DNA of 64,000 nt, from assembly GCF_029945705.1 (NCBI RefSeq), contig NZ_JAQSDC010000053.1, forward strand, positions 1-64,000, given 5' to 3'. The position numbers and the translations under genes were made by a program. How positions within the stretch are numbered: position 1 is the stretch's first letter; the number at the start of each line of letters is the position of its first letter. The DNA is from Methylotenera sp. Lineage in GTDB: Bacteria > Pseudomonadota > Gammaproteobacteria > Burkholderiales > Methylophilaceae. This document shows positions 1 through 64,000 of the stretch, piece after piece. Below the pieces are notes generated by a model, which was given only the letters and a program-made list of their open reading frames with translations, did not search any database and was not told the origin of the DNA.

Positions 1-113
1 CCACACATAGTCTCAGTTTGCAAAATTATGGTGGATTTTTAGAGATGCCCTATAGATAAAGTGTTGGAATCATAACACTAGAAACTTACGACTTACTGAC
101 ATCTGACTGAGGC

Positions 114-878
114 CTAAACTTTAAGGGCTTTGGGCGACCACACTAGATATTGCACAACTAATATCATCCAAACTACCCAAGCCGTCCACAAATTGTGTGA
201 CATAAAATGCGCACCGCGCATCATCTGTCCCCAACCCATAGCAAAACCAAACAATAGTCCTAATATCAGGCCTGCATTTGCTAATTTTGGCAGTGAGTCT
301 CTAAAGCCAAAATAAAGTGCAATCAAGGCAAACCCACCACTAGCATGGCCACCAGGAAAGCAATGCCCCATTTCGGCGGCTGCAGGTAAACTGCCAAAAA
401 GTGGGATCCAAGGCTGTGTACCGCCATATGGTAATAAATCCCAAGGGCAGCTGTGCATACTTAGACGCTTTAATACAGAAATAGCACTGGTAGAAATCAC
501 CATTGCTACAAATATCCACAAAAACTGTCGATGGTAAACCTTAGACCAATGACGAACATTCTCGCGCTTAAAAACAAAACTCCATATTTTTAAACCGAAA
601 ATCCAAAAACCCAGCATCATTAAACTCACAGCTATCATTAAGTTTCTTAAGCCTTTGTGCATCACATTTTCCAGAAAGCTGTCGTTCTTTAATGGAAACA
701 CCAGTGCATGCGCGTCATAAAAAGGTTGAATTAACCAAGCATCTAAACTTGTGTGTGGATATACAAAGGCCAGCATTAATCCGGCGATGACAGGTAGAGC
801 GATATGAGGCAACCAAAATGATCGCTGACAAAATACGCGCTGAAAATTGCTATTATTCAATATAGGTAATGGATTCAA
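114..878 (-). CDS. PAP2-family membrane phosphatase
   Basis: Integral membrane acid phosphatase of the PAP2 superfamily, probably acting on a lipid phosphate or diphosphate at the outer face of the inner membrane. The three motifs are visible though variant: K137 followed by CPWD (144-147), FPGGHASGG (174-182, the usual PSGH loop with G in place of S), and R221 with H228 in RGAHFMSHN. About six hydrophobic helices surround them. The start is TTG at 878 with no clear ribosome binding site, and no in-frame ATG lies upstream before the stop near 930, so the N-terminus is uncertain. The substrate cannot be told; LpxE-like lipid A phosphatases and general PAP2 enzymes are both possible. Confidence 0.8.
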   Translation of the reverse strand: MNPLPILNNSNFQRVFCQRSFWLPHIALPVIAGLMLAFVYPHTSLDAWLIQPFYDAHALVFPLKNDSFLENVMHKGLRNLMIAVSLMMLGFWIFGLKIWSFVFKRENVRHWSKVYHRQFLWIFVAMVISTSAISVLKRLSMHSCPWDLLPYGGTQPWIPLFGSLPAAAEMGHCFPGGHASGGFALIALYFGFRDSLPKLANAGLILGLLFGFAMGWGQMMRGAHFMSHNLWTAWVVWMILVVQYLVWSPKALKV

Positions 879-1039
879 ATGATGAGTTTCAAAGAAAGCT
901 AAATAGGTTGGGCTTAAATTAAGTATTAGCTAATTGAACCTAAATAGCCTTGATTAGCAAAACGATTACGCTAAGCTTACGAAAGCGATGAAGCCCAATT
1001 AAGTATGTATTAATTTGAATTTGCGGGAAGTTGCTTCCA

Positions 1040-1186
1040 CTACAAATACAGCACCACTGGAAATACCGTGACAGCTAATACCAATATGACCCATTCCATG
1101 CCCCAGCGCTCTAGTTGGCCAGTAAAATGAAAAAACAGCGTAATAATTGCGACTAGATAATAAAGAAGATACAGAATTAATGCCAT
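1040..1186 (-). CDS. 48-residue two-helix membrane protein
   Basis: A short open frame with ATG at 1186 and TAG at 1040. A run of five G lies six bases upstream of the ATG and is a good Shine-Dalgarno match. The protein starts MALILYLLYYLV and has two hydrophobic stretches (about residues 2-20 and 32-48) joined by a short polar turn (TGQLERWGMEW), giving a helical hairpin. It is monocistronic and lies divergent from thiC. I do not recognise a family. The good ribosome site and clean two-helix pattern favour it over the overlapping 63-codon frame, which starts with TTG and gives a featureless peptide. Function unknown. Confidence 0.55.
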   Translation of the reverse strand: MALILYLLYYLVAIITLFFHFTGQLERWGMEWVILVLAVTVFPVVLYL

Positions 1187-3475
<2,289 letters not shown>

Positions 3476-3490
3476 GTTTTAGAAAGTAGC

Positions 3491-3526
3491 AATAAAAAAG
3501 CCGACAAATTTGTCGGCTTTTTTATT
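3491..3526. terminator. Bidirectional terminator between thiC and the restriction gene
   Basis: A perfect 36-bp palindrome with GCCGACAAA/TTTGTCGGC as its GC-containing centre, flanked by six A on the left and six T on the right. It works as a Rho-independent terminator for thiC (+) and, through the A run, for the restriction endonuclease gene ending at 3529 (-). Confidence 0.9.
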
Positions 3527-3528
3527 GT

Positions 3529-4605
3529 TTATCGAATAAATCGAATTTGTAGATTTAGTTTGAAAAACTGACTGCCATTTTCTTCATAAATTTTACCAAA
3601 CTCATGTCTAGAGCTACTGGCTGTTTCTAATTTTGTATTGTTAAGTAAGTAATCCTCAAAATCGTTGCGATTATAAATATGATAAGAAAGTATCTCACCA
3701 TCATCCTTTACAACTAAATAACCACCTGTTGCTTCTAACTCACCTGTCCAAACTTTTGAGGGCATCATTCCTAATGCAATATCAGTTAAAAATCTTTTGA
3801 TTTTGTAGAAATAAAATGGATGGTTTTGATTGTTATCAAAACCCAAAGGATTCTTGACTGACGTTTCCTCAACTAAACGTTTAAGACTACTATGACTAGT
3901 TGAATAAAATAAGTATAGGATTTCTGCCAAAATTTGAGGCAATGCACTGTCAATTAGCATTAAGTTATTCGAGAAAGTTGAATTCTCAGCTTTATAAAAA
4001 GATAATGACTTACCTGCATTAGTAATTTTCACCAATCTATCTTTAATCTTTGAGCTAGAATCAATCGCATTAATTTCATCTATCAAAGCTTGCGAAAAAA
4101 GCTCGCCATTAATTTTATAAATAAAATTAGTAGTCTTTCCCGCATTTAATAAAGTTGAGGCACTACCCAATTGAGATTTGATGCTAAATCCTAGCTCTGG
4201 TGAAATGCCAGTTTTTGCATCATGTAAAACTATGCGAATATCACTTTTAACACCTGAGCCAGCTTTTAAAGATTTGCAATTAAATAACTGTATAAACTCT
4301 TCAATCTCAGGTACAGAAAAAGTTGAGGTTGATGACTTTATTTTTTCTAAAAGAATCAAAGCATAATGTTCAAAATTTTGTATATTAATACTAAAGCTTT
4401 TTCCAGCCCCATTGATAATTACCAAATTCTGATTAATCGTATATTCATATGTACCATCTGATTCATCACGCAGAACTTTGATAATAGGTAAAACTGCATT
4501 TTGTATACGATTGAGATTACCATCACCCTGATAAAGCTCTTTATCTGCAATAATTTTAAGCAAGGCATAAATCTCACTCCACTCACCCTTATTACCTGTC
4601 AGCAT
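3529..4605 (-). CDS. HpaII-family type II restriction endonuclease
   Basis: Predicted type II endonuclease of the HpaII family, which cuts CCGG in characterised members. The N-terminal block TGNKGEWSEIY and the central block with D124 of SDIRIVLHD followed by GFSIK(145)S are typical and supply the candidate PD-(D/E)xK residues (numbered from the upstream TTG; subtract 2 for the ATG start). ATG at 4605 gives 358 residues. A TTG at 4611 would overlap the methylase stop by four bases, but the ATG two bases after that stop is more natural. It follows the cytosine methylase directly, the usual R-M order. It is AT-rich compared with its neighbours, suggesting acquisition by transfer. CCGG specificity is inferred from family only. 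Confidence 0.85.
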   Translation of the reverse strand: MLTGNKGEWSEIYALLKIIADKELYQGDGNLNRIQNAVLPIIKVLRDESDGTYEYTINQNLVIINGAGKSFSINIQNFEHYALILLEKIKSSTSTFSVPEIEEFIQLFNCKSLKAGSGVKSDIRIVLHDAKTGISPELGFSIKSQLGSASTLLNAGKTTNFIYKINGELFSQALIDEINAIDSSSKIKDRLVKITNAGKSLSFYKAENSTFSNNLMLIDSALPQILAEILYLFYSTSHSSLKRLVEETSVKNPLGFDNNQNHPFYFYKIKRFLTDIALGMMPSKVWTGELEATGGYLVVKDDGEILSYHIYNRNDFEDYLLNNTKLETASSSRHEFGKIYEENGSQFFKLNLQIRFIR

Positions 4606-4607
4606 AG

Positions 4608-5765
4608 TCAATCCAATATTCTTTTTATAATTTCATTAGCAGTCGCGCGTATAGCTGGCACAGCAACTGAGTTGCCAAACTGTTTATAAGCAGACGCATC
4701 AGCAACAGGAATCACAAAACTATCAGGATAGCCCTGCAGCCTTGCCCACTCACGTGGCGTCATTTTCCTAATGCCTTGGCGATTAATTTCACCTTTGATA
4801 TGTGTGACTGGCGTGTAGTCTTCAAGTCTGTGGTCAATCACAAGGTTACGCTCACGCCCCATGCCACCGCAAACAATTGCATTTGCAATGCCATCATCTG
4901 CAATTATTTCATAGCCAAAGCCATTACCTTTATCTTCGTGCCTTTTTTTATGTGCCACTAAAGTATTTAGGTATTGATTTGAAAGATAGTACTTGGCAGA
5001 AACCACACGCTCTTCTTTTACATCATTAAATACTACTTTCCTGTTCGCTGGCTCAGGGTAACTAAACTCTTCAATGCCTAAGTCTTTACGAAAACCAACG
5101 ATAAAAATGCGCTCTCTATTTTGCGGAACACCATAATTTTTAGCATTCAATACTTGTGGCTCAGGCACAAAATAACCAAGGTCATTTCTCAATACATTTA
5201 ATATCGTTGCTAAAGTTTTGCCTTGTCCATGATTAGTTAAACCCTTCACGTTTTCCAAAAAAATAGCTTTCGGCTTTTTACGTTTGATGATTTCAGCCAC
5301 TTCAAAAAACAGTGTACCGCGAGTATCTTCAAAACCTCCACGCTTACCCGCTATCGAGAACGCCTGACAAGGAAACCCAGCACACAACACATCAAAATTA
5401 TCGGGGATATATTGCTTAGTAATTTCTTTTGTTATATCCCCAAATGGAGCATCACCGAAATTTGCTTTATAAGTAATTTGCGATTTTTCATCCCATTCGC
5501 TAGTAAATACACATTTACCACCGAGGCCTTGCATAGCAATTCTAAATCCACCAATGCCTGCAAATAAATCAATGAAAGTAAACTTTGCTAACTTAGGCGA
5601 AGGAAATGGGCTGGATGATTCGTGAAACAATCGGTACTGCAAAGCTTCTTGAGCGGCTTTATATACAGGCAAATCATCAATGCTTGGTTTGGGATACTCG
5701 CCCTTAAAAGTCTCTAAACTCTCAGGCTGATGGATGCTTGAATTGGCTCTAATTTCGTATTCCAT
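4608..5765 (-). CDS. DNA cytosine-5 methyltransferase of the R-M pair
   Basis: C5-cytosine DNA methyltransferase that should protect host sites from the downstream endonuclease. The motifs run in order: DLFAGIGGF (66-74, AdoMet binding), the catalytic PCQ with C133, ENVKG (171-175), QNRERIF (215-221) and GNSVAVP (364-370). The target recognition domain lies between about 225 and 330. The 385-residue length is normal, with a leader of about 60 residues before motif I. It ends two bases before the endonuclease ATG, so the two genes form one transcription unit. No Vsr-type repair gene or C-protein controller is seen. Confidence 0.95.
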   Translation of the reverse strand: MEYEIRANSSIHQPESLETFKGEYPKPSIDDLPVYKAAQEALQYRLFHESSSPFPSPKLAKFTFIDLFAGIGGFRIAMQGLGGKCVFTSEWDEKSQITYKANFGDAPFGDITKEITKQYIPDNFDVLCAGFPCQAFSIAGKRGGFEDTRGTLFFEVAEIIKRKKPKAIFLENVKGLTNHGQGKTLATILNVLRNDLGYFVPEPQVLNAKNYGVPQNRERIFIVGFRKDLGIEEFSYPEPANRKVVFNDVKEERVVSAKYYLSNQYLNTLVAHKKRHEDKGNGFGYEIIADDGIANAIVCGGMGRERNLVIDHRLEDYTPVTHIKGEINRQGIRKMTPREWARLQGYPDSFVIPVADASAYKQFGNSVAVPAIRATANEIIKRILD

Positions 5766-6015
5766 GGGTGCAAATGTAGCCTAATTTATATTCATGCTAG
5801 AAATAGGTGATTTTAAGCTCAAACTTAGAGCTTGAGTAATGCTTAACTCACAAATATTTAAAAGACTAAAATTTTGTTGTAAGCGCCACTCGCTTCATAT
5901 GCAGGATAACCATTTGAATTAATAGTTTAGCTATATTTAACTACTTTTATTAGGTGTTTGATTTTATCCAAACCGCATTAAGCTAACACTTTACATTTAC
6001 CTTTCTGGCTGAGTT

Positions 6016-7659
6016 GTGAACAATATTGAATCCAGTATCGTTGCCGACTTTAGGCAAACCCTGCTTTGGCCCGTCCAGCTCATTTCAGAGTCAAATAGCC
6101 AAAAAATCCAACGCCCATGGGATATTCTCAAAGCTGAAAACTGCCCTTGGCAAGAGATTCAGGATGAATTTTCTTTAGCTAAACAATCTTTAAGTGAAGT
6201 GCGTTATCAAGAATTTGTCACTTTTATGCCGTTTGCACAGCGTTTTCTATATGGCGAAGGCAAACATGGCCGCGAGTCTGGCGGCTACGGTGAATCACCG
6301 CTGCATATATTTTCACGCTCCGATGTAAGCCAAGTCCGCATTACGCTAAACCACGAAAAAGAGCCCATCGTATTAAAAGTTGCGCATATTGAGTTGTACT
6401 TCTTTTTTGATATTGACGTGGCTTTTTTAGCACTGGAGGTCACGGGGCAAAACATTAAGCTTAATCATGCCATGGATATTCTCTACCGCTTGGGACGCAC
6501 TTATCCAAACTATTGGGAAGAAAATGGCGATGCAGGTCATTGTGCAAAAAGTATTGAATGGTTAGATAAGCTAGGCAATGTGCTTTCACGCTCAGACTAC
6601 CAAGATAAAACTCGCTATTTAGCCTTTGTAAAAGACAATCACGTGCCCTGCGTTTCATTGCATTGGGAGTTTTTAATGCATCCCTTGGTACAGCATTATT
6701 CCAGTCAAGAAGGCCAAATTCGCTATCGTGAGATTGAATACCAGCGCATGCCTTTAATGGCATATCTAGCTTTTGAAGATATTAGCAAGCTGACCCGCGG
6801 CGATTTGATACGATTAGGCTTGGTCACCCAGCCTTGGGATTCTGACACACTGCCATTTACCGAAGAGTTTTTAAGTAATTTTGAACAAAAACATTGTTAC
6901 GACCGCTATTGGGACAACAACAAGCGCGACCTCTGGAGTAGCACGCGCATTATGTGCACAGGGCAAAATTTTATTGTAGTCGGCAGCCAACAGCATCGCG
7001 TGTACACCAACGACAAAACTGGTATTAAACGCAATTATCAAAATCAATATTTTTTACTGTTTTTAATTGCGCATTTTCAAAAAGCTGCGCTCTTAATGCT
7101 ATCAGACCGCATGGTGCAAGCCATTAGCCGACTCAACATTGAAGAAGAAGATTCCATCAAGGCATTTAGGCAAAGCATACGCAATGTGATGGGCGTATTT
7201 TTACGCTTTACCCACCGCTATTGGTTTGAAAGCGTATCAGACCAAGCCGTGGCAAAAGATGTATTTAGCATGATGCATAAGCAATTAGAGACGGTAGACC
7301 TGTTTAAAAAAACTCGTGGTCGCATTATGGATATGGCCGAATATTTAGAAGGCGAAGAGATTAAACGTCAAGCAGATACTGTAGTCAGGCTCACAGTAGT
7401 CACCATTTTAGGCTTAATTGGTAGCATGACCAGCGGCCTGTTAGGGATGAATATTTTCGATTTCAGCCAAGCAAGCCTCATAGAAAAATTCAGCTACTTT
7501 ATAGGGATTTTTATCCCAGTTGGTATACTCACGTTTTACACTGTACTTAAATCGCGCAGACTATCGCTGTTTTTAGACGCACTTTCCAACGAAAATACGG
7601 GCTTGCTGTATAAGCTCACTAAATTGAAAAGTGTATGGTTTGGTAAGTCCGAAGATTAG
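6016..7659 (+). CDS. CorA-like divalent cation transporter
   Basis: Large CorA-superfamily protein of 547 residues, longer than classic CorA (about 316). Near the C-terminus are two membrane helices, with the signature GMN at 477-479 at the end of the first (TSGLLGMNIF), as in Mg2+ or Co2+ channels. The long N-terminal part would form the cytoplasmic funnel. A stretch around 390-450 is rich in charged helical sequence, as in the CorA stalk helix. It begins with GTG at 6016. Ion preference is unknown. It is monocistronic as far as can be seen. Confidence 0.82.
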   Translation: MNNIESSIVADFRQTLLWPVQLISESNSQKIQRPWDILKAENCPWQEIQDEFSLAKQSLSEVRYQEFVTFMPFAQRFLYGEGKHGRESGGYGESPLHIFSRSDVSQVRITLNHEKEPIVLKVAHIELYFFFDIDVAFLALEVTGQNIKLNHAMDILYRLGRTYPNYWEENGDAGHCAKSIEWLDKLGNVLSRSDYQDKTRYLAFVKDNHVPCVSLHWEFLMHPLVQHYSSQEGQIRYREIEYQRMPLMAYLAFEDISKLTRGDLIRLGLVTQPWDSDTLPFTEEFLSNFEQKHCYDRYWDNNKRDLWSSTRIMCTGQNFIVVGSQQHRVYTNDKTGIKRNYQNQYFLLFLIAHFQKAALLMLSDRMVQAISRLNIEEEDSIKAFRQSIRNVMGVFLRFTHRYWFESVSDQAVAKDVFSMMHKQLETVDLFKKTRGRIMDMAEYLEGEEIKRQADTVVRLTVVTILGLIGSMTSGLLGMNIFDFSQASLIEKFSYFIGIFIPVGILTFYTVLKSRRLSLFLDALSNENTGLLYKLTKLKSVWFGKSED

Positions 7660-7662
7660 GCT

Positions 7663-7857
7663 TTAAGCTAGTAAAACATTTGAACGAGTGTTTGATTTAA
7701 AACCTTTAGTTTCTTGAGATACCATCACTTCAATATCAAAGTAAGGCGCTGGATACCACACCGCCATCTCTTCCATCAACAAACTTAACGCTCTAGTGCG
7801 ACTTTTGCCTGCATCCTGTGTATTATTTTTCTTAGTTGCCACTTTATTGAGAATCAT
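7663..7857 (-). CDS. Small hypothetical protein
   Basis: I do not recognise this protein. ATG at 7857 has GGGGTGAAG upstream, a fair ribosome site, and gives 64 residues. An in-frame ATG at 7887 would add ten more. The N-terminal third is lysine-rich (ILNKVATKKNN), the middle is a predicted helix (TRALSLLMEEMAVW) followed by YPAPYFDIEVMV, possibly a beta strand. It converges on the CorA-like gene with a four-base gap. It looks cytoplasmic, and function is unknown. Confidence 0.4.
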   Translation of the reverse strand: MILNKVATKKNNTQDAGKSRTRALSLLMEEMAVWYPAPYFDIEVMVSQETKGFKSNTRSNVLLA

Positions 7858-8268
7858 TTTCTTCACCCCATTAAGATTATTTAGCATTTTTAATTCACTT
7901 AAAAATACTTACCATAATGATGAGCTTGCAAAGACCGTGCCAATAGCTTTAATCAAAATTAATAATTACAACTTATTGATTTAATTAAATATATTAAAAA
8001 ATCAACACATGAGATTGTGTTGATAATTTAGTATCAATGTTGAGTTATCAGCGAATTTTTGGCACTCTTGGCCAAATAAGGGGGTTTCTAAATCTACACA
8101 TATCTACTCTCAATACATGTGAACTCCTAACGGCTTTTCTATAAATGCTACGATTGCTGCTATCAACCAATAAGCTCAAACTCAGCATCAAGCACTTGTA
8201 TTTAATAAATAGAAACTAATCGCTTTATTTTGGTAAAATAGCCTTACAAATTAAATGAATAGACTATT
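7858..8268. other. AT-rich intergenic region with a small inverted repeat
   Basis: About 410 bases without a supportable gene, between the small orphan (-) and the pseudouridine synthase (+). It is strongly AT-rich. The only clear structure is a 9-bp perfect inverted repeat, ATCAACACA/TGTGTTGAT, at 8001-8024 with a six-base loop and no T run. It could be an operator or a chance hairpin. No convincing promoter stands out. Confidence 0.4.
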
Positions 8269-9507
8269 TTGACCACGATTAAACTGAATAAAAAATCTGA
8301 TGACACGCAAGTAAAGGCGAGTAAGCCGCCTGTGCGTCGCACCAATGCTGGTGTGCGGGACCGTAGCGTTGCGCCGCCTAAAGTAAATGCGCCTGTTAGA
8401 GATGAGCAGCCAGCCGAAAGAAAAGTCGAGAGACAAGAACCTGCAAATCAAGCGCCATCCAGCACTGGACAGCGTAACCATCGCTTTGATGGTAAACCGC
8501 GTGAAAATACTCAGTCGGATGACAGACAAAACACACGTCCAGCTTATCCAGCTAGATCTGCAGATGAAAGAGAGCAACAACCTCGCCAAGCAAGGCCACA
8601 AGGGGTTGATACACGCATTACGCCACGCCCTGATAAGAATGAGCCACAGTATCGCCAAGCACCACGTCGAGGCGGCAAAGTACGCGATGGTTATGATGCA
8701 GTCAATACGCCACAGTATGGCGCTGCAGCAAAAGCTGCGTATAAATCTACCACCATTAGCACTGAGTTGCCTCGCCTTTCTAAAGTAATGGCAGAGCGTG
8801 GCATTTGCTCGCGTCGTGAAGCGGACGAGTGGATTATGAATAGCTGGGTGATGGTGGATGGCGTGATTATTGATACGCTAGGCACGCGCATTAATCCAGA
8901 TGCCGAGATTGTGATTAGTAGTTACGCGCATGAAGTGCAAGCTGAAACGGTCACCATTATTCTGCACAAACCTGTTGGCTACGTGAGCGGACAAGCGGAA
9001 GATGGCTACCAGCCTGCCATTGTGTTAGTGCATCCTGATAACGAATGGTTAGATGACCCTGAGCTAAATCAACTTCACGAGCGTGAGTTTCAGCGTAGAT
9101 ATTTAAACGGCCTTGCACCTGCAGGCCGCTTAGATATTGACTCTACAGGAATGTTAGTGCTCACTCAGGATGGCCGCGTGGCGCGCCATTTGATTGGTGA
9201 AGATTCAACGGTTGAAAAAGAGTACTTGGTACGTGTTGAAGGTAATTTGGATGATGACGGTTTAAAACGCCTAAATCACGGTTTAAGTTTGGATGGCGAA
9301 AAACTCAAGCCAGCAAAAGTCAGTTGGCAAAATGAGGACCAACTTCGATTTGTACTGCGCGAAGGTAAAAAGCGCCAAATCCGTCGCATGTGTGAAATGG
9401 TTGGCTTGCATGTAGTTGGTTTAAAACGTGTACGTATTGGAAGTGTTAATTTAGGTAAATTACCAGTCGGACAATGGCGCTACTTACGCAATGGCGAACG
9501 TTTTTAA
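8269..9507 (+). CDS. rluB: RluB-type 23S rRNA pseudouridine synthase with long disordered N-terminus
   Basis: Pseudouridine synthase of the RsuA/RluB/RluE/RluF family; RluB modifies U2605 of 23S rRNA. Residues 1-165 are low complexity, rich in R, Q, P, K and D, and probably disordered. An S4 RNA-binding domain follows ([20 protein letters not shown], 168-187), then KPVGYVS (234-240) and the catalytic block GRLDIDSTG with D289. [12 protein letters not shown] closes the fold. The start is TTG at 8269 without a clear ribosome site; ATG at 8255 runs into a stop after five codons. RluB is the best guess over RluE or RluF because of the N-terminal S4 domain and tail length. Confidence 0.85.
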
Positions 9508-9554
9508 GTTATGCTATTGGTAGTCATTTTTTGACATTTATTAAGGGGTAAATC

Positions 9555-9947
9555 ATGAGTTTATTTGATGACGTAGCAGGCGCAGTAATGGGTAAAGTAA
9601 TGGGCGGCAACCAAGGCGGTATGGCACAAATTGCCATGGAAATGTTTAATCAACATGGCGGCTTAAACGGTGTTTTAGATAAATTCAAACAAGGTGGTTT
9701 GGGAGACTTAGCAACCTCATGGGTTGGCACAGGTGCAAACTTACCAATTTCTGCTGAACAAATTTCTAGTGTTTTAGGCAGTGGCGCAATTGCTGAAATG
9801 GCAGCGAAATTTGGCATTACACCAGAGATTTTAAGTAGCCAGATCGCACAACATTTGCCTAGCGTAATAGATAAAATGACACCGAACGGTGAAGTTGGCG
9901 CAGATTCTGGCAACTTACTAAGCACAGTTTTAGGTATGCTTAAATAA
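9555..9947 (+). CDS. yidB: YidB-like DUF937 protein
   Basis: Small soluble protein of 130 residues, of the YidB/DUF937 family, with no established biochemical function. It has the typical N-terminus MSLFDDVAGAVMGKVMGG, a glycine-rich central part and the repeated amphipathic pattern SSVLGSGAIAEMAAKFGIT near residues 75-95. ATG at 9555 follows AAGGGGTAAATC, a good ribosome site. It lies 47 bases after rluB and is followed at once by a terminator. Confidence 0.85.
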   Translation: MSLFDDVAGAVMGKVMGGNQGGMAQIAMEMFNQHGGLNGVLDKFKQGGLGDLATSWVGTGANLPISAEQISSVLGSGAIAEMAAKFGITPEILSSQIAQHLPSVIDKMTPNGEVGADSGNLLSTVLGMLK

Positions 9948-9970
9948 GCATAGAGCACAAATTGAGCGTT

Positions 9971-9998
9971 GAAAAAGGGCGATATATCGCCCTTTTTC
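9971..9998. terminator. Rho-independent terminator after yidB
   Basis: Perfect 28-bp palindrome: GAAAAAGGGCGATA and its complement, ending in five T. It sits 24 bases after the yidB stop and should end rluB-yidB transcription. Confidence 0.88.
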
Positions 9999-10073
9999 TT
10001 GAGCGGAATCTTTAACTCACACTTTGCTATAAAACTGACTTAATCTAAAACTCAAACCTGTTAAAATAACTCC

Positions 10074-10874
10074 ATGGACATACTACTCATACTGAAAGCC
10101 TTAATCCTTGGTGTAGTCGAAGGCGCTACCGAATTCTTGCCTATTAGTAGTACAGGGCATTTAATTATTGCTGGTGATTTGCTTAATTTTTTAAGCAAAG
10201 ATAAGCGCGATGTATTTGAAATCATTATTCAACTAGGCGCCATTCTTGCCGTGATTTGGGAATACCGAGCAAAATTTATCCATGTAGCGAGCCATTTAAA
10301 TGAAACAAAATCACGACAATTAGTAATTAACCTATTCATTGCCTTTTTACCATTAGCGATATTAGGTTTAGCCTTTCATCACCAAATTAAAGATTTACTA
10401 TTTAACCCAAAATCAGTGTCCATTGCCCTCATTGTCGGCGGTTTTGCTATCTTGTTTATTGAGAAAAAACTTCCTGCCGTTAAAATTAACTCTGTAGACG
10501 ATATGGACTGGAAGCTTGCACTTAAGGTTGGGTTTGCCCAAGCCATTGCCTTAATTCCTGGCGCTTCTAGGGCTGGCTCTACTATCATTGGCGGCATGTG
10601 TTTTGGCTTATCTCGCACGGCAGCCACAGAGTTTTCCTTCTTTCTCGCCGTGCCAGTCATGTTTGCCGCTACATTTTATGATTTATACAAAAGTAGAGAT
10701 TTGCTATCCGCAAACGACTTAACACTGTTTTTAGCGGGCTTTATTACAGCATTTATTGCTGCCTTAATTGTCATTAAAGTATTAATTCGCTATGTAGCCA
10801 ACCACGACTTTACTGCGTTTGCTTGGTACCGCATTGTATTTGGTGCAATCGTGTTAGCCTATTTCTGGCATTAA
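10074..10874 (+). CDS. uppP: Undecaprenyl-diphosphatase UppP (BacA)
   Basis: Integral membrane enzyme that dephosphorylates undecaprenyl diphosphate to recycle the lipid carrier for peptidoglycan and other glycans. Both signature loops are present: EGATEFLPISS (16-26) and PGASRAGST (162-170), which supply the catalytic Glu, Ser and Arg. The 266-residue length and about eight helices fit BacA. ATG at 10074 has no strong ribosome site. The next gene, exoD-like, begins one base after its stop, so the pair is cotranscribed. Confidence 0.96.
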   Translation: MDILLILKALILGVVEGATEFLPISSTGHLIIAGDLLNFLSKDKRDVFEIIIQLGAILAVIWEYRAKFIHVASHLNETKSRQLVINLFIAFLPLAILGLAFHHQIKDLLFNPKSVSIALIVGGFAILFIEKKLPAVKINSVDDMDWKLALKVGFAQAIALIPGASRAGSTIIGGMCFGLSRTAATEFSFFLAVPVMFAATFYDLYKSRDLLSANDLTLFLAGFITAFIAALIVIKVLIRYVANHDFTAFAWYRIVFGAIVLAYFWH

Positions 10875-10875
10875 G

Positions 10876-11517
10876 ATGACACAAACCGCGAGCGGTTACG
10901 ATGATTTGGTTGCAACGCTTAATCTATTTGCCGCTCCAGCCGCAATTGAACCATTAGCCTTTGGCACTGCAATAGATCAAGTGGGGGCCGATGCCTACAC
11001 ATTAACCGCAACGATTACCGTTTTACCTTTCTTGCAGCCGTTTCCATTAGGGGTATTTGCACTTGTTGGCAGCGCTGCGTTTTTGGCACTGGGTCTGCAG
11101 TTGTTTAGGGGCGAGCAAAATCTGAGCCTACCCAATAAAATTCGCAATTTGACGCTGAGTTTGCGCACTCGACAAGCACTAGTCAATACTTGTTTAAAAA
11201 TCATGCACTTTTTTCATCGCTTCACAAAACCACGTTTAAGGTTTTTAGTCGAAGGTAAATTAGGTCAGCAAATGGGCGGCTTTATCTTCTTGGCGGTTGG
11301 CGTGATCGTTGCAATCCCATTGGCGGGCATGCCATTTAAAAACTTATTTCCAAGTTTAGCCGTGCTATTTTACTGTACTGGCGAAACTGAACATGATGGC
11401 TTAATGGTAATTTTTTCGCTCATTTGTATCGTTCTGTCTGTTATTTTATATAGCATAGTGCTATTTATCGCATGGAAATTTGGTGCTGCCGCGATTCATC
11501 ATTTTTTTTGGAAATAG
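10876..11517 (+). CDS. ExoD-family membrane protein
   Basis: Membrane protein resembling ExoD, a family linked to exopolysaccharide synthesis in rhizobia; its biochemical role is not established. The proline-rich turn LPFLQPFPLG at about 50-59 is followed by the LALGLQLFRG helix region, then by a basic stretch and three or four C-terminal helices. It has 213 residues. The ATG lies one base after the uppP stop, which suggests translational coupling and a link to polyprenyl-dependent glycan export, though this is inference. Confidence 0.75.
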   Translation: MTQTASGYDDLVATLNLFAAPAAIEPLAFGTAIDQVGADAYTLTATITVLPFLQPFPLGVFALVGSAAFLALGLQLFRGEQNLSLPNKIRNLTLSLRTRQALVNTCLKIMHFFHRFTKPRLRFLVEGKLGQQMGGFIFLAVGVIVAIPLAGMPFKNLFPSLAVLFYCTGETEHDGLMVIFSLICIVLSVILYSIVLFIAWKFGAAAIHHFFWK

Positions 11518-11584
11518 TAATAAGAATAGCGCTAGTGTTAAAATTTTGTAAACTCCGTATTGAATCCTTGTAGCGAGAATCATC

Positions 11585-14539
11585 ATGAAAAAATTTCTTA
11601 AATATAGTTTGTATGGTGTTGGCGGCTTAATCGGTCTGGTTTTAATTGCCGTAGGCATTATTGCCGCAACATTCAATCCAAATGATTACAAGCAAAAAGT
11701 GATTGATTTGGTGCAAGAGAAAAAAGAGCGTACGCTCAAGCTAGACGGTGACATTAAGTTGGCTTTTTGGCCTAAGATTGGCGCAGATTTAGGCAAAGTT
11801 TCAATTTCCGAACATAAAAATAGCAAAGAGTTTGCCTCAGTCAATGGCGTTAAAGTTTCACTCGCTTTGTTGCCTCTACTTAAAAAAGAGTTAGTGGTCG
11901 ATACCGTTTACATCGATGGCGCGCAAGCCAATATCGTTAAATATAAAGATGGCACCACTAACTTTGACGATTTAATCAGTAAGGATGACGAAGAGTCAAA
12001 AGATATTAAGTTTGATATTGATGGCGTTAATGTGACTAACTCAGCCGTGAGTTATAGCGATGAAGGCACTGGTGCAAAATACAATATTTCTAAGTTCAAT
12101 CTAAAATCTGGCCACATTGCGCTAGCTGAGCCTGTAGATATTGCAACCGACTTTACAATCAACTCAAACCAACCTGAAATTGCAGCCAATGCGAATCTAA
12201 AGGGTAATTTTTTAGTAGACCCTGAAACAAAACACTTTGTTGCCAAAGGCTTGGATGCTGCAATAAAAGGTGATTTGCTTGGTGGCAAAAATGTGGATGT
12301 AACACTTAGCGGTGATGTAGATGCCAAACCTGAGTCGCGTGAATTTTTAGTGGGTAGCTTGAAACTGGTCGGTTCAGGTCAGTTTAATGATGCAAAACTG
12401 AGCATTGAGCTTAACGCACCAAAATTAAACGCTCAAAAAGATGAAGTCACTAGCAAAAAAACTACCGTGACTCTAATACAAGAAAAAGCAGGCGATACCT
12501 TTAAAGCTAATCTAGAATTAGCTGACATTAAAGGCTCGCCAAAAGCGCTAGAAAGCAGCGGCATTACTGGCGACATCTTAGCCCTACAAGGAAAACGCAC
12601 AGTAACTGGTAAGTTCTCTTCACCGTTTAGTGGCAACCTTGAAAATCTGATTTTCGATTTACCAAAATTGGCTGGCAACCTAGATATTAAAGACCCTAGC
12701 TTACCGAATGGTGGAATGAAGGGCCTGTTCAACCTTTCTGCGCACACCGATATTAAAAATGAATTAGCAAATAGCAAGTTTAGTTTAAATATTGATGACA
12801 CCAAGCTCAATGGTGATGTGGCAGTCACTAGCTTTAAAAAACCAAACATTAAATTTAACTTAAATGCAGACAAGCTAAATCTAAATAAACTATTAGCTAA
12901 ATCTAGCGAAATAAAAACACCCAGTAGCGGAAAACCAGCAGATTTAAGTGCCATGAAAAACTTGCTATTAGATGGCAAGCTGAACGTGGGTAGTATTCAA
13001 TATGAAAAATTCCAAATCTCAGGTCTTAACGTCGCCATTAAAGCCGATGGTGAGAAGCTCACATTGAGCGGCTTGAACGTTAAAGTGGATGACAGCCAAA
13101 TTAAAGGTAATTTTGGTATTAGTCAGTTTGCAAAACCACTGTATACCTTTGATTTAGCTATTGATCAGCTAGATGTTGATAAATACGCATCAACAAGCAA
13201 AACAGAGTCTAAGACTAGCAGCGATAGCAAACCTCTTGATTTAAGCGCACTTAAAGCCTTGAATGCTGATGGCAACTTGCGAATTGGCAGCCTTAAATAC
13301 GGCAAAACCAAAGCGTCAAATATACGTATCGACTTAAAGGCTGATGGTCAAAAACTAAATTTGAATCCAGTCGCAGCAAAGATTGATGATAGTCAGGTGA
13401 ATGCAAACGTTGGCATTTCAAGGTTTAGCGACCCGATTTTCAGCTTTAACGTGAACATCGATAAATTAGATGCAGATAGATACCTCACAAAAAGTGACTC
13501 AACAACTAAAAGTGATGGCGATGCACCTATCGACTTATCCGCACTAAAAAAGTTTAACGCTTCAGGCGAGGCGAAAATCGGCTGGCTTAAATTGGCGAAT
13601 GTTAAAACCGAGAATGTGAACCTTGGTTTAAAAGCGGAAGGTGGCGTGGCGACACTTTCACCATTCTCAGCCAACTTGTATCAAGGTAGTATGAGCGGCT
13701 TGCTAAAAGTGGATGCACGTTCCACACCTAGTATCGCGTTCAAACAAAGTATGAAAAATGTTTCGATTGGCCCTTTGTTAGTAGACTCTATCAATAATGA
13801 TATGTTATCTGGCAAAGGAACTGTTAATGTTGACGTAACAACATCAGGTAACACGGTAGGCGCGCTCAAGAAAGCATTATCCGGTAGCTCATCCCTGAGT
13901 CTGACCGATGGCGCGTTAAAAGGCGTGGATATTGCGGGCAGCATCCGTGAGCTTAAAAACAAGGTTAACATCCTTAAAACCAAAGATGCTAGCGCAGATA
14001 AATCTAAGAAAACTGACTTCAGTGAGCTCACCGCTTCATTCACCATTAAGAATGGCGTAGCGCATAACGAAGATTTAGCCATGAAAGCACCTATTCTGAG
14101 ATTAGCTAAAGGCGATAGCCGTGGGGACATCGATATTGGTAATGAATCAATCAACTATTTAGCTAAACCAACGATTGTTAAATCGCTCAAAGGCCAAGAG
14201 GGCGCAGACTTAGACGCTTTAGCTGGCTTCGCAATTCCGCTGAAAATTACAGGCACATTTTCCAGCCCGAAATACGCCATGGACTTTGCCGCCATTGGTA
14301 CAGCACTGGCAAAATCGAATTTACTAGATAAAGTAGGTGGCGACAAAGGGGCTGCCGTGAAAGATTTACTTAATGGTGACAATAAAGTGGATGCGTTAAG
14401 TGGATTGCTCGGCAAGAAAAAAGCTGCTGAGACCACAACCGCCCCATCAACAAGCGATACCACCGCAAAACCTGCTGAAGCCCCTAAATCTGCAGAAGAT
14501 CAAGCCAAAGACAAGCTTAAAAAACTGCTTAAATTTTAG
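11585..14539 (+). CDS. AsmA-family protein with internal repeats
   Basis: Large AsmA-like protein of 984 residues, a family thought to bridge or serve the inner and outer membranes and affect lipid homeostasis. One N-terminal helix (about 8-30) anchors a long periplasmic region. The N-terminal AsmA domain is recognisable (FNPNDYK, GDIKLAFWP, NFDDLI). Residues 453-535, 552-634 and 650-715 are diverged copies of one unit built around LSALK, DGKLNVGS, KADG, DDSQ, GIS and IDKLD, consistent with a beta-strand ladder. An AsmA_2-like part follows from about 700. The tail is rich in T, A, P and K. It stands alone, 67 bases after exoD. Confidence 0.9.
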   Translation: MKKFLKYSLYGVGGLIGLVLIAVGIIAATFNPNDYKQKVIDLVQEKKERTLKLDGDIKLAFWPKIGADLGKVSISEHKNSKEFASVNGVKVSLALLPLLKKELVVDTVYIDGAQANIVKYKDGTTNFDDLISKDDEESKDIKFDIDGVNVTNSAVSYSDEGTGAKYNISKFNLKSGHIALAEPVDIATDFTINSNQPEIAANANLKGNFLVDPETKHFVAKGLDAAIKGDLLGGKNVDVTLSGDVDAKPESREFLVGSLKLVGSGQFNDAKLSIELNAPKLNAQKDEVTSKKTTVTLIQEKAGDTFKANLELADIKGSPKALESSGITGDILALQGKRTVTGKFSSPFSGNLENLIFDLPKLAGNLDIKDPSLPNGGMKGLFNLSAHTDIKNELANSKFSLNIDDTKLNGDVAVTSFKKPNIKFNLNADKLNLNKLLAKSSEIKTPSSGKPADLSAMKNLLLDGKLNVGSIQYEKFQISGLNVAIKADGEKLTLSGLNVKVDDSQIKGNFGISQFAKPLYTFDLAIDQLDVDKYASTSKTESKTSSDSKPLDLSALKALNADGNLRIGSLKYGKTKASNIRIDLKADGQKLNLNPVAAKIDDSQVNANVGISRFSDPIFSFNVNIDKLDADRYLTKSDSTTKSDGDAPIDLSALKKFNASGEAKIGWLKLANVKTENVNLGLKAEGGVATLSPFSANLYQGSMSGLLKVDARSTPSIAFKQSMKNVSIGPLLVDSINNDMLSGKGTVNVDVTTSGNTVGALKKALSGSSSLSLTDGALKGVDIAGSIRELKNKVNILKTKDASADKSKKTDFSELTASFTIKNGVAHNEDLAMKAPILRLAKGDSRGDIDIGNESINYLAKPTIVKSLKGQEGADLDALAGFAIPLKITGTFSSPKYAMDFAAIGTALAKSNLLDKVGGDKGAAVKDLLNGDNKVDALSGLLGKKKAAETTTAPSTSDTTAKPAEAPKSAEDQAKDKLKKLLKF

Positions 14540-14597
14540 CATTTTGAATTAAAGCTCAAAGCCAAGCTCTTAAGTGTTAAGTCAATTTAAATCCATC

Positions 14598-14632
14598 ATG
14601 CAGGTTATACGAATTAATCGTATAACCTGCAT
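14598..14632. repeat. 15-bp perfect inverted repeat between asmA and mutY
   Basis: Arms ATGCAGGTTATACGA (14598-14612) and its exact complement (14618-14632) surround a five-base loop. No T run follows, so it does not look like an ordinary terminator. It may be an operator for mutY or a factor-assisted transcript end for asmA. Confidence 0.7.
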
Positions 14633-14665
14633 CAATATGCTAGCTTCATTTTAAGGTTTCACTTA

Positions 14666-15703
14666 ATGTCTGATTTCGCAAACCGCCTCATTGCATGGCA
14701 AAAAAACCATGGGCGGCACGATTTACCCTGGCAGAACACTACCGACCCATATGCAATTTGGGTATCTGAAATCATGTTGCAACAGACACAAGTTACAGCA
14801 GTGATTGGTTATTACAGTAAGTTCATGCAGCGCTTCCCAAATATCGCCAGCCTGGCAAATGCAACACAAGATGAAGTGTTACAGCATTGGAGTGGCTTAG
14901 GTTATTACTCAAGAGCGCGAAACTTGCATAACGCCGCCGTGACAATAATGGATGAGCATAAGGGACAATTTCCGCAAGACTTTGAAACGATTCAAACGCT
15001 GTCTGGCATAGGTCGCTCCACTGCAGCAGCCATCGCATCGTTCGCCTTTAATCAGGTACAAACCATTTTAGATGGCAACGTAAAGCGCGTACTAGCTAGG
15101 CATTTTTTAGTTGAAGGCTGGCCAAGCTCACCTAAAGTTGAAAAAAAATTATGGCTGCTCGCTGAAAAGCTACTGCCAGAACAAGGCATGGTAGCGTACA
15201 CCCAAGGCCTAATGGACTTAGGCGCGACACTTTGTACCAGAAACAAACCAAAATGCGGCCATTGCCCGTTGAATGCCAGCTGCAAAGCTCTTCAAGCACA
15301 ACGTGTACATGAACTACCGACGCCTAAGCCACGAAAAGCTATCCCTGAAAAACATACCACCATGCTGATATTGCGTCGTGGTAATGAAGTATTGCTCGAA
15401 AAACGCCCTTCCACTGGCATTTGGGGTGGCTTATGGAGTTTCCCAGAAGTTGAAAATAGCCAAGATATAGAAGCCATAATTCTGAATAAATTTGGAATAA
15501 CCGCCGAAAACGATATTACCTTACCCAACTTAACGCACGTTTTTACACACTTTAAGCTGCATATTTGCCCACAAATGTTGCAAGTGGTAAAACAACAACC
15601 GCAAGTAAACCAAGCTGCGCATATGTGGTTAAGTATTGAAGATGCGATTGGCGCTGCTATTCCAACGCCCATACGTAAAATTCTACTGAGCATGCAAAAG
15701 TAG
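14666..15703 (+). CDS. mutY: A/G-specific adenine glycosylase MutY
   Basis: DNA glycosylase that removes adenine paired with 8-oxoguanine. The helix-hairpin-helix segment LSGIGRSTAAAI (112-123) is followed by the catalytic D136 in LDGNVKR, and E35 lies in WVSEIMLQQT. The 4Fe-4S site is C190-x6-C197-x2-C200-x5-C206, exactly the MutY spacing. The C-terminal half from about 220 is the NUDIX-like domain that recognises 8-oxoG. The 345-residue length is normal. ATG at 14666 is the start, and the 15-bp hairpin lies just upstream. Confidence 0.97.
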   Translation: MSDFANRLIAWQKNHGRHDLPWQNTTDPYAIWVSEIMLQQTQVTAVIGYYSKFMQRFPNIASLANATQDEVLQHWSGLGYYSRARNLHNAAVTIMDEHKGQFPQDFETIQTLSGIGRSTAAAIASFAFNQVQTILDGNVKRVLARHFLVEGWPSSPKVEKKLWLLAEKLLPEQGMVAYTQGLMDLGATLCTRNKPKCGHCPLNASCKALQAQRVHELPTPKPRKAIPEKHTTMLILRRGNEVLLEKRPSTGIWGGLWSFPEVENSQDIEAIILNKFGITAENDITLPNLTHVFTHFKLHICPQMLQVVKQQPQVNQAAHMWLSIEDAIGAAIPTPIRKILLSMQK

Positions 15704-15847
15704 CAAAGTCACTTTTTATAAACCTGACTGTTTTAAATTAAGCCGTTTTAAATCAAGGTTAAGTAATTATTGTCAGACTAAGATAAACTAAACCTATTGA
15801 ATACTTAAACAGCTTATTTGAATTGTATTTTCAAACGAGTGCTCTAA

Positions 15848-16246
15848 ATGACTGAAGAAACCAAAACTGATGATGAAGGCTTAATTGCCTCAGTAAAAAA
15901 TATCGCCACAACCTTGGTGGCGCTGACACGTACGCGTCTAGAGCTACTCTCTACCGATCTAGAAGAAGGTTGGATTCGGCTAGTTTCATTATTAATCACA
16001 GCCTTTGTCGCACTGTTCTGCCTTTGCTTTGGTATGGTGTTATTGGCCATTTTTATCATCGTGTTGCTTTGGGATACGCACAGATTATTGATACTAGGCT
16101 CATTAACGGCAATTTTTATTACGGTTGGCATCGTGTTATGTATTCTCGCAGTACGCGCACTCAAAGCCATGCCGCGCTTATTTGAAACAAGTATTATTGA
16201 GCTGGCAAAAGACCAAAAACAGCTCGATGCTGACCATTCAGTTTAG
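15848..16246 (+). CDS. yqjE: YqjE-family inner membrane protein
   Basis: Membrane protein of 132 residues with the YqjE/phage-holin-like pattern: an acidic N-terminus, an amphipathic segment TTLVALTRTRLELLSTDLEEG (about 20-40), two strong helices (about 43-70 and 76-100), then a charged tail. The role is unknown; in enterobacteria it is coded with YqjD and YqjK, membrane proteins that may affect ribosomes at the envelope. The next gene starts three bases after its stop. The YqjD/ElaB partner is not present here. The databases' 'holin' label does not imply a prophage. Confidence 0.8.
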   Translation: MTEETKTDDEGLIASVKNIATTLVALTRTRLELLSTDLEEGWIRLVSLLITAFVALFCLCFGMVLLAIFIIVLLWDTHRLLILGSLTAIFITVGIVLCILAVRALKAMPRLFETSIIELAKDQKQLDADHSV

Positions 16247-16249
16247 AAG

Positions 16250-16555
16250 ATGAAGCGGAAACTAGCCTCAATTACTGAACGTCGCCAACGGCTGGTAGCG
16301 CAAGCTGAGCAGCAACGTGTCGCGTTAGCAAAAAACATACAACCACTGCAAAGTAGTTTGGCGCTTGCTGATAAAGGCTTAACCATCGTACGCTATGTTA
16401 AAAAGCATCCAATGCTCGTCATGGGGCTTGTTAGTTTAGTCGGCTTGCTTAGGCCAATGCGGGCAGTTACATGGTTGCGCCGCAGCTGGATTGCGGGTTT
16501 GGCAATACGTGGCTTGCGTGCGTGGTTAACAAAAACACAGACAACAAAAACTTAA
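16250..16555 (+). CDS. yqjK: YqjK-like protein
   Basis: Basic protein of 101 residues resembling YqjK: a coiled N-terminal helix (ITERRQRLVAQAEQQR, about 8-23) followed by one hydrophobic segment around 54-66 and a basic C-terminal half. It is coupled to yqjE with three bases between stop and ATG. Function unknown. It ends about 45 bases before a shared bidirectional terminator. Confidence 0.7.
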   Translation: MKRKLASITERRQRLVAQAEQQRVALAKNIQPLQSSLALADKGLTIVRYVKKHPMLVMGLVSLVGLLRPMRAVTWLRRSWIAGLAIRGLRAWLTKTQTTKT

Positions 16556-16601
16556 GGTACTTTTCATAAGGTGCTTTTCAAAAATAACATTTAAAAAGCA
16601 T

Positions 16602-16633
16602 AATAAAAAAGCGGCCTAGGCCGCTTTTTTATT
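16602..16633. terminator. Bidirectional terminator between yqjK and an orphan gene
   Basis: Perfect 32-bp palindrome with GCGGCCT/AGGCCGC at the centre, flanked by A and T runs. It serves the convergent yqjK (+) and the small gene that ends at 16633 (-). Confidence 0.9.
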
Positions 16634-16863
16634 TAGTGATACCTTGCTTGCAGTATTTTATCTGCCAACATTTGAAAACGTGGTGAAACGAATTCTTTAG
16701 TCTGTGTACCTGCATCTGCAATATTCAACAACTCTTCAATTGCAGATCTAAATCCCAATTCAAATAACCAGTAATCTGATTGATCAATCGCAGATTTTTT
16801 ATCTGCGTTCACATCCTCACAAAGTCGCTCAAATGCTTCCATACATGCGTTATATTCAGCCAT
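16633..16863 (-). CDS. Small hypothetical protein
   Basis: I do not recognise this 76-residue protein. ATG at 16863 has GGGAG about seven bases upstream; GTG at 16869 is in frame but lies inside that ribosome site. The sequence is mainly helical and acidic (EAFERLCEDVNADKKSAID), with SDYWLFELGFRSAIEELLNI in the middle, so it is probably soluble. It is convergent with yqjK across a shared terminator and lies downstream of the Fae homologue on the same strand. Confidence 0.6.
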   Translation of the reverse strand: MAEYNACMEAFERLCEDVNADKKSAIDQSDYWLFELGFRSAIEELLNIADAGTQTKEFVSPRFQMLADKILQARYH

Positions 16864-16991
16864 ACTCACTCCCGATTTATGACACTTATATTTTAATCAT
16901 AGCAAATTTTAATTAGAATTTGCTAATCTTTACAACACCTTGTTTGTTGCTATTGAATCAAAAACTGGCTATTTAAAGCTACATTCAGAAA

Positions 16992-17543
16992 TTAAATCTC
17001 GCCCCAGCTTTCTTCCCACATGCAATGTTTGATTTTTTTACGGTTTGCAATCAACTCATCAATCGTTGGTTCATCGTTCAATGCGCGTTTAAGCGCTAAT
17101 TTAATCGCTTCGTAGTTGTTTTTGTACATATCAGCTTTATCTAAAGTACCCGCTTTTTCTAATTCAATACAACCTGGATCAATCCATAACAAAGCAACGA
17201 TGCATAAATCATTCACTTGGTCTTTAGGGATAATGCCTTCAATCACTGCATCCAAAATACCATCAGCAACACCTGCTTGTACTACACCGCCAAATAAACC
17301 TACATCTGTACTACCTTTAAGCGTAACTTTTGGCACCATCATACAAGCTGGACGCACTAATTGGTTAATGTCACGCACGGCAAACATTGCAGTATGACCT
17401 TTACTTTGCGCCATCATGTTTGCAAATGCTTGCCCAACAGGACCATCTACACTGCCGATTAAGATTTCTGGCATAGCCGCAGTCACGTCCTTGCCTTCAG
17501 AATAAACAGTTGCTTCACCAGCTTTAAATACAATTTTTGACAT
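16992..17543 (-). CDS. Formaldehyde-activating enzyme homologue lacking the catalytic histidine
   Basis: Member of the Fae family; genuine Fae joins formaldehyde to tetrahydromethanopterin in methylotrophs. The fold markers ILIGSVDGPVGQAFA (27-41), PKVTLKGS, FGGVVQAGVADGILDAV, EGIIPKD and NNYEA.KLA are present. At the position of the catalytic histidine (AHIDLIIG in Methylobacterium Fae, from memory) this protein has M24 in AAMPEILIG, so it resembles the Fae2-type paralogues rather than the classical enzyme. It has 183 residues. ATG at 17543 is preceded by its own sigma70-like promoter. The true role is unknown; sensing or a related condensation are both possible. Confidence 0.88.
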   Translation of the reverse strand: MSKIVFKAGEATVYSEGKDVTAAMPEILIGSVDGPVGQAFANMMAQSKGHTAMFAVRDINQLVRPACMMVPKVTLKGSTDVGLFGGVVQAGVADGILDAVIEGIIPKDQVNDLCIVALLWIDPGCIELEKAGTLDKADMYKNNYEAIKLALKRALNDEPTIDELIANRKKIKHCMWEESWGEI

Positions 17544-17577
17544 AATTTTCTCTTAGGTAATGTTAAATAAAAACGTT

Positions 17578-17607
17578 ATTTTACCAAAGGCTTAGCTTTA
17601 GTTTCAA
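17578..17607 (-). promoter_or_regulatory. Sigma70-like promoter for the Fae homologue
   Basis: On the minus strand TTGAAA (17602-17607) and TAAAAT (17578-17583) are separated by 18 bases. The predicted start lies about 25 bases upstream of the ATG at 17543, leaving room for the ribosome site AAGAGA. Confidence 0.45.
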
Positions 17608-17625
17608 TTTAATTAATAAAGTTAA

Positions 17626-18090
17626 CTATAAATCTAATCGCATATCCACGTGCGGAATATCCACGTCACAGTATTCATCACTTATTTGTTTAAAACCGGC
17701 TTTTTGATAAAAATTGATAGCATGCGTTTGTGCTGACAAATAAATACTTTGGCTGCCATGTTTTTTGCAAATACCAATGGCTTCTAATAGCAAAGCCGCA
17801 CCAACCCCAATGCCACGCCAATGTTTCATTACCGCCATACGGCCAATTTTTTCATAATGAATTATTCGTAAACATGCGATAGGCTGACTTTCGTACATAG
17901 CAAGCAAATGTACAGCGCTGGCATCAATTTCATCCCACTCAAACTCGGGCGTAACAAATTGCTCTTCAATAAAAACAGGTGTACGCACAGCGCGCAGTTG
18001 ATACTCTGCCGCCTGCCAAGTCACTTGTTGAATAATGACTTTTGAGCGCATCTCAGATGAAATATTTGTATGACTAGACTTTGGCTGCAT
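17626..18090 (-). CDS. GNAT-family N-acetyltransferase
   Basis: GCN5-related acetyltransferase of 154 residues. The acetyl-CoA loop motif is RGIGVGAALL (92-101), preceded by the strand IGRMAVMKHW. IYLSAQTHAINFYQKAGF (about 123-140) is the typical C-terminal motif. The PVFIEEQFVTPEFEWDEIDA region near residue 38-57 is like that of YjcF/ElaA relatives. ATG at 18090 is the longest start; M14 at 18051 is an alternative, and neither has a clear ribosome site. Substrate unknown. It lies upstream of the Fae homologue on the same strand, but that gene appears to have its own promoter. Confidence 0.85.
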   Translation of the reverse strand: MQPKSSHTNISSEMRSKVIIQQVTWQAAEYQLRAVRTPVFIEEQFVTPEFEWDEIDASAVHLLAMYESQPIACLRIIHYEKIGRMAVMKHWRGIGVGAALLLEAIGICKKHGSQSIYLSAQTHAINFYQKAGFKQISDEYCDVDIPHVDMRLDL

Positions 18091-18165
18091 TTAGATAAGC
18101 TTGCGAAATTAGAATGTTAAGTGCATTATTCAGGCTAACAATTTTTGACTCATCGGAAGTGACTT

Positions 18166-18534
18166 ATGCAACGTTATTTATCAGCCCTTGCCCGCATTTT
18201 ACTCGCACAAGTTTTTTTATTGCAAGTGACCATGCTCATGGTTGGATTTTTTAGCACCCCTGATGGTTATGCTCAATATCAAGCTGGATTAGGCAGCTTA
18301 GGTTTACCAGGTATTTTTGCACCTTTAATTATTTTGATTCAACTAGTTGGCGGTTTAGCATTATTTTTTGGTTACAAAACTAAGTTTTTTGCATTATTTA
18401 TGGCGATTTATGCCGTGATTATTTCTGTTTTACTGCATTTACCAGTGCTTCAATACTTAGCGATTGCAGGCGGTTTATTGATGCTTTATTTAAATCCAAT
18501 CACTGCTTGCAGTTTAGATAGCATGAAAAAATAA
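18166..18534 (+). CDS. DoxX-family membrane protein
   Basis: Four-helix membrane protein of 122 residues of the DoxX/DoxD type, a family of uncertain function often linked to thiosulfate or redox metabolism. Helices lie at about 5-27, 48-68, 71-91 and 93-112. The glycine-rich segment LVGGLALFFGYKTKF (about 60-74) is typical. ATG at 18166 follows GGAAGTGACTT. It is followed by a bidirectional terminator. Confidence 0.8.
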   Translation: MQRYLSALARILLAQVFLLQVTMLMVGFFSTPDGYAQYQAGLGSLGLPGIFAPLIILIQLVGGLALFFGYKTKFFALFMAIYAVIISVLLHLPVLQYLAIAGGLLMLYLNPITACSLDSMKK

Positions 18535-18548
18535 TCGGTATCTCACTC

Positions 18549-18575
18549 AAAAAAGCGGCTTGTAGCCGCTTTTTT
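18549..18575. terminator. Bidirectional terminator between doxX and the zinc hydrolase
   Basis: Stem AAAAAAGCGGCT/AGCCGCTTTTTT with a three-base loop TGT. It can end both the doxX-like gene (+) and the convergent hydrolase gene (-). Confidence 0.9.
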
Positions 18576-18608
18576 GTTATCTACACTTCGACCGCTACCT
18601 AGTTAGAA

Positions 18609-19535
18609 TTACTCCCACTCCAACGCAGGGTAAATTATATTAACGTTGCGTCTATTGGCGACATCAAACAATATCCATTTGCCTTTTTCAGACGCCGCCG
18701 CTGTGTTCATGGTCGACTCCATACTCTCACCTTTTTTAATGCTGGTGCGTATATCAGTTAGCAGTACTGTTAAATAATGTTCCTCATTATTCAGCGCTTC
18801 AATCCAGTTTTTAGTCACCGGCCCATGCCCAGGAACAACTTGTTTGGCTGGGCTATTTTTAAGCTTCTGGACTTCTGTAATTAAACCTTTTATGTCACCT
18901 TCTAGCACTGGCGTACGCTCTATAAACAGCAAATCACCTGTAAATAATGTACCTGACTTGCTTTCAATCACTGAAACATCCGTATTGGTATGCGCTACAG
19001 GGTGCGCTGTAAGCGTTAGCTTTCTATCACCTAAATCAAGTTCTAGTGTCGTTTTAACAGTTAATGTCGGCTTAACAAGTTCACTGGCTTGTGCATCCGC
19101 ACCCAACAATCTGGCGTTTAATTTGGCATAGGCTTCATGACGCAATTCCATAGCGTTTGCCAGTTTATCGTGCCCTATAAACTGCGGTTTATCATTAAGA
19201 AAGGCCGCATTGCCATAGATATGGTCAGGGTGTACGTGGGTATTAATGACATATATCACTGGCAAAGGCGTGACTTTTCTTATTGCATCTCGTAATTGCT
19301 TACCGATTTTAAAACTGCCTCCAGTATCAATCACCGCAACGCCTTTGCTGCCAACAATAAAGCTCGCATTGCAAATATCACCCTGATAACCATCATCAAT
19401 ATCTAAATGCACCCCATGGTGCACGTAAATACCATCACCCAAACTTTCTATTGCAAAGTTGTCATCATGCGCAGCTTTTACCTGCGCACAACCCACCAAC
19501 GCCAGTAGACTAAGGGTTATCATTAAAATTCGCAT
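18609..19535 (-). CDS. Metallo-beta-lactamase-fold lipoprotein, quinoprotein relay hydrolase type
   Basis: Periplasmic MBL-fold hydrolase of 308 residues. The N-terminal signal ends in the lipobox LVGC with C16, so it is probably an anchored lipoprotein. The zinc motif is H100-x-H102-x-D104-H105 (NTHVHPDH), with further ligands in HPVAHTNTD, GDLL and PGHGP. The block GVAVIDTGGSFKIGKQL (about 65-80) and the HVHPDHIYGNAAF block resemble the zinc metallohydrolases annotated with quinoprotein relay systems in methylotrophs and other Proteobacteria (family known to me from memory). No PQQ enzyme or partner cytochrome is adjacent, so the substrate is unknown. It is divergent from cytochrome b561 across a CRP-like palindrome. 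Confidence 0.82.
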   Translation of the reverse strand: MRILMITLSLLALVGCAQVKAAHDDNFAIESLGDGIYVHHGVHLDIDDGYQGDICNASFIVGSKGVAVIDTGGSFKIGKQLRDAIRKVTPLPVIYVINTHVHPDHIYGNAAFLNDKPQFIGHDKLANAMELRHEAYAKLNARLLGADAQASELVKPTLTVKTTLELDLGDRKLTLTAHPVAHTNTDVSVIESKSGTLFTGDLLFIERTPVLEGDIKGLITEVQKLKNSPAKQVVPGHGPVTKNWIEALNNEEHYLTVLLTDIRTSIKKGESMESTMNTAAASEKGKWILFDVANRRNVNIIYPALEWE

Positions 19536-19595
19536 GACTCATTCCTGTTGTTTAAATAATTGGTTAGAATGATGTGCTATTGTGGAATCTATTGC

Positions 19596-19611
19596 TGTGA
19601 CACGTGTCACA
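19596..19611. promoter_or_regulatory. Perfect CRP/FNR-type palindrome
   Basis: TGTGACACGTGTCACA is a perfect 16-bp palindrome and matches the CRP half-site pattern TGTGA-N6-TCACA exactly. It sits between the divergent hydrolase (ATG at 19535) and cytochrome b561 (ATG at 19645), so it could control either or both. The regulator cannot be told from sequence; a CRP/FNR-family protein is the natural candidate, but other dimeric repressors also bind such sites. Confidence 0.65.
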
Positions 19612-19644
19612 CAGGCACAAAAATTAATATACAGGAATATCACG

Positions 19645-20244
19645 ATGATTCAAACATCTTCTAGCTACACCAAAACCGCTGTTGTACTTCATTGGCTTAT
19701 TGCTATTTTCCTAGTGGGGATGTTTGTATTAGGTTGGTTTATGACTGATATTCCAAAAGAAGCGCCTAAACAAACGGCTTTTGATTTATTCGATTTAGGT
19801 GTTTACACATGGCAAGTCGCTCAAGAAATATCGCCTAGAGCATTTTACTTTAATTTGCATAAATCTTTAGGCATCACCATACTTGCGCTAATCGCTATTC
19901 GTATCTTATGGCGTATTACGCACAAACCACCAGCTCTCTTAACATCATATTCTGCACTAGAACGTAAAGTCGCCACTGGAACACATCATCTTCTGTATCT
20001 ATTCATGGTTGTCATACCATTAACGGGCTTATTAATGAGCATATACGGTAAATATAGTGTTAATTGGTTTGGAATTGAGTTAATCAAAGGCGCTGACAAT
20101 AAAGGTTTACGTGATTTTTTTGAAGGCTCTCACGAATTTGTTGGTATTGTTTTATTAGTGTTAGTTGCACTCCATGTTGTAGGTGCTTTAAAACATAAAG
20201 TGATTGATAAAGACGATACTTTGAAACGTATGACGCTTAAATAA
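19645..20244 (+). CDS. Cytochrome b561-family protein
   Basis: Di-heme cytochrome b561 of the bacterial CybB type, an inner membrane electron carrier that oxidises ubiquinol. ATG at 19645 gives 199 residues and follows CAGGAATATCACG; an in-frame TTG at 19582 would add 21 residues but would place the CRP-like palindrome inside the gene. Four helices are seen, with heme-ligand candidates H16 (VVLHWLIA), H72 (NLHKSLG), H163 and H177. A 25-residue insert between helices 1 and 2 (KEAPKQTAFDLFD) is longer than in E. coli CybB. It ends before a bidirectional terminator shared with hemE. Confidence 0.88.
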   Translation: MIQTSSSYTKTAVVLHWLIAIFLVGMFVLGWFMTDIPKEAPKQTAFDLFDLGVYTWQVAQEISPRAFYFNLHKSLGITILALIAIRILWRITHKPPALLTSYSALERKVATGTHHLLYLFMVVIPLTGLLMSIYGKYSVNWFGIELIKGADNKGLRDFFEGSHEFVGIVLLVLVALHVVGALKHKVIDKDDTLKRMTLK

Positions 20245-20259
20245 TAGATATGCATGTCC

Positions 20260-20294
20260 AATAAAAAAGCCCGATTCAATCGGGCTTTTTTATT
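20260..20294. terminator. Bidirectional terminator between cytochrome b561 and hemE
   Basis: Arms of 17 bases with the core GCCCGATT/AATCGGGC, a single-base loop, and A and T runs outside. It slightly overlaps the hemE stop codon at 20293. Confidence 0.92.
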
Positions 20295-21357
20295 ACTGGT
20301 GATACTGTTTACTATGCTTTCGAACCGCCTCTAACATCGCTGCGGCATTTTCTGGAGGCGTCCATTGCGTGATGCCATGCCCTAAATTGAAAACGTGCCC
20401 ATGACCTTTACCGTAGCTACGCAATACGTTTTCTACCTGCTTCTCAATCGCTTCTGGCGTTGATAGCAAAATAGCTGGGTCTAAGTTGCCTTGCAATGCG
20501 ACTTTGTCACCAACACGTTTACGCGCCTGACCAATATCAATCGTCCAATCTAGGCCAAGTGCATCTGCACCAATTTCAGCTTGCGCTTCTAACCACAAGG
20601 CACCGCCTTTGGTAAATACAACGCTAGGTACTTTGCGACCATCATTATCTTTAGTTAAACCAGCCACGATTTTCTTCATATAATTAAGCGAAAACTCAAT
20701 ATAAGCATCGTGCGAGAGTGCGCCGCCCCACGAGTCAAATATCATCACCGCTTGAGCACCTGCGGCGATTTGCGCATTCAGGTACTGAATTACAGTTTGT
20801 GCGGTTATTTCTAAAATATGGTGCAACAAATCTGGGCGCACATAAGCCATTTTTTTAATCGTTAAAAAATCCGTACCGCCTTTACCTTCTACCATATAGG
20901 TCGCTAGCGTCCACGGGCTACCTGTGAATCCAATCAAAGGTAGACGACCATCTAACGTTTTACGAATTTGCGCTACGGCATCAAACACGTATTGCAATTT
21001 AGCCATATCTGGCACTTTTAGCTTTAGAATTTCAGCTTCTTCACGCAGTGTGCGCTCAAATTTCGGACCTTCACCTTCTTCAAAATATAAGCCTAAACCC
21101 ATTGCATCTGGCACTGTGAGAATATCTGAAAACAATATAGAGGCATCTAAAAGTGGATAGCGTTCTAACGGCTGTATCGTCACTTCAGTCGCGAAGTCTG
21201 GGCTTTTGCACAACTGTAAAAAACTACCCGCAGTTTTGCGGCTTTCTCGGTACTCTGGCAAATAACGTCCCGCTTGGCGCATCATCCACACTGGCGTGTA
21301 GTCTGTTGGTTGGCGCATTAGCGCTTTCAAGAACGTATCGTTTTTTAATTCACTCAT
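20293..21357 (-). CDS. hemE: Uroporphyrinogen decarboxylase HemE
   Basis: Cytosolic heme-pathway enzyme that removes four carboxyl groups from uroporphyrinogen III to give coproporphyrinogen III. The conserved N-terminal block [11 protein letters not shown] (about 22-32) with the substrate-binding arginines, the central [15 protein letters not shown] segment and the C-terminal GHG and NLGHGI motifs are all there. The 354-residue length is standard. It lies downstream of gltBD but behind that operon's terminator, so it probably has its own promoter. Confidence 0.98.
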
Positions 21358-21383
21358 TGTATTAACCTAAATATTCAACTCAT

Positions 21384-21419
21384 AAAAAAGGACGCAAAAT
21401 AATCTACTTCGCGTCCTTT
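21384..21419 (-). terminator. Terminator of the gltBD operon
   Basis: On the minus strand AAAGGACGC and its complement pair as a 9-bp stem (21387-21395 and 21411-21419) with a 15-base loop, followed by six T. It lies 50 bases after the gltD stop. Confidence 0.75.
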
Positions 21420-21471
21420 GTGCCTAATCGTCGCTCTAAGCTTGGACTAGAAATTTGATTTTCGCCGCAAC

Positions 21472-22899
21472 TTAGCGTGGCAATGTAGAGGAACCCATTA
21501 AAAACTCATCCACAGCTTTAGCCGCTTGACGACCTTCACGAATTGCCCACACCACTAAAGATTGACCACGGCGCACATCACCCGCTGCAAACACTTTTGT
21601 TTTGCTGGTTTTATAGCTATCAGCACCTTCGGTAGTCGCCTTTGCATTACCACGAGCATCTTTTTCTACACCAAACACTTCGAGCAACTTCTGCACTGGT
21701 GATACAAAACCCATCGCTAACAATACTAAGTCAGCTTTAATGGTGAATTCTGAATCAGCGATTTCAACCATTTTGCCGTTAACCCATTCAACTTTAGCGC
21801 CTTTTAAAGCGACTACTTTGCCATTCTCGCCAATCAGCTCTTTAGTGGTGATAGACCAATCGCGGTTTGCACCTTCCTCATGCGAGCTTGATGTACGCAT
21901 TTTAAGTGGCCAATTTGGCCAAACGAGCTCTTTATTTTCTTTTTCTGGTGGTTGTGGCATGAGTTCAAATTGCGTAATACTCAATGCACCGTGACGGTTT
22001 GAAGTGCCGACACAGTCTGAACCTGTGTCACCGCCACCAATTACAACCACATTCTTGTTGCTCGCCATCACTTGGTTTGCAACAGTATCGCCAGCTACAA
22101 CTTGGTTCTGCGGTGTTAAAAAGTCCATGGCATACATCACACCATCTAACTCCCGACCTGTTACTGGTAAATCACGTGGATACTCGGCGCCGCCCGCTAA
22201 TATCACTGCATCAAACTCAGCGAGTAAATCATCAGCTTTAACGTTTTCACCTACATTTTGATTCACGCGAAACTCAACACCTTCAGCTGCCATCTGCGCC
22301 ATACGGCGATCAATATGTGATTTTTCCATTTTGAAATCTGGAATGCCATAACGTAGCAAGCCACCGATACGGCTATTTTTTTCTAACAACACAACACTGT
22401 GGCCTACACGTGCTAATTGTTGCGCAGCCGCCATACCAGCTGGACCTGAACCAACGATGGCTACTTTCTTACCAGTTTTATGCGCTGGAATTTGTGGGGT
22501 TACCCAGTCATTTTCCCAAGCTTTATCGATAATTGCATGTTCAATAGATTTAATACCAACAGCATCTGCATTGATATTGAGCGTACAAGCTGCTTCGCAA
22601 GGTGCTGGACAGATACGACCAGTGAACTCAGGAAAGTTATTGGTGGAATGCAACACATCAATCGCTGCTTTCCAATCTTGGCTGTACACCAAGTCGTTAA
22701 AATCTGGAATGATATTATTGACTGGGCAGCCGGTAGTACAAAATGGGATACCGCAATCCATACAGCGCGCACCTTGCTGTTTTGCTTCTGCATCGCTTAA
22801 ATGTAATACAAACTCTTTGTAATTCTTAACACGGTCAGTCACTGGTAGATTTGCTTCAGCCAGTCTATCGTATTCCATGAAACCTGTTACTTTGCCCAT
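21472..22899 (-). CDS. gltD: Glutamate synthase small subunit GltD
   Basis: FAD- and NADPH-binding beta subunit of glutamate synthase, which feeds electrons to GltB. The N-terminal ferredoxin-like domain has [13 protein letters not shown] (about 46-58) and CPAPCEAAC (about 96-104) for two 4Fe-4S clusters. The dinucleotide motif [10 protein letters not shown] (about 150) and the second, [11 protein letters not shown], follow. [14 protein letters not shown] is the C-terminal FAD block. It has 475 residues. It lies 88 bases downstream of gltB in the same operon. Confidence 0.98.
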
Positions 22900-22987
22900 A
22901 CTAATAAGCCCTTACCCATATTTAATTTTTTGCAATTCGTATATCGTTGTTTTTAATAAGCAATTATTTGCCAACTTTACGTTGTGA

Positions 22988-25900
22988 CTAAGCTGCAACC
23001 AGTGCTTTATCTTCAGCAAGTTCGATTAAAGCGCGTTTATATTCGTTTGGCATCACTTTAACAAACTTAGTTCTATAGTTTGCCCAATCAGCCAACATCG
23101 CACTCGCACGAACACTGCCAGTATATTTAACGTGATTTTCAATCAATGTTTTTAGTGTAATTTCATCTGGTTGATCTAGATGATGTACTTTACCTACGCT
23201 GGCATCTGCACTTTCAATTTTTTCAAGCGCAACCATGCTCATATTGCAGCGTTTAGCAAACAAACCATCTTCGTCATACACATACGCTACGCCACCGCTC
23301 ATACCTGCCGCAAAGTTTTGGCCTGTTAAACCAAGCACCACAACAGTGCCGCCAGTCATGTATTCGCAACCGTGATTACCGACGCCTTCAACGACCGCAG
23401 ATGCTCCTGAGTTACGTACGCAGAAACGCTCACCTGCAACGCCACGAAAATAGCTCTCGCCTGTAGTTGCGCCATACATCACGGTATTACCAATGATAAT
23501 ATTTTCATGTGCAATACCACGGAATGCAACTGGCGGTTTAATGATAATACGTCCGCCACACAAGCCTTTACCGACGTAATCGTTACCTTCGCCAGTCAGT
23601 TCAAACGTAATGCCTTTGGCTAAGAATGCCGCAAAACTTTGACCAGAAGTACCAGTAAAGTTGACGTGTATCGTGTCATCTGGCAAGCCTACATGACCAT
23701 AACGCGTAGCGACTTGGTTAGACAACATAGTACCTACGGTACGATTTGTATTAGAAATTGGTATGTCTAATACTACTTTTGCACCAGTTTCTAAGGCTGT
23801 ATTCGCCAAGCTGATTAATTTGTTATCTAGCGCTTTCACTAAGCCATGATCTTGTACATCATTATGTTTACGTGAAACTGTTGCTGGCATTTCTGGCAAA
23901 TGGAACACTTTGGCAAAATCTAAACCTTGAATTTTCCAGTGGTCAATGCCTGCTTGCATATCTAACAAATCTGCACGACCAATTAAATCGTCAAATTTAG
24001 CAACACCGATAGAAGCCATTAACTCACGCACCTCTTCAGCCACAAAGAAGAAGTAGTTCACCACATGCTCAGGCTGGCCTGTAAAGCGTTTACGCAATTC
24101 TGGGTCTTGTGTTGCCACACCTACAGGGCACGTATTCAGATGGCACTTGCGCATCATAATACAACCTTCAACCACTAGCGGCGCTGTCGCAAAACCGAAT
24201 TCATCTGCACCTAATAAAGCACCAATCACCACATCGCGACCCGTTTTAATTTGACCATCAACTTGTAGCACCACACGACCGCGCAACTGATTGAGCACTA
24301 AAGTTTGTTGTGTTTCTGCCAGACCAATCTCCCATGGACCGCCAGCGTGTTTCACTGATGAAATTGGTGATGCGCCTGTACCCCCATCGTGACCTGCAAT
24401 CACGATATGGTCTGATTTAGCTTTAGCCACACCAGCCGCAACCGTACCTACACCAGTTTCAGCGACTAGTTTTACTGAAATAGACGCTTTAGGATTTGCA
24501 TTTTTCAAATCATGAATTAGCTGCGCCAAATCTTCAATTGAATAAATATCATGATGTGGAGGAGGGGAAATCAAGCCAACGCCTGGCACTGAGAAACGCA
24601 ATTTTGCAATGTATTCAGATACCTTGTGACCAGGTAGTTGACCACCTTCACCAGGTTTAGCACCTTGTGCCATTTTGATTTGAATTTGATCTGCAGATGC
24701 CAGATATTCAGCCGTCACACCAAAGCGACCTGAAGCCACTTGTTTGATGCGTGAGCGCATTGAATCGCCTGCTTTTAGTGGAATATCTTTCACAATGACA
24801 TCGCTACCAATGACTTTCGCCATCGTCGTATCGTTGGCTACAGGAATGAAGCGTTTCGCATCTTCACCACCTTCACCAGTGTTCGACTTACCGCCGATAC
24901 GGTTCATGGCAATCGCTAAAGTTGCGTGCGCTTCAGTAGAAATTGAACCCAGTGACATGGCACCAGTCGCAAAGCGTTTAACGATTTCTTTAGCTGACTC
25001 TACTTGATCAAGCGGAATAGCTGCGCCCACAGGTTTAATTTCAAACAAACCACGCAGTGTCATGTGACGACGTGTTTGGTCATTGATTAACTTAGCGTAT
25101 TCTTTATATGTGTCATATTGACCAGTGCGGGTTGCATGTTGCAATTTAGCAATAGAATCTGGCGTCCACATATGCTCTTCGCCACGCACTCTAAATGCGT
25201 ACTCGCCACCTGCATCTAAGCTGTTAGCCAACACTGGATCTTCACCAAATGCAGACGTGTGCAAACGTTCAGCTTCTTCAGCCACTTGGTCTAAGCCAAT
25301 ACCTTCAACATTGGTGGTAGTACCAGTAAAGTATTGCTGCACAAAAGCCGTATTTAAGCCAATGGCCTCAAATTTCTGTGCACCGCAGTATGATTGATAA
25401 GTAGAAATACCCATTTTTGACATGACTTTATACAAGCCCTTGCCAACCGCTTTAACGAAGTTTTTAGCAGCTGCGTATTGGTCTTTAACATCCATGTGCT
25501 TAATGGTTTCAAACGCTAACCATGGACAAACTGCCTCAGCACCGTAACCTGCGAGCAAGGCAAAATGATGCACTTCACGTGCTGAACCCGTGTCGATAAC
25601 TAGGCCAGTGCTTGTACGTAGGCCTGCATCCACTAAATGCTCATGCGTTGCTGAACAAGCCAACAATGCTGGAATTGCTAAGCGATCAGCACTGACATTT
25701 CGATCTGAAAGAATTAGAATATTAAAGCCACTCTTCACTGCATTTTCAGCCGCATTAGTAATGCTAGCAACGGCTGCTGCCATACCAGCTTTACCCTGGC
25801 TTGCAGGATAAGTAATATCCAACACCAAAGATTTATATTGATTTTGAGTGAGTGTCGCAATCGCTTTTAATTGCTCTAACTCATCTAAAGTTAACACTGG

Positions 25901-27643
25901 TTGGCTAGCTTCCAAACGCATTGGTGGGGTAGATTCATCCACGCCCAACAAGTTTGGTTTTGGGCCAATGAATGTCACCAATGACATCACTAACTCTTCA
26001 CGAATTGGGTCAATTGGCGGGTTAGTCACTTGCGCAAATAACTGTTTGAAATAGTTATAAAGCAGCTTAGGTTTAGCAGATAAGACTGGCAAAGCCGCGT
26101 CATTACCCATTGAGCCAGCGCCTTCTTCACCATTTTGCACCATCGGTTGCATCACGAACTTAATATCTTCTTGGGTATAACCAAAAGCTTGCTGTGTATC
26201 CAACAAACTAGCCGCCATTTCTAGGCCGCCATCCACTTTAGGCATATCGCTTAAGAAGTAACGTGTTTTCTCAATCCACTGCTTGTAAGGCTTTGCCGTC
26301 GCAAGCGCGTTTTTCACTTCTGCATCACCAATAATACGGCCTTGCTCAGTATCAATCAGCAGCATTTTACCTGGCTCTAAACGCCATTTTTTAACGATTT
26401 TTTCTTGAGGGAATGTCAACACACCCATTTCAGACGCCATCATCACGAGATCATCTTCAGTGACTAAATAACGTGCTGGACGTAAACCGTTACGATCTAG
26501 TGTGGCACCAATCATGCGGCCATCAGTAAAGGCCACGGCAGCAGGACCATCCCATGGCTCCATTAATGCAGCGTGATATTCGTAGAACGCGCGACGCTCT
26601 TCATCCATCATCGCATTGTTGTTCCAAGCCTCTGGAATCAACATCATCATCGCATGTGGCAATGAATATCCGCCAGCTACTAACAACTCTAAACAGTTAT
26701 CAAAACAGGCTGAGTCTGATTGGCCATCTATAATGAGCGGCCATAGTTTTTCTAAATCTTCACCAATCAGGCTAGACTTCATCGTCTCGTGACGCGCAGC
26801 CATCCAGTTAACGTTACCTTTAACCGTATTAATTTCACCGTTATGCGCAATCATGCGGAACGGATGCGCTAAGTCCCAGGCTGGGAATGTATTGGTAGAA
26901 AAACGTTGATGTACTAGCGCCAATGCTGAAACTAACGTTTCATCTTTTAAATCTGTGTAATAAACGCCCACTTCATTAGCAAGCAACATACCCTTGTAAA
27001 CTATGGTGCGTGAAGATAGCGATGGAATATAGAACGTGGCTTTGTCTTGTAAATTCAATGCGCGAACCGCATGTTCTATGCGTTTGCGAATGACAAATAA
27101 TTTGCGCTCGAAAACGTTTTGATCGGCAACACCTGCACCAATCATCATTTGACGCATAGTTGGCTCAACATCACGTGCCGCATCGGCAATATTGCTGTTA
27201 TCCACAGGTACATCACGCCAGCCAAGCAGGGTTTGATTTTCTTCAGCAACAATTTTGCTGATTAAGGCTTCGCAAGTTTCACGATTTTTTGCACTCTGCG
27301 GCAAAAATACATTACCAACTGCGTATTGACCGACTTCTGGCAGATTGATATTAAGCTTTGCAGCTTCTTTACGCATAAATGCGTCTGGCATTTGCATTAG
27401 CAAGCCAGCACCATCACCCAATTTAGGGTCATAACCTGTAGCACCACGATGGGTCAGGTTAGTTAATAATTCCAACCCCTTTTGCACAATTTCATGGCTC
27501 TTTTTGCCCTTGATATGCGCCACAAAACCTACGCCACAAGCATCACGCTCATTTGATGGGCTATATAAGCCCTGTTTGGCAGGCTGATTTGAATTCAAAT
27601 TGTTTGAATTTAGGTTGTTCGAGTTACTTAAAACTGTTGCCAT
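22988..27643 (-). CDS. gltB: Glutamate synthase large subunit GltB
   Basis: Alpha subunit of NADPH-dependent glutamate synthase, which makes two glutamates from glutamine and 2-oxoglutarate; with glutamine synthetase it assimilates ammonium. The N-terminal glutaminase nucleophile is C36 (DACGVGF) after a propeptide that should be removed. The central, FMN-binding ([14 protein letters not shown]) and C-terminal beta-helix domains follow, with the 3Fe-4S cysteines in [15 protein letters not shown]. The 1551-residue length is normal. The propeptide contains a duplicated SNNLN unit. ATG at 27643 heads the gltBD operon. Confidence 0.98.
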
Positions 27644-27792
27644 ATTATTTAATCACAAAACATTTAGCGGAACCTTCAAGTTTACCGTTAAATGCCTATG
27701 TGTTCAATAAGATAGGGGCATAAATTAGGCTGAATTTCGTTTTTTTTAATTTTTAAGTGCTTCATTAAGAATAAAAGCAAGCCCAAACTTAA

Positions 27793-27847
27793 AACTCGCC
27801 TTATCTCATTATTCCACTGATACTGAAATAGCGAGATAAGGCGAGTT
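27793..27847 (-). terminator. Probable terminator hairpin after hemL
   Basis: A perfect 15-bp stem (27793-27807 and 27833-27847, AACTCGCCTTATCTC type) with a long 25-base loop. On the minus strand TTTT follows the stem, 31 bases after the hemL stop. The loop is larger than usual, so another function such as a protein-binding site cannot be excluded. Confidence 0.55.
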
Positions 27848-27877
27848 GAAGAATACAATTGAAAGCAATAAGCCTTT

Positions 27878-29161
27878 TTACTTGATTTGTGAGAACGCCT
27901 TTTTAGCTGCAGCAATAGTGTTAGCAATATCCTCATCCGTATGCGCGGCGGAAACGAAGCCTGCCTCAAATGCTGATGGTCCTAAATAAATACCGCTATC
28001 TAACATGCTGTGGAAGAATTGGTTGAAGTGCTCTTTGTTAGACTGCATCATCTCATGGTAAGAAGTTGGGCATTTTTCGCAGAAGTATAGGCCAAACATA
28101 CCACCCACGCTTTGGGCATTAAATAGCACGCCAGCTTCTTTTGCTGCGGCTTTTAAGCCATCGACTAATTTTTGCGTTTGCGCTGTTAGTTTGGCGTGGA
28201 AATTTGGTGCTTGAATCAACTCAAGAGTTTTTAAACCAGCAGTTACCGCGACAGGGTTGCCAGACAAAGTGCCCGCCTGATATACCTTACCCACAGGGGC
28301 GAGGCATTGCATAATATCTTTACGACCACCAAAAGCACCCACTGGCAAGCCACCGCCAATGACTTTACCGAGCGTAGTCATATCGGGCTTAATATTATAA
28401 AGCGCTTGAGCACCGCCCAAAGCCACACGAAAGCCCGTCATTACTTCATCAAAAATCAATACAGCGCCGTGTTTAGTGCAAAGTTCACGCAAAATTTGTA
28501 AAAACTCCATATGCGGAACGATTAAGTTCATATTACCGACAACAGGCTCAATAATCACACAAGCAATTTCATCACCCGTTTTCTCAAACAGATCTTTTAA
28601 TTGCTGTGTATTGTTATATTCCAAAGTAAGCGTGTGTGCCGCGACACTGGCTGGCACACCTCCTGAATCTGGCTCGCCAAAAGTCAGCAAACCTGAACCC
28701 GCCTTTACCAACAAGCCGTCTGAATGGCCGTGGTAACAACCTTCAAACTTCACGATTTTATCGCGACCTGTAAAACCACGCGCGGTACGAATCGCACTCA
28801 TGGTGGCCTCAGTACCACTGCTGTTTAAGCGGACTTGCTCCATGCTTGGCACCAGCTTATTAATCAGCTGCGCCATTTCTAGCTCCAAACCTGTAGGCGC
28901 GCCAAATGACAAGCTATTCGCCGCAGCTTCTTGCACAGCATTAATCACAGCAGGGTGAGCGTGACCAACAATCATCGGCCCCCAAGAGTTGATGTAATCG
29001 ATATATTCCTTACCGTCAACATCCCAAAGCTTAGAACCTAAGCCTTTTTTGAAAAATATCGGCGTACCGCCCACGCTACGAAACGCGCGCACTGGCGAGT
29101 TAACACCACCAGGAATAAGTGCTAGAGATTTGTCAAAAAGGGTTTGATTGGTAGAGGTCAT
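27878..29161 (-). CDS. hemL: Glutamate-1-semialdehyde 2,1-aminomutase HemL
   Basis: PLP enzyme that converts glutamate-1-semialdehyde to 5-aminolevulinate at the head of heme synthesis by the C5 route. The PLP lysine is K266 in [31 protein letters not shown] (113-125) binds the cofactor phosphate, and FDEVMTGFR (237-245) is conserved. It has 427 residues. Its ATG overlaps the thiE stop (ATGA), so thiD-thiE-hemL form one operon. Confidence 0.98.
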
Positions 29162-29793
29162 GTCGTTGCCTTAAGGTTTGATTCTTTGAATAAATGTGCA
29201 AATTGTTGAGCGGCTAATTTTACGTCATCTGCATGGAAAATTGCATTAATCACGGCCATTGAATCGGCACCCGCTTGAATCACTGATGGAGCATTTGTTA
29301 ACGTAATACCACCAATCGCCACTGCTGGGATATGTAACTGCGCTTTTGCTTGTTTAAATAACTCTAAACTTGCTACAGGCGCATGTGGCTTGGTGCTTGA
29401 TGCAAAGCAAGCACCAAACGCCACGTAAGTTGCCCCAGCTTGTTGCGCGCTAAGCGCTAAATCAAAATGGTTGTAACAGGATGCACCTAGTATTTTATTG
29501 GCGCCCAATCTTGCGCTAACTTCATTGATATTGCCGTCATCTGCACCAATATGCACGCCATCTGCACCTAAAGTTAGACAAAGTTCAACGGAATCATTAA
29601 TAATGAATGGCACTTGATATTGCTTGCATAAGGGCAAAATAGCACCGGCTTGCTGAATTTGTAGTTGATAGCTTGCTTGTTTATTACGATATTGCAGCAC
29701 GCTTATGCCGCCTTGAAGTGCCGCTTCTACCTTGGCTAACAGTAAATCCGTGTCAACTTCGTCAGGCGTGATGGCGTACAAACCGCGTATCAT
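29158..29793 (-). CDS. thiE: Thiamine-phosphate synthase ThiE
   Basis: Joins HMP diphosphate and thiazole phosphate to make thiamine phosphate. It has 211 residues in a TIM barrel with the conserved QYRNK (about 35-39), [23 protein letters not shown] (about 65-87, split by the active site loop) and AIGGIT motifs. ATG at 29793 starts [13 protein letters not shown]. The stop overlaps the hemL start by four bases, and thiD lies 24 bases upstream. No TPP riboswitch is visible in front of thiD, unlike thiC. Confidence 0.96.
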
Positions 29794-29817
29794 GAAATGG
29801 ATTGCGCTAACGTTAGA

Positions 29818-30678
29818 CTAGTGCGTTTTAACGCTGCCATCACCGCTATTCACAACGGCATCTTCTTCGTCACGCGCCCAGAACATACGATCTGGAATAA
29901 ACTGCCCCATGCCAGGTCTGAATCCATTTTTAAGCGTTTGCCAAGTGTATTCCTGCGCCTCCATCACCGCTTCTTCCATGCTCAAACCATGCGCCATACA
30001 GGCAGCAATGGCGCTTGTAAGCGTGCAGCCTGAACCGTGATAACTCCCTGCTAATCGCTCCCATTTGTACGCTTTTATGAGTTTATTTTCACCATACAAG
30101 GTGTTGGTGACTTCTAAACTGCGCTCGTGCGTGCCAGTAATGAGCACGTATTCACTGCCCATTTCCAGCAAGCGCGCCGCTGCTTCATCTAACGAGGTTA
30201 ACGACACTTCATCATCTGCATCGGCAAACGCGAGTCGACGCGCTTCCAAGCTATTAGGTGTAATTAAAGTGGCTTGTGGGAACAACAACTCAATCATCGC
30301 GTCCATCATGTCGTCATTGGTTAAATCATCGCCACGACCAGAGGTTAAGATTGGATCTATCAGCAATGGAATATCAGGGTAATCCGCCATGATTTCAGCA
30401 ATTACTGCAATATTCTCAACTGAACCTAAAAGACCGAGTTTGAATGCAGAAACCTGAACATCCTCTAAAATTGCACGCGCTTGATCATTTACCCAATCAG
30501 CATCCATCGCCAGCACGCCATCAACGCCACGTGTATCTTGCACGGTAATAGCCGTCACCACAGATAGCGGATGGCAACCTATGCTGGCAAAAGTGAGAAT
30601 GTCAGCCTGCAAACCCGCGCCACCGCTAGGGTCTGTGCCCGCAAAGGTTAATACTGTAGGTGGTGCTTGATTGGCCAT
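29818..30678 (-). CDS. thiD: Hydroxymethylpyrimidine (phosphate) kinase ThiD
   Basis: Ribokinase-fold enzyme that phosphorylates HMP phosphate to HMP diphosphate. The N-terminal block FAGTDPSGGAGLQADI (about 13-28) and the C-terminal anion hole GSGCTLTSAIAA (about 214-225) are typical. It has 286 residues, slightly longer than E. coli ThiD, with an extra C-terminal tail after AQEYTW. It is the first gene of the thiD-thiE-hemL operon. Confidence 0.95.
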   Translation of the reverse strand: MANQAPPTVLTFAGTDPSGGAGLQADILTFASIGCHPLSVVTAITVQDTRGVDGVLAMDADWVNDQARAILEDVQVSAFKLGLLGSVENIAVIAEIMADYPDIPLLIDPILTSGRGDDLTNDDMMDAMIELLFPQATLITPNSLEARRLAFADADDEVSLTSLDEAAARLLEMGSEYVLITGTHERSLEVTNTLYGENKLIKAYKWERLAGSYHGSGCTLTSAIAACMAHGLSMEEAVMEAQEYTWQTLKNGFRPGMGQFIPDRMFWARDEEDAVVNSGDGSVKTH

Positions 30679-30713
30679 AATGTTTCTGCGCTAAATGATT
30701 ACAACAATTTTAA

Positions 30714-30787
30714 TGGAGCGGGTGACGGGAATCGAACCCGCATATCGAGCTTGGGAAGCTAGCGTTCTACCACTGAACTACACCCGC
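30714..30787 (-). tRNA. tRNA-Gly (anticodon CCC)
   Basis: A 74-base tRNA with encoded CCA. The acceptor stem GCGGGTG/CACCCGC is perfect; the D arm is GTTCAGTGGTAGAAC, the anticodon loop TTCCCAA and the T arm GCGGGTTCGATTCCCGT. The anticodon stem CTAGC/GCTCG contains one T-C mismatch at the second pair (28-42). It stands alone, 35 bases upstream of thiD. Confidence 0.96.
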
Positions 30788-30871
30788 TTAAGCTAGTATT
30801 TTACTGCATTTTATTAACGGCTTTAACAATTTGATTGTACTTTTGATTGTCATCAAAGCATAGTCAACACA

Positions 30872-31771
30872 CTATTGCGTATGTTGCCGTACTAAATCGC
30901 TTAACCAATCCATAAAAATCCGAACCCGTTTAGAAAGATTTCGCCTATGCGGATACACTAAAGATAAGGGCATCGCTGGTGCACCAAAGTCCTTTAGTAT
31001 CTCCACTAACTTGCCTTCAGCGATAAGCTTGGCGCCACCGATTAACGGCGCTTGAATAATTCCCAAACCTGCCAAACAAGCGGCTTGATAGCCATCTGCA
31101 TTATTGACACTCAGCCGACTGGGCATTGGTATACGCTGACATGCTTCGCCATCCCAGTACTCAAACATATCAAACTTAGTGGCGGCATTGACACAATAAT
31201 GAATCAGCCAGTGTTTGCTTAAATCCTCTAAGCGCAACGGCACACCATGCTGCGCGAGATAGGCTGGGCTGGCATAATTGGTTTGCTTTAACACGCCGAG
31301 ATGCCGCACAATTAAGCCCGAATCTTGCAGTTTTCCTGTGCGTATCACGCAATCAAATCCTTCAGCAATTAAATCTACTTGACGGTCAGTACTGCACAAA
31401 TCCACCTGTAAATTTGGGTAGCGGTCTAGAAATTCTGGCAAATGTGGAATCACAATATTGTGTGCCATGGGGTATGACATATCAACACGAATCAGGCCGC
31501 GAATACTGGCATCTTCGGTTTGAAACAAGCTATCTAGCTCATCCATTTCAGCCAGCACATCTTTACCGCGTTCATAAAAAATCTGACCATCTGGCGTCAA
31601 TTGCACTTTACGCGTAGTACGATGCAGCAATTGGGTGCCAAGCCTGTTTTCTAATTGCTGCACAGCTAGAGATACGCTCGCCTTTGGCAAGCCAAGTGCG
31701 TCTGCCGCTTTGGTAAAGCTACCCAGCTCCGCCACGCGCACAAAGCGTTTTATTGCATCTGTATTTTCCAT
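30872..31771 (-). CDS. LysR-family transcriptional regulator
   Basis: LysR-type regulator of 299 residues from ATG at 31771. The N-terminal winged helix shows FVRVAELGSFTKAADALGLP and VSLAVQQLENRLG (about 10-45). A substrate-binding domain follows with RTGKLQDSGLIVRHLG. TTG at 31789 would add six residues but has less support. It is divergent from the short-chain dehydrogenase with about 113 bases between, the classic layout of a LysR regulator and its target. Inducer unknown. Confidence 0.93.
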   Translation of the reverse strand: MENTDAIKRFVRVAELGSFTKAADALGLPKASVSLAVQQLENRLGTQLLHRTTRKVQLTPDGQIFYERGKDVLAEMDELDSLFQTEDASIRGLIRVDMSYPMAHNIVIPHLPEFLDRYPNLQVDLCSTDRQVDLIAEGFDCVIRTGKLQDSGLIVRHLGVLKQTNYASPAYLAQHGVPLRLEDLSKHWLIHYCVNAATKFDMFEYWDGEACQRIPMPSRLSVNNADGYQAACLAGLGIIQAPLIGGAKLIAEGKLVEILKDFGAPAMPLSLVYPHRRNLSKRVRIFMDWLSDLVRQHTQ

Positions 31772-31884
31772 AGCACAGTCAATTGTCAATAATAAGTGAA
31801 CAGTATAATCATTTATTAAGCATTTATCACCCCATTGAATACCAATACGATAGCAACTTGCTCAATAACTCATGGAGAAATAAA

Positions 31885-32652
31885 ATGGTTCAGAAAACTC
31901 AAAAAATAGGCGTGATTACAGGTGGCAGTCGCGGACTTGGTAAGAACACAGCGCTAGCAATGGCAGCACAAGGCGTAGATGTGATTTTAACTTACCACAG
32001 TCAAAAAGATTCAGCTGAAGCCGTGGTAGCAGAAATCGATGCAATGGGACGTAAAGCCGTAGCACTAAAATTAGACGTGACTAACGCCTCTCACTTTGCC
32101 GGCTTTGCAGAACAAGTTTCACAAGCCCTAACGGTTAATTGGCAGCAGAACAGCTTTGATTTTTTAGTGAATAATGCGGGTGGCGGCGCTTATGCCTCTT
32201 TTGCAGAAACGACCGAAGCAATGTTTGACCAGATGGTCAATCTGAATCTCAAATCGGTATTCTTTCTCACTCAAAAATTATTACCGCTCATCAATAATGG
32301 TGGTCGTATCGTGAATATTTCCAGCGGTCTGGCGCGCTTTGCTATACCAGGTTACATCGCCTATTCTGCAATGAAAGGCGGTGTAGAGGTACTCACTCGC
32401 TTTATGGCAAAAGAGTTGGGCGCACGCAACATCACCGTCAATACGGTAGCGCCAGGTGCAATTGAAACAGATTTTGGTGATGGCCTTGTGCGTGATAATA
32501 AAGACGTTAACGCTTACATCGCCTCACAGACCGCATTAGGCCGTGTGGGCGTTGCAGATGATATTGGCCCGATGATTGCATCATTGCTATCAGAAAATAA
32601 TCGTTGGGTTAACGCGCAACGTATTGAAGTTTCTGGTGGGATGTTAATTTAG
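31885..32652 (+). CDS. Short-chain dehydrogenase/reductase (LysR-linked)
   Basis: NAD(P)-dependent oxidoreductase of 255 residues. The cofactor motif TGGSRGLG (12-19), NNAGG (96-100), catalytic S147 and Y160-x3-K164 (YSAMK) are intact. ATG at 31885 follows CATGGAGAAATAA, a good ribosome site; an upstream in-frame start at 31783 overlaps the LysR gene and is unlikely. It is similar to FabG-like reductases, but the substrate is unknown. It is probably controlled by the divergent LysR protein. Confidence 0.92.
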   Translation: MVQKTQKIGVITGGSRGLGKNTALAMAAQGVDVILTYHSQKDSAEAVVAEIDAMGRKAVALKLDVTNASHFAGFAEQVSQALTVNWQQNSFDFLVNNAGGGAYASFAETTEAMFDQMVNLNLKSVFFLTQKLLPLINNGGRIVNISSGLARFAIPGYIAYSAMKGGVEVLTRFMAKELGARNITVNTVAPGAIETDFGDGLVRDNKDVNAYIASQTALGRVGVADDIGPMIASLLSENNRWVNAQRIEVSGGMLI

Positions 32653-32763
32653 TCATGTAGATTTAATCCAGCCTATTGAAATAAGTTGGGATTACTAAAT
32701 ACGCGTTAAGTGAGCTTTGTCGCAATCGATTTGACGAGTACTTTAAGTAAAACTTCAAAAACT

Positions 32764-32872
32764 CGTCATTCCCGCGCAGGCGGGAATCTAGGCAGCTTTC
32801 AATATCACTTCTTTTTTACAACAATTACTATCATTGACATTTGACTGGATTCCCGCCTACGCGGGAATGACG
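32764..32872. repeat. Inverted pair of REP-like palindromes
   Basis: Two 25-base units, CGTCATTCCCGCG... at 32764-32788 and its inverse at 32848-32872, agree at 24 of 25 positions and are separated by 59 bases. Each unit is itself an imperfect palindrome (ATTCCCGC/GCGGGAAT). It resembles BIME/REP elements found in many Proteobacteria. It lies between the dehydrogenase (+) and priA (-), which converge, so it may also act as a transcription end. Confidence 0.85.
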
Positions 32873-32933
32873 GTAATTTAGGATTCACTCAACTCTTTAA
32901 ATTCGTACAAAGCTCTTGTTAAAAACAAGAACT

Positions 32934-35132
32934 TCAAAACTCTAATGGATCAACATCAATCGCCCATCTCGCTTTGTTGGCGATAGCTTGACCTCTCAAC
33001 TGACTCGCCAAGTTTCTAAGTAGCTTTTGCAGAGCACTTCTATTACTCGTTTGCATCAATACGTGGCCGCGCTCCATGCCTTTCAAACGTTCCATTTGCG
33101 GACGGATTGGATCGTAAACGGTGACTTCTGTGCTTAAACCTCTTGCTAATTTGAAGGCATGGTTTAAAAATTGCTGTACTAGTTGAAAGTCGTTGGCTTC
33201 TGCACGCAATAGCGCCATAAACACATACGGCGGAAACTGCACTTGTTCACGCTCTTGCAGCATGGCGTTGGCGTAGCTCACGTAATCTTGGCTGCGCAGA
33301 GCGTTGAATAGTACGTGCTCTGGAAACTGCGTTTGAATAATGACTTGCCCAGCTTTATCTGCCCGACCTGCGCGCCCAGCCACTTGCATCAGTTGCGCGA
33401 ACAAGCGTTCACTCGCCCGAAAGTCCGGGCTATGTAATGCGCTATCAGTATCAATCACGCCAACTAAGGTCAAATTAGGAAAGTCATGCCCTTTAGCGAG
33501 CATTTGTGTGCCCACCAAAATATCAATTTCTTGATTATGTACTTGATCTAAAATCTCAACCAAAGCATTTTTTCGGCTGATGCTATCGCGGTCTACTCGA
33601 GCGATTCGCGCAGTAGGTAGCAATTGCGCCAAGGTTTGCTCTAACCTTTGTGTACCATGCCCCGTTGGGTGTAAGTCTGCATTGCCGCAACTTGGACATT
33701 GCAATGGGATTTTTTGTTCATGCCCGCAATGATGGCAACGTAGTTTTCGTTGTCCTAAATGTACCACCAAGCGGCTACTGCAGCGTGTGCAGGGCGCAAT
33801 CCAATGACAAGCGGAACACAACAACACAGGCGAATAACCGCGACGATTAATAAACAATAAACTTTGCTCTTTACGTGCCAACCTGAGTTTTAAAGCAGCA
33901 ATCAATTGCGGCGTTAAACCCTGTTGCAAATTCACTTTAGTCGTATCGATACACTCAATATTAGGCAATTGCGCCGCCGTTACCGCGCGCTGATTTAAAC
34001 TAAGTAAATTATATTTATTTGCAGTGGCATTATGCCAGCTCTCTAGCGCTGGTGTAGCTGAACCCAGTACCACGGGAATATTCAAACGTTTGGCACGTAC
34101 CAAGGCAATATCACGCGCATGGTAGCGCATACTGTCTTGCTGTTTGTAGGAACCATCGTGCTCTTCATCAATAATAATGAGCTTTAAGTTTGGCAAAGGC
34201 GTGAAAATTGAAAGCCGTGTTCCGATGATGATTTTAGCCGTGCCAGATTGCGCCAATTGCCAATGATGTAAGCGTTCACTCTCGCTTAAATTACTGTGCA
34301 AACTCACTAATGGGATATTGATGAAACGGCTTCTGAAGCGAGACTCTAGCTGCGGCGTTAAATTGATTTCTGGTACTAACACTAGCACTTGAGCATCTTT
34401 AGCAGCTAAAAAATGCTGCATCAAACGAATATACACTTCAGTTTTGCCGCTACCCGTAATGCCATGTAATAACCAAGCTTTAAATTCGTTTGAACCTTGC
34501 ACAATTTGCTCAACTGCATGCGCCTGCTCATTATTCAAGTCTGGTTCAGAGGCTGATTGTTGTTCTAAAACACGCAGCACTGCCTGTACTTGCTGACTAC
34601 TTGCCCATCCATCTACAACCAACTGTTTCGCAGCTTTGCGTGCGCCGCTGGAAATGGCATCTAACTCAGACTCGGTCAGCAGTTCAGATGCTTGCAATGC
34701 CTCAAAAACGCGACGCGTGACCAATTGGCGTTTAGGGATTTGCTCTATCGTCTGCACGCGCCCTAACTCGGTTAATTGATAAGCGAATTGCTTACGCGAA
34801 ACGGCTGGCGCAATTTGCCGCAAACGTGAGGGTAGGGCAGCCAACAAAGCTTGTCCAAACGGATACTGATAATAATCCGCGCTAAACTTAATCAAATTTA
34901 ACGTTTCAGTATTAATTGGCAACTCGTCGGCAAACACCTGCGTCACTGGCTTGAGCTTTTCTATCGGAAATTCGCTAGTTTCAGCAAAGCCCATCACAAT
35001 GCCAATTTGGCTTCTACGTCCAAATGGCACAAGTACGCGCTGACCAATTTGTGCAACATGACCACCGCTCAAATAATCAAATAAGCGGTCTAAGGGCACA
35101 TCTAAGGCAATTTTTAGGATGGATTTGGGCAA
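32934..35132 (-). CDS. priA: Primosomal helicase PriA
   Basis: Superfamily 2 helicase that restarts stalled replication forks. It has 732 residues: a DNA-binding N-terminal domain, Walker A GITGSGKT (224-231), DEEH of motif II in IIIDEEHDGSYKQ, and eight cysteines in paired CxxC motifs (CSACHWIAPCTRC and CHHCG...CPSCG) that bind two zinc ions. The C-terminal helicase motifs GTQMLAKGHDFP and QVAGRAGRADK are conserved. It converges on the REP-like pair and is divergent from argS. Confidence 0.97.
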   Translation of the reverse strand: MPKSILKIALDVPLDRLFDYLSGGHVAQIGQRVLVPFGRRSQIGIVMGFAETSEFPIEKLKPVTQVFADELPINTETLNLIKFSADYYQYPFGQALLAALPSRLRQIAPAVSRKQFAYQLTELGRVQTIEQIPKRQLVTRRVFEALQASELLTESELDAISSGARKAAKQLVVDGWASSQQVQAVLRVLEQQSASEPDLNNEQAHAVEQIVQGSNEFKAWLLHGITGSGKTEVYIRLMQHFLAAKDAQVLVLVPEINLTPQLESRFRSRFINIPLVSLHSNLSESERLHHWQLAQSGTAKIIIGTRLSIFTPLPNLKLIIIDEEHDGSYKQQDSMRYHARDIALVRAKRLNIPVVLGSATPALESWHNATANKYNLLSLNQRAVTAAQLPNIECIDTTKVNLQQGLTPQLIAALKLRLARKEQSLLFINRRGYSPVLLCSACHWIAPCTRCSSRLVVHLGQRKLRCHHCGHEQKIPLQCPSCGNADLHPTGHGTQRLEQTLAQLLPTARIARVDRDSISRKNALVEILDQVHNQEIDILVGTQMLAKGHDFPNLTLVGVIDTDSALHSPDFRASERLFAQLMQVAGRAGRADKAGQVIIQTQFPEHVLFNALRSQDYVSYANAMLQEREQVQFPPYVFMALLRAEANDFQLVQQFLNHAFKLARGLSTEVTVYDPIRPQMERLKGMERGHVLMQTSNRSALQKLLRNLASQLRGQAIANKARWAIDVDPLEF

Positions 35133-35216
35133 AGTTATATTTAGAAAATCAACTGATTAAAGTAAAAATGGCGACAGTAGGTTAAAATAGCGGTTTTAGC
35201 ATGTAATGCAACTATT

Positions 35217-36887
35217 GTGAAAACACATCTTACCCAATTACTGACTGCAGCCGCAAAAACTATTGCGCCTGAATTTGAAGCGACTATTTTACTTGAACGC
35301 CCAAAATCTGCCGAACATGGTGATTTTGCAACCAATTTAGCTTTGGTTTTAGCTAAACCGCTCAAACAAAATCCACGCACCATTGCCGCGCAAATTCTCG
35401 AAGCATTGCCAGCCAGTGACTATATCGCGAAAACCGAAATCGCGGGCGCAGGATTTATTAACTTCTTTTTAAATGCACAATCGCAGCAAGCGGTTGTGAA
35501 CGATATTTTAAAAAGCGGCGCGAACTTTGGTCGCAATAATGTTGGTCAAGATGAAAATGGTAAGCCTCAAAAAGTTCAAGTTGAATTTGTTTCAGCCAAC
35601 CCAACAGGCCCATTGCATGTTGGTCATGGACGTGGTGCGGCAGTCGGCGATTGCCTGGCGCGCCTGTTAGATGCGAATGGCTGGGATGTCACACGTGAGT
35701 TTTATTACAACGATGCTGGCGCGCAGATCGATAATCTGACGATTTCAGTATTAGCGCGCTGTAAAGGCACTTCAACGGACGATGCCAGCTTTCCTGAGAA
35801 CGGTTACCGTGGCGACTATATTATGGACATCGCCAACGCTTTCTTGAATAAAGAAACCGTGACTGCCGATGATATGCAAGTTACCGCCAATGGTGATACT
35901 AGCGACGAGGACGCCGTGCGCACCTTTGCTGTAGCGTATTTGCGCCATGAGCAAGATTTAGATTTAAAAGCCTTTCAAATTAAGTTTGACGTATTTTCAT
36001 TAGAAAGTGCGCTCTACTCAGAAGGCAAAGTTGAAGAAACCGTGCAAGCGCTGATTAAAAGCGGTCACACCTATGAGTTAGACAATGCTTTATGGCTAAA
36101 AACCACAGATTTTGGCGATGATAAAGACCGTGTGATGCGCAAATCTGAAGGCGGCTACACTTACTTTGTACCAGATGTGGCTTACCATGCAGAGAAATGG
36201 AACCGCGGCTTTGTACGGGTGATTAACGAGCAGGGCGCTGACCACCACAGCACTATTACGCGCGTTCGTGCTGGCTTACAGGCTTTAGATGCTGGTATTC
36301 CAAGCGGTTGGCCAGATTATGTATTGCACCAAATGGTCACAGTGATGCGCGGTGGCGAAGAAGTCAAACTATCAAAACGCGCGGGTAGCTACGTAACGCT
36401 GCGTGATTTAATTGAAGAAGTCGGCTGTGACGCAACGCGTTACTTCTTGGCGGCGCGGCGTTCAGACTCACAATTGGTGTTTGATATTGATTTAGCAAGA
36501 GCACAAACCAATGACAACCCAGTGTTTTATATTCAATATGCGCATGCCCGTATTTGCAGCGTATTAGCCCAATGGGGCGGGGTGGCAACGCAGCTAAATG
36601 GTGTAGATTTAAGCCCGCTCAACAATCCGCATGAAACCGCGCTGTTGCAACACTTAAGCTCTTACCCTGAAACAGTTGCAAATGCCGCGACTGAGCTAGC
36701 ACCACACGTAATCGCTAATTACTTAAAAGATTTAGCGAGTGATTTGCATAGTTATTACAATGAATATAAGTTTTTAATTGAAGATGAAACCGTTAAACTA
36801 GCACGCTTAAGTTTGATTAGCGCTACGCAACAAGTCTTAAAAAATGGCTTAGATTTACTTGGCGTAAGTGCGCCCGAAAAAATGTAG
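35217..36887 (+). CDS. argS: Arginyl-tRNA synthetase
   Basis: Class I aminoacyl-tRNA synthetase that charges tRNA-Arg. The HIGH motif is HVGH (134-137) in [13 protein letters not shown]. The KMSKS region reads KLSKRAGS, and the C-terminal DALR-type anticodon domain includes QYAHARICS. It has 556 residues. The start is GTG at 35217. SPOR and dsbA genes follow on the same strand with gaps of 26 and 183 bases. Confidence 0.97.
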
Positions 36888-36913
36888 TACCAATGTTAGG
36901 ACTTTAGAAAATT

Positions 36914-37552
36914 ATGAGTAGAGATTACAAACCAAGCCCTGAAAGAACCAAAAGCAGCAACAAAGGCAGTCCATTTTTAACAGGTCTATTGGTCGGCATT
37001 TTATTAGGCGTTGCGGCATCACTGAGCGTGGTGATGTTTATTAAAGGCGGCGATAGCCCATTTGGCGTGCAAACCGACAAAGAACCTAAAACGCCACTGG
37101 CAGATAAAATTGTTGCGGACACTAAAGCTGAAGCTGCAAAAGCCGCAGCTGAGAAAGACAAACAAGCGGCTGCAGACAATAGCGCTGAAAACGTAGATGA
37201 CAAAACACGTTTTGACTTTTACACGATTTTGCCGGGTAGTGAGAGTAAAGTAAGCAAAGAAGAAGAAGATAAAATCAAAGCAAACGACCAGCAACCAGTC
37301 GTGCAAAAAAGTTACTTTTTACAAGTAGGTGCTTTTCAAACAGATGAAGAAGCTGATAACTTGAAAGCTAAACTAGCATTGCAAGGTTTTGAGGCTGTAG
37401 TACAAACAGCGACAATTCCTGACAAAGGCATTTGGCACAGAGTGCGCGTTGGACCGTTAAGTGACTTAGACCAAATCAACAAAACTAAAAAAGACTTAAT
37501 TAGCAATGGCTTTAACGCTGACTTAATTAAAGTCAATAATGAAAACCAGTAA
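36914..37552 (+). CDS. SPOR-domain membrane protein (FtsN-like)
   Basis: Bitopic protein of 212 residues: a short cytoplasmic basic segment, one helix (about 22-45, FLTGLLVGILLGVAASLSVV), an alanine- and lysine-rich linker, and a C-terminal SPOR domain (about 130-208, YFLQVGAFQTDEEADNLKAK to RVGPLSDLD). SPOR domains bind denuded peptidoglycan at septa, so a role in cell division like FtsN is likely. It is 26 bases after argS, the usual place for such genes in Betaproteobacteria. Confidence 0.88.
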   Translation: MSRDYKPSPERTKSSNKGSPFLTGLLVGILLGVAASLSVVMFIKGGDSPFGVQTDKEPKTPLADKIVADTKAEAAKAAAEKDKQAAADNSAENVDDKTRFDFYTILPGSESKVSKEEEDKIKANDQQPVVQKSYFLQVGAFQTDEEADNLKAKLALQGFEAVVQTATIPDKGIWHRVRVGPLSDLDQINKTKKDLISNGFNADLIKVNNENQ

Positions 37553-37735
37553 GGTAGACAAATCACTATAGAGAGTAACTACAATTTTTGTAGATTGAAT
37601 TGTCAGCCAAATTAAAAGTCACACGTTCGTATGTAAGTAATGATTAGTGAATATCAATCATTAATGTAGATAGTTAAATTTTAGACCCCGTTTTTTAAAG
37701 ACGTTAATTAAACAAAGTTAAAAGGAAAGTTAAAG

Positions 37736-38380
37736 ATGAAAAAATTGTTGGCCGCATTAATGCTGTTAGCCTCATTCAATGTGTTGGCAGCAGACCCACA
37801 ATTGGGTCAAGAGTTTGATAAAACAGCAGAAGTCATCAATACAGACAACCCAGCTAAAATTGAGGTGACTGAGATATTTTGGTATGGCTGTATTCATTGC
37901 TATCACATGGATCCTATCCTCAACGCATGGGTAAAAAAATTACCAGCAGATGTAGCATTCAAACGCGTACCAGGCTTGCCTAATCCATCTTGGGCGCCTA
38001 TGGCAAAAGCTTTCTATGCTATGGAAGACTTAAAATTATCAGACAAATTACATACCGCTTTGTTTGATGCTGTGCATAAAGAAAAAGTGCTAGATCCGAC
38101 CAATGAAGTGGCTATTATTGATTGGATGACTAAAAAAAGCGGCTTAGATAAAGCTAAAGTAGAAGCAGCATTTAAATCATTCTCTATGAATAATAAATTG
38201 AACCAAGCGGCAAACTTCTTCCGTGCTTCTGGCGCAACTGGCGTGCCTAGTTTTATTATCAATGGTCAATTCATTACTTCTAGCACAATGGCTGGTGGTA
38301 ACGAGCAAGCACTTAAAACGGTTGATTATATTGTAGGAAACGTTCGCGCAAGCAAAGGTAAAGCTCCAGCAAAAAAGTAG
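37736..38380 (+). CDS. dsbA: DsbA-type thiol:disulfide oxidoreductase
   Basis: Periplasmic oxidase of protein thiols with 214 residues. A signal peptide (MKKLLAALMLLASFNVLA, cleavage near A18-A19) precedes the thioredoxin fold. The active site is C52-I53-H54-C55; E. coli DsbA has CPHC, so the proline is replaced by isoleucine, which may change redox potential. The cis-proline is P171 in GVPSFIING. ATG at 37736 follows AAAGGAAAGTTAAAG, a strong ribosome site. It ends near a Rho-independent terminator and has about 180 bases of its own upstream region. Confidence 0.93.
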   Translation: MKKLLAALMLLASFNVLAADPQLGQEFDKTAEVINTDNPAKIEVTEIFWYGCIHCYHMDPILNAWVKKLPADVAFKRVPGLPNPSWAPMAKAFYAMEDLKLSDKLHTALFDAVHKEKVLDPTNEVAIIDWMTKKSGLDKAKVEAAFKSFSMNNKLNQAANFFRASGATGVPSFIINGQFITSSTMAGGNEQALKTVDYIVGNVRASKGKAPAKK

Positions 38381-38462
38381 TTGAAGAATCAAACTGGTTA
38401 ACGTCTCTGTTCCATAGAGTGTTTAATCGGTGATTTTTACAAGACTTTAGCGCCAACCAATT

Positions 38463-38498
38463 AACCCGTTTCTGCCTCTTGGTATAAACGGGTTTTTT
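38463..38498 (+). terminator. Rho-independent terminator after dsbA
   Basis: Stem AACCCGTTT/AAACGGGTT (38463-38471 and 38486-38494) with a 14-base loop followed by six T. It lies about 80 bases after the dsbA stop. Confidence 0.8.
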
Positions 38499-38572
38499 AC
38501 GTCTATAATATTTATAGTCATTCGCCCACCTTTGCACAAAGGTTAAATTGATTTCATCAGCAAGGCACACAC

Positions 38573-39364
38573 ATGAAAGTTTTTATTACTGGCGCTTCTA
38601 GCGGCATAGGCGAGGCGCTTGCTACAGAATATGCTAAACGCTATGAAAATACAGACAGCACAATAGGACTAGTTGCCAGGCGTAGTGAGCACTTACAAAA
38701 GTTACAATTTAAGCTACAAGAATCCTACAAAGTTAAATGTGCCATTTACCCGCTTGATGTGCGCAATCATCAAGCGCTTGCCTCAGCCGCCACAGATTTT
38801 ATGCAGCAACATGGCACACCAGACATAGTGATTGCCTGCGCTGGCGTGAGCCGTGGAACGCTCACCGAACATGTTGAAGACATCGCCGCCTTTCAAGCGA
38901 TTATGGATATTAACGTCATGGGTTTGGTGCATACCTTTCAACCTTTTATTGAGTCTATGCGCAAGGCTGGGCAAGGTCAATTAGTCGGCGTTGCCAGTGT
39001 TGCTGGAATTCGTGGCTTGCCAGGCGCAGGTGCTTATAGCGCAAGTAAAGCGGCCGCCATCAGTTATTTAGAAAGCTTGCGCGTAGAAATGGCGCCAGAC
39101 AATATTGCCGTCACCACTATTGCGCCAGGTTATATTCGCACGCCAATGACAAACGTGAATCAATACAAAATGCCATTTTTAATGGATGCTGATGTATTCG
39201 CAGATAAGTTTGCCAATGCTGTTGAAAACAAACGCCGCTTCTGTGTGATTCCATGGCAAATGGGTTGGGTAGCTAGATTAATGCGCTTAATACCGCCATT
39301 TATCTGGGATTTTGCTGTGAAGAAAGCGCCTCATAAGAAACGCCTAGACTGGGATTGGCTATAA
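38573..39364 (+). CDS. Short-chain dehydrogenase/reductase
   Basis: SDR-superfamily oxidoreductase of 263 residues. The motifs are TGASSGIG (6-13), S142, and Y155-x3-K159 (YSASK). The C-terminal tail, with two hydrophobic segments and a basic end (APHKKRLDWDWL), suggests membrane association as in the YdfG/DltE-like SDRs. ATG at 38573. The last 22 codons are repeated in diverged form at 43207-43275, beyond the pqi operon. Substrate unknown. Confidence 0.9.
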   Translation: MKVFITGASSGIGEALATEYAKRYENTDSTIGLVARRSEHLQKLQFKLQESYKVKCAIYPLDVRNHQALASAATDFMQQHGTPDIVIACAGVSRGTLTEHVEDIAAFQAIMDINVMGLVHTFQPFIESMRKAGQGQLVGVASVAGIRGLPGAGAYSASKAAAISYLESLRVEMAPDNIAVTTIAPGYIRTPMTNVNQYKMPFLMDADVFADKFANAVENKRRFCVIPWQMGWVARLMRLIPPFIWDFAVKKAPHKKRLDWDWL

Positions 39365-39493
39365 ATAATCCCACAATAATGAATAGAATTTAACCAACTG
39401 TATTACTCTGCTTTAGCTTAGTTAATCCCTGTATCACCTTTTCTAAGTTATAGTTTAATTACAGACATCACTAAACATCGCTAAGCATAAACT

Positions 39494-40111
39494 ATGCATG
39501 AAATCCAAGATATGATTGCCTGTGAGCAGTGTGACGCCGTATTTCACAAACTGTCGCTGGCTAATGGCGAAATTGCGCGTTGCACGCGTTGTGGCGCTGA
39601 AATTGACCGTAATGCGCAAGAACGGCGTAATCACTTGCTGCCGTTGACCATCGCCAGCCTGATCATTTTTGTCATTGCTAATACCTTCCCAATTGTCCAA
39701 ATAGAGTTGCAGGGCTTAGTCAGCAAAACGACATTAATGGGTGCCGTATTGTCCCTAAGCACCGAGGGAGCCTCGCTGGTAGCGCTGCTGGTATTAGCAA
39801 CCACTATATTATTCCCATTCATGCAGATGCTGATCTTGTTTTACTTACTCATTCCATCAACCAGTTCAAATGGCCGTCCTGGATTTAGCTTATTGATACG
39901 TGTGATGCAAGTGCTCCGCCCTTGGGGCATGATAGAGGTATTCATGCTGGGCGTGCTGGTCGCGCTCATCAAACTATCAAACATGGCGACGATTATCCCT
40001 GGTATTGCTCTGTGGGCATTTTGCATGCTGACTGTCATGCTCACCGTCGTGGTATCGTTTAACCCACGCTACCTATGGCAGATAGAAATCTCTGAACAGA
40101 AGGCACGATGA
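39494..40111 (+). CDS. pqiA: PqiA-type membrane protein, first copy
   Basis: Four-helix membrane protein of 205 residues with an N-terminal zinc-ribbon (C10-x2-C13 and C30-x2-C33), corresponding to one half of E. coli PqiA, which carries two such modules in one chain. PqiA proteins work with the MCE protein PqiB in lipid traffic between membranes. Its stop overlaps the ATG of the second copy (ATGA), so the pair is translationally coupled. It is the first gene of the four-gene operon. Confidence 0.88.
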   Translation: MHEIQDMIACEQCDAVFHKLSLANGEIARCTRCGAEIDRNAQERRNHLLPLTIASLIIFVIANTFPIVQIELQGLVSKTTLMGAVLSLSTEGASLVALLVLATTILFPFMQMLILFYLLIPSTSSNGRPGFSLLIRVMQVLRPWGMIEVFMLGVLVALIKLSNMATIIPGIALWAFCMLTVMLTVVVSFNPRYLWQIEISEQKAR

Positions 40112-40845
40112 CAAATAAGGTGCGGGTTAACATTGCAATGCAAGCTAATGCTGAATCAAACGCTGAGTTTATAAGCACTAAATTCAAAACTGTCAGCAGT
40201 TTGGCCATGCTGGCCTGTCACCAATGCGGCAAACTCTGGAAAGATGCACAGGAAGGTGAATGTTGCCAACACTGCAACGCCACATTACACAGGCGTAAGC
40301 CAGATAGTCTTAACCGTACTTGGGCACTCCTCATTACCGCATGTATTATGTATATTCCAGCCAATATATTGCCTGTGATGATCACCAGCACCTTCTTTGA
40401 CACGCATCAGGATACCATTTTGAGTGGCATCATTTTCTTCTGGGTATCTGGAGATTGGGAGCTAGCAGCCATCGTTTTCATCGCCAGCTTTCTTGTACCC
40501 TTACTTAAATTAGCCTCACTATTGATATTAGTAATTAGCTCACAGCGGCAAAGTGTGTGGCGGCAACTCGAGCGTGCTAAGTTATATCGTCTATTAGAAA
40601 TCATCGGCCGCTGGTCAATGCTGGATGTGTTTGTCGTTTCTCTTTTAGTGGGTTTAGTGCAGATTCAGGGATTTGCCCAAATCACTGCTGGCGTCGGTAT
40701 AGTCGCTTTTGGCGCAGTCGTGGTATTAACCATGTTAGCCTCTCTTAGCTTTGATCCGCGATTAATATGGGACACTTCAAACTCCCTAACTTCAAGTCCG
40801 TCAGCTATAGTTACTGATGCCTCATACAAAAGTAATGCCAATTAA
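40108..40845 (+). CDS. pqiA: PqiA-type membrane protein, second copy
   Basis: Second PqiA half, 245 residues, with its own zinc-ribbon (C37-x2-C40 and C53-x2-C56) after a 30-residue polar leader, then four helices. It overlaps the first copy by four bases, and the pqiB start lies about 20 bases downstream. Together the two proteins should replace the single fused PqiA of E. coli. Confidence 0.88.
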   Translation: MTNKVRVNIAMQANAESNAEFISTKFKTVSSLAMLACHQCGKLWKDAQEGECCQHCNATLHRRKPDSLNRTWALLITACIMYIPANILPVMITSTFFDTHQDTILSGIIFFWVSGDWELAAIVFIASFLVPLLKLASLLILVISSQRQSVWRQLERAKLYRLLEIIGRWSMLDVFVVSLLVGLVQIQGFAQITAGVGIVAFGAVVVLTMLASLSFDPRLIWDTSNSLTSSPSAIVTDASYKSNAN

Positions 40846-40866
40846 AGACATGATGAAAGAAATGTG

Positions 40867-42495
40867 ATGAGCGAAGAGATTACTCAAGAAAATGTAGCTG
40901 GCCTGCCGACTCCAAAACGTGAGCAACAACGTAAGTGGTTGCCGTCGCTGGTATGGCTAATTCCTATTATCGCTGCAATTATTGGTATCGTCTTAGTGGC
41001 TAAAATACTCATAGACCGCGGTCCCGTCATCACCATTACATTCCGCACTGGTGAAGGCCTAGAAGCAGGTAAAACCCGAGTAAAATATAAAGAGGTGGAT
41101 ATTGGTGAAGTGCAGACTATCAGCTTGAGTAAAGACCGCTCTCAAGTACAAGTCAAAGTGCAATTAGCTAAAAATGCAGAAAGCTTTACCACGATGGACA
41201 CACACTATTGGGTGGTTCGTCCACGTTTAGGTGCATCTGGTATCTCAGGACTCGGCACATTGCTGTCTGGCGCCTATATTGCCGCGGATGGCGGCGTATC
41301 AGAAGAAACAACCAAAGAGTTCACTGGGCTAGAAGTACAACCAACCGTGACGCGCGATGACTCAGGTAAGCAGTTTATGTTGCATGCAGATGACTTAGGA
41401 TCAGTCGATGTTGGCTCACCCATTTTCTACCGTCGCGTCAAAGTCGGCAGGGTTTCTGCTTATGATTTAGATGAGGACGGCAAAGGCGTTAGCTTGCGTA
41501 TCTTCATCGATAAGCCTTATGACAAGTTTGTTGGTGTGAATACGCGTTTTTGGCACGCTAGCGGAGTCGATATTCAAGTGAACGCCAGCGGCTTTAAGGT
41601 CAATACGCAATCATTGGCTAGTGTGGTGCTGGGTGGACTGGCATTCCAATCAGCAGATGGTAATCCTGGTGCGCTCTCGAAAGAAAACACCACATTTCTA
41701 CTAGCGCAGGATCAAGCCGATGCGCTCAAAGCGCCAGACGGCGATCCTGAAACAGTCATCCTACATTTTAATCAGTCGGTACGTGGTTTAACACCCGGCG
41801 CAACGGTCGATTTTCGCGGTGTGGAGCTAGGTCAAGTTAAGTCGGTGGGTATTGAATATGACGCTAAACTTGAACAATTCAATATGCCCGTGGTGATAGA
41901 GATTTACCCTGCTAGGCTTGGTAGTAAATACGTTAAAGATCAAGCTCAGTCGCCTTACACTCAGCAGCAACGTATACAATTTATGATTAGTCGCGGCCTA
42001 CGTGCACAACTGCGCACAGGTAATTTGCTGACGGGTCAGCTTTATGTTGCACTGGATTTCTTCCCCAAAGCAACACCTGTAGTGCAAGCATCTAGTACAC
42101 CCATCGAATTACCAACTATCCCTAATGGTCTAGATGAGTTACAAACACAAATTGCGACAATTACTAGCAAGCTCAGTAAGGTGCCGTTCGACCAAATTGG
42201 TGTAGATTTGCAAAAGTCATTAGTCACGTTAAACCATACTTTAAACAGTGCAGAGAAATTGACACAAACATTGAATCAAGACGTAGCGCCCGAAGTAACC
42301 GCCGCGATGAAAGATGTGCGCAAAACACTTGATAGTGCGCAGCATACACTGTCAGAAGACGCGCCATTACAGCAAGATTTAAGACAAACGCTACAAGATT
42401 TATCACGTGCTGCAAGCTCGTTAAAAGTATTAACCGATTATCTTGAACAACATCCTGAATCGCTGATTCGTGGCAAAGCCATTGATAACCCTTAA
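40867..42495 (+). CDS. pqiB: PqiB-type MCE/MlaD protein
   Basis: Mammalian-cell-entry (MCE) protein of 542 residues with one N-terminal helix (about 25-45) and three MCE/MlaD domains (roughly 48-135, 160-230 and 285-390), then a helical tail from about 415 (QIATITSKLSKVP). Such proteins form hexameric rings or needles that shuttle lipids across the periplasm. ATG at 40867 is preferred; GTG at 40864 is in frame directly before it. It is the core gene of the pqi operon. Confidence 0.93.
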   Translation: MSEEITQENVAGLPTPKREQQRKWLPSLVWLIPIIAAIIGIVLVAKILIDRGPVITITFRTGEGLEAGKTRVKYKEVDIGEVQTISLSKDRSQVQVKVQLAKNAESFTTMDTHYWVVRPRLGASGISGLGTLLSGAYIAADGGVSEETTKEFTGLEVQPTVTRDDSGKQFMLHADDLGSVDVGSPIFYRRVKVGRVSAYDLDEDGKGVSLRIFIDKPYDKFVGVNTRFWHASGVDIQVNASGFKVNTQSLASVVLGGLAFQSADGNPGALSKENTTFLLAQDQADALKAPDGDPETVILHFNQSVRGLTPGATVDFRGVELGQVKSVGIEYDAKLEQFNMPVVIEIYPARLGSKYVKDQAQSPYTQQQRIQFMISRGLRAQLRTGNLLTGQLYVALDFFPKATPVVQASSTPIELPTIPNGLDELQTQIATITSKLSKVPFDQIGVDLQKSLVTLNHTLNSAEKLTQTLNQDVAPEVTAAMKDVRKTLDSAQHTLSEDAPLQQDLRQTLQDLSRAASSLKVLTDYLEQHPESLIRGKAIDNP

Positions 42496-42567
42496 CTTCA
42501 TAGCCGCATAGAAAGCGCTCACAACCTTGTAACATGAATAAGTAATATGAAAAATTGGAGTCATCGT

Positions 42568-43197
42568 ATGAGTTTCACCAAATCTACCGCATTGATACTG
42601 ACGCTGGTTGCCGCGCTCGCGGCATGCGCACAAGCCGCAACAACGCGTTTTTATACCTTAAATAACCCAACGCAACACCAGCCTGCAGCTATATCAAAAA
42701 CAATGCCGATTGCCATTGAGATATTGCCCGTGCGCGTTCCAGAACGTTTGAAACGCCCGCAGCTTGTACTTACCTCAAAAGAGACTTCTCAACTGAAAAT
42801 TCTTGAGCAGGATCGCTGGTCATCTTCATTTGATGACGAACTTCATGATGCATTTGTTGCTGGCATCACCAATCAACTTGGCGCTATCGAGATTTCACAT
42901 AGCCGAAGATTAGCCAATCAACCAACTTACCGCATCGCTATTGCATTGCAGCAATTCAATGCGACCCTAGGTGAACAAGTACAAACTAATTTTGCGTGGA
43001 CGATTACCCGCTTAAATACTGACTCCAGTACAGCCGATAATAGCGCGTTATCGTGCCAAACCATTTTCAGCAAAGCGGTTAGTAACGATATAGATGCCAT
43101 AATAAAAGGTGTGGGTGAAGCTGTTGCGGAAGCAACTCAGGCAATCTCTACGAATGTGAGCAGCCTTAATAATGGTGAACTAGGTAAATGTCTTTGA
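42568..43197 (+). CDS. pqiC: PqiC-type outer membrane lipoprotein
   Basis: ABC-type transport auxiliary lipoprotein (DUF330/PqiC family) of 209 residues. ATG at 42568 has GGAG seven bases upstream and is preferred over the in-frame ATG at 42547. The signal ends in the lipobox LAAC, so the mature protein is acylated, presumably in the outer membrane. RFYTLNNPT and VRVPERLKRPQLV are the typical N-terminal strands of the family. It is the last gene of the operon, and a fragment of a dehydrogenase gene lies directly after it. Confidence 0.88.
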   Translation: MSFTKSTALILTLVAALAACAQAATTRFYTLNNPTQHQPAAISKTMPIAIEILPVRVPERLKRPQLVLTSKETSQLKILEQDRWSSSFDDELHDAFVAGITNQLGAIEISHSRRLANQPTYRIAIALQQFNATLGEQVQTNFAWTITRLNTDSSTADNSALSCQTIFSKAVSNDIDAIIKGVGEAVAEATQAISTNVSSLNNGELGKCL

Positions 43198-43206
43198 GCA
43201 CAAACA

Positions 43207-43275
43207 CCATTTTTATGGGATTTTGCCATGAAAAAAGCGCCTCATAAGAAGCGCTTAGATTGGGATTGGCTTTAA
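43207..43275 (+). pseudogene. 3' fragment of a short-chain dehydrogenase gene
   Basis: An open reading stretch encodes PFLWDFAMKKAP followed by HKKRLDWDWL and a stop, matching the last 22 residues of the dehydrogenase at 38573-39364 (PFIWDFAVKKAP) at 20 of 22 positions, and the homology continues a few bases past the stop (TAAATAAT). At DNA level 60 of 69 bases agree by my count, with most changes synonymous. No upstream part of the gene exists here; pqiC ends nine bases before it. It is a remnant left by duplication or by homologous recombination with a related strain. Confidence 0.9.
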
Positions 43276-43330
43276 ATAATAGTTAGGCTTGTAAGTTGCA
43301 AAGTTAAGTGTTCTTAATTATTACAGCTTT

Positions 43331-44011
43331 TTATTTGAGCAATAAGTCAAATAATTTTTTAGGTGTTAGTTTTTCAGGCTTGCTAATTTCAGGTTCGCTA
43401 GATTGACCTTTAAGTTTGTCTAATCGTAATAATTCATCCATTTCAGCTTTATCTTTTGCATTTTTTTCTTCCAACTCTTTATTAGCTTTTTCATCAGCGG
43501 CTGCTCTCTCAAAGAAATCTCGCTGCTCTGGCGACATACTGTCAAACTTCTCATGCCTGCCTTTCTCCATGGCTTCATCAATTTTTTGCATCCGTAATTT
43601 CTCAGCATCCGCTAAATCTTGCTGCTTTTTCTCATATTTAATCCGTCCTTCAGGTGTGCTACGTAAATTACTTTCAGTAATTAAGTCGTAGCAAATTGAA
43701 TCATTCTCCATTACGCCAACACTATCTGCCATAACTACATATCTTACAGTCTGATAGCCGCCATACGCTCCGTACTTATTTTTACCATTAAAAGTAGCAC
43801 ATCCCATTTTGCCATCTTTGGATATTGTAATATCTCGCCATCTCAAAGCCTTTTCGTCAAATGAAGACATTTCTATGGATTTTTTTATATATTTATTCGT
43901 TAATTTAAAGTTAGCATTAGCTTCTGGTTCAGCTTGAACTGAGCTGGAAATAATAACTGTGGTGAGCAGGCAGGAAACATTCAGTGCTGTTTTTATTGTT
44001 ATATAGTTCAT
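43331..44011 (-). CDS. Hypothetical secreted protein with charged helical tail
   Basis: I do not recognise a family. The protein has 226 residues and a signal peptide (about 1-27, ending VQA). A folded part of about 30-125 contains two or three cysteines (MGCATF, SICYDL). The second half is highly charged and helical (KYEKKQQDLADAEKLRMQK, then ADEKANKELEEKNAKDKAE), probably a coiled coil. It lies in the accessory block, converging on the dehydrogenase fragment. It is AT-rich compared with its neighbours. Confidence 0.7.
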   Translation of the reverse strand: MNYITIKTALNVSCLLTTVIISSSVQAEPEANANFKLTNKYIKKSIEMSSFDEKALRWRDITISKDGKMGCATFNGKNKYGAYGGYQTVRYVVMADSVGVMENDSICYDLITESNLRSTPEGRIKYEKKQQDLADAEKLRMQKIDEAMEKGRHEKFDSMSPEQRDFFERAAADEKANKELEEKNAKDKAEMDELLRLDKLKGQSSEPEISKPEKLTPKKLFDLLLK

Positions 44012-44045
44012 TTTTCTATCTTTCTGATAAATTTTAATGTAAAAA

Positions 44046-44071
44046 GTAAAGGCTTGCGGTAGCGAGCCTTT
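44046..44071 (-). terminator. Terminator after the 44.1-kb orphan gene
   Basis: On the minus strand a 10-bp stem AAAGGCTCGC/GCAAGCCTTT with one G-T pair and a TACC loop is followed by TACTTTTTAC. It lies 23 bases after the stop at 44094. Confidence 0.6.
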
Positions 44072-44093
44072 AGAGATGGGTTGTATGTTGAAT

Positions 44094-44453
44094 TCAGTAC
44101 TCGTTACCTATCCAATGGTAGGAGCTGACAAGCCCAGCTTTACCAGCTATGAAGGTCCGCTTGTCATCAGCCAAAACACGCTTGACTAGCCACCCCAAGT
44201 CCTTGGCGGCATCCTCAGACGCCGATTCGGCGTCTTTTCCAGCGTCGATATGCTTATCGTAGAGTGCTTGCAGGGGAGTACCCGCCCAATCAGTATTTGT
44301 GCCACCCATTAGGTCTCGTACAGCGAATGGTTCACCAGCGCGGTTTTTGACCCAGCAATAGATGGCACCTTGCATAAAGGTTCTGATTCGGGATTTTTCG
44401 TTATCAGAAATGCCATGCACCTCTCTAAGCTCTGAATGTTCAGTAAATGCCAT
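44094..44453 (-). CDS. Hypothetical protein in accessory block
   Basis: I do not recognise this 119-residue protein. It is soluble, with tryptophans at regular distance (IYCWVKN, NTDWAGTP, DLGWLVKR, YHWIGNEY) and an acidic middle (AGKDAESASEDAAKD). ATG at 44453 follows AAAGGAATCACAT on the minus strand, a good ribosome site. It begins 36 bases after ettA ends, so it could be read through from ettA. Its base composition looks slightly richer in GC than the neighbours. Confidence 0.65.
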   Translation of the reverse strand: MAFTEHSELREVHGISDNEKSRIRTFMQGAIYCWVKNRAGEPFAVRDLMGGTNTDWAGTPLQALYDKHIDAGKDAESASEDAAKDLGWLVKRVLADDKRTFIAGKAGLVSSYHWIGNEY

Positions 44454-44489
44454 ATGTGATTCCTTTCAGTTGTATAGTGATATAAATGC

Positions 44490-46154
44490 CTAGCGCGTAA
44501 TAGGCTTATAACGAATACGTTTAGGTTTAGCGCCTTCTTCACCCAAGCGTTTGCGTTTATCAGTTTCATACTCTTGATAGTTACCGTTAAAAAATGTCCA
44601 TTGTGATTCGCCTTCTGCGGCTAGAATGTGTGTCGCAATACGGTCTAAGAACCAGCGATCATGTGAAATCACCAATACGCAACCAGCAAACTCTAGTAAG
44701 GCATCTTCTAGCGCACGTAAGGTTTCCACGTCTAAGTCGTTTGACGGCTCATCTAGCAGCAACACATTGCCGCCTGAAATAAGCGTTTTAGCCAAGTGCA
44801 AGCGGCCACGTTCACCGCCTGAAAGTTGACCAACGATTTTTTGCTGATCACCGCCTTTAAAGTTAAAGCGACCAATGTAAGCACGTGATGGTGTTTCGTA
44901 ACGACCGACGGTAAGAATATCTGAGCCACCTGAAATTTCGTCAAATACCGTTTTAGCATCGCTCAACGCATCGCGGCTTTGGTCAACATATGCCATTTTC
45001 ACTGTTTGACCGATGTTCACTTCACCACTGTCGGGCGTTTCTTTGCCTGTAATCATTTTAAACAGCGTTGATTTACCTGCGCCGTTTGGGCCAATAATGC
45101 CGACAATCGCGCCTGCTGGCACACTGAAGCTCAAATTATCAATCAATAAACGGTCTTTAAAGGCTTTGCTGACGCCGTTAAACTCAATGACCTGATCACC
45201 TAAACGCTCACCTGCGGGAATGAATATTTCCTGCGTTTCATTACGTTTTTGATATTCGGCACTGGCTAACTCTTCGTAGCGGGCAATACGTGATTTACTT
45301 TTTGCTTGACGTGCTTTTGGGTTTTGGCGCACCCACTCCAACTCGGTATTCAATGCTTTACGACGTGAAGATTCTTGCGATTCCTCCAGCGCCAAACGTG
45401 CTTGCTTTTGGTCTAGCCAGCTTGAGTAATTGCCTTTCCATGGAATACCATGGCCGCGATCTAACTCTAAAATCCATTCCGCTGCGTTATCAAGGAAGTA
45501 TCGATCATGCGTGACCGCCACCACAGTACCTGGAAAGCGCACTAAGAACTGTTCTAACCATTCCACAGACTCTGCATCCAAATGGTTAGTTGGCTCGTCT
45601 AGTAGCAGCATATCTGGCTTAGAAAGCAATAGTTTACATAAAGCCACACGGCGCTTTTCACCGCCTGATAGTGGGCCAATTTTTGCATCCCAAGGTGGTA
45701 GGCGCAGCGCATCTGCGGCTATCTCTAGTTGTGTGGTTAAGTCACTGCCGCTTGCCGCAATAATGTTTTCCCACTTGGCTTGCTCTTCAGCCAACTTATC
45801 AAAATCTGCGTCTGGCTCTGCATAAGCCGCATATACCGCCTCTAACTTGGCTTGCGCCTCCATTACTTCACCCATGCCTGATTCAACTTCTTCACGCACG
45901 GTTTTTTCTGGGTCTAATTGTGGCTCTTGAGGCAAATAACCAATTGTCATATTAGGTTGCCATTGCACTTCGCCCTCAAACTCTTTATCCACGCCTGCCA
46001 TAATGCGTAGCACTGTAGATTTACCTGAACCATTTAAACCCAACAAACCAATTTTTGCGCCAGGGAAAAAAGATAAAGAAATATCTTTAATAATGGTCTT
46101 TTTAGGAGGAACGATTTTGCTCACACGGAGCATAGACATGACATATTGAGCCAA
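44490..46154 (-). CDS. ettA: Energy-dependent translational throttle protein EttA (ABC-F)
   Basis: ABC-F protein of 554 residues that binds the ribosomal E site and gates translation according to ATP level. It has two ATPase domains, with Walker A GLNGSGKST (about 38-46) and GPNGAGKST (about 355-363), two LSGGE signatures and LLDEPTNHLDAE/LLDEPSNDLDVE Walker B blocks, joined by the P-site tRNA interaction motif linker. No transmembrane part. The start appears to be TTG at 46154 (MAQYVMSMLRV), which matches the E. coli N-terminus MAQFV in position. Confidence 0.96.
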   Translation of the reverse strand: MAQYVMSMLRVSKIVPPKKTIIKDISLSFFPGAKIGLLGLNGSGKSTVLRIMAGVDKEFEGEVQWQPNMTIGYLPQEPQLDPEKTVREEVESGMGEVMEAQAKLEAVYAAYAEPDADFDKLAEEQAKWENIIAASGSDLTTQLEIAADALRLPPWDAKIGPLSGGEKRRVALCKLLLSKPDMLLLDEPTNHLDAESVEWLEQFLVRFPGTVVAVTHDRYFLDNAAEWILELDRGHGIPWKGNYSSWLDQKQARLALEESQESSRRKALNTELEWVRQNPKARQAKSKSRIARYEELASAEYQKRNETQEIFIPAGERLGDQVIEFNGVSKAFKDRLLIDNLSFSVPAGAIVGIIGPNGAGKSTLFKMITGKETPDSGEVNIGQTVKMAYVDQSRDALSDAKTVFDEISGGSDILTVGRYETPSRAYIGRFNFKGGDQQKIVGQLSGGERGRLHLAKTLISGGNVLLLDEPSNDLDVETLRALEDALLEFAGCVLVISHDRWFLDRIATHILAAEGESQWTFFNGNYQEYETDKRKRLGEEGAKPKRIRYKPITR

Positions 46155-46296
46155 AATAAAACCCTTTTTTGTTTTGCTAAAATAAAAAATGAAAGCTTAA
46201 CAGAAAGCCAGCATGCTTGCTCGCTCTCAGTCATTCAGGACTAATTGGTGATGATAATGTAGGTATAATGTGCCAACGATAAAAGGCTCAGATTAA

Positions 46297-46842
46297 ATGG
46301 CAATTAAATCCACAATTTATAAAATCGATCTGCAAGTTTCAGATATGGATCGTAATTACTACCAGCAACATAATTTAACCATCGCTAAACATCCGTCAGA
46401 AACCGATGAGCGCGTGATGGTTCGGTTAATCGGCTTTGCCATGTATGCCAATGAAGCGTTAACATTCGGCAAAGGCTTAAGCGATGATGAAGAGCCGGAT
46501 TTATGGCAAAAAGACCTGACTGGCGCCATTGAGTTATGGATGGATGTTGGTTTACCTACAGAAAAAGATATTCGCAAAGCGGCAGGGCGTGCCAAGCAAG
46601 TAGTGGTAGTGCTTTACGGAGGGCGAGTGGCTGATATGTGGTGGGCGGCTAACAGCAAAGCCTTACTTAAAACCAACAACCTCACTGTGATTAATCTACC
46701 TGAAACAAAAGAGCTAGCAAGTATTGCAGAGCGTGGCTTTAATATCAGTTGCACCATTCAAGATGGGCAAATGATGGTGGGGCATGACGGCGGTACTTTA
46801 GACATTACCCCTGTGATTTTGAAAGAACCGAGTACTTACTAA
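46297..46842 (+). CDS. yaeQ: YaeQ-family protein
   Basis: Protein of 181 residues of the YaeQ family, whose fold is a PD-(D/E)xK nuclease-like domain with unproven activity. The N-terminus MAIKSTIYKIDLQVSDMDR, the HPSETDERVMVRL block (about 31-43) and EPDLWQKDLTG (about 67-77, with the conserved E and D) are characteristic. ATG at 46297. It converges on the cyclase gene with 11 bases between stops. Confidence 0.92.
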   Translation: MAIKSTIYKIDLQVSDMDRNYYQQHNLTIAKHPSETDERVMVRLIGFAMYANEALTFGKGLSDDEEPDLWQKDLTGAIELWMDVGLPTEKDIRKAAGRAKQVVVVLYGGRVADMWWAANSKALLKTNNLTVINLPETKELASIAERGFNISCTIQDGQMMVGHDGGTLDITPVILKEPSTY

Positions 46843-46853
46843 CTCAGCTCTTT

Positions 46854-47480
46854 CTAATTGAGAATCACTTTATAAGCAGAATTTGCACCAGCAGGTGCAT
46901 GCTCTAGCTTTTGATAAGTCACCCCAGAAAAATCTGCGCAAGCTTGCTGAAATGCCCCTGTCACCAAAGTTTCACCTTGTTTGGCAACATCTTCACCCAG
47001 CTTACAGGCCGCATTCACTTCAGCACCAAACACTTCAGTATTCCCTACACGCAAAATCTTACCAAAACCCAAACCTACGCATAAATGGACTCTTTCCTGC
47101 TCCAGTTTAGCTTCGTTGTAGGGAACTAAAATTTGCTGCATCACAAGTGCGCATTGCAAAGCTTTCTGTGGCTTACGAAAAATGACTAAAAAAGAGTCGC
47201 CATCTGTTTTAAGCAAAAAACCTTCATGCTGCTCAATCACTGGTAATAACAAACGCTCAGATTCGTAAATTGTCTGCAAAAAATGAATGATGCCATACTC
47301 CGCAACTCGGCGAGAAAACCCCGCCAAATCAGTCATCATCACACACCATTCCTCACCAAACAAATCCCAAATACGCTGATCTATTTCCGCTTTATTGGCC
47401 TCTGGCAATAATCTTTGCGCAATTAGGTCATATAAGCGACTTTCAGAATTTCGCATGGCAGTTTTAGAGCTGTGACTCAT
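46854..47480 (-). CDS. Class III adenylate/guanylate cyclase-domain protein
   Basis: Soluble protein of 208 residues consisting of an N-terminal helix and one class III nucleotidyl cyclase domain. Candidate metal aspartates are D51 (MTDLAGFS) and D95 (KTDGDSF). The adenine-selecting lysine position is K91. The second specificity position is E149 in place of Asp, and the transition-state pair is N156 with K160 in place of the usual Arg (VNAACKL versus VNxAARL). So catalysis may be altered or lost. It lies 18 bases after glmS and is probably cotranscribed with it. Confidence 0.85.
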   Translation of the reverse strand: MSHSSKTAMRNSESRLYDLIAQRLLPEANKAEIDQRIWDLFGEEWCVMMTDLAGFSRRVAEYGIIHFLQTIYESERLLLPVIEQHEGFLLKTDGDSFLVIFRKPQKALQCALVMQQILVPYNEAKLEQERVHLCVGLGFGKILRVGNTEVFGAEVNAACKLGEDVAKQGETLVTGAFQQACADFSGVTYQKLEHAPAGANSAYKVILN

Positions 47481-47498
47481 ATGTTGCCTCGTTTAGTT

Positions 47499-49331
47499 CT
47501 ATTCAACCGTCACAGATTTTGCCAAATTTCTTGGCTTATCTACATCAGTGCCCTTAATTAATGCCACATGATAGGCTAACAACTGCACTGGAATAGTGTG
47601 CAATATAGGGGAAAGCACGCCTACATGGCGCGGGGTACGGATGACATGCACGCATTCACTTTCGGCAAAATGACTATCATCATCTGCAAATACAAAGAGC
47701 TCACCACCACGCGCTTTTACTTCTTGCATGTTAGATTTCACTTTTTCTAACAAGGTGTCATTTGGCGCAATGACTACCACGGGCATATCACTATCAACCA
47801 ACGCTAAAGGGCCATGTTTAAGCTCACCTGCAGGATAAGCTTCAGCGTGAATATACGAAATTTCTTTAAGCTTAAGTGCACCTTCTAAGGCGATAGGATA
47901 GTGTATCCCACGACCTAAAAACAGTGCATGGTGTTTATCAGCAAAAGCTTTTGCCCACTCACGTATTTGTGGCTCTAAATTCAGCGCGTGCTGCACGCTA
48001 CCACCTAATTGCCTCAGCGCTGTTAGATAGTCTTGTTCTTGTGCCTCATTTAGCATGCCGCGTTGTTTAGCTAATGTGGCAGCTAAGGTGAACAAAGCCA
48101 CCAATTGCGTGGTGAAGGCTTTGGTGGAAGCTACACCTATTTCTGCCCCAGCACGTGTGTAGAACACTAACTTTGAGGCACGTGGAATGGCGCTTTCTTG
48201 CACGTTACAAATCGATAGCGTGTAGTGTTGGCCTAATGATTTAGCGTGCTTAAGCGCTTCCATAGTGTCTAATGTTTCACCTGACTGTGAAATAGTGACT
48301 ATTAATTGCTTTGCGTTTGGCACAGACACTCGGTAGCGATATTCACTGGCAATTTCAACATTAGTAGGTATTTTTGCAATACTTTCTAACCAATATTTAG
48401 CAGTTAGCGCTGCGTAATAGCTTGTTCCTGCAGCAAGTATTAGTATGCTATCCACTTGGCTAAAAACATCACTAGCTGAGTCACCAAACAGTACGGGGGA
48501 AAAGCTATTATCATCGATTAATGCTTCTATCGTATCTGTAAGTGCTTTAGGCTGCTCGTGTATTTCTTTTTGCATAAAGTGCGCATACGGGCCAAGCTCC
48601 ATGCTGGCGAGCGACACATCACTCATGTGAATTTTACGTTCTACAGTATTGCCATCATTACCGAAAATTGTAACGCCATCTCGACGTATATCAGCGACGT
48701 CTCCATCTTCAAGGTAAATCACTTTGCGCGTGACTGAAAGTACAGCTGACACGTCAGATGCAATGAAGTTTTCATTTTCACCCAAGCCTATTAATAAAGG
48801 GCAACCTTGGCGAGCTGTAATCATGTGTTCAGGTTCTTTAACTGAAATGACACTAATCGCAAATGCGCCTGTCAGTTCAGCTACCGCCATTCTGGTTGCG
48901 GCTAGCAAGACTAAACCTTGATTGTGGTAAAAGTGAATAAGGTGAGCAATCACTTCGGTATCAGTTTGCGAAGTAAACTGATAGCCAAGTTTCATTAATT
49001 TATCACGCTGTTCATTGTGATTTTCAATAATGCCGTTATGAACCACGGCAATTTCGTCTTTTGATACATGTGGATGCGCGTTGTTTTCAGTTACGCCGCC
49101 ATGTGTTGCCCAACGCGTGTGACCAATACCAACCTGCCCACTTAGGCTTATCTCTAGCGCTTTATCTGTCATGGCAGACACTCGACCTACAGCTCTAACT
49201 CTCTCTATACCACCATTATTTAAAACTGCAATACCTGCAGAATCGTAACCGCGATATTCCAAACGACTTAAACCCTCGATAAGTGTTGAAACCACATTTC
49301 TATTTGCAACTGCGCCTACAATGCCACACAT
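47499..49331 (-). CDS. glmS: Glutamine-fructose-6-phosphate aminotransferase GlmS
   Basis: Makes glucosamine-6-phosphate from fructose-6-phosphate and glutamine, the first step to UDP-GlcNAc. It must begin MCGIVGAV at 49331, because the cysteine next to the Met is the glutaminase nucleophile; an upstream in-frame start at 49385 would bury it. It has 610 residues, two SIS domains ([28 protein letters not shown]) and the C-terminal KSVTVE. It lies 23 bases downstream of glmU in the same operon. No glmS ribozyme is seen, as expected outside Firmicutes. Confidence 0.98.
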
Positions 49332-49354
49332 AAAGTTAATTCTTTCTAAATTAG

Positions 49355-50725
49355 CTACTTTTGAATCTTGGAAGGTCGCTTCCAACCTTTAATCGATTTT
49401 TGATCTTTTGACCGGCAAAACGTGAGCTGATCGGCAGGTGCGTCCTTAGTAATTGTTGATCCAGCTCCTATTGTTGCGCCTTTACCTATAGTGATAGGTG
49501 CAATTAGTTGTGTATCAGACCCAATAAATACATCATCCTCAATATTGGTGCGGTGCTTATTCGCACCATCGTAATTACAAGTAATCGTTCCAGCGCCAAT
49601 ATTCACTTGTTTGCCTACGGTAGTATCGCCCACATAACTTAGATGATTAATCTTGCTACCTACATCAACTTGCGAATTTTTGAGCTCTACAAAGTTACCA
49701 ATATGCGTGTCTGCAGCCAGTGTAGTACCTGGGCGCAATCTTGCAAATGGGCCAATACGGCTGTTTTCACCAATCTCAGTGTCATCTATATGTGTAAACG
49801 GTGCGATTTGAGCACCAGCCTTTATAGTTGCATTTTTGATGACACAGTTTGCTGAGATTTTTACGTTATCACCTAAATTAACATCACCTTCAAACACGCA
49901 ATTAACATCAATCTCTACATCTTTGCCACAGCTTACCGACCCGCGCACATCTAGACGAGCAGGATCTTTTAACGTCACACCTTGTAGCAGTAATTTTTGC
50001 GCAATACGTGCTTGATACACTCGCTCTATAGCACTTAAATCTGTTTTAGAATTAATACCTGTCACTGACCACTCATCATCTGTCATTTCTGCAACAACTT
50101 CTACACCCTGTTGCACAGCCAGCGCCACAATATCAGTCAGATAATATTCGCCTTGCGCATTGTTATTGGTCAGTTGTGATAACCACTTTGTTAAATGCAT
50201 ATTAGGCATTGCCATAATGCCAGTATTGACTTCAACGATATTACGCTGCGTTACTGTTGCATCTTTATGCTCGACAATCGCTATTACATTTTGATTATCA
50301 GCTCGCACAATGCGACCGTACCCAGTGGGATCAGCTTTATTAAAAGATAGAATCGCCAACTTATTATTGGCTTGCTCAATTAAGGCTTTACAAGCTGCTA
50401 CATCAACCAGAGGAACATCACCCAGCATTACTAACGACTGTGCATCAATATCTAAGAAGGGGAGAGCTTGTTGCACAGCATGACCTGTACCAAGCTGTTC
50501 TACTTGGTTTACCCAAGTAATATTTTCAAGCAAAAATGCTTCACGAACAACTTCGCCACCATAGCCATACGCCACAATTATTTTGCTTGGATTTAGCATT
50601 TTCGCACAGTCAATCACATGCGCTAATATCGACTTTCCACCTATTGCATGCAAGACTTTAGGTGTATTAGAGTGCATGCGAGTACCTTTACCCGCTGCAA
50701 GAATAATGATATTAAGTGGCATCAT
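49355..50725 (-). CDS. glmU: Bifunctional GlmU acetyltransferase/uridylyltransferase
   Basis: Converts glucosamine-1-phosphate to UDP-GlcNAc. The N-terminal uridylyltransferase has [11 protein letters not shown] (7-17) and [11 protein letters not shown]; the C-terminal left-handed beta helix is made of hexapeptide repeats (from about 250) and holds the acetyl-CoA site. It has 456 residues. It heads the glmU-glmS(-cyclase) operon, behind the ATP synthase terminator. Confidence 0.98.
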
Positions 50726-50767
50726 AACTTTAAAAACTTTGTGACTTTCGCATGGCTAAAGTATAAC

Positions 50768-50795
50768 AAAAAAGGCAGCCTGAGCTGCCTTTTTG
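50768..50795 (-). terminator. Terminator of the ATP synthase operon
   Basis: Stem AAAAAGGCAGC/GCTGCCTTTTT with a four-base loop; on the minus strand it is followed by TTTTTTG. It lies about 55 bases after the atpC stop and separates atp from glmU. Confidence 0.9.
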
Positions 50796-50848
50796 CTGGT
50801 GTTAACTTACTAGCGTTAAGTAATATAGCACCGAATTGATTATTGCAA

Positions 50849-51274
50849 TTAGTGCTTAACGTTACGTAGTCGCTCAATTGCTTGAATCTGTGCAATCGCC
50901 TCAGACAATTCAGCCTGTGCTTTTGCATAATCAATGTCTGAAGTACGATTTTTCATTGCTTCTTCTGCAGCGGCTTTTGATGCAAGCGCTTTAGCTTCAT
51001 CTAAATCGTGACCACGCACTGCTGTATCAGCCAAAACAGTAATTAAACCTGGTTGAACTTCTAACAAACCGCCAGAGATAAAAATCAAAGTTTCTTCAGC
51101 AGAATCAGATAGCTTGATACGTAATGCACCAGGTTTAATTGTAGTGACCATTGGTGCGTGATGAGGGTAGATACCAACCTCACCTGTACTTGCTGGCACT
51201 ACAACAAACTCAGCTTCACCAGCAAATATGCTAGCTTCTGCACTTACTACATCGATATGTACAGTATTTGCCAT
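50849..51274 (-). CDS. atpC: ATP synthase epsilon subunit
   Basis: Central-stalk and regulatory subunit of F1, 141 residues. The N-terminal beta sandwich shows VPASTGEVGIYPHHAP (about 27-42) and the C-terminal helical hairpin is alanine-rich and charged. It is the last gene of the atp operon, 72 bases downstream of atpD. Confidence 0.97.
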   Translation of the reverse strand: MANTVHIDVVSAEASIFAGEAEFVVVPASTGEVGIYPHHAPMVTTIKPGALRIKLSDSAEETLIFISGGLLEVQPGLITVLADTAVRGHDLDEAKALASKAAAEEAMKNRTSDIDYAKAQAELSEAIAQIQAIERLRNVKH

Positions 51275-51346
51275 ATTTTTCTCTATACTTTATTAAATTT
51301 TACTAAGTTAACTTGATATTAAATTGCATTTATTAAAATCATTGGC

Positions 51347-52789
<1,443 letters not shown>

Positions 52790-52841
52790 TTATATCCTAT
52801 TCAAGCTAATCTGTTGAATTGTAATTTAATTCTTAAAAATA

Positions 52842-53708
52842 CTATGATACCGCTGCCGCGCCGCCGACGATTTCTGAAATCTCTTTGGTAATGGCTGCTT
52901 GACGTGCTTTGTTGTAAACCAGTTTCAAATCACCAATCACTTCTTTCGCATTGTCAGAAGCTGACTTCATTGCCACCATACGCGATGATTGCTCTGAAGC
53001 CATATTCTCTGCCACTGCGTTATACACTAATGATTCGATGTAACGTGTCATCAATTGATCAACTACTGGCTTAGCTTCAGGCTCGTAAATATAATCCCAA
53101 TGACCTTTAGGACTACCTAGTTGCTCACCACTCAATGGTAACAATTGCTCCATCACTGGCTCTTGCTTCATGGTATTGATAAATTTAGTATAGCTAATAT
53201 AAAGTTGGTCAATCTCGCCAGCTTCATACATATCCAACATCACTTTGATCGTACCGATTAAAGTCTCTAAATGCGGCACATCGCCTAAACCAATAATGTG
53301 TGACTTAACATTAGCCCCAACACGGTTCATGAAGCCAAAACCTTTGTTACCAATTGCACTAACTGCAATCGCTTTACCTTCAGATTCCCAATTTTTCATT
53401 TGGTTAACTGATAGACGCAACATATTAGTATTTAAACCGCCACATAGACCTTTATCTGAGCTCACCACAATCAAACCAACATTTTTAACAACGTCACGTT
53501 TAACTAAATATGGGTGTTTATACTCTGGGTTTGCAAATGAAAGATGCGCAGCAACGTTACGAATTTTCTCGGCATACGGACGGCTTGCGCGCATTCTATC
53601 TTGCGCTTTACGCATTTTAGAAGCGGCAACCATTTCCATCGCTTTTGTGATCTTGCGAGTATTTTCTACCGACTTGATCTTGGTTCTAATCTCTTTACTA
53701 CCAGCCAT
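52842..53708 (-). CDS. atpG: ATP synthase gamma subunit
   Basis: Rotary shaft of F1, 288 residues. The N-terminal helix ([25 protein letters not shown], given here in part as the [15 protein letters not shown] block at about 23-37) and the C-terminal helix ([20 protein letters not shown]) form the coiled coil. [10 protein letters not shown] (about 84-93) is the family signature. It lies between atpA and atpD. Confidence 0.98.
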
Positions 53709-53739
53709 TTTTAATCCTAAAAGTGATTAGTAAGCGCTA

Positions 53740-55281
53740 TTAATATGCATTAGTAGCTTTGAAGTCCTGAATTGCGGCTTCAACTGCTTTTTCGTTATCG
53801 CCAGCTAAATCTTTGCTAGACTCAATGCCTTCCATCAATTTAGCGTATTTAGAGCCCATGAAACCGTGTAATGCGTTTTCAAAAGCTAACACTTTATTGG
53901 TTGGAACATCATCGAAATAGCCTTTGTTAGCTGCTAACAAAGTAATCGCCATTTTAGAAACACTTAATGGAGCGTATTGCGCTTGTTTCATCAACTCAGT
54001 AAACATACGACCGCGGTCTAATTGTTTACGTGTTGCTTCATCCAAATCAGAAGCGAACTGCGCGAACGCAGCTAATTCACGGTATTGCGCTAAAGCTAAA
54101 CGTACACCGCCACCCAATTTCTTGATGACTTTAGTTTGAGCAGCACCACCCACGCGAGACACTGAAATACCAGCGTTAATCGCAGGACGAATACCAGCGT
54201 TGAACAAGTCAGTTTCTAAGAAGATTTGACCATCGGTAATTGAAATCACGTTAGTTGGAACGAATGCAGAAACGTCACCAGCCGCAGTTTCAATCACTGG
54301 CAAGGCAGTCAATGAACCTGTTTTGCCTTTAACAGCGCCGTTTGTGAATTTTTCAACATAATCTTCGTTAACACGAGCAGCACGCTCTAATAAACGTGAG
54401 TGAATGTAGAACACGTCACCTGGGTAAGCTTCACGGCCTGGTGGACGGCGTAATAGCAATGAAATTTGACGATAAGCAATCGCTTGTTTTGTCAAATCAT
54501 CATAAACGATCAATGCATCTTCACCGCGATCACGGAAGTATTCGCCCATCGTACAACCAGCATATGGTGCTAAGAATTGTAATGCAGCTGAATCAGAAGC
54601 TGTAGCAGCAACAACAATGGTGTAAGCCAATGCGCCGTTTTCTTCTAATTTACGTACCACGTTAGCCACTGTAGAAGCCTTTTGGCCAATCGCAACGTAG
54701 ATACAGGTCATATTTTGACCTTTTTGATTGATAATCGCATCAATCGCAACTGCAGTTTTACCTGTTTGACGATCACCAATAATCAATTCACGTTGACCAC
54801 GGCCAACTGGAACCATTGAGTCAACTGATTTCAAACCTGTTTGCACTGGTTGTGAAACTGATTTACGTGCAATCACGCCTGGTGCAACTTTTTCAATTTT
54901 ATCAGTCATTTTTGCATTAACTGGGCCTTTACCATCAATTGGTTGACCTAGTGCATTGACAACGCGACCGATTAATTCTGGACCCACTGGCACTTCTAAA
55001 ATACGACCTGTACATTTACAAATGTCGCCTTCAGTAATATGTTCGTAGTCACCTAGAACAACCGCACCTACTGAATCACGCTCTAAGTTAAGCGCCAAAC
55101 CGAATGTGTTGCCTGGGAACTCGATCATCTCGCCAGCCATCACGTTTGAAAGACCGTGAATACGAACGATACCATCTGTTACTGAAATTACTGTACCTTG
55201 AGTACGCGCTTCAGCTGAGGTAGAAAAATTTTCTAATCTGCTTTTAATCAGTTCACTGATTTCTGATGTAGATAACTGCAT
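53740..55281 (-). CDS. atpA: ATP synthase alpha subunit
   Basis: Non-catalytic nucleotide-binding subunit of F1, 513 residues. Walker A GDRQTGKT is at 169-176, and [22 protein letters not shown] is the conserved central block. It lies 47 bases after atpH and 31 bases before atpG. Confidence 0.99.
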
Positions 55282-55328
55282 TTTGACTCCTAATAATTTT
55301 CTTTGCCTAAATTATTCTTTGCTTAGGC

Positions 55329-55865
55329 CTAAGCTGAAAGCGTGTACGCTAAATTTTGTAACTGACCTTTGACAGATGCGTCTATCACGGTATCGCCAAC
55401 AATAATTTTAATGCCGCCAATCAATTCTGAATCTACAGAAACACTGGCTTCAATCTTTTTACCGAACTTAGCTTCTAAACGTTTTACCAAGTCTTTGACT
55501 TCTGCAGCACTAGGTTTTGCAGCGGCAATAATTTGCGCATCCAAAGTACCTTCGTCTAGCGCTTTAAGCTCTTCAAACGCTTCAGTAATTGCAGGCAAAA
55601 TAGGCATACGTCCATACTCAACCAACACTTTAATCAAGTTTTGACCTTGTTCGTTAAGCTTATCGCCACACACCTTTAAAAAAGTGTCCTGCAATTCGCT
55701 GTTGACTACTTTTGGGTCTTGAATGAAAGCTTGCATCTGCGCATCGCTAGCGACTGCAGAAACAAAACCCAACATTTCAGACCATTTAGCTAACGACTTT
55801 TGTTCGCGACCTAATTTATAAGCAGCAACTGCGTAAGGCCTTGCGATGGTTGATATTTCAGCCAT
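55329..55865 (-). CDS. atpH: ATP synthase delta subunit
   Basis: Peripheral-stalk subunit linking F1 to the b dimer, 178 residues. The N-terminus ISTIARPYAVAAY and the C-terminal SVDSELIGGIKIIVGDTVID are typical. It starts nine bases after the atpF stop. Confidence 0.96.
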   Translation of the reverse strand: MAEISTIARPYAVAAYKLGREQKSLAKWSEMLGFVSAVASDAQMQAFIQDPKVVNSELQDTFLKVCGDKLNEQGQNLIKVLVEYGRMPILPAITEAFEELKALDEGTLDAQIIAAAKPSAAEVKDLVKRLEAKFGKKIEASVSVDSELIGGIKIIVGDTVIDASVKGQLQNLAYTLSA

Positions 55866-55874
55866 GTCTTATCC

Positions 55875-56345
55875 TTAAAGTTCTGCTGCTAGTTTAGATA
55901 ACATTTCACTGTGTGCTTTTGCGTCAATTTCTTTACGCAAGATTTTTTCTGCACCAGCAATTGCTAGCGCAGACACTTGTGAACGAAGACCTTCTTTAGC
56001 GCGGTTTACTTCTTGGTCGATTTCAGCTTTAGCGCCAGCTAAAATACGGTCGCCCTCAGCTTTAGCGTTACCCTTAGCTTCTTCAACGATTTGTGAACCA
56101 CGTTTTTCAGCCTGGCCAATAATCTCACTCGCTTTTTGTTTGGCTTCAGTCAATGTCGCTTCTGATTTCTTAGCTGCAATGTCTAAAGCACTTCTGCCTT
56201 CTTGAGCTGCTGCCAAACCATCAGCGATTTCCTTTTGGCGTGTTTCAATCGCTGATAACAGCGGTGGCCAAACGAATTTCACTGTGAACCAAATCAACAC
56301 AGCAAATGCAATAGCTTGTGCGATAAGTGTAAAGTTAATATTCAT
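55875..56345 (-). CDS. atpF: ATP synthase b subunit
   Basis: Peripheral stalk of F0, 156 residues: one N-terminal helix (about 5-24, ending [11 protein letters not shown]) followed by a long charged helix for dimerisation. It lies between atpE and atpH. Confidence 0.97.
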
Positions 56346-56415
56346 TACTTACTCCAATATTTAAGTCGTTTAATTTGCGCTAAATTTAAGTAGCGCCAAA
56401 TTATTTATAAGCTAA

Positions 56416-56694
<279 letters not shown>

Positions 56695-56752
56695 TCAAAA
56701 ATTAAACTTACCACTAAAACTACTAAAAAAATAAACTACTAAAAACTTTGAA

Positions 56753-57571
56753 TTAATGTGACTCGTGTGCCATTGATAAATAAACCACTGTCAACATCAT
56801 GAAAATAAACGCTTGTAATGCCACGATTAAAATATGGAATATTGACCAACCAGCACCTAGAATTGCACCGAAGATTGTGCCTGAAATACCTGTGGCAGCC
56901 CACATACCGAGCAATAAGAAAATAACCTCACCGGCATACATATTGCCGAATAGTCGTAATGAGTGTGAAAGTGGTTTTGACACGTATTCAATCAAATTGA
57001 ATAGGAAGTTCAAAGGTAAAACCCAGAATTTAGTGCCGAATGGCGTGTAGAAAAGTTCATGAATCCAACCACCAAAGCCTTTAACTTTGATCGAGAAGAA
57101 TATCATCAAGAACCAAACCGCTAAAGCCAATGCGAAAGTTGTATTGATATCTGAAGTAGGGACACTACGCCAGTGCTCCAAACCCAATGGCGCGTATACA
57201 AAATGATGCATCACATCTACAGGTAAAAAGTCCATCGCGTTCATGGCTAGTACCCATAAAAATACTGTTAATGCTGTTGGAGCGATGAAGCTGTGGCGGT
57301 TGCCATGGAATATATTTTTTACTTGATCATCCACAAAACTAAAAATCAGCTCTACAAATGCCTGGCCTTTTGAAGGTACGCCTGCGGTTGCACTGCGCGC
57401 TACCCACCAAATTAAACCCATCACTACAATACCTAGCAATACAGACATAATAAAACTGTCGTAATTTAACATCCAAAAGCTACCGTCACCTACCGGTTGC
57501 GAGTTAAAAGTTAAATGATGCGTAATATATTCAGAAGGGGTGAGTGCTTTTTCTGCTTGTTCTATAGCCAT
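56753..57571 (-). CDS. atpB: ATP synthase a subunit
   Basis: Proton-channel subunit of F0, 272 residues with five or six helices. The essential arginine is in [12 protein letters not shown] (about 208-219), and the C-terminal helix carries the conserved polar residues. It lies 50 bases downstream of atpI. Confidence 0.97.
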
Positions 57572-57621
57572 AATCTATTATTTACTTTAATTAAATTCGT
57601 TTAAATTAAATTTTTAACTTA

Positions 57622-57996
57622 CTAAACTTTTAGTTTGCTTAAGGCGGCACCTGAAAAAAGTGCTGCTGCTGCCAAACCTGCAATAAGCGCAAATGGCACT
57701 AATTGTTGATAAAACTTAAATATAACTACCAATAACACGATAATTATTAAAATCTTGGTGGCTTCAGCTTTCAATAAATTGACTAGTATCGCTGTCGCAT
57801 CTTGTTCATTTTCGCCACGTTTTGCTACTGCAACTGCCGCACAAGCACCTAACACTACGCTCGCACCACCTAATATTGCTGAAACGCAAGCATGCAAACC
57901 CGACACAAATAACGCTACGATAGCAACGCAAACCGTAGCAACTAGTTGAATTTTAAGCATTTTGCTAAATACATCTGATGTGTTTGATGTTGACAA
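57622..57996 (-). CDS. atpI: ATP synthase accessory protein AtpI
   Basis: Small four-helix membrane protein, 124 residues, at the head of the atp operon. AtpI is thought to help assemble the c ring or to carry Mg2+. The GGASVVLGACAAV stretch near residue 38-50 and a C-terminal hairpin fit the family. Sequence conservation is low, so position in the operon is the main evidence. Confidence 0.88.
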   Translation of the reverse strand: MSTSNTSDVFSKMLKIQLVATVCVAIVALFVSGLHACVSAILGGASVVLGACAAVAVAKRGENEQDATAILVNLLKAEATKILIIIVLLVVIFKFYQQLVPFALIAGLAAAALFSGAALSKLKV

Positions 57997-58102
57997 TTGC
58001 TTAAACCCAGTTTCTGAAAGCTAGTTAAATTTGACGCTTATTATTTTTACGTTTTACTACTGTTTTTGCGCTTTTTACATGCTCTATACAGCAAAGACCG
58101 CG

Positions 58103-58131
58103 ATTTTGAATTATTACCGATTTTTAGTCAA
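58103..58131 (-). promoter_or_regulatory. Possible atp operon promoter
   Basis: On the minus strand TTGACT (58126-58131) and CAAAAT (58103-58108) are spaced by 17 bases, about 100 bases upstream of the atpI ATG. It falls between parB and atpI, where a separate promoter is expected. Confidence 0.35.
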
Positions 58132-58178
58132 GGATTAAGTGACAAGCATTTACATTTTGTTTAAGCAAAATGAAACAC

Positions 58179-59069
58179 TTAGCGCGAGATTCTGCTCACT
58201 ATTTCATCTAATTGATCTAAATTTGTATAGCTTATTTTTAAAGTACCGGCGCCTTTTGCACTTGCTTTTATACTAACTGCTGCTCCTAACTTATCGCTTA
58301 ATGCTTCTTGCAGCCTTAAAACATCATGATTTAAAGGCGTTTTATGTATTTGTTTTTGTGGTGCTTCAGCGTTTGTAGACTCTAGATTTTTGACTAGATT
58401 TTCAACTTCGCGGACAGATAAATTATTTTGTACAATTTGTGTTGCGAGCATAACTTGCTGCGCTCCCTCTAAGCCGATCAACGCACGCGCATGACCCATA
58501 TCCAACTTGCCATACATCAACATATCTTGTACAGGGGCGCATAAAGTGAGCAAGCGTAATAAATTTGAAACTGCGACGCGCGAGCGGCCAACGGCTGCAG
58601 CCGCTTTTTCGTGCGTCATATCAAATTCATCAATCAGTCGCTTAATCCCTTGCGCTTCTTCTAGGGGATTTAGGTTTTCACGTTGAATATTCTCGATTAA
58701 CGCCATTGCCAATGCGGCTTCATCGGCGATTTCACGCACTAATACTGGCACTTCTTCCAAGCCCGCTATTTGGCTAGCACGCCAACGGCGCTCACCTGCA
58801 ATGATTTCGTAATGATCATCATCGCCATATTCATTCGGCAGGTGACGCACCAAAATCGGCTGCATAATACCTTGTGATTTTATTGAAGCAGCTAAAGTCT
58901 GCAAGGCGGCATCATCCATATAGCTACGTGGTTGATATTTACCAGGCTGCAATTGCGATACTTTGAGCACCAAAAGTGAGTCAGCCTCACCAACGCTACC
59001 CATATCGCCCGCAAGCAAACTATCCAACCCGCGACCCAAGCCTCTATTTAAGCCTTTTAACTTAGCCAT
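58179..59069 (-). CDS. parB: Chromosome partitioning protein ParB
   Basis: CTP-dependent DNA clamp that loads at parS and spreads. From ATG at 59069 it has 296 residues: N-terminal LGRGLDSLLAG, the CTPase block GERRWRASQIAGLEEVPVLVR (arginine-rich box about 94-100), a helix-turn-helix (HEKAAAAVGRSRVAVSNLLRLL) and a C-terminal dimer domain. GTG at 59081 is an in-frame alternative, but GGAG nine bases upstream favours the ATG. It overlaps the parA stop by eight bases. A perfect parS lies at 63275-63290. Confidence 0.97.
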   Translation of the reverse strand: MAKLKGLNRGLGRGLDSLLAGDMGSVGEADSLLVLKVSQLQPGKYQPRSYMDDAALQTLAASIKSQGIMQPILVRHLPNEYGDDDHYEIIAGERRWRASQIAGLEEVPVLVREIADEAALAMALIENIQRENLNPLEEAQGIKRLIDEFDMTHEKAAAAVGRSRVAVSNLLRLLTLCAPVQDMLMYGKLDMGHARALIGLEGAQQVMLATQIVQNNLSVREVENLVKNLESTNAEAPQKQIHKTPLNHDVLRLQEALSDKLGAAVSIKASAKGAGTLKISYTNLDQLDEIVSRISR

Positions 59070-59847
59070 GTTTTTTATCACTCCGCATTACTTCTTTTGC
59101 TAATTCTAAATACGCCACCGCGCCTTTTGAGGCTTTATCATAATTCAACACTGGCACGCCGTAGCTGGGCGCTTCGGCTAAACGAATATTGCGCGGAATA
59201 ACGGTTTTGTAGACTTTATCGCCAAAATGGCTGATGAGTTGCGCCGACACTTGCTGAGCCAGCATATTGCGATTATCGAACAAGGTGCGCAGCAAACCTT
59301 CAATTTCCAGGCTTGGATTCAAGCGTGCACGTACTTTTTTGATGGTGTTCACTAAGTCAGATAAACCTTCCAAAGCGTAATACTCACATTGCATCGGAAT
59401 CATCACCGCGCTAGAAGCGGTGAGCGCATTGACTGTGACCAAATTCAGGGCAGGGGGGCAATCCAACAATACAAAATCATAAGGTGCGGCTTCTTCAGCA
59501 GCTACCAACTTTGCAATCGCCACTTTTAAGCGGTTTTCACGCGCCAGCTCATTGACCAACTCAACTTCAGCACCCGCTAAATCACGGTTTGAAGGTGCAA
59601 TATCAAAACCGCCTTTTTCACTGGTTAAAATCACCTCTTTAAGCGACTTTTCACCAATCAGCACATGATAAATACTGAACTTTAAGTGCGCTTTATCTAT
59701 GCCGCTACCTGTACTGGCATTGCCTTGCGGGTCTAAATCAATGAGCAAAACGCGCTTACCTAAACTTGCCAAACTAGCAGCTAAGTTCACGCAAGTGGTG
59801 GTTTTACCTACACCGCCTTTTTGATTAGTGATTGCTAATATTTTCAT
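59062..59847 (-). CDS. parA: Chromosome partitioning ATPase ParA (Soj)
   Basis: Deviant Walker ATPase of 261 residues with KGGVGKTT at 10-17 and LLIDLDPQGNAST (about 34-46). It drives ParB-parS complexes and thus origin segregation. No helix-turn-helix domain precedes it, so it is the chromosomal Soj type rather than a plasmid ParA. It is coupled to parB by overlap and lies 47 bases after rsmG. Confidence 0.97.
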   Translation of the reverse strand: MKILAITNQKGGVGKTTTCVNLAASLASLGKRVLLIDLDPQGNASTGSGIDKAHLKFSIYHVLIGEKSLKEVILTSEKGGFDIAPSNRDLAGAEVELVNELARENRLKVAIAKLVAAEEAAPYDFVLLDCPPALNLVTVNALTASSAVMIPMQCEYYALEGLSDLVNTIKKVRARLNPSLEIEGLLRTLFDNRNMLAQQVSAQLISHFGDKVYKTVIPRNIRLAEAPSYGVPVLNYDKASKGAVAYLELAKEVMRSDKKHG

Positions 59848-59894
59848 TATTTTCTTATAGATTTATCAGAATAAAATTAACTAAATTGAATTAA

Positions 59895-60551
59895 CTACAA
59901 ATTGGTACTTATATAAACCAAGTGGCGCTCCGCCTCTAAACCCGCCACTTTCAACACTTCAATTTTGTTTACCTGCACGCCCGCACCTTTAAAATCTTGA
60001 TGCTCAAACTCATGCGCAGGCACTTGGCCTTTCATAGCAAGCCATAGCCCATTTTCAGCCAATAAGTGCTTTGTAAGCTTTACAAACAAACCAATTTCAG
60101 AAAAAGCGCGTGAAATAATCACATCAAATTTCACGTCTTTTTTAAGCGCCTCTACGCGCCCAACTTCCACTTGAAAGTTGCTCAAGCCTAATTCACCTTT
60201 TACTTGGCGCATGAAGCTGGTTTTCTTTGCTACGGAATCTATAGCGGTCACTTGCAACTCTGGCAAACATATTGCTAAAACAATACTCGGCAAACCCGCA
60301 CCTGCGCCAACATCCAATAAATTCTTTGGCGCTAAAGCTTGCACATGCGGCAACACACTTAAGCTATCTAACAAATGCAAAGTCACCATTTCTAGCGGCT
60401 CGCGAATTGCTGTGAGGTTATGCACCTTATTCCACTTATCAATAAGCAATAGATAAGCAATCAATTTCGCTTGTTTCTCAGCGTCTATGTGCAAACCCAT
60501 CTCTTGCAAACCAGATTGCAGCTTGCTTTGTAGCATATCTATCAAAGCCAT
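59895..60551 (-). CDS. rsmG: 16S rRNA (guanine-N7) methyltransferase RsmG
   Basis: Methylates G527 of 16S rRNA (GidB). It has 218 residues, with the SAM-binding loop LLDVGAGAGLPSIVLA (about 73-88), WNKVHNLTAIR near residue 35-45 and VISRAFSEI. It begins six bases after the mnmG stop. Confidence 0.97.
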   Translation of the reverse strand: MALIDMLQSKLQSGLQEMGLHIDAEKQAKLIAYLLLIDKWNKVHNLTAIREPLEMVTLHLLDSLSVLPHVQALAPKNLLDVGAGAGLPSIVLAICLPELQVTAIDSVAKKTSFMRQVKGELGLSNFQVEVGRVEALKKDVKFDVIISRAFSEIGLFVKLTKHLLAENGLWLAMKGQVPAHEFEHQDFKGAGVQVNKIEVLKVAGLEAERHLVYISTNL

Positions 60552-60557
60552 GCGAAG

Positions 60558-62459
60558 CTATGCAGCTAAATCGGCAGCTGGTTTACTGCGCGCTTTACGC
60601 TTTAAATACACCAATAACAATGAAATAGCAGCAGGCGTAATCCCTGAAATACGTCCAGCTTGACCTATGGTTTCTGGTTTTTGCGCGTTCAATTTTTGTT
60701 GTGCCTCAATCGGCAAGCCATGAATTTCACGATAATCTAAATCGTCAGGTAGCTTGGTATTTTCTTGACCTCGGCTACGTTCCACTTCGTCTGTTTGACG
60801 GTCAATATAGCCTTGATATTTTGCGGCGATTTCCACTTGCTCGCGCACGGCTGGCTCAACCTCGCCCAAACCAAGTTCACCTAAAGTCAGCACGGCATCG
60901 TAGCTCACTTCTGGGCGGCGCAATAATTCAAACAAACTATACTCATGCTCAAGTGGCTTGCCAAACATTTCAATCATTTTTTCTATTGGCACATTGGCAG
61001 GTTGCACAAATGTTTTTTTCAAACGCTCTTGCTCGCGCTCAACCGCTTCTTTTTTAATGCTAAAAGCTTCCCAACGCGCATCATCCACTAAGCCCAATTT
61101 GCGACCAATTTCGGTGAGGCGCATATCAGCGTTATCCTCACGCAGTTGTAGGCGATATTCCGCACGGCTAGTAAACATGCGGTACGGCTCAGTCACGCCG
61201 CGCGTGATTAAATCGTCCACCATCACACCCAAATAAGCTTCATCTCGAGCAGGGCACCAAGATTCTTTACCTTGCGAATATAGCGCAGCATTAGCACCCG
61301 CTAGCAAACCTTGCGCGGCAGCTTCTTCATAGCCAGTAGTACCGTTGATTTGCCCTGCAAAGAACAAGCCTTGCACCATCTTGGTTTCTAACGAGCTTTT
61401 TAAACCGCGCGGATCATAATAATCATACTCAATGGCATAACCTGGGCGCAGAATATGGGCGTTTTCTAAACCGCGCACTGAGCGCACTAATGCCAATTGA
61501 ATATCAAATGGCAGACTGGTTGAAATTCCATTTGGGTAGATTTCATTGGTGGTTAAGCCTTCAGGCTCTAAGAAAATTTGATGTGAATCTTTATCGGCGA
61601 AACGGTGAATTTTATCTTCTACACTTGGGCAGTAACGTGGGCCGACACCTTCAATGACACCCGTGTACATCGGCGAGCGGTCTAAACCGCTGCGAATAAT
61701 ATCGTGCGTACGCTCGTTAGTATGCGTAATCCAACATGGCAATTGGGCAGGGTGCTGCGCCGCATTGCCCATAAAAGAAAATACAGGCACAGGGTCATCA
61801 CCTGGCTGAATCGTCATGACAGAATAATCAATTGTGCGGCCATCAATGCGCGGTGGCGTACCTGTTTTTAATCGGCCTGCTGGCAAACCAATTTCGCGTA
61901 AACGTGCCGCTAATGAAATAGCTGGCGGATCACCCGCACGGCCTGCACTATAATTTTGTAAACCCACATGCACCAAACCGCCTAAAAAGGTACCCGCAGT
62001 CAGCACCACTGACTTTGAATTAAAACGCAAACCAATTTGCGTCACCACGCCCACTGCACGGTCACCTTCTAAAATAATGTCATCAACAGCTTGTTGAAAC
62101 AGCCAAAGGTTAGGCTGATTCTCTAAGCGATGTCTAATCGCCGCTTTATACAACACGCGATCAGCCTGAGCGCGAGTGGCGCGTACGGCAGGGCCTTTGC
62201 TAGAGTTTAAAATTCTAAACTGAATACCGCCTTCATCTGTTGCAGCTGCCATTGCGCCACCAAGCGCATCAATCTCTTTAACCAAATGACCTTTGCCAAT
62301 ACCGCCAATGCTAGGATTGCACGACATTTGACCTAAGGTTTCAATGTTGTGTGTAAGCAATAAGGTTTTTTGCCCCATTCTGGCGCTGGCAAGCGCAGCT
62401 TCGGTGCCAGCATGCCCGCCACCAACGACAATCACATCAAAAACGTCTGGAAAATTCAT
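60558..62459 (-). CDS. mnmG: tRNA uridine modification enzyme MnmG
   Basis: FAD enzyme (GidA) that, with MnmE, makes 5-carboxymethylaminomethyl modifications at the wobble uridine. ATG at 62459 gives 633 residues starting [18 protein letters not shown], with the FAD motif GGGHAG at 13-18; a start at 62501 would add a 14-residue cysteine-containing leader not usual in the family. [12 protein letters not shown] and [17 protein letters not shown] are conserved. It heads mnmG-rsmG-parA-parB. Confidence 0.98.
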
Positions 62460-62793
62460 ATATTCAAGCTTGTCTTTCAAACAATAGGCACAATATAACA
62501 ACTAGTAGGCAATACAATCACTTAAGACGCGATTGAATGGATTGTACAAAGGCTAGATTTTACTTTAATAGCCGCCAATAGTCATGTAAAAGCATGTTTT
62601 TTCACAGAATTAAGTCAACTCTTTTCACGTTAAAACGTTACCTTTACAAGATAGACACAATTTCTTAATAAACTTGGCATAATATTCGCTTTATAAAAAT
62701 TAAAGCATGTTTTAGAAAACTACTTTATGATGTGAATGTTGAAGTACGATTGCTAAGTAAGCAAAGTTTTTTATTAAAATAATGGAGCAGCAA
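62460..62793. other. Divergent promoter region between mnmG and the cytochrome gene
   Basis: This 334-base gap holds no gene I can support. It must carry the promoters of mnmG (-) and the cytochrome (+). An extended -10-like element TTGGCATAAT at 62674-62683 may serve the cytochrome, leaving a leader of about 100 bases. A weak parS-like sequence at 62622-62637 matches only the CACGT core and a few flanking bases. Confidence 0.35.
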
Positions 62794-63249
62794 ATGAAAA
62801 AATTAAGTATCCTTTTAGTAGCCATGTTGGGTTTTAGCGCGATTTCTGCACACGCCAGCATTGCCAATGCAAAAAAATTGGTATTGATTTACCATACTCA
62901 AGCAATCGCTGAAAACAAAGATTTTGCTGGCCCTTCAGCTGAAGAAGGCAAAGCATTCTTCAACAATAAAGTTAAAACTGTTGACGGTAAAGAAACTGCT
63001 TGTGCATCATGCCACACAGCAAACCCAGCCGATAAAGGTAAAAACATTGTAACGGGCAAGGCGATTCAACCATTATCACCAGCGGTTAACACAAAACGCT
63101 TTTCTGATTTTGACAAAGTTGAAGCTAAATTCTCACAACACTGTTTTGATATTTTAGGTGAGGACTGTACAGCTGCTCAAAAAGCTAACTACATTACTTA
63201 CGTGTTAACTGAAAAAACACCAACTGCTAAAGCTAAAGCTAAAAAATAA
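62794..63249 (+). CDS. SHP-like (DUF1924) periplasmic cytochrome c
   Basis: Monoheme cytochrome c of 151 residues from ATG at 62794, which has GGAG six bases upstream; the in-frame ATG at 62782 lies in front of that ribosome site. The signal peptide ends AHA (about 19-21). The heme motif is C70-A-S-C-H74. Two later cysteines (HCFDILGEDC) match the disulfide of sphaeroides heme protein, SHP, whose family (DUF1924) the sequence resembles. SHP proteins bind O2 or NO, so a redox or gas-binding role is possible. The tail is lysine-rich. It is monocistronic, and its terminator contains parS. Confidence 0.85.
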   Translation: MKKLSILLVAMLGFSAISAHASIANAKKLVLIYHTQAIAENKDFAGPSAEEGKAFFNNKVKTVDGKETACASCHTANPADKGKNIVTGKAIQPLSPAVNTKRFSDFDKVEAKFSQHCFDILGEDCTAAQKANYITYVLTEKTPTAKAKAKK

Positions 63250-63265
63250 GTTTTAAGTAGCAAAT

Positions 63266-63301
63266 AAAAAGCAGTGTTTCACGTGAAACACTGCTTTTTT
63301 T
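63266..63301 (+). terminator. Cytochrome gene terminator containing parS
   Basis: A perfect inverted repeat runs from five A through GCAGTGTTTCAC and its complement into seven T, starting 17 bases after the cytochrome stop. The 24-base centre is fully self-complementary, and the T run makes a normal Rho-independent terminator. Its middle is the parS sequence. Confidence 0.85.
63275..63290. promoter_or_regulatory. parS: Chromosomal parS site
   Basis: TGTTTCACGTGAAACA is a perfect match to the conserved chromosomal parS consensus. ParB encoded about 4 kb to the left (58179-59069) should bind and spread from it. It is the only perfect copy seen in the window. Confidence 0.95.
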
Positions 63302-63432
63302 ACGTCCATTTTTTTGCAGAACTCTTTAAGCTTTGCGCCTACCAAAGCGTTGAGTAGCTGAGTCGGGCGGGCAAAGTGCCTTATCTTGCCTAATTCTGCC
63401 CACACGTTTACCGTGAAATTTTGCAAAATTCC

Positions 63433-63456
63433 GCGTGGGTAACAAGTTACCCACGC
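63433..63456. repeat. Short palindromic repeat with GCGTGGGTAAC arms
   Basis: An 11-bp perfect stem GCGTGGGTAAC/GTTACCCACGC with a two-base loop, 22 bases before the end of the methyltransferase gene (63478, -). It resembles the small palindromic repeats common between genes in many Proteobacteria, and it could also end the methyltransferase transcript, though it lacks a T run on that strand. Confidence 0.7.
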
Positions 63457-63477
63457 TACATGGTTTGCAAAGCGCGC

Positions 63478-64000
63478 TTAAAAGCTATTTTTATGCTTTT
63501 TCAACTTGGTTTTTTGCTTTGGTTTTTCTACAGGCAACAAACTGGTGAGCTGCTGATAACGCTCAAACAAAAACGCTACGCGTGCGGCATCGGTATTGGC
63601 GCCTTTGTAGCCATAAGCGGTATCTACGGCTTTATCTAAGGCTTGATGCGCTTTAAGTAAATTAGCAGGCATGGTCAGTGGGTCGTATAAATCGGCTAAT
63701 GAAGCATTGCTATGTTCAGCACGAGCATCTAAAACCGCTTGAGCACAAACCTCTATTGCTTTGTAGGAGCGGCTTGCAGCCGCGAACCTTTTATGTTGCA
63801 AGCCGTCGGTTCGCGGCTGCAACCCGCTCCTACTTTCAGGCCATGGGAAGTTGTTATAAGTGATTTTTGCAGAATATTGATAATCGCTTTTCATGCGTCC
63901 ACAAGTTGTTCGCGTCCAAGCCATGTGCATGTTGCTAGTAATTACGCCAAACTCAAATAAACTGGCGTTAGGGATTGTTTGTAATTTATCACCAGCAATT
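63478..64000 (-). CDS. C-terminal part of a large DNA methyltransferase (MmeI-like), truncated by the window
   Basis: The frame is open through the right window edge, so only the last 173 residues are seen. The stretch LFEFGVITSNMHMAW, CGRMKSDYQYSA, YNNFPWPE and the terminal AQAVLDARAEH with LADLYDPLTMPANLLKAHQALD match the C-terminus of large class I SAM-dependent DNA methyltransferases of the MmeI/type IIL kind, as I remember them. Between FPWPE and the final helix, 24 residues (SRSGLQPRT... to ...SRSY) are encoded by a REP-like palindrome at 63763-63833 that keeps the frame. ATG at 63930 is internal, not the start. The end is basic (KPKQKTKLKKHK). Confidence 0.85.
   Translation of the reverse strand, partial: IAGDKLQTIPNASLFEFGVITSNMHMAWTRTTCGRMKSDYQYSAKITYNNFPWPESRSGLQPRTDGLQHKRFAAASRSYKAIEVCAQAVLDARAEHSNASLADLYDPLTMPANLLKAHQALDKAVDTAYGYKGANTDAARVAFLFERYQQLTSLLPVEKPKQKTKLKKHKNSF
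63763..63833. repeat. REP-like palindrome inside the methyltransferase reading frame
   Basis: Two 26-base arms (GTAGGAGCGGCTTGCAGCC... at 63763-63788 and its inverse at 63808-63833) agree at 25 of 26 positions and flank a 19-base loop. The GTAGGAGCGG start is typical of intergenic REP elements in Proteobacteria. Here it lies inside the coding region and is translated without a stop or frame change. Confidence 0.88.

Follow-up and report, generated by a model that had tools for sequence, protein, structure and literature searches.

An orphan dehydrogenase gene end beside a pqi operon of Methylotenera, a possible scar of recombination between two haplotypes

The DNA analyzed here, referred to as the window, is a stretch of 64,000 nucleotides from Methylotenera sp. 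(NCBI RefSeq assembly GCF_029945705.1, contig NZ_JAQSDC010000053.1), in which the gene of an SDR family oxidoreductase (SDR) is followed by a pqi operon, two hypothetical genes, and ettA (Table 1). Genes for PqiA, an MCE-domain PqiB, and PqiC stand consecutively in the order pqiA, pqiA, pqiB, pqiC, and the PqiA matches to two genes, the MlaD domains, and the ABC_trans_aux match bear out the pqi identity proposed from the letters alone. The PqiB-like protein, which starts at GTG 40864 or ATG 40867, scored 441 bits where the NCBIfam PqiB equivalog cut-off is 525 bits, making it a divergent PqiB-like MCE protein. To the right of the operon, ettA and the two hypothetical genes are all on the minus strand. 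Searches of Pfam and NCBIfam with the two hypothetical genes gave no match and no clue to their origin. Among the 186 other family genomes, the first was matched at 60% in G180, where the copy sits at another locus, and weakly, at 30%, in G135, and it has a weak PHROG match to a family of unknown function (1.5e-6); the second had no match in the 51 other genomes of the genus.

Table 1 Features of the SDR-ettA interval, with positions in the window.
Feature	Position	Strand	Basis
SDR family oxidoreductase gene, full-length, PRK07024 type, 263 aa	38573..39364	+	Pfam adh_short 3e-43; NCBIfam NF005437 409 bits, cut-off 266
SDR 3' end, first repeat copy	39296..39369	+	alignment, site comparison
pqiA-like gene 1	39494..40111	+	PF04403 4.9e-45
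pqiA-like gene 2	40108..40845	+	PF04403 1e-53
pqiB-like gene, MlaD (MCE) domains	40864..42495	+	PF02470 in 3 stretches; PRK10807 441 bits
pqiC-like lipoprotein gene	42547..43197	+	PF03886 5.1e-28 (ABC_trans_aux)
Second copy of the repeat (orphan SDR 3' end), of the pqi-less allele type; its left edge is the proposed recombination joint	43205..43280	+	alignment, relatives' SDR ends
Hairpin resembling an intrinsic terminator (9-bp stem, 4-nt loop, then TTTTC), directed toward ettA and the hypothetical gene pair	43235..43256	-	stem scan, fold
Hypothetical gene, first	43331..44011	-	relatives in 2 of 186 other family genomes
Hypothetical gene, second	44094..44453	-	unmatched in other 51 genus genomes
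ettA (ABC-F), usual right neighbor	44490..46154	-	NF008775 992 bits

The end of the SDR gene occurs twice, once on either side of the operon. The two copies align without gaps over 74 nt at 88% identity (39296-39369 and 43207-43280; BLAST E of 5.4e-19 in a search within the interval), and the coding part of the repeat spans 69 nt, or 22 codons and the stop (39296-39364 and 43207-43275), so that the likeness continues 5 nt past the stop. Within these 69 nt, nine sites differ, 20 of the 22 residues are the same (the others change from I to L and from V to M), and direct reading showed synonymous change in six codons. The orphan copy is separated by nine bases from the stop of pqiC (43197), and the ORF list of the window holds no plus-strand ORF of at least 80 aa over it. 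The sequence-only reading had described this recurrence just past pqiC, the mostly synonymous changes, the homology beyond the stop, and the lack of a gene body in the second copy, and it was right on all of these. Against the SDR genes of relatives, the match of the orphan end starts at ~43205 (CACCATTT), which amounts to 22 codons and two bases, and it is there that the end of pqiC runs into SDR codon 241-242.

The distribution of these genes was followed in a sample of 187 genomes of the family, including 52 of the window's genus (the window genome being G000). SDR was matched in 51 of the 52, while pqiB was matched in 27 of the 187, among them four members of the genus (G000, G016, G022, and G027); several genus genomes are incomplete, so the absence of pqi from those is uncertain. 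The operon adjoins SDR in all four carriers and is then followed by ettA in three; the contig of G022 ends inside pqiB, and its ettA lies on another contig. Outside the genus there were 23 pqi matches, and eight of these loci were looked at: SDR-pqi-ettA is the arrangement in three genomes from two other genera, and the remaining five have neither SDR nor ettA nearby. The same arrangement in other genera indicates that the site is an old one for pqi, though the searches did not find the operon in most genus members, nor in the close relatives G012, G018, and G024. The order argS, SPOR gene, dsbA, SDR, ettA is retained in most genus genomes whose contig reaches that far; at three loci (L061, L118, and L120), no ettA match followed SDR within the fetched 11-12 kb.

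A second SDR end was found in the window only, that is, in 1 of 46 scanned SDR-ettA intervals (one interval with a spacer of 11 was left out, and loci without ettA on the contig were skipped). The other 45 lack it, including those of the five other pqi-bearing genomes that have both genes on one contig. The check proposed beforehand, whether pqi-less relatives have a single SDR end, thus came out positive, and the presence of operon and repeat in all relatives, which would have spoken against an acquisition, is not what we see, pqi being rare in the genus.

To tell which copy is which, the SDR ends of relatives were typed by their states at the nine sites, within the 69 nt, where the two copies of the window differ. 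The pqi-less G012 and G018 were fragment-like at 8/9 and 7/9 sites and full-like at 0/9, and six further pqi-less relatives were fragment-like at 7-8 and full-like at 0-2 of the nine, these eight genomes being the same eight that were chosen for a hairpin in the SDR end (see below). The pqi-bearing G027 had five fragment-like and four full-like sites, its SDR end being 92.8% identical to the fragment and 91.3% to the full copy, and the more distant carriers G022, G016, G196, and G197 were fragment-like at 4-5 and full-like at 1-2 of the nine. The orphan fragment is therefore of the general, operon-less SDR allele type. The distance of the full tail from G012 (14.5%, with 12.7% for the gene as a whole) is ordinary for this gene, which speaks against a full copy that is simply foreign; the oddity is the slow-changing fragment type. 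The fragment shares its allele type with the eight pqi-less relatives and for that reason is more probably a displaced resident end than a foreign one. The four full-like states of G027 include a valine codon present in no other compared tail of that C-terminal class (a valine at the same position in L062 and L063 belongs to tails of another class), and this one genome, at four of nine sites, suggests that the full-type SDR end travels with pqi.

The divergence of the operon was then compared with that of its flanks, as identity at four-fold sites in 10 genome pairs; pairs with G022 were limited to the left-flank genes because of its separate ettA contig. Between the window and G027, the flanks were 66.3% identical (470/709) and pqi 54.3% (264/486; p 3.8e-5). 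Between G027 and G022 the relation was reversed, with 41.5% for the flanks (119/287) and 63.9% for pqi (204/319; p 4.1e-8), and between G196 and G197 the values were 56.7% and 44.4% (p 2.6e-5). Thus, 3 of the 10 pairs show a mismatch, and the other seven show no significant difference. A quicker pace of pqi could account for window-G027 and G196-G197 but not for G027-G022. In the flank tree, G027 grouped with the pqi-less G012 (100/100), and a G027+G022 grouping was rejected, as was the sister grouping of G196 and G197 for pqi (p-AU 9.6e-5). The pqi tree left the order of the three genus members open and did not reject the window and G027 as sisters (p-AU 0.44), and its topology alone was dropped as evidence, being too weak.

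Further signs of exchange lie close to the operon. G022 and G027 share a 26-nt piece directly before ettA (92%) and are 92% alike in the first 200 bases of ettA, where G022 is 82-88% identical to eight others, as would be expected if pqi had moved between lineages together with its right flank. Through argS-dsbA, G027 is 93-100% identical to its pqi-less sister G012; the identity drops to 85-91% within SDR, and the near third of ettA is 86% identical. This dip ranks at percentiles 6-10 toward ettA and 7-43 across the SDR bins. Taken as sequence comparisons, these results fit a movement of pqi between species at the SDR-ettA site. No import boundary was found in the flanks of the operon in the window, nor a breakpoint in or upstream of SDR. 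A left boundary could not be placed by sliding identity, either from argS to SDR or over the 64 kb, because the window is at much the same distance from each of its three nearest species.

The minus strand of the orphan fragment reads AAGCGCTTC-TTAT-GAGGCGCTT-TTTTC, a GC-containing stem-loop followed by a T run, as in an intrinsic terminator. Five terminator-like stems were found in 38400-44600, where 5.4 are expected, so that the number itself is uninformative; this one is the longest. Folded over 41 nt, the fragment reached -15.4 kcal/mol (z -3.67) and the full copy -11.0 kcal/mol (z -2.14), and in the full copy the T run after the hairpin is interrupted. The same hairpin lies inside the SDR ends of G012 and G018, in which 90 and 67 nt, respectively, separate the stops of SDR and ettA. 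Among SDR tails that aligned to the last residue, less L061, the hairpin exceeded the stability expected from protein and codon usage in 17 of 24 pqi-less tails (each p<0.01, seven distinct sequences) and missing in the other 7 of 24; it was unexpectedly stable in four of seven pqi-bearing tails (p<0.05), including G027 and the full copy of the window. It occurs in several sequence forms. Where the spacer is shorter than 120 nt, a terminator-like hairpin is present in the SDR end of 9/16 genomes and missing in 7/16, and G027 has kept it though 4 kb from ettA. The hairpin of the window would probably end the transcripts of ettA and of the two hypothetical genes.

The sequence-only reading had taken the synonymous pattern to mean that the fragment diverged under protein selection, in another genome or a former paralogue. 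Such selection need not be the only cause, as the same bases form the antisense hairpin and its T run. Same-codon identity over the last 22 codons was 77% in the eight hairpin-bearing genomes, against a mean of 52% (sd 8.7), a comparison that is partly circular since these genomes were picked by a hairpin in the SDR end. In 16 other pqi-less genomes it was 59.7% where the mean was 49.6 (sd 5.9), with the highest value along the gene, 63.8, lying elsewhere, and in four pqi-bearing genomes it was 54% against 53%. The hairpin helps to account for the synonymous conservation of the fragment and may have led to the retention of the scar. This is a warning that synonymous conservation in a gene fragment need not indicate protein selection.

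The best explanation, to which we give a probability of roughly 0.52, is that the window is the product of recombination between two SDR-ettA haplotypes, one with and one without pqi between the genes, with a resident fragment whose retention may have been favored by its hairpin. One side would have been exchanged by ordinary homologous recombination. On the other, the sequence just past pqiC would have been joined to the 22-codon end of an SDR allele of the pqi-less haplotype, at a point where no long homology is apparent, either by homology-facilitated illegitimate recombination or by single-crossover integration followed by deletion. We infer that most likely a pqi-less resident acquired DNA carrying SDR and pqi, which shifted the resident SDR end 3.9 kb away; a pqi-less resident is preferred because pqi was not found in G012, G018, and G024. 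The scar may have been retained because its minus-strand hairpin would end transcription coming from ettA, with the hypothetical genes, on the same strand, now in between. The recombination with a relative proposed by the earlier reading fits insofar as haplotypes were exchanged; its foreign fragment is not clearly foreign and is more likely the resident end. Against the explanation as a whole count the four other carriers whose SDR ends lean to the fragment, the pqi tree that does not reject the window and G027 as sisters, the seven pairs without a significant mismatch, the ordinary distance of the full tail, the lack of an import boundary in the flanks, the percentiles of the G012-G027 dip, and the hairpin being missing from some pqi-less tails and short-spacer genomes while G027 keeps it far from ettA.

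The event is of a known kind with one uncommon twist. Homology-facilitated illegitimate recombination (PMC3240628, PMC5361080, PMC2884548) combines, as is proposed for the window, a side exchanged by homology with a joint that lacks long homology, usually with 3-10 bp of microhomology at the joint, and for Vibrio T6SS clusters this route has been proposed to explain displaced 3' remains downstream of new genes (PMC5361080). The present case differs in that pqi occupies this site in other genera too, which means that ordinary two-sided exchange may also carry the operon. Intrinsic terminators of convergent genes (PMC7566282, PMC3027695) likewise consist of a hairpin and a T run ending a convergent pair; unlike those, the terminator predicted here lies in the coding end of the neighbor, and the window has it in the copy of that end that was displaced. 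Among the papers searched, none contained both 'Methylotenera' and 'paraquat-inducible'.

A tentative, less probable proposal is a 'terminator rescue' duplication: with the terminator of the convergent neighbor sitting antisense in the last codons of SDR, an operon could enter without cost only if that end were duplicated, and the scar would be selected, not junk.

The opposite direction is unlikely. Here, SDR-pqi would already have been resident, and the SDR end, spacer, and ettA of a pqi-less relative would have replaced the right flank, with the joint after pqiC. This would likewise yield both allele types. The resemblance to G018 is slightly higher in ettA (91.5%) and in the next gene (92.1%) than over most of the region, and the full ends of the window and G027 agree at 4/9 sites. 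Against it stand the failure to find pqi in the near relatives and the greater divergence of pqi than of the flanks between the window and G027, which argues against vertical inheritance of the operon.

We rank behind it, as rather improbable, a duplication in place, whether of the SDR end as pqi entered or as a tandem copy later mostly deleted, an alternative already raised by the earlier reading that would give the same product. The full copy, freed from the antisense terminator, would then have drifted while the fragment stayed constrained. This requires no second donor and agrees with a full tail changing at the normal rate of the gene, a slow fragment, and a fragment type that is the general one, found also in the four more distant pqi-bearing genomes. 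However, 4/9 states of the full copy recur in the pqi-bearing G027 and not one in G012 or G018, and drift would have had to hit these shared states by chance.

In site-specific integration of a mobile element, the gene end is typically rebuilt by the incoming DNA and the native end displaced, as would be the case here with att-type repeats at the SDR 3' end, but this is very improbable given that no recombinase was found, that the four pqi genes stand alone between the repeats, that the repeat is absent from the five other pqi carriers in which one contig spans both genes, and that the fragment is pqi-less-like over the whole 69 nt instead of on one side of a core.

On the preferred reading, recombination between the two haplotypes, the scar would be a testable trace left when methylotroph species exchanged an operon at a single fixed site. 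It points to a way in which overlap of a coding end with a convergent terminator could decide which joints survive.

Some minor observations were made along the way. In 11 of the 46 SDR-ettA intervals (L033, in reversed orientation, at ~7295-7440, L035, L037, L038, L044, L048, L049, L053, L059, L108, and L114), the final 37-47 nt of ettA are directly repeated at 80-96% identity, the repeat being followed by ~90-150 nt with conserved palindromes and then by the true ettA end. Dispersed copies of this feature were not evident, and Rfam gave no more than a sub-threshold match in four loci tried. The duplicated ettA end of G027, considered as a mirror-image scar, was rejected as such, since the feature is in these 11 intervals, most of them without pqi. 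The window is unmatched at 4001-6000 in the fetched parts of all near relatives and at 31001-33000 in those of some. At 48001-50000, its identity to G027 is ~80%, and at 49001-50000 that to G012 is 81%, with G012 and G027 77% identical at 48001-49000; to judge from these identities, 48001-50000 is possibly another recombination tract. Finally, the SDR-ettA spacer measures 0.5-3.9 kb and holds differing ORFs in L110, L115, L065, L048, L112, and L060, that of L110 containing an ORF of 1111 aa.
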